NCBI GenBank assembly: GCA_903813345.2
Contig: CAIIXF020000002.1
Location: 25,806,455-25,870,454, forward strand
Origin: Owenia fusiformis
Lineage: Eukaryota; Annelida; Polychaeta; Sabellida; Oweniidae
Reading direction: 5' to 3'
DNA length: 64,000 bases
Below the pieces are notes generated by a model that saw nothing but the letters and a program-made list of their open reading frames with translations, made no database searches and was not told the DNA's origin. This document shows, piece by piece, positions 1 to 64,000 of this stretch. Position numbers and translations under genes: made by a program. The stretch's first letter is position 1; every line of letters begins with the position of its first letter.

Positions 1-3000
1 TTCTTCAGGGTCAGGATTTCCTCTTGGACTTTAACCAAAGGTTTTGATGATATACGACTAATGTCTTCTCGAACAGATTTCTGTTCTTTAACATTTTTTC
101 TGCAAAAGATTTGGATTTTTGGGGGTATTTTTCAAGATGGAATGCATGAAACTCATTTTAACACAGGTATGAAAGTATATCAATAAAAATATCAATAATG
201 AACGACAATAGAAAATGCTGACACCCTGCCCACAAGTAAATTTTCCATCTTAACCAAACATTCTACTTACTTAAAATTTTCAACAGTTACAACAATATCA
301 TTTGGGAGTGATGTCTCTTTAATCGCTCGGTTATCACTAGGCTTGCCACTATTAGTGTTGGTGGTGCCCCCTGGTGCTGCCCCTTTGAGATCAACACCTC
401 CAAGGCCTTTACTTGGGGCAGCTGCAGTTAAAGTAGCAGGCTGGCCCAGACCTCCTCCTAGGGCTAACCCGCCTCCTAGCGCAAGCCCCCCTGCAGTGGA
501 TGTCTGACCTAACCCCCCTAGTGATAGGGTCCCACTGGTGGTGGTTGTCGATCCTAAAATAAGATTCAAATATGATTTCATGATTTTGACCCATCAGATT
601 GCTCGTTAATTTTAATGCATACCTTGTGTTAATTGAGAGAAATTGTGTGACTGATATATTAATCACTGGGTATTCAAGGGATTAACCATATTCACTCACC
701 CAGACCACCAAGTGTAGGTTTATTGGCAAGGAGTCCACCAAGTGTTGAGGCAGTAGTAGCGGCAGTTGTTGTCTTACCAAAACTGAATCCTGATGCTGCT
801 GGGGCACCTGGAATATAAAATAAAAAAATTGAATTGAGTCAAAAACCTACTGTTTCTTAAAATTATTCTATATTCAAATGCATTCAAACTTATTTATCAG
901 ATGTATACATTTATTTCTGGACAATCATGAAAAGAAATTTAAATCATTTTGGAACTGCAACTTCAAGTTTTCAATTGGCACATATTTTCTAACCTAATGT
1001 TAAACCGCCAGTGCTTGCGGGGGCTGCTGCACCTAGGCCAACTGTACTTGCTCCAAAGCCTGTTGCAGGAGTGGATGTGGCTGTACCTGAAAATTAAGGG
1101 GAAAATAAAATGTGCAGAGGTTATATTAAAGTTGCAAACATTTAAGCTCGGAAAAATCGGAAAAATATTGATGAATAAAGAAAACACATTTTGCAAAAAT
1201 GTTCAACGTTCACACACATTCTGGTGATGACATAAAAATGTGCAAGAAATGCCAATTTTTAATTTACTTCCAAATGTTACTACAAAACTCAGGAGAGTCA
1301 GTGTAATAATCTATACACACCTAAAGTTAATCCTGCCGTGGTTTTAGCTCCTAATGAACCAAGCTGGAAACCTGTTGTTGCGCTTGTGGCAGGGGTAGAC
1401 AGAGAGAATCCTCCTGTTGATGTGGCTGGTGTTGAAAATGAAAACCCTCCTGTAGCAGATGTTGCAGGTGTCGACAGAGTAAACCCTAAAATAAGAAAAA
1501 ATTGAATAAACAAATTAATACCCTGCGTGCAGAGTCTAGTTAAACTACACTCTGCCTAGTAGAGACCATATTACAGTTTAGTAGCCCCGCCCCCTTGACG
1601 GGTACCGGTGACAGTTTGGGTAGTAAATCACTTCTGACGTATGCGCTGACCTTTCTTCCACCAATCAGCGAGCTTGAAGAAACACGCCAAATGCGTTCTA
1701 ATTAAATATGTGCATGTCATCGGTCAATTCCAGGCTCAACGATGACGTCAGAAGGAATGACCATATATAGAACATGGGTCAAATTTGGCCGACGAACACT
1801 GATTGGTGCGGTGAGTTCACAGGTTCATTTTGGTTTGAAAGAGTGAAGACGAAGCTCTCTTTTAAGAAGTGCAGTCAAACGAATGCAAAGGGTAACAAAT
1901 TAACAGCGGATTATATAAAAAAGACCAAATACGGTACTCGGATTTGTTGGTTTTAAATATCAGCATGCCCAGCATAAAAAATGATGTCCCAATTTATGCT
2001 GGCAATTAAAAAGTGATATCAAAAATTATTTTTTCATAAATCATCATTTTAGACTCTGAAACAGGTTGAAGACAAAGTTACATTAGACCTCAGATTCCAG
2101 ATTGTCATACGACAATATTTATGGCTGTCCGGGACTCCTTACAAACAAGTCATCTACATTACCTAATTTTGTAAAATAGGCCTAATATTCACCTGTACTA
2201 GCCGTTGTTGTAGTACTTGTTCCTCCCAATGAAAATCCTCCTGTTCCACTGAAAAAAGAAAAACAGATTGGGGTAATCGTATGTACATTTTCTTGAGATT
2301 GGAATCTCAATTTAATGCTTCCAACATTTTACTTTTGCCTGAGTTCACCATTTATCTTTTGTGTACACCATTTAATCAATTAGATCAATTTAATGATGAT
2401 TATAACAAAAATTAGTTGGTGAATGATGCGCATATATACATGTATGTTGATGTTTAACTAAGATTACAACACTTCTCTTTGTCCCTGCCTGGACATTTTC
2501 TTGCGAGAAATTAAAATGACAGCTTTGATAGAAATTCATGAAGCAGCATTTTAAAATCTATGATGATTTCCGTAGGAAGTTCAGCAATTTTCAAAGTTCA
2601 TTTGTTCTATGAGACCAGTCAGGCAGGGCAAAACTAAGCTATTCACCGTCGAACCATTCAGAACATTCTTTGTGATCAGTCGATCATTTTCAATGTTAGT
2701 TTGTTGAGAGTTTGTGCAACTTTATCATAATTCATTTCAATGTCTCTAGCTATGTTTCTCAAGTAATTACAGAACATGCCACATCAAAACTTTGTAGAAG
2801 GCATAATCATGTGAAACACCATATACATGTTGCGGTATGACATTATTTACTAAGTACGGGTTGTCAAACTATTTCAAAAGTTGCAGGTATGAACTTAAGA
2901 GATCTCTTCTTCTAAATGAGGCATTTGGTAATTCCAAATTAGAATGGGATTTCCGTCGTTCGACTGTTTTTTCAAAAAACGAAAAAAAGAAAATTAGACT

Positions 3001-3155
3001 AGGCTTGTTTGAAAATTAGACGTCAAATGCTGCACCAAAAAATATTCAAAATGACCGAGGTGTATAGTTGAGTGACCAAATACTTACCCTGTGGTCCCTA
3101 ACCCACCGAGAGCCGGCTTTTGGGCAGAATTACCACCAAAAGAAAATCCTGCCAT
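1..3155 (-). CDS. NUP58: Nucleoporin NUP58 (NUPL1/p58), 5' part, 7 coding exons
   Basis: FG nucleoporin of the central NUP62-NUP54-NUP58 channel complex of the nuclear pore. Coding exons on the minus strand, in gene order: 3155-3088, 2248-2193, 1485-1321, 1086-994, 807-700, 553-271 and 99-1 (continues off the left edge). All borders are GT/AG and the phases agree, giving about 290 residues. The protein starts MAGFSFGGNSAQKP and is rich in GFSFG, GFTLS, GLTLG and GGLG repeats with Thr/Ser/Ala spacers. The FG part ends with GLGGVDLKG followed by an acidic stretch and DIVVTVENFK, then KNVKEQKSVREDISRISSK, which matches the start of the vertebrate NUP58 coiled-coil domain closely. The start ATG (3155) is the first codon of the FG region. 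Coiled coil and C-terminal FG tail lie outside the window. NUP62 or NUP54 are less likely because of the GLGG(V/I)D-to-VKEQK junction. Confidence 0.93.
1560..1960 (+). promoter_or_regulatory. Promoter-like cluster inside a NUP58 intron (tentative)
   Basis: Within the 1486-2192 intron, on the strand opposite NUP58, CCAAT-type motifs (accaatcag near 1660), a perfect CRE TGACGTCA at 1743-1750 and TATATA at 1764-1769 lie in order, followed by a 60-codon open frame beginning at 1774 (MGQIWPTNTDWC). The peptide resembles nothing I recognise. The cluster could be a promoter of a short transcript, an LTR-like or SINE-like remnant, or chance. Confidence 0.25.
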
Positions 3156-3335
3156 TTTCAATTTTCACTTCTCGTTCAAATCCCGCGCCTCACAGTCTCG
3201 TGAGATTTCTGAAAGTTTACTAGCGACCAAACTTTCCGGACTGAAATAAGTGACTTTTTCGCAAATACCGAACGAAATATATACACAATGATATAAGAGC
3301 GAGAAGCAGTAGTACTTACCCTAACGAGTGTAAGA
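3156..3335. promoter_or_regulatory. Divergent upstream region between NUP58 and the NWD gene
   Basis: The start codons of the two divergent genes are about 775 bp apart. Position 3196-3205 reads TCTCGTGAGA, one base away from the TCTCGCGAGA palindrome that marks many CpG-type bidirectional promoters in animals; the changed base looks like CpG decay. No TATA box is obvious. Confidence 0.4.
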
Positions 3336-3929
3336 ATGCTGGAGCTCAAAAATGAAGTAAAAGAGGAAAAATCAGTTGGAAACGTATGTCACATTTTTAC
3401 ATTGTATTATCGCCCACTCTTCTAGAATTTGTTTACACATCAAGCCTTGTTTACACATCTAATAATGCAATCCAATCTGCAAAAGGCTAGTAAGCCCATT
3501 TAAAGCAGATATATAGCTTAACAGTGGTAGAATTTTTTTGATGCATGTTTCTGCATAGGTTATTTTTCAGGTTACCATGGGCTTTCAACAAAAAAGCTTT
3601 CAGCTTTCTAATCATGTAATTGAAAGCCCATGAGGTTACTAATACCTGAGACTAACATAAAACTCTACATGTATGTCTAAACTAATTCTACATATAATCC
3701 AAATACAATGTTGATCGACATGTACATTGTACAGAAGAAAATGTATTTTTTATATATAATAGATCTATACATGTATGTACAGTATAGAGTCAAACAAAAG
3801 TACCTGTGTTTTTATAGAATATCTTTGTAAATGCGCTGAATCCAAATTTTGACCAAGTCTGATTATGCCGCTGAATAAAGGACGTCACATGTATTGCTCA
3901 TAACTTCATAAGTAAGAAGCACTAGCAGT
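3336..3929 (+). other. Possible 5' leader exon and intron of the NWD gene
   Basis: An open segment at 3336-3383 (MLELKNEVKEEKSVGN) ends at a good donor, GTATGT at 3384. If it splices to the AG at 3927-3928 its frame would read into TAT GTA TAG, so it cannot be the N-terminus of the main protein. It would then be a short upstream frame whose stop overlaps the main start codon at 3930. The acceptor lacks a good pyrimidine tract, so another leader is possible. Otherwise the stretch shows only AT-rich sequence. Confidence 0.3.
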
Positions 3930-6900
3930 ATGTATAGGAAGTATTACAGAAACAGCAAAACAGCAAAGGAGAAGGCCAGTGATGAGGTAATGTAACATTT
4001 AATGAACTGACATGTTACGAGAGAATTAATTTGTTGGACATCAAAATAAGAATATTTAGTTAATTTATTAACTTAAAGGCTGAGTTTGACTTTAACGTCT
4101 ACAGTATAACTGTATATGCAGTAGGATTAAGTGAAAACCTAAGCTAAATACGTACATGTAAGCTGTTCATGTGAACATAATATACAGTACATGTATATAT
4201 GTTCAGTATGACTAACACGTAAATTATACAAAAGTGTACACCAGAAAATAACTGTTTTTACATTCAGTCACAATCTAAAGCAGACCACATATTTGCGGAG
4301 CATAAGTTGCACCAAGCAGCAAAAGAGAGGCAAATTAAAGACCAGAGGAAGCAATACAATGAACAGCTTCAAGCCAAGGTGAGCTAAACATTACCAGTAC
4401 AGTAAAAAACCTGTCCACTGTGAACATTGTTTGAAACAGACAAACGAATCTGGCATATACGAGTACAGTACCTTACTCTAGTTTCTCCATTTGACAAATA
4501 GCTCTTAGAGTGAATCGAAATGCACACAGGGTAACACGTAAAAACAAAACAAAACACAATATAAACAGTTTCTTAATTAAGGTTAAAACCTTTAACTACT
4601 ATTCAGTTTAACTGTTACTGCTATTTTTAATGCAGATTCTTCAGAGAAAGAGGGAACAGGCAAAGCAACGTGAAGCACATAGCACAGCAAGCGATGAAAA
4701 GCCCAAAGAATTGGCACCTCAACTCAAGGTCTGAAGATTAAAACATAAGATAAGATAATCCTTATATTAAACTGAATTCAGGTATTGCGGACCCACCTTA
4801 TAGCATTTTGCTCATGGATCTTTTGTACAGTGATCCTCAGATTTTATACACAAGGCCTTGAAGCAAAAATATAGTACAATCTAAACAAGTATAAACTGTA
4901 TGTCATTCAATATGATAAAACACACTGTACATAATTAAAATCATACTTCTGTGATACTCCAGAACATATGTTATTTTTGTCTTAGTTTTGAAATTCATAA
5001 TGAACAACTATTTTTCAGATTAAGTTAAGATGTGTGCTACAGGGTGACCCATTTGAAGAAGTTGAAGAAAACTCAAAGATAGTTCGAGTTTTCACTAGCT
5101 CAACTTTTAAAGGTAATATCTGAAAACAGAGTATATGTTATTCACAAAATAAAAATACATGTTTGATGTATTTATATACAATGTACATACAGTAGTTTGG
5201 TTTACACACATACATATACTGTAAATATTTGATATTTGTTTGAACAGAATCAATTTTGCCTGTTAAATAATTGCAAATTATTGCTCAGTAGTGTTCTTTT
5301 TGAAGTTGATTATTCAACTTATTCATCCCTTGAAATAAATTTATGGAACATAAATTGGGCGCCGTAACCACGAGGTTGCGAGTTTGAGACGCGTGTGCTC
5401 CTTGTGTTTAATCATTCTTGAAATGTTTTTTAAAACGTACATGCATCATTTATCATAACATGTATTTTTTCCTTTCAGATACTTCAGTTGAGCGTAATGA
5501 GCTTATGCAGAATGTCTACCCTCAATTAAAGGAGTTCTGTCATCGTCATGGCAACTATGAGTTTCAAGTGGTGGACATGAGATGGGGGGTGCGTGATGAA
5601 ACTGCGGATGATCACATGACTGGCGAACTGTGTCTGAAAGAGCTGCAGCAATGCCAGGCAAAATCTACTGGACCTAATTTTGTTGTGAGTTGCACTTAAC
5701 AAAGGGCCATTCATGTTTTTAGCCAGGAATTAACCCCTGGGAAATGAATATGAATAGTTCATGAATTGTTCATGACTAATTCATGAAGATTCATGAACAT
5801 GTTCATGATGTAGTTTTACAACAGCAATGAAGCATGTTTTAATTGAGCATAATTATCTGATAATGATCTGATCATGTCAAGTATGGGAGTTAAAGATGAG
5901 GCTTTAACGTTTTTTTATTTTTCAGACATTCCTCTCAGCAAGATATGGAAGCAAATTATTGTCCAATAAACTGGAGTCTTCGTTATATAATGCATTAGCT
6001 AACACTTTGAAGGAAGAGGATGTGGAATTTCTCAATAGGTAATTACAGTAAAACATGTCTTACTGAACACCACTCTCTAGTCATCCTCCTAATCAGGTGT
6101 CCAGAATACATACCTCCTTCTTCCCCCTGCTGATTGCGAGTTCTTAATCGGGGAAATGGTAACTGCTTATCGCAGGGGGTAAAAGAAAGAATATATTCTG
6201 GATTTTGAAGCCCTGTGATCGGAGGATGCTCTCTAGTGAACACCTGCATTTAGTGAACACCACTTCAAGAGACATTTTACATTGACTCCTGTATGAAATC
6301 CCCTCTCTGTAGTGAACACCTACAACACTTTTTTGTGGCTCCATAGGTGTTCACTATGAACAGGTATTTCTGTATTTACACAATCACATGTGCAAACCTC
6401 TATATCTAAATATATGATTATTTCACTTGGTACCTAGTATAAGATCTAATTTAAGTCATTATGGTACAAAAATAGAAAATAAATCTCAATTCTATTATTT
6501 CTTGTTATTTTTTATTTTTCATACAATAGGCACAAATGATTTTTCAAACACTTTAATGACAAATCTTCTTGTATATGATTCTCTTCTGTTTTTTGACTAA
6601 CCCAGAGAATTTGACCTACTTTTGCAATTTGACTGATTTTGATTCATTTAGACCATTTTGATATTGATTAATTTCAGACTAAGGAGGTCACATCAACTTT
6701 TATGCAAAAAGCCAGTTGTATGTTTTTAATGTATTATGAGAATACAACTTTATTTTTATAGTTGGTACAAAGAGGATACAAATACAGTACCACCTACATT
6801 CATACTTCAACCAATCAGCTCACGGTATCCGCATTACTATGACAACACAAATAAAGAAAAATCAAAGGATGCTAGAAATGACTGGTGGTTGGATTCAGTC

Positions 6901-9900
6901 AGATTACGTAGCATACTATTTAATGCAGCTGAGCAGGTTTATTCATCTGATCCTACCAAGTATCACCCCTTCAGGATGTCAGGTGCGTTATAATTTGTAA
7001 ACTGTATTATATACAATCCAGGCCAGTAGCAGGGATGGGGGGGAGCAGCCACCGCTCAGGTCAGAAATTATTTCAAAATCATGCAGTTTTTCACCATTCT
7101 GAGCACATTCGACGCATGATTTTTTGCCAAAACTCAAAAAACTCCCCCCATTGGCAAAAATTCCCCCTTGGTAAAACTGCTCACCCCTGATAAATCCTGG
7201 CTATGGGCCTGCAATAATACAATACACTATATTTGTACTTTCTGAGAATATTTTCTTATTCCATTATACCATTTCAAGGCCCATAAAACTGTAATGTATT
7301 TCTTATTTCTAGCATAGATATTTCTTGCTGTATATTCTAGTTACTGAAGCTGAAATAGAGAATGGACTACTGACAGCAAAGGATCCAAGCAGCCATTGCT
7401 TCTGGTTTAAGAGAGATCTGATTGGCTTAGACCCACGCAATAAATCCAAGATGGCTGGTTTCTACTCCGATAATTCCGGGGAAGAAGAGGAAGTGAAATT
7501 AGCTGGAAAATTAATGGATGATCTGAAAACTAAAATAATTTCCAAAATCCCAAAGGAGAATATCAAAGAATACCCAGTGCAATGGAGAGATGAGGGTAAG
7601 AGTGTGTATCATGAGTAAATACAATTAATGGTTAAAGGAAAAAATGTTTAATTCATGATTTAGTTGTATACAAATTATCTACCCAGCCTTTCTTTATCTT
7701 TCTTTTATCCTACCAAACACTAAAAAACATTTTACAAACTATGATGTAACGTTTAAGTACCATAAAATAAAGTATTCAAAACATTTTGTGTATATTAGAT
7801 TTTCATACAATTATCCAGGTATCACATTAGCAGATACTTCACACAAGGCATATGTGGAGCAATTCTCAAGAGATTTCCAAACAGCCATGCAAGATATGAT
7901 TCTAAAGGGTATTGAGGACAGGATGCTCTCCAGTATATCGGACACCACATATCTGGAAGTGGCACACCACATAAAGTTTTGCCAAGCAAAATGCTCACAG
8001 TTCCAAGGCAGGGATTTCGCTTTACATGTGAGATCAATTTACATTTAATACATATAAGAACAATTGCAGATCTTCCAGTTTGTGGGATTTGAAAGTGAAG
8101 ATTTTGCATTTGAAAAAAAAATTGAAAAGACCCATGCCCTTGAAAATTACAGTACAAAAATAATGTACAGTAAAACGTGTCTAATAAGAACACTAGCCAG
8201 GAGTTTTCAGATTAACTCATGTCACATTTCAAGGTTTCTTCATATGAGTCAATGGCAAATTACAAAATTGGGACCAAGAAAAAGTGTTCACATTGAGAGG
8301 TGTTCAGATAAGTGAGGTATTCAGATATACAGGTTTTACTGCAAAGCAAAATTAAAGAGTGATTATTGCTCATCTTAAGTTTCAAGTGTAAGTTCAGTGC
8401 TTAATTAACAAACGGAATAAAATGACTAAAAACAGAAGAAACTACCTATGGAAAATTTTCAAGAAGTTCTTCATTTGTTTCTAGAGCATCGCTGACTATA
8501 TCACCAGTAGTAATACTCAGCCATATGTCCTGTATGGTACATCAGGGAGCGGGAAGACTTCTATATTGGCAAAAGCAGCACAAACTGTATGGCGTAAACT
8601 TGATGGATATGCTTGTCTCATTCTAAGGTAGGCCTCAACGGAAAAATAAGATATTGGGACATGGTTCAGGTTGTGCTTTAAATTTGTTGTATACATAACC
8701 TGAGTATGGTACATACATGTATGTTGATAAATTGTCAAACATCTTCATACATTTTTCAATTCTACAATAAGATGAAAGTAAACAAAAAGGGAACAATTTC
8801 AATTGTAAATAATATGTAATGTTTGAATCACAATTTATACAAAGAAATACAAATACTGTATTTTAAAACAAGTTCTGTTATAAAGAATTAAAGTTTAATG
8901 TTTTATGGTAACCTATGTCTACTTTTCATGCCAAACAAACTGTACATGTATGCTTATAAACAATTTTAGCATTTAGAATTAAAGCTATATTTTCCATGTA
9001 ACAGGTTTCTAGGGACAACACCAGAGAGTTCTAATGTAGGCTCACTGCTGACATCTATTGAGAACCAGCTGAAGGCCAACTACAGGGCAAAATCTCAAGA
9101 TGGCATTGGTGCATTGTTGGGGATCATACCTAATAAGGTCAGTGTTGACAAAAATCATCTTGAAAAAATGCATTCATAATGCTACTGTTTTCAAAAGAGA
9201 GATCTTTCCTGGAATACAGGTCAGAAAGTTTAACACTCTCAAAAAATGGAGTCTTATAAGTACACTAAATCTGATTGTATCAGAACACCTCTCGAAGTGA
9301 ACACTTTGCCCGATCCCAATTTTGTATTCTTCCTTTGACTCGCATATTAAGAAACCATGAAAAGTGAACACCTGCCAATTTGAACTCTTTTGTCTGGACC
9401 AAGTGATGTTCAGATTAGACAGGTTTTAATGTACAGTAAAACATGTGTAAGTTTGATACTTCAAAATAGTGTTTTACTTTGAGGAGTTCTATTTACAGAT
9501 TTATTTTACATTATGTTTATGGTTAAAGGGAGATTTTGAAATGTTCCACTTAAAGAGGCTCGTTTAGTTCATTTAAATTACATTATTGGGGAAATGATTT
9601 TTAAAAGTGTTTCACTTATGAACGTGTTCCACTTACAGATTACAGAAGTGGTTAACTTTACAGGTTACACTGTAATTTGTGGTATACCTTCTGAATGCAA
9701 GAAAATGTAAATGATTTGTAACTTTGTATAAGCTTTAGAATGATACATTACACGTACTGTGAAGACACTGGTGTATGTCTGCCTATGGATGGGCCCATAC
9801 TTTTGGGACACCCTGTATATGGTACATGTTTTAAATATTGCCAATTTGAAAAAGAATGTAAAGTTGATATTAAAGCTGAGATAAAAATCACAATCTGTTA

Positions 9901-12900
9901 TTTAATTGATGCAAGTATTTTATTCATTTCAGGAATCTCACTCGCTGACAGACATACTTCAGTCCTTTGAGATTCCACCCTCAAAACCAGCACTCATATT
10001 CTTGGACTCATTAGATCAACTGTCGGCCGAGAACAATGCCCGGCAATTGAAATGGTTGCCAAAGGTGTTGCCGGAAAATGTGAAATTGATTCTGTCAACA
10101 TTGCCTGAGAAACAATATGGCTGTTTGCCTGTACTGAAGGTATCTATAATTTGTATGATTTACAAGTAAATTCATTTCATTACAAATTGATAGGTAGCAC
10201 TGTTTTTTGCAATTGCCATTGTATATGAATGTAATAATAGTTATAGTCCATGTGTGTATGAAGAATGAATGGTTTACATGTAATAATCAAAATGTCACTC
10301 CTACCCATTTATCAGCAAAAGTTTATTGAATGATGAAAATAATTTAATTTTTGATGTTGATTTGAACATTTCTGCCTCATTAATCTTGAATAAATTTCGA
10401 TATTTGATTAACTCAAATAATTTTTTAGATTGCTACTTGAACTATATTTTGTAATTCTTATGAAATTAATTGAATTGAATTGATTTCAGGCTCATATAAA
10501 GCAGACTGAAAACTTCTTTGAGGTGACTCATCTGAAACCTGAAATGGCTCAGGAAATTTTGAAGAGCGGAATGAATTGTTTAAATCGACAGTTAACCCCT
10601 GAACAATTGAATCTGGTGATAACTACACTCCAGTCAAATGAAGACACTCTAACACCTTTGTATGTGAAGATATGCATCGATGAGGTATGTTTATCAATAT
10701 AATTGATTGACTTCATGGGAGGTGATTGTTATTCTTAATTGACATCAGAAATAGTACTTGGAAGTTTATATTTTTTCCAATAAATATTACAGTATAGCCT
10801 TGTACTACCTAAAAGTGTTCCAAGGGCAGGTTTACAGTCTTCAAGGTTTTTAATTATGGAAGTCTACAGCAGATTGAAAAAGCATTCACATTGAAAGGTG
10901 TTCAAATTAGAGATTAGTGTTCAGATACAAACGTTTTGCTGTTGTTAGTTTTATTTCTTGTATTTTAGTGACCTTATTTGTAATACAATGAACACAAAAA
11001 TCATATCATTGTGCTCCCTTGGATATCCTTCAAATATTCCCAGTGTACATTTCAGTGTACATTAACTCCAGTAGGATTGGGTTTAATAGTTCTCACATGA
11101 CTCCATTTTTATTTTATGTTTTCTTGTCTCCAGGCTGCCTTGTGGAGATCTTACACTGCCTTAGATGATTGCAGATTGCAGTCTACCGTACAAGCTGCTA
11201 TAAACGCCCTATTTGATCGCATTGAGAGACAACATGGTAAAACATTAGTGAGCCATGCACTGGGTTACCTGACAGCAAGTAAGTGTCCATATATTGTGAG
11301 AAACATTACACATAAGAACCATCAGCTTAATTTCAAGATGCTCTGTTAAAAAAAAACAAAAAAACTCTTTCTTGATAAGCAAGCGTAGAGATCAGTGTTT
11401 TCCTTTTATTGGAAAAAATTACCTCTGTGAGACTGGCGTAGGCTTTAGATTGTTAGTAATCTTCTGATCGTATTCAAAATCTACATGTTGAAAATCTTCG
11501 GGTAGGTGTAGGTTAAATGCTGGCAAAGATGAATACTAATATTAAGCATACATAATAGAGGATATCCTATGATTTATGAGTGATATGATTTTTATCCACG
11601 AATGGATATGATATCTGCATGAGCGAGCTTAGTACAAATATATTTTTTTTCTACCAATCAGGCAAGAATGGTTTATCGCACGCGGAAATGGAGGACTTGC
11701 TTTCTTGTGACGAGCAGGTATTATCAGATGTTTACCAATACTGGACGCCATCTATCCGCCGTCTGCCACCTTTGTTGTGGATCAGAATATTCACAGACCT
11801 GAGTCAGTATCTAACCATGCAGCAAGCTGATGGTGTACAGGTACTGTAGTCCTAGTTTATTATCCACCAAACATAGTTCAGGAGGGATATAGAGAAGCCA
11901 TCCATCTGTCTATCAGTTTGTTCGTCCGTTGGAATATCTCAAACAGCAGCTGATGTATTGTTCATATTTTGTAGACTGATGCCTTATCATTTTCTGTTCC
12001 TTTTTGAAGCTTTTTTATTCTAAAATTTGAATGTATCCCCTCATCTCTTTGCATTTCTATCCGTACAATAACTCCACAGTCCACACCAGTATACTCTATT
12101 GATTCCTTTTTTATTTTATATTGAATCAAAATGTTGTATTTCTCACAAATGGTTGTTTTAATAGGTGATCCACTGGTACCATAGACAGTTCATTGAGACA
12201 GCCACTAAGAAGTTTCTACATGATAACAACCCAGCATTTGGCCAACCAAAGCAGTTCCATGGTTCTAAGACAAGCTATTTACACGAGAACCTGGCATATT
12301 TCTTTCTTGGCACATGGGCTGGAGGTAACTGAGACAAAATATTTATTTTTCAATGAAAAAACACAAAGGGCAACATATATTTGATCCATTGAGCAAGTTA
12401 AACACGTTCAGGTCAAGAAATGATTTACCTACAGATTATTAATTCATGTCTTGATTGAACATTATCAATAAATTGAGAACTAGTCAAATAAATAATTTAA
12501 TTGAAAAACCAAGTGCAATCCTACACTACATTGTTTTATATCCCCGAGAAAGTTTATAAAAAGGATTTGAAATATGTAGAAATTGTAATTTACCTTCTTT
12601 CTGATTCTAGTAAGCAAGCCATATAAAAACAAAGATGGCGCCATTGTTGAGGCAGATCGCTACTTGTCACCACAGCCAATAGAATACCAGCCAGGTAAAA
12701 TACACAATTGTTTACTTCTCTAGAGGTGAACTGGGTAAATTGAATATCTCCAATGTAAAGCAGGATTTCAATGTTGACTCAGAACCACATGTAGATATCA
12801 ACGGTGATACATGTATCAACATTTTTGGAGGTCAAAGTTTTCACTGTCTTTCATCCACATACTAGTCCAAAATTAGTTGGTATCTCAATGAAACAATATA

Positions 12901-15900
12901 ACACTGATTTCTGTATATTCTTATTGGAAAATCTATTCAAGTTATTGATATGGAGTAATACCTGTGTAATAATTGGAACACCTTTGGTGCCTACAAGGGC
13001 TACAATGTTGGCCATGGGAATCTTAAAAGTGTTCTAAAGAGGTGTTCCACTTTACAGGTTTAACTGCATAACAAAATAAAGTTGCAATCAATTAAATATA
13101 CATGCACATATATGTACTTCTGGAAATACTTTCAGGTGTTTTTAACCTTCACAAGTTAAGTGAATTGCCCTACCATTTGTTACACGCTGGACCTAAAATG
13201 CTGGACGCACTCAAGTCAGAGGTCATACTCAATTTCAGCTTTCTTCTAGCAAAGATTAAAGCTCAGGGTTTGAGGTATTGTATTTTTTCAAGCATTTTTG
13301 TTTGTTATTATTTCAATTGAATCATTTAGTTTCATCAATCTTATGATTATTATTTTGAGACTAAAGCATCATCAGTCATCTATTTAATTTATTTATCAGG
13401 TACTCACGATTAATATTTCTTTAAAAACCTCTAAAAGTTAAAGATACCTTATCATTTATTTTTCATAAATTTTTTATTAATCATAGCTCAGTTCAAGAAG
13501 ATCTTGTCAATGCAGCAGACACATACTCCCAGGATGCAACTATTCAAGTGGTGACAGAGGTCATTAAGCTATCCCATGATGCTTTGCAAGCAGATCCTAA
13601 CCAATTAGCCGCACAAATGATGGCTCGGCTTCAGTATAGCAAGGTATGATGGGAGATAATTTCTATAAAAATGAGACAAACAATTTCAGTTTCATATCAA
13701 GGGTTCATGAATCTCATTGTTTTATTATAATGATTTACAAAATCTGAACATTGGTGTCTTAAATCTTGTTATGGCTTCCTTTTTCTGAATCGTTTATATG
13801 TGGGTTAAGGGACACTTAAAGTAGTTGTGTTTTTGTGACTTTTGGACCAGAGTGAGCATGATGTCAATTTGAATGCTTTGTGTAAATATAAATGTTTTTT
13901 AGCCAGCCAAAAAAACTCATTGTGCTTGTGTTCACTTTTTAATCTTAGAATAAAGATGGCAGTGACAATCAAACAGACATCAACACTCTGCTTAATGGTG
14001 CAGCCAATCACAAGTCAGAAGGCATACTTTATTCTTCTGGAGTGTTCTTAGCGCCACCTGGTGGACCGATTCGTTGCTCACTTTCCACGGCCAAAGGAAA
14101 AATTGCCCTGTATGGCATGAGCACATCTAAAGATGAGAGATACATTCTGTTGGGTAAGTAGTCTAAACCTTTCAGTTTCTATCATGTACGTAGTTTGTCT
14201 AAATAACACAATCGCCATGAGTTATGTGGAAAATGTGAGTAGTTAAAATGAAATGAGTGATAAATGTAAACAAAGAACAGAAATTGGCAATGTATGTTAA
14301 CAATTCAAACCAGTATCAATTTTAAATGTCTTGCATATTAGTAAGTATTGCAGAGATTGGAAGATTTGTCAATTATGAGATATCAAGCTATTTTAAGAAT
14401 GTTAAGAAAGACTCACAATCTTCCAATCCAATCCAACCCTATTATAATCTAATTGTAATTTTTAACATTAGTGGTTGATAAGCCCAAGTGGGCTGGGTTG
14501 CTTTTTATTACTTTTCTTTTGTATTGTATTGTATTGTATTGTATTGAACCTACCACTGTAAATAACAATAAAACTAAACTAAACTAAACTAAACTATAAT
14601 CAAGTATAAGAAATAGTGGTTCAACATGATTGAACAGATTGTGTTATAAATACAGTATTACATTTTTAGGTCTGAATGAGCCCAGCACTATACAGCTATG
14701 GGATGCCAAGTACAGTCAATTGATACATCAGATTGACAGCCAGATGTTCCCTGCGGGTGCTTACATCTCACAAGTGCTCCTTTGGGATAACTCATATATG
14801 GGTAAGCTTACATCTCACAAGTACTCCTTTGGGATAACTCATATATGGGTAAGCTTACATCTCACAAGTGCTCCTTTGGGATAACTCATATATGGGTAAG
14901 CTTACATCTTACAAGTACTCCTTTGGGATAACTCATACTTGGGTAAGCTTACATCTCACAAGTACTCATTTGGGATAACTCATATATGGGTAAGCTTACA
15001 TCTCACAAGTACTCATTCGGGATAACTCATATATGGGTAAGCTTACATCTTACAAGTACTCCTTTGGGATAACTCATATATGGGTAAGCTTACATCTTAC
15101 AAGTACTCATTTGGGATAACTCATATATGGGTAAGCTTACATCTCACAAGTACTCATTCGGGATAACTCATATATGGGTAAGCTTACATCTTACAAGTAC
15201 TCCTTTGGGATAACTCATATATGGGTAAGCTTACATCTCACAAGTACTCCTTTGGGATAACTCATATATGGGTAAGCTTACATCTCACAAGTACTCATTT
15301 GGGATAACTCATATATGGGTAAGCTTACATCTTACAAGTACTCCTTTGGGATAACTCATATATGGGTAAGCTTACATCTCACAAGTACTCATTCGGGATA
15401 ACTCATATATGGGTAAGCTTACATCTCACAAGTACTCCTTTGGGATAACTCATATATGGGTAAGCTTACATCTCACAAGTACTCCTTTGGGATAACTCGT
15501 ATATGGGTAAGCTTACATCTCACAAGTACTCATTCGGGATAACTCATATATGGGTAAGCTTACATCTTACAAGTACTCCTTTGGGATAACTCATATATGG
15601 ATAAGCTTACATCTTACAAGTACTCATTTGGGATAACTCATATATGGGTAAGCTTACATCTCACAAGTACTCATTCGGGATAACTCATATATGGGTAAGC
15701 TTACATCTTACAAGTACTCCTTTGGGATAACTCATATATGGGTAAGCTTACATCTCACAAGTACTCCTTTGGGATAACTCATATATGGGTAAGCTTACAC
15801 ATCTACCTAGCACTCAATTTGGATAACTCATACATGGGTAGTGGGTACTTGATTCTTGATTATAACTGTACATTTCACAAGTATTACCCTTGAAAAAAAG

Positions 15901-18900
15901 GTACTTTGGACAAATGTCAAACTGGCCATGTTTTTAATATGGAAAATAGAGTGAAAAACAAGAACTTAATATGACATGTTCAATATCATTTACACCTACT
16001 GGACGTTTTTTAGTAAGTATTAAATAGTAAAACCTGTGTAAGTGGAACACCTTTGGTACCTCTAAAAATTGTTCCACTTGGGAGGTGTTCCACTTATAGA
16101 GGTTCATTTAACATTAAGTCAGGTAGTCTTGTGAAAAATGTTCCACTTTACAGGTTTCACTGTACTCATTATGAGAAAATATTGATTTTTAGTATATTCC
16201 TCTGTTTTGTAAGTCAAACCCTTATGGACATGTCCTTTTAATATACCCTCATATTTCTTACAGTGGTGTCTTACAAGGGAGGAGTGAAACTATTCGACTT
16301 CCAGACAGGGGAGGAAAGCCATACTATCAGTGACATCAACCAGTCCTGTGCCCCTGGCCTCACTTTCATCATATACAATGGAGAACCTTCCATTGCTGGT
16401 AATATGATAAGTTATTTTGTCACCACGAGAACTGATGACATATTATTGTAGTCCCCAACTTTTTTGTGGATTGTGTTCAGCAGTGGGCGGTTTTTTTGGT
16501 AGTCAGTGTTTGGCGCCTGTAACAAATGACAGGTGACACCTTTTGAATGTTAATGCCTTTGTTATGTACTTTTCTGGATTCCGATTTTGTGATTGGTCAA
16601 ACACAGGTCACATGACCAAAATTAATCAAATTGATTAGCGAGGAATATATACCTGTTCAATAAATGCGACAGTGACCCTTCTTTTAATCAGTAAGTTCAT
16701 CAATACAAATAAAATGTATGTAGTCCATTAACAGGTTTTGGGCAGACCTTTCAATACCTGTACCTTTATTTGAAATATTTTAGAACCTTTCTAGCCTGCA
16801 ATTCTCGAAAGAATTCTATTTCTTTTATATTTCAGTGTATGACGCTTCTAAGGTGATCATCTACAATAATGAGATGGTGGAAACGCTAGAATTGAACATC
16901 CCGGAACTGAACCAATCAGAGGTCAACGAACAAACTGTGCCAATGATCAAAGCATTTGCGTCCTCGATCATCTGTGAAGTTGGAAAAAACACAATGGTCA
17001 TCTTAGACCTGAGGACGTATAACACAGCACATGTAAAATTATTCAAAATTGATGTGCTTGTATCTATGGATGGTGCAATCGGTGATATCTTCCCACTGCC
17101 CACAGGGGAGATTCTGGTTACGAGTACAATGTCCCAGACAGAGTTTGAAATATATGGATTGGCAACAGGAGAGCTGGTAAGTTAGTTCTACTGGTATATA
17201 CTGTAAAACCTGTTAAGTGGAATACCTACCGTATATGTGGAACACTTTCAGAAATGGAACACTTTTCAAAGTTTTGGTAATGTAAAATGAGCTTCTACAA
17301 GTTCAAAGTTTTGGTGCTATTAAATTAATATAAAATGAGCCTCTACAAGTTCAAAGTTCTGGTACTATTAAATTAATTTAAAATGAGCCTCTACAAGTTC
17401 AGAGTTTTGGTACTATTAAATTAATGTAAAATGAGCTTCTGCAAGTTCAAAGTTTTGGCACTTTTAAATTAATATAAAATGAGCCTCTACAAGTTCAAAG
17501 TTTTGGTACTATTAAATTAATTTAAAATGAGCCTCTGCAAGTTCAGAGTTCTGGTACTATTAATTTAATTTAAAATGAGCCTCTACAAGTTCAGAGTTCT
17601 GGTACTATTAAATTAATTTAAAATGAGCCTCTACAAGTTCAGAGTTCTGGTACTATTAAATTAATTTAAAATGAGCCTCTACAAGTTCAGAGTTCTGGTA
17701 CTATTAATTTAATTTAAAATGAGCCTCTACAAGTTCAAAGTTCTGGTACTATTAAATTAATTTAAAATGAGCCTCTACAAGTTCAGAGTTCTGGTACTAT
17801 TAAATTAATTTAAAATGAGCTTCTGCAAGTTCAAAGTTCTGGTACTATTAAATTAATTTAAAATGAGCCTCTACAAGTTCAGAGTTCTGGTACTATTAAA
17901 TTAATTTAAAATGAGCTTCTGCAAGTTCAACGTTTTGGAACTATTAAATTTATTTAAAATGAGCCTCTACAAGTTCAAAGAAATGTTACCTGTAAAATGA
18001 ACCTCTCTGGGACACCTCTTACATGGAATGCTTTTTTTGAGGTACCAACATGTTCCATTTATACAGGTTTCACTGCACTGTAATGTTAACCAAGAACAAT
18101 TGCAGGAATTCATTTCACAATATAATTAACCAATAAATGCGACCCTTACATATTCAACAGCTGTGTGTTAATATTATTTCCATAAGATAAAGTCTGAAAG
18201 TATTAAAAACACATGTAGAGAGAAGAAACATTTAAGAGTACTAGCCATGAGGTAGTAAATCCCCAGCATCCCACAAATTGATTTGATGTACAGAGAAGTA
18301 GGGCTCTGTTTTGGAACCACTATATTTTACAATTTGGTCGCAAGTCATCGTTTGTCAAAAAGTAGACAATGTTTTTTTCTGAATTGTAAGTTACGATCAT
18401 ACCATAAACAAACCCCTGTGTCCTTCAATCCACTCCTATCACCATTCAGAATAATTACAATCCAAATGTAAGATAATTTATTGCTTTGGTTCCAGATTGA
18501 AAAAGTGTCTTTGGAGAAGGTGTCTTACTCTCATGGCCAGGTGACAATGACACAAGACAGCAGATATATCATCATAACTGAAGATGTAAGAGTGGAGTTA
18601 TGGGACTGGCAAACTAAGGTAATCCTTGAAAAGTCAAAATAATAATTCAGTTTATAAATGGGACTGGCAAACTAAGGTAATCCTTGAAAGGTCAAAATAA
18701 TAATTCAGTATATAAATGGGACTGGGAAACTAAGGTAATCCTTGAAAGGTCAAAATAAAAATTCAGTATATAAATGGGACTGGCAAACTAAGGTAATCCT
18801 TGAAAGGTCAAAATAATAATTAAGTTTATAAATGAGACTGACAAACTAAGGTAATCCTTGAAAGGTCGAAATAATAATTCAGTAAATAAATAGGACCGGC

Positions 18901-21900
18901 AAACTAAGGTGTCCCACAAGGCCCCGGGAACATGTATAAAAAAAATTGAGTCGACATCTGTATTTGGTTTTTTTATACATGTTCCCGGGGCCTATGGTGT
19001 CCCATATTCTGTGTGACAGTATCGTTTCATTGAATTAGAAATGAGAACATTTTTGTATGACCTTATTGCACAACTAGGTATATTGATTTTCTAGGAACTT
19101 GCCCATGTTATTACTCATAAGAGGCCCATCTCGTCAGCTGAAAGCCAAACTGGGGAATTTGTTACAATGCTGGACTTTGATGCGAGTGCAGCTCATACAT
19201 TATCTCAGTGGAATATCAACAATCTCAATGCCAACCAACTTGAGGATGACGTGTTTCAACTTGGGTCTGTCAATACTGAAAGATCTGTTCCGCACTTATT
19301 CTTGGTAGAAGACAGGAATAGCCAGCTTGACATGTGCATGTGGCGTGTCATGAACAGCCAAATGAAAGAAATTGGGGAGATCAAAACAGAAAAGGATGCA
19401 TCTGTGATAATCGTAGATGAAACCGTAGCGATAGTGTACCATGAGGCTGTAATTAAGCTTGTGCTCATCAAAGATTCATACGTCATACACACGATAGCCA
19501 AAGATGTTGATTATTTATGGAAGAACATAATCGAAGTTAATGGCAACCAGTGTGTCATCACAATCTCAAAAAACACCATACTTATCTATGACATCATCAA
19601 TTGTGACATCATCAGGTCATGTGACTCAGCTGGGGACAATAAAATCAGAACTCTAATATCGAATCCAACGGGAAGTCTATTGATATGTAGTTTCGCAAAA
19701 TACACTGGCTCCATGCTAACATTTGATATAAAGGGAGATGCTACAACATTCTTACGCCCATCTGAGGAAGATTACGATTATGACTTATCGATCGATCTTG
19801 CGACATTGTCATATGATGGGAGATTCCTTGCAATGATCAGTGAGAGGGTGACTGATAATAGATCTAAAGGAATACCTAACATCTCGCTACCAGGATTGGT
19901 TGTATGGGATTTGAAACAAGGTAACTTCAATTTCAAGTCTAGTATTAATGTTTTTATGTCACCACCAAAAGTGATGACATATTGTGATAGTCTCCAACTT
20001 TATTTTATGGACAGTGTTCTGCTTTCGGCATTCTGCATTCGGCATTCATTGGTCTGCATTTGCTGGTTGGTGTCTGTACCAAATGGCAATGTAAATGTGC
20101 AATGTAAATGTACAATGTAAGTGTGCAATGATATAAATGTACAATAAAAATGTACAATTTTCAATGTAAATGTAAATAATGAATGTAAGGTTCATTGAAT
20201 GATTGCCAATATTTCAGGTAAAATTGTGCACAAGCTTCATCTCCCAGAGTATGCCAAGCTGAATCACGAGCTACACTTTACTAGCCAGGGGGCGCTACTA
20301 GTCCACAGTCAGGCCCAGTCTGTCAAATATGAGAGTGACATCTTTACACACCTCTGGACCTTAGATGAAGGTGAGGAAATTAAAATTAATTAATTAACCA
20401 TAGAAATACATTAACGTTTAATCTGAGTCCTATTGGCATAGGCATAGCCAGGGGGAGTGTGAAACCAAAAAAATTTGGCGATTGCAGCCCCCTGACTGAA
20501 AGCTGGCTCCGCCCCTGCCTGGGACTGGCCTAAACTGTTCAGATAAGCAGATTTCATTGGCATTTCAAGTTTTTATAACATGGAAGTCTATGCATGACAG
20601 ATTAAAGTAATAAGACCCAAAAAGCGTTCACATTGAGAGGTTTTTGAATAAGAGAGGTGTTTGTATGGTATGTATAGGATCTACTGTAAATATAAGGAGT
20701 AAATTATGAAATAAATCATTGTTAGTGACATCTATAAAATGTAGTTACACTGGCTGTGGAGCGGATTTTGTCCCAGTGTTTTGATTTATATTATCTTGTA
20801 TGTTAATTGTTCTGGTTCCTGTATATTTGCATTGGATCACGATTGTTGGACCTATTGTTATACTGACACAAAGTAGGGTAATATTCTTTAGAGCAAAATT
20901 CTCTCTTACACCTATTTGAATTCACGTAAGAACCCAGGTTATTTTAAGATTACTTTTTCGACTTGGCCCAGCTTAATAGTCCAATTAACTAGCTATTAAT
21001 ATTGTTTTTAGTGAAGTGCACTGCAAAATGGAAGAAAGCTGGTCATCAAGTTGTTGCACTGTCAGATAGTATCAACTATGCCCTTATGTACCAGAGCACT
21101 ACAAAGTTACTCTATCTGCAAGACATCCATAAAGACAAGACTCTTGGAGCCATATACATTGACAGGGTAAGGTTCTTATGCCACCAACAGAGGTGACATA
21201 TTGGTATATTCTCCAACTTGGTGGTTAGTGTCTGTAACAGGCATCTGTAACAAATGGCAGGTGATGACATTTTGCACATTAATGCTTTGTCTCCATTGGT
21301 CTAAAGTTGGTGTTTGGTGTTCGCTGTCTGTAATATGCGTCTGTAACAAATGACAGGTGGTGACGTTTTGCACTTGCGCCTTGTCTCCATTGGTCTAAAG
21401 TTGGTGTTTGGCGTTTGCTTTCTGTAATATGCGTCTGTAACAAATGACAGGTGGTGACATTTTGCGCCTTGTCTCCATTGGTCTAAAGTTGGTGTTTGGC
21501 GTTTGCTTTCTGTAATATGCGTCTGTAACAAATGACAGGTGGTGACGTTTTGCACTTGACCCTTGTCTCCATTGGTCTAAAGTTGGTGTTAGGCGTTTGC
21601 TTTCTGTAATATGCGTCTGTAACAAATGGCAGGTGGTGACATTTTGCACTTGTGCCTTGTCTCAATTGGTCTAAGGTTATCTTTTTCAAAGGCTGACTTA
21701 TCTGATACAACCTTTAAAAGGAGTAAGTCTTATGCTGTTATAAAGATGGCAGAATTGTAGTTCATATGTTACTAGTTATTTACTATTTGAGTTGATTACA
21801 CTGACCCAAAAACTGTAAGGACGGTTTATAAGTTTTTCTTTTTAATTATTTTTTATTCACGTTTTTTCATTTTTTCATTTCTATACAAATACATGCGATT

Positions 21901-22274
21901 CCAACGTTACCCTCTCATTCATCATACATTGTCTTCAGACACTTGCATATTGCATATTGTGGAAATTGGGAGATTATAATATGAAATGAAGGACCATGAT
22001 ATGACATAAAATTGAATGTCCCAAACATTGAAAATAGGCTACTTTGGTGAACTCCTGACCCAATTTCTGGTTGACACTATTTTAAATATGGGTCACATTA
22101 TAGCATGGAATAAAAGTGAGTTTTCTGAAAAGAATAACCGCTAAATGAGAAATTATGAAGTTGTCTTTTTTCCAGATGCAAGATGTAGAATCCAGCTGTA
22201 TACTGCAGACTAACAATGAGGTGAAAGGAATTGTGAATACACTGCATGGTCCAGTACTTCTTGAAACTATTTAG
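3930..22274 (+). CDS. NACHT and WD-repeat protein, NWD1/NWD2-like STAND ATPase (28 exons, 1689 aa)
   Basis: Cytosolic signal-transduction ATPase. Exons: 3930-3986, 4268-4378, 4636-4728, 5019-5112, 5479-5684, 5926-6038, 6762-6982, 7341-7595, 7819-8027, 8485-8627, 9005-9137, 9933-10139, 10490-10684, 11134-11278, 11662-11840, 12165-12324, 12611-12694, 13136-13274, 13487-13643, 13949-14153, 14670-14801, 16264-16398, 16836-17176, 18496-18618, 19095-19920, 20218-20370, 21012-21166, 22176-22274. Phases agree throughout and the sum is 5070 nt. Domains: basic Lys/Gln-rich N-terminus (1-110); DUF4062-type region (about 115-220; RVFTSSTFKD, VVDMRWGVRDE); NACHT with Walker A GTSGSGKTS (471-479) and Walker B LIFLDSLD (566-573); winged-helix region (728-780; NGLSHAEMEDLLS, RRLPPLLW); degenerate WD propeller to the end (LWDAKYSQLI, VKLFDFQTGE, LWDWQTKELA, VVWDLKQGKI). 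Human NWD1 and NWD2 have similar length and order. Vertebrate NWD1 is tied to steroid-receptor and apoptosome-like biology; the role here is unknown. Confidence 0.92.
5360..5410 (+). repeat. tRNA-like B-box fragment (possible SINE remnant)
   Basis: The stretch gcgccgtaaccacgag followed by gttgcgagtttgagacg resembles the 3' half of a tRNA with a decayed B box. It lies in an intron just upstream of the exon at 5479. Too short and degenerate for a firm assignment. Confidence 0.25.
6044..6375. mobile_element. Inverted-repeat MITE, CAGTRAAACCTGT family, copy 1
   Basis: Begins tacagtaaaacatgtct and ends with the inverse, caggtatttctgta; inside, gaacacc and ggtgttca words face each other repeatedly. 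This is one of about ten copies in the window sharing the terminal repeat (T)ACAGTAAAACCTGT and the internal GAACACCT words. It lies in an intron of the NWD gene. No coding capacity. Confidence 0.7.
8165..8342. mobile_element. CAGTRAAACCTGT-family MITE, copy 2
   Basis: Left end gtacagtaaaacgtgtct, right end tacaggttttactg. Contains gttcacattgagaggtgttc near the right end. Intronic in the NWD gene, just after the exon ending at 8027. Confidence 0.7.
9270..9674. mobile_element. Two abutting CAGTRAAACCTGT-family MITE copies
   Basis: The first copy ends with caggttttaatgtacagta around 9437 and the second starts there, running to ttacaggttacactgta at 9674. The second carries gttccact and ggctcgtttagttcattt words that recur in the copies at 16025 and 17199. 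Intronic in the NWD gene. Confidence 0.6.
10790..10943. mobile_element. CAGTRAAACCTGT-family MITE, diverged copy
   Basis: Starts acagtatagccttgtac and ends cagatacaaacgttttgctg, with attgaaaggtgttc inside. The ends match the family imperfectly. Intronic in the NWD gene. Confidence 0.5.
11555..11625. mobile_element. Half of a fold-back element related to the one at 47791
   Basis: Contains gaggatatcctatgattta followed by gatatgatttttatccacga. The same words occur as both arms of the palindrome at 47791-47901 in the guanylyl cyclase gene. Here it ends about 35 bp before the exon at 11662. Confidence 0.55.
12955..13070. mobile_element. CAGTRAAACCTGT-family MITE, truncated copy
   Basis: Begins near ggaacacctttggtgcc and ends with gttccactttacaggtttaa. 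The left terminal repeat is not clear. Intronic in the NWD gene, about 65 bp before the exon at 13136. Confidence 0.55.
14380..14600 (+). repeat. Probable retroposon tail with two pentamer microsatellites
   Basis: The motif gtatt is repeated about six times from 14520, followed after a short spacer by aataaa and then about five copies of actaa to 14597. An AATAAA signal followed by a pentamer array is typical of the 3' end of a non-LTR retroposon or SINE. It lies in the NWD intron before the exon at 14670. Confidence 0.5.
14757..15840 (+). repeat. 47-bp minisatellite spanning an exon end and its splice donor, 22 copies
   Basis: The last 45 bases of the NWD exon ending at 14801 plus its donor GTAAGC form the first unit. 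The unit then repeats exactly every 47 bp, so a donor GT occurs at 14802 + 47n for n = 0 to 21 (last at 15789). The n = 17 copy (15601) has AT in place of GT. Units differ by single bases (acatctcac/acatcttac, ctcctttggg/ctcattcggg). A decayed 23rd unit ends near 15838. No indels occur in 22 units, which points to recent expansion. Read-through in frame meets TAA at about 14882, so only the first donor is productive. Confidence 0.95.
16025..16165. mobile_element. CAGTRAAACCTGT-family MITE
   Basis: Left end tagtaaaacctgtgtaagtg, right end ttacaggtttcactgta. Inside are facing ggaacacc and ggtgttcca words. This is one of the cleanest copies. NWD intron, about 100 bp before the exon at 16264. Confidence 0.75.
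16420..16570 (+). repeat. Interspersed repeat, GTCACCAC family
   Basis: Starts gtcaccacgagaactgatg and continues with agtccccaacttttttgtgg, then a cgcctgtaacaaatgacagg block and ttaatgcctttg. Copies of the same word order occur at 19955, 21178, 23805, 30163 and 33790. The source is unknown, and no terminal inverted repeat is evident. Confidence 0.6.
17199..18080. mobile_element. CAGTRAAACCTGT-family MITE carrying a 48-bp minisatellite core
   Basis: Left end tactgtaaaacctgttaag, right end tacaggtttcactgcac. Between them, about 17265-17985, a 48-bp unit (gagcctctacaagttc, then tctggtactattaaatta) repeats about 15 times with slight variation. Normal family members are 140-330 bp; this one has grown to nearly 900 bp by amplification of internal sequence. 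NWD intron. Confidence 0.8.
17265..17985 (+). repeat. 48-bp tandem repeat, about 15 units
   Basis: Unit period is exactly 48 bp, for example ctctacaagt at 17341 and 17389. Variants alternate (caaagttttgg/cagagttctgg, cctctaca/cttctgca), suggesting a two-unit higher-order expansion. It lies inside the MITE described at 17199-18080. Confidence 0.9.
18602..18915 (+). repeat. 58-bp minisatellite spanning an exon end and its splice donor, 6 copies
   Basis: The tail of the NWD exon ending at 18618 (gggactggcaaactaag) and the donor GTAATC are repeated every 58 bp, with GT at 18619, 18677, 18735, 18793, 18851 and a changed sixth copy at 18909 (GTGTCC). Reading past the first donor meets TAA after 24 bases, so only the first donor preserves the frame. 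Confidence 0.93.
18908..19004. mobile_element. Perfect hairpin with 9-bp flanking repeats
   Basis: Arms 18919-18944 and 18968-18993 are perfect reverse complements (aggccccgggaacatgtata and inverse) around a loop of about 23 bp. The whole is flanked by identical 9-mers, ggtgtccca, at 18908-18916 and 18996-19004, as expected for a target-site duplication. It interrupts the sixth unit of the 58-bp array, so it probably inserted after that array formed. Confidence 0.75.
19955..20110 (+). repeat. GTCACCAC-family repeat copy
   Basis: Begins atgtcaccaccaaaagtgat, followed by tagtctccaactttatttta and short ggcattctgcatt direct repeats, then runs into a low-complexity aatgtaaatgtacaa array to about 20190. 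Intronic in the NWD gene, starting about 35 bp after the exon ending at 19920. Confidence 0.6.
20540..20693. mobile_element. CAGTRAAACCTGT-family MITE, diverged copy
   Basis: Contains gttcagataagcagatttca on the left, gcgttcacattgagaggttt on the right and ends ggatctactgta. The left terminal repeat is degraded. NWD intron. Confidence 0.45.
21178..21690 (+). repeat. GTCACCAC-family copy expanded into about five 88-96-bp units
   Basis: After an ordinary family start (gccaccaacagaggtgacat), the block ttgtctccattggtctaaag with ttctgtaatatgcgtctgta and caaatgacaggtggtgac is repeated with starts near 21287, 21381, 21469, 21565 and 21658. It lies in the last NWD intron, beginning 12 bp after the exon ending at 21166. 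Minus-strand open frames here are products of the repetition. Confidence 0.8.
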
Positions 22275-22330
22275 ACTCAAGACAATGCACGATTCAGTTA
22301 GGCGCAGGTTCAGCTGACAATGCATAGGCC

Positions 22331-22491
22331 AGTCCCTGGGGGGTTCACTCTAAATAATTTGGGTAGGTATGTGCAGCACGGGCAATTTTGGCTTAGGGCT
22401 TAAACCATGGAAGCTGGCAGGGAAAGAGAGGAAAAATAGGTACATAGGTATTAAGATGTACAGTATATTAGAGTGAAACCCCCGGGGTCCA
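22331..22491. mobile_element. Small inverted-repeat element (MITE-like)
   Basis: Left ctggggggttcactctaa (from 22336) pairs with ttagagtgaaacccccgggg at 22468-22487; gtaggtatgtg and tacataggtat words face each other inside. It lies 57 bp after the NWD stop codon and may be in the 3' UTR. Confidence 0.6.
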
Positions 22492-23348
22492 GTTATTCTG
22501 GGGCTGTTTTTAGCTGAGACCAAGAACACTGATGATATTTTAATGCATGAGCTTTGTGTGCCATAATTACGATATGCTCATAAAATGATTTATATAATTG
22601 GTTATATAGAACTACCGTGATTAATATAGTGCAATAGCATGCTTTAATATCTGTATATTTAATACAGTACTCCTAGTATTTTTCTCGCTCGATTTAATTT
22701 TGCGCAATTCGCAATGGTGGTAAAATCGCGAAAACAATCATCACAAAATCTGTTTATCAAATCCCCGGAAGTAGACATGATTACCTTACATTATCGAACC
22801 ATCGTTTTTGCAATGTTGTAATATATAAAAAAAACTTCAGGTTAACTTACGTTTACATTTGCTTGAGGATTCAGAGAATACTGTTTAAACATGTGAAATC
22901 TGCGAAATTTTTTTGGGCCTTTCTGAAAATTCGCGAAATTATAAGCTAGATATACAGTGGGAGTTCAGGAACTGAATTCCCAGCTCTTATGTTGAGACAT
23001 GGTGATCTATATTTTTAAATGAAAAAGTGAAAAATAGTGAAGCTAGAAAGAAGGAAATGGAATAGAGATGTGGTATTCACTCAGAAGTGTGGAAAAAGAA
23101 AGTTAAGAGATTGGTTCATTCAAATTTTAGAATGAAATAACTGAAATTGGCGTAATTACTGGAATACTATAGTAGAATAGTATATTGGACAAAAATTGCC
23201 CGAAATTTATAAAGAGAGACAATATGTAACATGGCAAGTTGGTCAATCAAAGCGCATTTTCTCATGTAGAGTTAAGGCTATTTGAAATCAGCAAAATTGT
23301 ATATATGTACTTGTATAAGCTTACTCTAGGGTTTGCCTGTTTATTTAG

Positions 23349-23460
23349 GGCTTGTATCCACTAACTCAGGGCTTGTATCTGCTAACTCAGGGCTTGTATC
23401 CGCTAACTCAGGGCTTGTATCCGATAACTCGGGACTTGTATCCGCTAGCTCAGGACTTGT
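23349..23460 (+). repeat. 21-bp tandem repeat, 5 copies
   Basis: Unit agggcttgtatccgctaactc with small changes, five copies, intergenic. The period is a multiple of three, but no surrounding open frame supports coding. Confidence 0.85.
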
Positions 23461-23804
23461 ACTATTAGGTTTTTAAGCTTTATATCTGTTGATTAAGAGT
23501 TTGATCTGAACCTTTTAGCTCATATCTATTTATTTAGGTCTATGGGTGTTATTATGAAATTTCTTGCAGGTCTTGATCTGTTAATATAGTTTATAGAACG
23601 ATTCATGATTTTGAAGTTTTGTCTTTCAATATATTATAACATTATATAACATAGGATCGGTATTAGATCTTTTACATTGTTTACACATTTAGAATATTTT
23701 TGAGTATACATATAAGTCTGTGATAACTAAATATATTTTTAAACAAAATAATATTAATTTTCATATTTTTGTTTTTATTTTTGTTTTTTTTTGTTATTAT
23801 GTCA

Positions 23805-23935
23805 CCACCAGCAATAGTGATATATTGTCATAGTCTCCAGCTTTTTTGTGTATGCTGTTCGCAGGTTGGAGATCGGCGTCTGTAACAAATGGCATGTGAT
23901 GACATTTACATGTTAATGCCTTGTCTTATTTAATT
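23805..23935 (+). repeat. GTCACCAC-family repeat copy
   Basis: Starts tgtcaccaccagcaatagtg, continues tagtctccagcttttttgtg, a cgtctgtaacaaatggcatg block and ttaatgccttg. Same order as at 16420 and 33790. Intergenic. Confidence 0.6.
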
Positions 23936-25822
23936 TTCTCGAAAATTGTGGTCATTAATTGTGTCTAGTCGAACAACTTTTCCCCATTGGTTAAGAAGTC
24001 CATCGTGGCTTTGAAAACACCAACTCCAACTTGCATGATGCAATGTTGATAGGCGCGCAGTTTGTCAGTGTTTCAAACTGCGTGCATAGTATGCACGCAG
24101 TTTGGCTACCGCTCCGTGTAATCGCTATGCGTCCGACTGGAACATGTCTGCCCACTATTCATTTGGTTTAGTTTTCCCACTGATCATTTAAGTTTTGCTT
24201 TACTGTGGACCCCTATCTACTCACAAGGGCTTGTAGCGAGATTAAGATCATTTCTGACACTTTAATTTTCTCTTAACGGCACATTCAAACCCAGGAATGC
24301 TTGCATGACACTATAGCGATTGGCATTGTTACTTGGATGGGATTGGTGTAGAGCAAATCGCAACGACACAAGTTTCGGAGATAAACACTGTCACATCAAG
24401 ATTATAACTCAAGTTTCTCCATATGATGCCTTGTATGCAACGGAAGCCCTTTCAGGAAGTCTTAGTGTCAAATACCATTTTTAAATACGCTTTCTATTAT
24501 CCCTTTAATCACTACCACTAAGTAAACTACTGTAAAATTTCAAAATCGGGACATTATAAAAAGTGCTGAAAACGTTCACTTATTTCGCCTAGTATTTACA
24601 TAAACATGACTCATGCTGACTTATGCACATGGCGAGAAAGGTATACATTTTTTTATGTGTACCTTTGATAAAAAGGTTTACAAAAGTTAAATCGATACAA
24701 AAGCGGGTCATTATCACCAATGGGTATTGCACTTAATTAACTTACACCTTGCCATTTTCAATCATATAAACGGACTAAAATCATACAATTAACTTATTTT
24801 TGGCTAGTTTGCAATACAAATGACCATATATATTTTACCGGACGGAGTTGGACAAACCACGAAAAGCGAATAATGTATGCCATTATATGTTAAAATAGAT
24901 TTAACGCTGTGGATTGTGACGTTTGGGCGTTAGTTTAGTTTTACTTGAATAAGCTGGTGACTTGGACCTATACACTGCATTTGGGATAAAAGGAAATAAT
25001 TTCGCATTGGACAATTAGAGGAGAAAGTAAATAGGATTTACCTTAACTTGGGATTAAACTGGCCTTGCTCGCAAGTGTATATAAATACGATTTACAAAAT
25101 ATTTTCTTTTATTTAACATTCTGATCACTTCATCAATTTTAGTGTTTAAACATATGCCTCGTTAGATGGGGGGTCTGGAAAAACTGCCAGTGATGTAGAT
25201 CATTTGTGGTTTCCCTCAAAACGTCAGATTCCAGATGGTTATGATTGATAATTAAGTGATTGAATATTTGGATGAACAACTACAAGAAGCAGGCATAACA
25301 GACAACATAAACTTAAACAAAAGCTTCTGTTGGTATTTCATTTTAGGTCACCTCAAACTAAGGCTAACTATAATATGTACTTTATCCGTTCGTTTACTCT
25401 TTCGCCACCTGTCCCAGTTGAAACATGTTGCAAGGATGCAAACGATTACCTAAACATTGAAGTTTGTTTAGAAATCTGTAAACAGGTGAAGCAAATCTGT
25501 TATATGCTTCACACAGAGATAATGCTGTAAGTTTTAAACAATGAGGTATAAATAATGGTTAATAAATTGTCAAGTTAACTTATAATACCGAAAAAGACAA
25601 TTGAGGCTAAATTAAACTGGATGGATATAGGCTGACTTACAAGTGTACAAAGCCCGGGTACAACGCCTCTGTCTCTGAGCTTATTAAGATGAGCCAAGAA
25701 GTATGACTTTCAAACCAGTTTGTGCATAACGTCAGTTGTATGTGAGCATTCATACACGTAAAAAGTTAAAAAGATCAGCCTTTGAGCATCTTCTCTGTCT
25801 ATCCTAATTCAACGTGCACAAA

Positions 25823-28800
25823 ATGGATTGTACGGATCATAATACTACATTGGATCTAAGGAGAGCTGACCACACAGATGATACAGTACCAGATGCTGAG
25901 CATAAGGTCAAAAACGTTAACACTAATGAAAGTGATACACCCAAAATATCCGATGATGAATACTATGTTAATGATAAGCATCTGATAAATACTGACAGTG
26001 ATGGTACAAATGCTATGACAATCGATGCCCGTACAAATGGCAAATCAACAGAGGTGGAAAATAACTTTCGATTATCGATTGATGAAGATACCTCTGTTCT
26101 ACCTCCAAAATATGTCAACAGATTTAGATGGGATACCAAATTCAAAACAACAGGCTTGGTAATCAAGGTAGAGTAGTTGACATGCACTAGCTCCCGTTTT
26201 ATTAAAATAATTAATTTTGAAATTAAAAATAAAATACAAAAATGTTTTGCATGTAGCATTATATGTAACTTGTATCACAGAGAGCTATTTAAAGTGTTCT
26301 CTGGTTTTGAGTGCTTTCTTTTGCAAAACCACAAAGCATTTTTAGTAACTCCCTGAATAAACATATTAATTGCAGGACGAAAAAATATGAAAAACAACTC
26401 CTGAGAGAAAACTGGTGGTGGCGGAAAACCTGCACATTTTTGTTGAACCTATAATATACGAGTCACAGTGTTAAACATGCATCGTCCAGAGTGCAACATA
26501 TTTCAGATGTCCCCAAGGAATAATCGCCCCACTTCCTGTACTTCCGTGAGCTATACTAACTCTCAGCCTCTCATGTTCTTTATACTGTTTATTATCCTTT
26601 GTTGTTCGCTCTTTGGTTTCAGAAAAGAAGGACGCTTTACGTAAATACTCTCAAACCAGATGGTGGCGAGCGAATGATAACTACACTCCCTGGTAAATTG
26701 TTTGGAATATCAGGATTTTGGGATTACCATTTGGCAAGAGCAAATAAGGCCATCCATACGCCTGGTCTGCATACAATAGATATAACCATTCACACCTTCC
26801 CTTCCGAATCCGTCGAGGACCATATAGTTATAGGTTTTGGTGAGCCATATTTTTTAAATCATGAGATAACAAGAATTAAAGGGGCTCTGTAGCTAGATCG
26901 ATAGTTTTTTTTAATATTTCACATGATTATATAATTTGCTTAAAACGCTAACACCCAAGTTGGCTTAATTCGAAATGGTGGGTGCTCGGAAAGAACAAGG
27001 GCACAAATATACATAGACTAATCACCTGTTCTAATGTCATTGCCAATTCTTATACTAGATAAAAAGAAAGTATAGATTGTAAAGAGGCACTACGGACCAC
27101 GACATCTGCATTGTATTTCAGCGAAGGATTCCTACAATCCATTCCAAGGAACTAATAAGAAAAGTGGCCAAATATCGAAGCGTTTTGTCCGTAGTTCGAA
27201 GTGTCATTGTGTAGTAGGCGAGAGCGACGATTCTTGGGGATGGCTTCTTTCGGAGAACAAGATTTATCACTCCGCGAAGCCATCAGACCAGAATTCACCA
27301 AAAGGTAAATCTATTTCTGCCTCATTGCTCATGACGCATTTTTTCATTTTCATACCAGAGATATCATCATTAAGAACTGTGTATCAGTCTTTGGAATGTT
27401 ATCTTTAAGGCGGCAAACAAACCTTTCTAGTCTGGCTACGAGCTTCTGTGACCCCCCTCTACTTGATTGACTAAAGACCATGGCTTGACTAAAACTTTTC
27501 CAAAAATTCTTATTCTAAAAATTCAAGAACAAATATGGTAGTTATTGAAGGGTATTATAAGTTACCATCATGTATGCATAGGTTTCGAATGGACGAACTA
27601 CAGAAAGTACAGGTTCAAATTCTATGTTGGAACAAACGCAAACTGCGATGTCCAAGTTCTCGGATTGGATGGTTGGGGACACGAGAATGACATCGGAGTT
27701 CGCTTCTTCCAGCTTCCCACGCCAATCTGGCTTGTTGCTGCAACGTCCGGCTCATTCTCACCAATAACAGTGCAATATATATCGGGACCCACAGGTACGT
27801 ACGCTTATTTACACCCCCCTCCATAAGTTTAAAAACCGGAAATTTTCATTCGATAGCAGATGAATGCTTTCAAATTGCGTCTCATATACATTTTAATTAA
27901 GAAATAGAAAATATCAGTTTCTCAAAATAACATTTAGCAATGATAAAAATATCCAAGGGGTGTATGCCATGCACGGTGTATAACCCAAACGCTCCTACAT
28001 GCACGACGGAGGGTTTCATTTACGCGGAAACGCTCCGGAGCGAAGTAAAATGGCGGCTAATGAAGATTCCACTATGACCGTAAGTATTGTTTCTCTCGTT
28101 TCTCTTACATATCATATGTTATGGTGAAATATTATGTACCATTCGATGAACAATACCGTGAGCAAAGATCTTATTTATTCAACTTCTGGTGGTAAACTGT
28201 TATTTGCTTGATCAAAGCTCCGTAGTGTAGATCGAACGAATCTGAAGATGACGATTTGACCACAAATTACGAATTAAAGAAGTATTTCTATGAGAACTTT
28301 AATCTTTCTGTTAAAGTAGTAGATCACAAACTCGTATATTCTAATTTCCTAAAATCCCAGTCCAAATCCATTACTTGTTCTCGAAAAATCGCTTGTTTTC
28401 CTCAAAACGCTCCGTCGATTTAGAACACAATTTTAGAAACGCTCTTACCATTTTGTTTTGATATCATTTTCAGATTATTAGAGAAGAGTTCCGAATTGAA
28501 TCTATCTCTCAAAAACGTGTTGTACTTGTTAGGCAAATTGAAACATCTGAACCTGGTGGTGCTAAATGTGCAACTAGCTGATTTAAGCCTACATTAGATG
28601 ATGTCATGCCTACATGTGTGCTAAATCATAAAACTATAGAAAAAAACTAAAATTTATATGTGAATTAATCTTTCTTCTTTTGATGCCAAGGGGTATAATA
28701 GATCTTTTCTTTCTCTTCCTGAAAAGGAAAGGCAAGCTATATATTTCCTAAACTGATCTAGACTACCGGAGCGTTTCCAGTTCACTGTGTTAACCAGATC

Positions 28801-29568
28801 GGAGCGTTTCTTGAATATGAGAATGTCATCATTTTTCAGACTGGATTTTCGGTCATCAAATCACTATTACGATGATGTATGGTGCGTTGAAGCATTGGAA
28901 TTTGACTAAAATATACGTTGGTTCTCTAATCTTGGCTCAACTAATCACATGTATCGACAAAAGGGGTTTTGACCGGTAGATTGACAAATACGTTTTTGAA
29001 TTTTGATAACTATACTGCTTCGTACAGCTCTTCCTAATTGCTTCAAACGTCAACAGCCAGCCAAGTACAACATGAATATCACACCCATCGAATGGTATAC
29101 TCGAAATATGGAACTCATACCTCTTGTTCCCATTATTGGGGAAATCGTCAGACGGCTCATCATTCCCGCCAGCCAGTTTTCCTACTCCGGAGCGTTTCTT
29201 TGTTTAATTTCAGTAATGAAACGCTCCGTCGTGCATGTAGGAGCGTTTGGGTTATACACCGTGCCATGGCTTTTCGTAAAACATGGCTTGTAACCTAAAT
29301 GCAAAGTATATCCAAACAGTTATTCTATTGTTATTAAAAAATGATATAAAGAAACTTACTGCGGGCTACCATTCTGAATTATTTTTCTGGCGTTTTCTTT
29401 AGAGTTTGTAAAGTTGTTGTCAACAAATGGTATATGCCGATGTGTTCGCTGTTGACGACGGAATGGACCGAGTACACAATGTTACAGTCTACATTCAAGT
29501 ACAGAGTGGAACAGCCTTTACCAAAGACGCACTCTGCAATTCATAGACAATCTCTCATCGTAGTGTGA
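25823..29568 (+). CDS. Unnamed protein with a SPRY-like region (5 exons, 373 aa)
   Basis: Exons: 25823-26167, 26623-26839, 27122-27304, 27582-27794 and, less certainly, 29405-29568. Phases 0,1,1,1 agree and the sum is 1122 nt including the stop. The ATG at 25823 opens MDCTDHNTTLD. Residues 1-115 are polar and acid-rich with no signal peptide, probably disordered. From about 130 to 320 the pattern of alternating strands, FGISGFWDYHL, WGWLLSENKIYHS, FKFYVGTNA and DIGVRFFQLP suggests a SPRY/B30.2-like beta-sandwich, a protein-binding module. The SPRY call rests on pattern only. The last exon uses the AG at 29403-29404; the AG two bases upstream gives an earlier stop. The last intron carries a 1292-bp transposon. 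I do not recognise a named orthologue. Confidence 0.6.
27972..29263. mobile_element. DNA transposon with ~50-bp terminal inverted repeats and CCATG duplication
   Basis: The ends are reverse complements over about 50 bp, starting CACGGTGTATAACCCAAACG on both sides, and are flanked by CCATG at 27967-27971 and 29264-29268. GGAGCGTTT or its inverse recurs about nine times inside, especially near the ends, as expected for subterminal transposase-binding repeats. There is no recognisable transposase, so the element is non-autonomous. It sits in the last intron of the SPRY-like gene. Superfamily unclear: CAC termini recall CACTA elements, but those make 2-3 bp duplications. Confidence 0.85.
28050..28581 (+). 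CDS. Possible two-exon mini-gene inside the transposon (45 aa)
   Basis: ATG at 28050 in the strong context aaaATGGCGGC opens a 30-nt exon (MAANEDSTMT) ending at a perfect donor, GTAAGTAT. A pyrimidine-rich acceptor ends at 28473 and the second segment (28474-28581) stays open for 35 codons (from IIREEFRIES to KCATS) before TGA; both borders are phase 0. The product is charged and resembles nothing I know. It may be a captured first exon of a host gene, a relic of a transposase gene, or chance. Confidence 0.35.
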
Positions 29569-30010
29569 TAATGATGAATGTCCCCAGAGTTTATTGTCCT
29601 CTCTCCATGTATGATGGAGTTTAAAGTAGCTCTCTAGATATCTCCGTTGCTTGGTAATGTAATGCCCCAGTCACATTTGATCTACGACAACCGTACAGCG
29701 GCCGTAGCTTCATTATCAGAGGGATATTACCGGGCAGTGCAACGGATGTTCCCTTTTCTAAGGTTGCGACATTGAATATATGCAATAATATGTGCAACGA
29801 AAATCTAAATCTTGCTTTAAACCTGGGAAAAATCAAGCAAAATTGAGTAGGAGACATGACGATAGACCAATTAATACACAATGGAGTTGACATTTCAGTT
29901 GATTTTATTGTAGCTCACACACATGTACACCCCCCTCTACATGTGACGCATGAGGGAAGGGGTGTGGAGTCGGGGGGGGGGGGGGGCTCAGGAGAGCTGA
30001 TGCAAGCTTA

Positions 30011-30130
30011 GAATTATCTGCTATTAAAATGTATTTGGAAATATAGATTGACAATCTTAGCCATTATCTTCGAATTATCTGCTATTAAAATGTATTTGAA
30101 AATATAGATTGACAATCTTCGCCACCAATC
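30011..30130 (+). repeat. Direct duplication of about 60 bp
   Basis: The words gaattatctgctattaaaat and atatagattgacaatctt occur twice with a 61-bp offset and only a few mismatches. Confidence 0.85.
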
Positions 30131-30162
30131 TCCTCTATAAATGATACTCTAATTCTGTTTTT

Positions 30163-30260
30163 ATGTCACCAGCACAAATATGGTAGCTGGTGACACTTTG
30201 CAAGTCAATGGCTTGGTTTTATAAAGCTGTGCCCTATTTAGTCCAATGGAGTTATTTATT
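30163..30260 (+). repeat. GTCACCAC-family repeat, short copy
   Basis: Starts tatgtcaccagcacaaatat, then ggtgacactttgcaagtcaa and tggcttggttttat. The central block of the family is missing. Confidence 0.5.
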
Positions 30261-31055
30261 GAACATTTGAATCTTCCAAATCTCTTATTTTTGTCAAGAT
30301 TCAATTGACTGAGCTTGTATTCGCGAATGGACATTAAACCCCGTTCACATTTTCAAAAATGAATTCGATCGCATTGTTCCCTTCAACATTTGAATCGTGA
30401 ATTTTGGTCTTATTTCCTAACGAAAAATTCCAAAACTCACAAAAAATAATCGAGATATTGGTTCGAATCATTTGAACTGTTTATTTTGAAATCATAATCG
30501 GTTATAATTTCCGAAAATAACGACATTTCGGCGTTTCATTGTCGGAAAATATCGACTTCGATTCTGGGAGCCAATCCTCCTTGTATCAGACGAGAATGAA
30601 TAATTACAAGTGATCGCTACTCATACTCAAATATAATCAGTAAATTGCATAATTATACACAATCCAGGTACAATTGCTTTTTAAAGAGAAATTGATAACT
30701 ATAAACGCGCCAGAGAGTCAGTGCTGGCGAAATTGAATAGACATGGTATTTCATGGTATGTGATTAATACAAGGTATGATTCGATTAACGCATTGTAGTA
30801 CTTTTAAGTTATTGAAACTTGTTTTGGATATACTAACTCTGGAATTTTAACGCAATTTTTTTCAAGAAGTAAGCCAGCATATTGAGGGGTATGGGGATGG
30901 GTTGATTACCAATTATTATCAATGGTCCCCACCCTTTTATAAAGACGTTACGTATTTATAATAAAATGAATGAACTTCTGTTGGAGGCAACTTTTATTTT
31001 CACAAAGAATGAGGTTGTATTGTATCAACATTTTTTACCCTTGTGTTAATAGTAG

Positions 31056-31267
31056 CATCCGGTTACTGAAAAGATAGTCAGTCACGAGCAAATTTATCCA
31101 GCGGCTCCAATAATAATCCACACGGTGATCCAGTGAGAATTCCTTCAATTCAGCAAACAGGACGTTATCTGGTGAATTTCATAATGTCTTGATTGCGTTG
31201 TGTAAACGTCTCATTGGATTATTGGAGCCCTTTGATGTGACTGATTTGCTTTTCAGTGACCGGATGA
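31056..31267. mobile_element. Fold-back element of about 210 bp
   Basis: Left catccggttactgaaaagat pairs with cttttcagtgaccggatg at the right end, and ggctccaataataatcca pairs with tggattattggagcc inside, leaving a central loop of about 80 bp. Confidence 0.7.
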
Positions 31268-32563
31268 TACAATAAACATACGTGTAAAATATTTGGATAC
31301 AAATTGACCTACTTCCTTTTTATAAACAATTTTTCATTCATTCTTATAACATATTAACATACATGAAGTATTGCATTGTGTAGAAGATTGTACAGATGTC
31401 TAAATAAATTCAATGATTATTGTTATAATGCAAATATTGTTATTGTTGTTGTCGATAATTATGTAATGAATAAACAATGAGTCTTGGCATTGGGGATTAG
31501 GAAAAATGATAGCAAAGGGGCGAAGCTAAGACCTAAGACGAATTTTTTATCGTAAAACGTAGTTCGTCTTCATAACATTGGCACGTTTTTGTCAATTTTC
31601 CTTGGAACATATTTAACTCTCTAATATTGAGGCGTAAGAAGAGAACGACACGAAAACAGATAAAATCCAATTCATCACCAAATTTTTCCATTGATATTGA
31701 TTTGATATCAAACGTCAAAAAATCTCACAGCTCAAAAATCATTGAGTGCTCCAGTGGACAACTGAGCAAGCCACTTAGGTTCAAGTAAATCAATCATTGT
31801 GAGGTGATATGATATAAGTAATATTTGAAGATATTTCAAAAATGAGTAAAGACAACACTGAACATTATTTGATGTGAATGAATGATAAACAAACTTTGTA
31901 ATCAACAAAGTGGTTGTTTTGTTTGTTACTGACAATATATCGTCCTCATACATAAATAATTCAAATATTGTGCCTTAATTAACTCATATACCGCACATCA
32001 CTGCTGATGCAGATCAATCATTCCGATACCCATGCCAGTATGCATATGCTATTGTCAAATTGTACTGATGTAACGATATAATAATGAAAAACGTCTTAAA
32101 ATGCAATATGTGCTGTTTTCCCAACCTATATCTTTTGAAAATTAATGAAGTTATTTGATTTTAGTGAGTAAGATAGATGGCGCTGTTATTGTGAGATTGT
32201 GGGATAGCGCAAGTTGAATCAAATATTACATTTTAAACAATCTCTAATTCTTTCAGTGTTTCATAAAAATAATGAGTCAAACAAAATATTTCGTATATAA
32301 GGAATTCTTTAGAGTTTATCCAATGGAAACTTCATGAAAACTTATTGAGGATTGAAAAGTTATCAGAAAAAGGTTTGGATGACCTGTTCTGTCCCGGCTA
32401 CTATATCAAGTAATTGTTTTGAAAAGGGAGTTGTAAAACTTGTATTTAAACTTAGTTGACGCACCTTCGCTAAATATTGGCTTATGAACATAATGGGAGA
32501 GAGTAATTGTACTGATCTCAGTCAATATAAAAATGTAGTAGGCTACTGGGACGTGTGACGTAA

Positions 32564-32766
32564 TGTACAGTACAACCGGTGTATCCGAACACCTCTCTAA
32601 TTTGAACATTTCTCAATAAAACACTTTTTGGTTCACTTTTTTTTTAATCTGTCATAGACTTCCATGTTAAAACTAGAAATATACTTTAAACACCTGCTTA
32701 GCTGAACATTTTTGGTTTGTCCATGGAGTGGCGTTCGAATTACACGACAGACAGGTTTCACTGTCT
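32564..32766. mobile_element. CAGTRAAACCTGT-family MITE upstream of the guanylyl cyclase
   Basis: Left tgtacagtacaaccggtgta followed by gaacacctctctaatttgaa; right gacagacaggtttcactgt. It ends about 105 bp before the cyclase start codon, so it probably lies in the promoter or 5' UTR. Confidence 0.7.
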
Positions 32767-32871
32767 ATCATCAATTAGGCAAGTTGATCGCGAAAATATG
32801 AGCTGTAGGAAATTGAATAGGATTTAGTCTCAGATAAAAGACAAAAGGCGTACGTTCCAAACAAATTAAGA

Positions 32872-55356
<22,485 letters not shown>

Positions 55357-56089
55357 TGATAAAACACTAGAATCTGCAGTAGGCATAATAGTCTATACGT
55401 CTTCACTTTTCAATCTGAATGACGACGTAATCAATATGGTTTTAGAATAATTAGAGAACAGAAGCAAAAGCAAAGATGCATATGCATCAGCTTTAGCTTG
55501 AAAATATTGATTCAGAATTAAGCAATTAAATCTGAGTTTTTCATTTTTTCAGTTTATTTTAAATTCTGATATGATGTCAGGATAACTATAGAAAAATTGA
55601 GTTACTTTTCTACAATGGGGTATATTTGACTAATTTCATTATACATTACTATTTTTATACTATTTTTTATACTATTTCTGAGCTAGTTCTTCTGAAATAT
55701 ATAAAATTACTCATAAAGCTTTACAATGTGCAACGTAATTGTTGGGTAGGGGTTATACTACGTTCATAAAATTAGGAATACAAAAGATATCTTGCATAAT
55801 GTGTCTTCGAATCCATGACTAATGAATAACTCACGCATAGATAGGCAAGGTATGTCCGATTCCAACCAATCCGAACTCAGTATTTCATATAACTACAGTG
55901 CATTATATAATCAATTACCGCATACAAGGTCATTTTTTATGTGGTTGTCAAGGTGACAACTTGACTCTACAAATTGAAATTGATGCTTTGCCAACTTGAC
56001 CTTTGCAAAAAGTTTCATTGAAAATATTTTATTTAAGTGATTTTGCATCTTTAAAGTGACATGGTAGAAACTTAATTATCCCACCGAAC

Positions 56090-57660
56090 GTAGTTCGAAG
56101 GGGATTAGGGAAGGCTGCCCGTCCGTCTGTTCGTTCGTCCGTCCGCCCGTTTGTCCGGGAGATAACTCATATACCAGTTGACAGATTTGATTCAAATTTT
56201 ATAGGCTTATGCCTTATGGCGATAGAACCTCTGCTCGAGAGGGAATTTTCAAAATGGCCGCCATTTTCATAAAAAAAGTAGTCTTTGATAACTCAAATCA
56301 GTTGACGGATTTGGTTCACATTTTATATGCTGATGTCGAGGAACAAATAAGCAACCCCAAAAGAGAGATTATCAAAATGGCTGCTAAATATAAAAATGGC
56401 GGCCACTTTTTGTAAACAAGAAAATGCAGCAAACTCCTCGAATCGAGGTCTCCAAGTCAAAAGAATTACTGACCCTATCATATATCTGTTGATTATCCTG
56501 TTTATAATTGATTCAAGAGCGTGGCACTGAACGAACCTATATGCCTATTTGTCATTTGTTTAGTTGTTGGTTGGGTAACATGTTTATGACGTCACAAATG
56601 ATGCGAAGAATCTTTAAACCAATCAGTGAAGTCTATATTAATTGTTTGTTTAGTTGTTGATGTGGCAATACGTGTATGACGTCACAGATGATTGCATCAT
56701 ATTCCAGTAACGCCATTTTACGACATTGCACAATTTTAGCTGATTTTGGCTTCATTTCACTTTATTTGAAAGACTTTAAAAAATATAATAATGAGTCAGT
56801 ATTTTTTCTTATAAATATTAATATTTGAATTTGAGGTCAAAGTCGGAAAATTTGATCTACTGATTGAAATCACATTTTAAAGAGGTGAAGAAGTGAATAA
56901 TTACAGGAGCAAACGTGATCAATGGTTCGAGGTCTCCCGCAAAGTAGTCGCTCCGCTCCTACTTTGCGCTGCCTTCGGCAGAGGAGACCTCGAAAAAACG
57001 TAATCTTTTATAACTCAAATACAAGTGAACGGATTTGGTTTAAATTGTATATGCTGATGCATAGAGACAAATGAGCTACCCAGAAGAAGAGATTTTCAAA
57101 ATGGCTGCTTAATATCAAAATGGCGGCCATTTTTTGTAAAAAACGTAGGGATCTTTGATAACTCAAATACCAGGGAACGGATTTGGTTCTTTTATATGAT
57201 GATGCCAAGGTAAAAAGTAGATTTGTTAAAGAAAGAATTTTCAAGATGGCAGCTAAATTTCAAAATGGCCACCATTTTTCATAAAGAACGTAATCTTTGA
57301 TAACTCAAATACTAGTTGAAGGATTTTGTTCTAATTTTATATGCTGATGCCTAGGGACAAAGAATCTTCCCTGAAGAAGAGATTTTCAAAATGTCTGCTA
57401 AATATCAAAATGGCGGCCATTTTCCGTAAAAATGTAATATTTGATTACTCAAATAGCAGTGAATGGATTTTTAAAAATGTTTATATGCTGATGCCTAGGG
57501 ACACAGAAGCTCTGTCTGAGAAATGTTTTCAAAATGGCGGCTTAATTTAAAAATGGCTGCCATTTTCGTGAAATCTCAAATGAAATCTAATTGATGGATA
57601 TGGTTTACATTTTATATGTTGATGCCTAGGGACAAACAAGCTCTGCTCGAGAAATCGGTG
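56090..57660 (+). repeat. Repeat array of about 130-bp units rich in AAAATGGCGGCCATTTT
   Basis: It opens with ccgaacgtagttcgaaggg and cgtccgtccgcccgtttgtc, then units of gataactcaaatac, cggatttggttcaaatttta, tatgctgatgcctagggac, agagattttcaaaatggctg and aaaatggcggccatttt repeat at least six times (cores near 56254, 56393, 57117, 57262, 57409 and 57530-57549). A block with TGACGTCA-containing direct repeats (56560-56720) and a fold-back lie in the middle. Confidence 0.85.
56915..57000. mobile_element. Hairpin within the ATGGCGGC array
   Basis: ttcgaggtctcccgcaaagt pairs with ctttgcgctgccttcggcag/gaggagacctcgaa in an imperfect stem with gcaaagtag/ctactttgc at its centre. A partial copy (cgaatcgaggtctcc) lies at 56437. 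Confidence 0.6.
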
Positions 57661-57884
57661 GGATTTGCTACTTCGTGGAGTTGCTGTTTTTCTAGTTGAA
57701 GGATGCACTGATGGTCTATAAAAAGCATATGTGTAAAGCAGACGTCCATTACTATGCATTAGCTGGGAAGTATTGATTCAGAATTTAGCAATTGAATCCG
57801 AGTTTTTCATTTTTCCGTTTATTTTAAATTCTAATATATGATGTCAGAATAACTATAGAAGAATTGAGTTACTGGTCCATAATC

Positions 57885-59276
57885 ACTGGTCAGTAACAAG
57901 CGAAGGTAACTAACGGCCGTCACCTTCGCATCAAAGATGGCGCACGGGAAGTGCCGATTTCGATATTTTTTAGTTTTCATCGAATTAAACTACTTTATAG
58001 TTGACGTAATGCTTTTAATGTCTTCCACCGCTTGAGGAAGGTAACTGGGATTTTGGTTTTACAGATGATAAGGCAACTGATATGTGGTGATGCGATAATG
58101 TTATGAGAGTTTATAATGGAGAGCTAAGATGTCCAGTTACCACGTATTGAAAATTAACATGACCGATACCGTATCTTACACTCCCCTCCATAAGTTTGGC
58201 AACCTTTCCCCCCATTGAACTACGTGTTAAAGCCTCTTTACGTTTGAATTTGTATTTACTTAACCGACGATGAAATAACTTATGATATTAATGGAAACGT
58301 AACTTGACTTTATTTCCAATACCTCCAAATTTTTTCAATGTTTTTCCTCAATTACAATAGGTCGAAAATTGATGATAAATTTGATGAATTTTTGAAAATC
58401 GTCATTCCCATGTAATCCAATGGGAAATGGAGGGTTCGGGGCAAATCAGAAATTAGGATATATTTTCAGTAAAAGATTCAGCAAAAAATATTTATATATA
58501 GAAAATTGAATTGTCTAACTTTTTTGAACACTAAGTGTTAAGTTTATTTGATGAATATTAAAGTTACAGCGCTTCAAAGTCATTTTTGAAAATAATTTTT
58601 CGCCTCCTGTGTTATTTCAATGGGAGAGGTTTTTTGAAAAACAATTTTGACTTTAAAGCCCTATAACTTTGTTGAACCTGAAGAAACATATCAATTTTTT
58701 GTTAAATAAGGTAAGCAAATTCAATTGCCTGCCTAACTCGTACTTTTTGCAAGGACTCGGATGGATGGATATTCTGTCATATGACTTGCGGCAAACCTAC
58801 CATTTCTCATTGGTTAACATGGGAATGTCAATTTTCAAAAAATCATCAAATTTATCATCAATTTTTGACCTATTGCCATTGAGGAAAAAAATTGTGAAAA
58901 TTTGGAGGTATTGGAATTACGTTTCCTTCAATAGTATAAGTATTTTCATCGCAGGTTAAGTAAATAAAAATTCAAAGGTAAAGAGGCTTTAACGCATAGT
59001 TCAATGGGGAAAAAAAGGTTGCCAAACTTATTGAGGGGAGTGTACATTTCCAGTTACCTTCCCTTAAGCTATGGAAGATATCGTTGAACTGTGGCTTGAA
59101 CGCATGATATATGAACAATTTATTAAAGCCCATAGTTTTCATGTCATATAAGCCTGGTTTGGCTCAAATACCAAAGCATAACGTCAACTATAAAGTAGTT
59201 TAATTGGATAAAAACTAGAAGTATCCATTTTAGATGCGAAGGTTACGGCCGTTACCTTCGCTTAATACTGGTCAGT
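57885..59276. mobile_element. Inverted-repeat transposon with 10-bp target duplication
   Basis: agcgaaggtaac with cggccgt and ccttcgcatc on the left is the inverse of gatgcgaaggttacggccgt and taccttcgct on the right. Identical 10-mers, actggtcagt, flank it at 57885-57894 and 59267-59276. Subterminal ttaaactactttatagttga and its inverse extend the arms. A 9-11 bp duplication suggests a Mutator-like element, but no transposase is present; the interior is occupied by a separate palindrome. Confidence 0.82.
58177..59044. mobile_element. Long palindrome (arms ~260 bp) nested in the preceding element
   Basis: Left arm 58177-58440 (acactcccctccataagttt, aatacctccaaatttt, ttgatgataaatttgatga) pairs with 58790-59044 in inverse order at roughly 85-90 % identity by eye. 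The central 350 bp is unpaired. A similar end, acccccctccataagttt, occurs at 27812 in the SPRY-like gene. Confidence 0.82.
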
Positions 59277-59728
59277 CTGTCTAAATTTCATTATACAATC
59301 ATACAGTACTTTAGTGAATATAGATTTTTTGTTGTTTCCATTTTAATCGTAACAAATGAAACATGGGAAATAATATCAATTTAGTTCCTAAAAACGACAA
59401 TTATCAACAAAATTAAATGAAGGATCGATTAAGATTAAAAAGATGCGTAAAGTGTATGCACTATGCAATGTGGAAATCAATTGACTTCATTTCAATTGAA
59501 ATTCAACTTCTGGTGAACAGCTTTAACGAATGAATCGATCTCTGTAAGCAGGAATAAGAAAGCGATTCGATTCAAATTCGATTTTTGTGTTGAAACTTTA
59601 AAACGTGATATCATAGACAATCGCAGAGATGTCGAGGAGATGTTTGCAAACAAACAATTTACATATAATTTGACTTGGATTTATAAATTATAGAACTCAG
59701 CAACTGGGAGATAATTTAATCAGCAACC

Positions 59729-60778
59729 ATGACATCAAAATCGTGGATTTTTAAACCTTTTTTGTCAGTTATTTTGACATCGTTATTGGTTACGGTTGGC
59801 CTAAATTTCTTGTTCGCAAAGCAAGTCTTTGTGAACATGCTGAGAAAAGGTTTCAACCGACCATCCTTTGTACAAAATGCAACGCATTTAGTAAATTCGA
59901 ATTCAATATTAAGTAATACTTTAAATAACGCAAATGGTTTAGAGGCCAAATCACCGACAGCTCGACCGAATCAATGTACTTCTTGTTTCCCGCAGTCTTC
60001 TTACATTTTCTCAAACGTTGACGTTTGTTCAACTGAGCATCCCCGGTCGTCTAACGTGAAACTGTTAATGCTTATTTTTACGACACATACGAATACAATG
60101 CAGCGGAACGTATTGCGTAAAACATGGACCAGTATCGCAAAGAATAACACCTCGGAAGTGAGGTACGTGTTTCTGTTTGGGAAACATGATGACCCAAACT
60201 GGAATGATAAAATCGTAGAAGAAGCAAAACAGTATGGAGATATCATTATCAAGGATTTCAAGGACACCTATAGAAATTTAACGTTGAAGACAATATCTGG
60301 TTTTCAGTGGGCAGTTGGATTTTGCCCAAACGCTCGATACATTATGAAAACAGATGAAGATATGTGGGTGAACACACCAAAATTGCTACAAGATATAGAC
60401 TCCTGGAATATTAGTAAAGAAGTGATAGGACATTGTTATTCAACAGGTGCTCCACATCGGGACAAGAAGTCAAAATGGTATGCGTCTCCACTAGAGTATC
60501 CAGAGAAACAATACCCAGGCTTCTGCTCAGGTACCGGCTACGTCACCACCATGAGCGTCGCGCAGGCCATTGTCGGTGTCTCACCACACATACCATACTT
60601 CTATCTTGAAGACGTCTATGTCGCCATTTGCATTAGAAAATTAGGGTATCAACTTCGCAATGTAAAAGGCTTTGACAATAATAAAGTGCCATTTAACCCT
60701 TGTGAGTATCAAAGAATAATAACAAGCCACGGCGTTGCAATTTCAGAGTTGAAAGCTGCGTGGAGTGCAAACTGCTAG
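59729..60778 (+). CDS. Beta-1,3-galactosyltransferase-like enzyme, GT31, single exon (349 aa)
   Basis: Golgi glycosyltransferase that would add a hexose (usually galactose or N-acetylglucosamine) in beta-1,3 linkage to an acceptor glycan. Type II membrane protein: short cytoplasmic tail, one membrane helix at about 9-29, stem region rich in Asn/Ser to about 95, then the catalytic domain. GT31 motifs in order: RNVLRKTW (near 128), YVFLFG (near 148), FKDTYRNLTLKT (near 180), TDEDMWVN (211-218, the DxD-type metal site, here DED), YPGFCSGTGYV (near 262) and EDVYVAIC (near 294). Length is normal. The ATG at 59729 gives the expected tail. Intronless, as common for animal B3GALT genes. The exact sugar specificity cannot be read from sequence. 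An AATAAA lies about 275 bp after the stop. Confidence 0.93.
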   Translation: MTSKSWIFKPFLSVILTSLLVTVGLNFLFAKQVFVNMLRKGFNRPSFVQNATHLVNSNSILSNTLNNANGLEAKSPTARPNQCTSCFPQSSYIFSNVDVCSTEHPRSSNVKLLMLIFTTHTNTMQRNVLRKTWTSIAKNNTSEVRYVFLFGKHDDPNWNDKIVEEAKQYGDIIIKDFKDTYRNLTLKTISGFQWAVGFCPNARYIMKTDEDMWVNTPKLLQDIDSWNISKEVIGHCYSTGAPHRDKKSKWYASPLEYPEKQYPGFCSGTGYVTTMSVAQAIVGVSPHIPYFYLEDVYVAICIRKLGYQLRNVKGFDNNKVPFNPCEYQRIITSHGVAISELKAAWSANC

Positions 60779-61665
60779 ATACCGTTAATGCCTTTAAAGA
60801 TGATTTCAGTGATAAATTCAGCAGAGTTAATGCAATCCTCTAACTTTGGAATAACTTCCTCTTTTTTTTATTGAATTCCATGGGATTTTTATACAAAAAT
60901 GTGCAATGCCGGAAAAAGTGGTATACTTTATAGATGTAGCACAATAACCAACAGAGATTTTGGGAAATCACTTATTTCGTCGAGGCATGCTCTTCCGCCC
61001 AAATCACTCAAAAATGCTGTTCTGGAATCTGACTTTGTCGACGTCAATATTAACAAAATAAACCATCATAAATCCTCAAGGGCACGAGATCAGAAGAATA
61101 TTACGCTGCAGACTAGGCAGAGTATTGGACAATGTGTCCGTGAAAATCAGTATTTTTTAAATTAATTTATTTATTTATCAAAATCGTATAAACATATAAA
61201 CATATCAGTGATAATGACAGTGACAACCTAGTGGGTGTATGACTTATCACAAGCTAAAATATTTATGAAATGGCATATTGTTAGTTACATTTATTATTGA
61301 TGTTACAAAGTGTCTCAAAGTATAAATTATGTAAACCAAACTGGGAAACAAATAAATATGATGTATAAAAAGATATATTAAAACATTTGTATGATGTTAG
61401 TAGTAAATCATATAGTGTGACCCGGGGTGACCCCTGATGCATTCTGGGAGTTTTTCAGGGGTCCACGCTGATTGGGCAGTTTAAACCACGTGCCTACGCT
61501 CTGATTGGTCGAGTTTGACCACGTGACCGACCTTATTAATCACTGTTGAACTAGGTTAATTAAAATCGATGGTTGACCGCTAAAAAGACGTTTAACCTTG
61601 AAAGTCTGTACCGACGGTACAGACTCTGGTAATTTGATACGGAATATTGACAACCGATGAAGTAA
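60779..61665. other. 3' flank of the GT31 gene
   Basis: AT-rich sequence with AATAAA at about 61055, likely holding the 3' UTR. The open frame 60899-61165 is Ser/Lys/Asn-rich without a recognised domain. Around 61420-61560 a GC-richer patch contains facing cacgtg words (aaccacgtgcc, gaccacgtgacc) that may be part of a repeat. Confidence 0.4.
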
Positions 61666-64000
61666 AATTAACTAGACATGTAAATTGAACAAGTTCAATT
61701 TAAGACTCCAGATTTAAACCTTTTTTCAAGCTGAGTCATCCAATTGTAAGCTGAGTCATTCAGAATAAGCTGAGTCAGCTAGAATATAGACATTTAGACA
61801 ACTTTTAAGAATGTTATCTTCGACTCCATTGGCTTAACATGGGGATATCATCATATCGACTTTCCGAGACTTCAAACTGCTATAACTATCTCATCAGAAG
61901 ATGGATCAAAATTTGGTTTAAAGATTTGGATTCCTGAGACATTTCTACTTTTAATTCATAACTCATACGTTAAATATAGAGAACTTTTTACTTTGACCTA
62001 CTTTTCGGACACAAATATCTCAAAAGTGGGTCAAAATACTTTCTGACGGCAAAAGGCTAACACTATTAGCACACTCTTTGCTACCTGTATACAAAATTTT
62101 GAAGCAAATTATTAAAGTGTAGTGTCAGAATCGTAAAAATAAGGAAAAACTATGAATTTGACCTAGATTTTGACCTAGGCATTTTGGTGTCCAAATTTTG
62201 AAGCTATGTAGCTTTTGAGGTCCCCTTCTTTAATAATAGTTAATTATGTTGAGCTTTACCCAGTCTATATCTTGTATTTTACACTTCAAAAAAGTCTTTT
62301 TTTCCCATTGACTTAACATGGTGCACCAAATTGAGCGATTTTTGAGATTTCAAAATGCTTTAACTTCCGAATTGGCAGTCGGATCGAAATTTAGTTTGCA
62401 GATTCAGATTCCTGAGAAAATTCTACTCTTATTTCATAGCTCATATGTTAAATTTGGAGAACTTTTTATTTTGACCTACATTTCGGACACCATATCTCAA
62501 AAGTGGGTCAAAATACTTTCTGACGGCAAAAGGCTAACACTATTAGCACACTCTTTGCTACCTGTTTACAAAATTTTGAAGCAAATTATTAAAGTGTAGT
62601 GTCAGAATCGTAAAAATGAGGAAAAACTATGAATTTGACCTAGATTTTGACCTAGGCATTTTGGTGTCCAAATTTTGAAGCTATGTAGCTTTTGAGGTCC
62701 CCTTCTTTTCTAGGCATTCATTATGTTAAGCTGTACTCAGTCTATATCTTGTATTTTACACTTCGAAAAAGTCTTTTTTCCCATTGGCTTAACATGGGCA
62801 CCAAATTTAGCGATTTTTGAGATTTCAAAACGCAATAACTTCCGAACCGGAAGTCGGATCGAAATTTTGTTTGCAGATTCGGATTCCTGAGATAATTCTA
62901 CACTTATATGATGATTCACACGTTGAATTTGGAGAACTTTTTATGTTCTGACCTACTTTTCGGACACCATATCTCAAAATCGGTAAGAGTAATCAAAAAA
63001 CGGTTTACCATTCGTAATAAGCTTTTTCTAAGGAACATGATGAAAAAAACCCGGAGTGAAAATACCGAAGGACGACTGAGAAAACTTGTAAAATAGTGAA
63101 AAACCACGATTTGACCTAGTTCGTGACCTTTGACCTAGATAAAAAGTTGACCTAATTTCCCAGAAACTAGGCCTCATAACCTAGTTGACTGTGTTAGCAG
63201 ATTTAAGTAAGTCCTTCTAGTTACCGAGAAAACGTGACAAGAGAGAAAGAATAATAATAACTAGACATGTAAATTGAACAAGTTCAATTTAAGACTCCAG
63301 ATTTAAAACTTTTTTTAAGCTGAGTAATCCAAAATACTGTAAGCTGAGCCATTCAGAATAAGCTGAGTCATCTAGAATACAGACATTTAGACAACTCTTA
63401 AGTAGGTTATCTTCGTCTCCATTGGCTTAACATGGGGATATCATAATTCGACTTTTCGAGACTTCAAACAGCTATAACTATCTAACCAGAATTTGGGTCG
63501 AAATTTTGTTTGCAGATTCGAATTTCTGAGAAAATTCTACGTTTTTGTCATAACTCATACATTAAATTTTGAGAACTTTTTATGTTGACCTACTTTCCGG
63601 ACGCCATTCCTCAAAATCGGTAAGAGTAATCAAAAAAGACAGTTACAATAATGAAAGGACTGTCTTTAAGCTACATGCTGAAAAAAAGATAAAGGAATAA
63701 CGACGAATAGTGACAAAGATAATTGACATAACATGGGATATCAAAATACCAATTTTTTAATTTTTCAAAACGCCATTACTTCCAAACCAGGTGTCGGATT
63801 GAAATTTGATTTGCAGATTCGGATTCCTGAGAAAATTCTACCCTTAATTCATAACTCATACGTTAAATTTGGAGTTACTTTCATGTTGACCTACTTTTCG
63901 GACACTATATCTCAAAAGTGGGTCAAAATACTTTCTGACGGCAAAAGGCTAACAATATTAGCACACTCTTTGCTACCTGTATACAAAATTTTGAAGCAAA
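61665..64000 (+). repeat. High-copy repeat array, units of about 450 bp, running off the right edge
   Basis: At least five diverged units. Shared words include cccattgacttaacatgg, ttttgagatttcaaaacg, gcagattcggattcctgaga, aactcatacgttaaatttgg, tttttatgttgacctacttt, cggacaccatatctcaaaa, tttctgacggcaaaaggcta and tttgacctagattttgacct. A block starting actagacatgtaaattgaac with gctgagtcat words occurs at 61670 and again at 63260, giving a higher-order offset of about 1590 bp. Open frames in this stretch are short and not conserved between units. Confidence 0.85.

What the first reader, a model, noticed from the sequence alone, without database searches (positions are those of the whole stretch)
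14757..53860. Four tandem arrays that each copy a functional splice site
Four arrays in two unrelated genes straddle an exon-intron border and amplify it: donors at 14802 and 18619 (NWD gene), an acceptor at 41244 and a donor at 51142 (cyclase gene). In all four, the productive site is the copy bordering the exon body (first donor, last acceptor); other copies give an early stop or frameshift. Four in 64 kb looks more than casual. Duplications crossing a border leave the mRNA unchanged if the exon-proximal copy wins, so they are tolerated. The arrays may also act as splice-site reservoirs or as sinks making NMD-targeted transcripts. I know of no named class for this.
Basis: partly seen in the sequence, partly recalled or inferred. 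Interest (0 to 1): 0.88.

Follow-up and report, generated by a model that had tools for sequence, protein, structure and literature searches.

The report
Tandem repeats duplicating splice sites (mirages)
In what looks like an annelid worm genome, short stretches that straddle the edge of an exon have been copied many times in a row, leaving many look-alike splice sites beside the real one; this was already described in lancelets as 'mirages' and seems to be mostly tolerated repeat growth.

Summary
The anatomy is confirmed. Four arrays cross an exon border at the stated places, and only the copy next to the exon body keeps the frame: 41 of 41 extra sites found by motif lead to a stop. [quoted passage not shown] a human ABCA7 VNTR is similar. 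(2) Four in 64 kb is not exceptional here. In 76 stretches around kinesin, cyclase and myosin exons (258 kb), 12 of 468 borders carry such a duplication, against 4 of 82 in the window (P=0.28). Intron positions are duplicated more often. Against a unit-length null the pooled excess is 1.7-2.2 fold (P 0.1 to 0.004). The genome looks like an annelid's, so mirages seem to occur outside lancelets. The longest example holds 18 copies of a kinesin exon. Extra copies look mostly neutral. One open point: their core splice signals vary less than the rest of the unit (P 0.001-0.007; weaker when ascertainment-prone arrays are left out). RNA evidence is missing.

The parts
14670..14801 (+). Exon of the NWD-like gene; its last 43 bases are the first copy of array 1
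   Evidence: exon model; array
14759..15840 (+). Array 1: 47 bp x 23, unit = 43 exonic bases + GTAA; productive donor 14802; 21 decoy donors found by motif
   Evidence: the unit matched only this locus in the genome search
18496..18618 (+). Exon of the NWD-like gene ending in array 2; productive donor 18619
18600..18925 (+). Array 2: 58 bp x 5.4, 19 exonic bases per unit; 5 decoy donors
40824..41284 (+). Array 3: 54 bp x 8.6 with a higher-order duplication; productive acceptor is the last copy, exon starts 41245; 7 decoy acceptors, two of them a variant type (the first, 40817, lies just before the TRF start)
41245..41386 (+). Exon of the receptor guanylyl cyclase gene that begins in array 3
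50949..51141 (+). Cyclase-domain exon of a natriuretic-peptide-receptor-like guanylyl cyclase; productive donor 51142
51119..53860 (+). Array 4: ~170-bp units copying the exon tail and donor, 8 decoys, nested in 402-bp and larger duplications
   Evidence: the unit matched only this locus
51266..51898 (.). Element with 118-nt inverted terminal arms (84% complementary) inside the first unit of array 4; its right end recurs in the 402-bp units

Best explanation
These are mirages: ordinary minisatellite duplications whose unit happens to straddle an exon border. Duplication and array growth go on throughout the introns of this genome. When the unit crosses a border, the copy nearest the exon body can still be spliced as before, so the allele is tolerated, and the other copies pile up in the intron as decoy splice sites. 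Shown: the arrays, the frame logic, the occurrence in other genes, and decoy coding sequence close to neutral. Inferred: that splicing prefers the exon-proximal copy (the shortest-exon choice, as exon definition would predict) and that leakage to decoys is low or removed by NMD.
For: Four arrays confirmed, 41 of 41 motif-found decoys unproductive. Same pattern at 12 of 468 sampled borders in three gene families (copies seen, and for the two cyclase cases), plus an 18 x 159-bp case. Both border types are affected: window 3 donors and 1 acceptor, sample 3 donors and 9 acceptors. The rate at borders lies between introns and exon interiors in the window and in two of three families. Decoy diversity is alike in exonic and intronic parts over 11 arrays (0.043 vs 0.053, P=0.37). 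Changes present in at most half of the decoys are 24 synonymous of 76, against about 25% expected (P=0.12; counted by me, tested), with stops among them. Unit lengths are multiples of 3 in 5 of 13 arrays. Lancelet mirages are reported to be spliced regularly (PMC3087553 and PMC3902484 passages).
Against: Array-level counts show an excess: 12 of 67 arrays cross a border against 5.41 expected (simulation P=0.004; Poisson 0.0098); with three doubtful ones dropped, 9 (P=0.098). Crossing arrays have more copies than intronic ones (median 4.2 vs 2.7, P=0.019; units of 40 bp or more 3.9 vs 2.7, P=0.13). Core splice signals of decoys are less variable than random windows of the same units (pi 1.64 vs 5.79, P=0.001; variable columns 7 vs 14.3, P=0.007). 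Over all changes the synonymous share is above expectation (38 of 102 vs 25.2, P=0.003).
Confidence: 0.8

Rival explanations
1. The arrays are maintained because the decoys do something: they act as a sink that makes NMD-targeted transcripts, or hold spare splice sites, and selection keeps the decoy signals intact.
For: Core splice columns of decoys are depleted in variation. 114 of 117 decoys found by similarity keep GT or AG (summed). 115 of 120 decoys examined for frame give stops. In human ABCA7 a VNTR whose 25-bp unit starts with a donor gives a minor out-of-frame isoform, 2 +/- 1% (PMC5954066 passages).
Against: The invariant dinucleotide alone is not clearly depleted (2 variable columns vs about 4 expected, P 0.15 and 0.21; frequency-weighted P 0.027). 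In the 7 arrays with at least 7 decoys the core signal weakens (P 0.026 by pi, 0.09 by columns). Most sampled arrays were picked by similarity around the border, and 15 window-and-mode combinations were tried. Exchange with the constrained working copy could give the same pattern.
Confidence: 0.1
2. The arrays are seeds of intron or exon gain: decoys become new introns, exons or in-frame insertions, as proposed for lancelet globins.
For: The model is proposed in PMC3087553 (passages). One sampled kinesin has two decoy acceptors in frame and open, which would add 14 or 28 residues (array C6a).
Against: 115 of 120 decoys examined give stops (41 of 41, 74 of 79); of the other five one is a frameshift, two have lost the site, two are the in-frame ones. 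No new intron was seen in the window, and no relative genome was available to date introns.
Confidence: 0.05
3. Assembly artefact: repeats expanded by the assembler.
For: No reads could be inspected; one lancelet mirage was mis-assembled in the genome draft (PMC3087553).
Against: Copies differ from each other, with 3 to 25 variable columns per unit over 13 arrays, and the pattern recurs at 13 borders outside the window.
Confidence: 0.05

Closest known systems
'Mirages' of lancelets (Adh3, globins BflGb6 and BflGb9, PGBD5, troponin C)
   [quoted passage not shown] 5' or 3' borders; units of 10-160 bp; many copies keep splice signals; regular mRNA reported (PMC3087553 and PMC3902484, passages)
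   Different: Here the host appears to be an annelid; up to 23 copies; 12 of 468 sampled borders affected; no transcript data seen here
ABCA7 intron 18 VNTR (human)
   Same: Each 25-bp unit begins with a splice donor beside exon 18; a one-unit extension is made at a low level (2 +/- 1%) and is out of frame (PMC5954066, passages)
   Different: As described there the unit starts with the donor and no exon tail is mentioned in the passages seen; the length effect is on skipping of exon 19
Intron gain by tandem genomic duplication
   Same: Tandem duplication copies splice signals (PMC4974935 and PMC3443670, search listing only; Rogers 1989 cited in PMC3087553)
   Different: There the duplication makes a new intron; here a border is multiplied inside an intron

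Membership tests
Mirage (tandem duplication of an intron-exon boundary) | Tandem repeat unit spans an exon-intron border | tested here: met
   exonic part 19-43 bases in arrays 1-3, about 22 in array 4 (read)
Mirage (tandem duplication of an intron-exon boundary) | Both 5' and 3' borders can be affected | tested here: met
   3 donors and 1 acceptor in the window; 3 donors and 9 acceptors among 12 sampled borders
Mirage (tandem duplication of an intron-exon boundary) | Many copies keep splice signals | tested here: met
   114 of 117 decoys keep GT or AG over 17 arrays, one of which gave no decoy in that count (summed)
Mirage (tandem duplication of an intron-exon boundary) | Regular splicing not disturbed | not testable with these tools
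   no RNA data; only the frame argument
Mirage (tandem duplication of an intron-exon boundary) | Length instability between haplotypes or cells | not testable with these tools
   one assembly only
Intron gain by tandem genomic duplication | Duplication yields a new intron absent from relatives | not testable with these tools
   G000 has no relatives in the tool

The most novel reading that the evidence does not exclude
Mirages are a pervasive feature of an annelid genome, and their decoy splice sites are kept intact by selection or by repeated exchange with the working copy, so that the arrays act as maintained splice decoys that tune splicing or supply in-frame variants.
Probability: 0.12. 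Interest if true: 0.8.

Novelty: new member of a known kind. Interest (0 to 1): 0.5.

Why it matters
The arrays put up to about 20 copies of one splice site side by side in natural genes. The core signal is identical to the authentic one in 78 of 117 decoys, and 24 of 117 share the whole 35-40-base context. Local signal strength cannot say which of these copies wins, so junction counts by copy would measure position and exon-length effects on splice choice directly. The case also suggests that mirages are not a lancelet oddity, and that gene models in such genomes may be confused by them (my own gene model took the wrong copy once).

Tried and rejected
Lancelet origin: considered because mirages were known there. 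Set aside because contigs C1-C12 measure 31.9-62.2 Mb and add up to about 477 of 498 Mb, while lancelets have 19-20 chromosomes (recalled), and because three exons match the annelid linker-globin family over its cut-off (PF16915, C6; the control genomes, all prokaryotes, were silent). O. fusiformis has 505.8 Mb and 12 chromosome-scale scaffolds (PMC9977687 passage). The species is an inference. Searches for GFP and molluscan haemocyanin were empty, but their controls were silent too. COX1 was not found.

Dispersed mobile element as source: the units of arrays 1 and 4 matched only their own loci (the tool warns that common words are skipped). By contrast the 94-bp array at 21231-21678 is a dispersed family.

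Further border-crossers in the window: the arrays at 17278, 21231 and 33197 lie near exons but do not cross a border.

Rows dropped or altered: 9 of 50 predicted window exons were left out before the count of 82 borders. Of 14 sampled borders flagged, two were dropped: C7:28062563, where the array only abuts the border, and C3:15601306, which I judge an over-extended exon call. For C12:25287544 the donor was moved to the first copy. In one search these three exons were set by hand. Of the 12 crossing arrays I hold three as doubtful (C2:31636291 and C9:12809693, degenerate with 10-12 exonic bases; C7:28062563, probably the dispersed repeat in a false exon). The myosin donor C10:4786820 is a degenerate array, kept. 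L035 was picked because it showed an array and enters no rate. Array 4 is in no decoy-evolution test.

Superseded runs: printed shifted translations; replaced; minus-strand loci not turned; replaced; pooled again; the window part is used.

Led nowhere: structure search with the array 3 junction peptide; plasmid search with the cyclase (bacterial cyclases only).

Full report
What is there. Four tandem arrays cross exon borders in two genes on the + strand: an NWD-like gene (label from the finding and a sub-threshold Pfam match) and a natriuretic-peptide-receptor-like guanylyl cyclase. Array 1 (47 bp x 23) has a unit of 43 exonic bases plus GTAA. Array 2 (58 bp x 5.4) carries 19 exonic bases per unit. 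Array 3 (54 bp x 8.6) carries an acceptor and 40 exonic bases. Array 4 is a set of ~170-bp units, nested in larger duplications, that carry the tail of a cyclase exon and its donor; its first unit is interrupted by an element with 118-nt inverted arms. The frame passes only through the copy next to the exon body: 41 of 41 decoys found by motif give a stop, in the extension or, in one case, in the next exon after a frameshift. The array 4 joint is supported by a gapless alignment to NPR1. Arrays 2 and 3 have only weak Pfam support at the joint, and array 1 rests on phase.

Is it more than chance in the window? I asked, for each position, whether the 30 bases around it recur within 3000 bases at 80% identity. 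Borders: 4 of 82. Intron positions: 18.9% in the NWD-like gene and 22.9% in the cyclase gene. Exon interiors: 0.6% and 1.3%. An array has one working border but many intron positions, so I also used an array-level null that drops one unit at a random tolerated place: 1.57 crossings expected for 13 arrays, 3 detected by the same rule or 4 with array 4, P 0.21 or 0.075. The window alone gives no clear excess.

Genome sample. The window lies on contig C2 of a 498-Mb assembly. I took the best exon matches for kinesin, guanylate cyclase and myosin head domains with 1.5 kb on each side: 30, 30 and 25 loci, merged into 26, 29 and 21 stretches, 258 kb. With a home-made gene model 14 of 468 borders were flagged. 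Two were dropped, leaving 12 of 468 (2.6%, interval 1.3-4.4%). Among borders of exons supported by a family match, 8 of 296 were flagged and 7 remain. The window's 4 of 82 is not different (P=0.28). By family the kept borders are kinesin 8 of 180, cyclase 2 of 156, myosin 2 of 132, so the rate is uneven. Intron positions are duplicated at 8.3, 7.9 and 9.5% and exon interiors at 2.7, 0.7 and 0.5%; part of the exon figure is the border arrays themselves. At array level 12 of 67 cross against 5.41 expected (simulation P=0.004). Three of the 12 look doubtful to me; with 9 the P is 0.098. Crossing arrays have somewhat more copies (median 4.2 vs 2.7, P=0.019). I read this as no more than about a two-fold excess, not proven.

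The longest new example. The kinesin search showed regularly spaced hits on C2. The stretch holds 18 copies of a 159-bp unit made of an acceptor and most of a kinesin motor exon (KIF4-like is my recall of the motif). The last copy runs on into the full exon, and the 17 others end in a stop.

How decoys evolve. Over 11 arrays the exonic and intronic parts of decoys are about equally variable (P=0.37). Changes seen in at most half of the decoys are 24 synonymous of 76 (P=0.12 against 25%), with stops among them (my count; test). Over all changes the synonymous share is raised (38 of 102, 25.2 expected, P=0.003); much of that comes from differences shared by most decoys, better read as changes in the working copy. 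Unit lengths are a multiple of 3 in 5 of 13 arrays. Outside the window 74 of 79 decoys give a stop, one a frameshift, two have lost the site, and two (one kinesin, 42-bp unit) are in frame and open. Against pure neutrality, core splice columns vary less than random windows of the same units over 13 arrays and 109 decoys: 7 variable columns against 15.6 when compared with the working copy (P=0.0024), 7 against 14.3 among decoys only (P=0.007) and pi P=0.001. Flanking windows show no significant depletion (P 0.10 to 0.95). Leaving out one array at a time keeps P between 0.003 and 0.019; in the 7 arrays with at least 7 decoys the P values are 0.026 (pi) and 0.09 (columns). Picking by similarity around the border, 15 window-and-mode combinations tried, and exchange with the constrained working copy are possible causes.

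How it most likely works. Shown: duplication units cross borders, copies multiply on the intron side, and in the window only the exon-proximal copy is productive by frame. Inferred: splicing takes the copy that gives the shortest exon, as exon definition predicts (general knowledge), and the leak is small. The ABCA7 VNTR gives a measured analogue, a one-unit extension in 2 +/- 1% of transcripts (PMC5954066 passages). Local sequence often cannot decide: 78 of 117 decoys have the same core signal as the working site and 24 share the whole 35-40-base context.

What is known. [quoted passage not shown] PMC3902484 (passage) adds PGBD5 and troponin C. The original Adh3 paper is not held and is known to me through citation. 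In my literature searches (capped lists) I noticed no listed paper that applied the term outside lancelets; this does not show absence from print.

Host. Three matches to the annelid linker-globin family over its cut-off, 12 contigs of 32-62 Mb that hold about 96% of 498 Mb and 35% GC fit Owenia fusiformis (505.8 Mb, 12 scaffolds, PMC9977687 passage). The species is inferred.

Verdict. A true observation, of a known kind, in what appears to be a new phylum for it, at a rate that is ordinary for this genome. Its main value is as a natural experiment on splice-site choice.

Noticed in passing
window 21231-21678 (and, by eye, about 16500-16545): The 94-bp intronic array belongs to a dispersed family: 45 matches listed, 40 of them away from this locus (counts are lower bounds).
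   Followed up: partly
window 51266-51898: Element with 118-nt inverted terminal arms inside the first unit of array 4; its right end was later multiplied with the exon tail.
   Followed up: partly
L009, exon start 579 (G000 C6:34539207): A kinesin mirage whose two decoy acceptors are in frame and open; use would insert 14 or 28 residues.
   Followed up: partly
G000 C9:37986009-37994334: Twelve hits to the same early part of the myosin head at uneven spacing, perhaps a cluster of alternative myosin heavy chain exons.
   Followed up: no
window 34737-35144, minus strand: Open frame that reads like the end of a mariner-type transposase (label recalled; frame).
   Followed up: no
window 59726-60775: Long uninterrupted frame resembling a beta-1,3-galactosyltransferase (label recalled; frame).
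   Followed up: no
G000, PF00211 search: At least 150 listed matches to the guanylate cyclase domain, so the family seems large in this genome (matches are exons, not genes).
   Followed up: no
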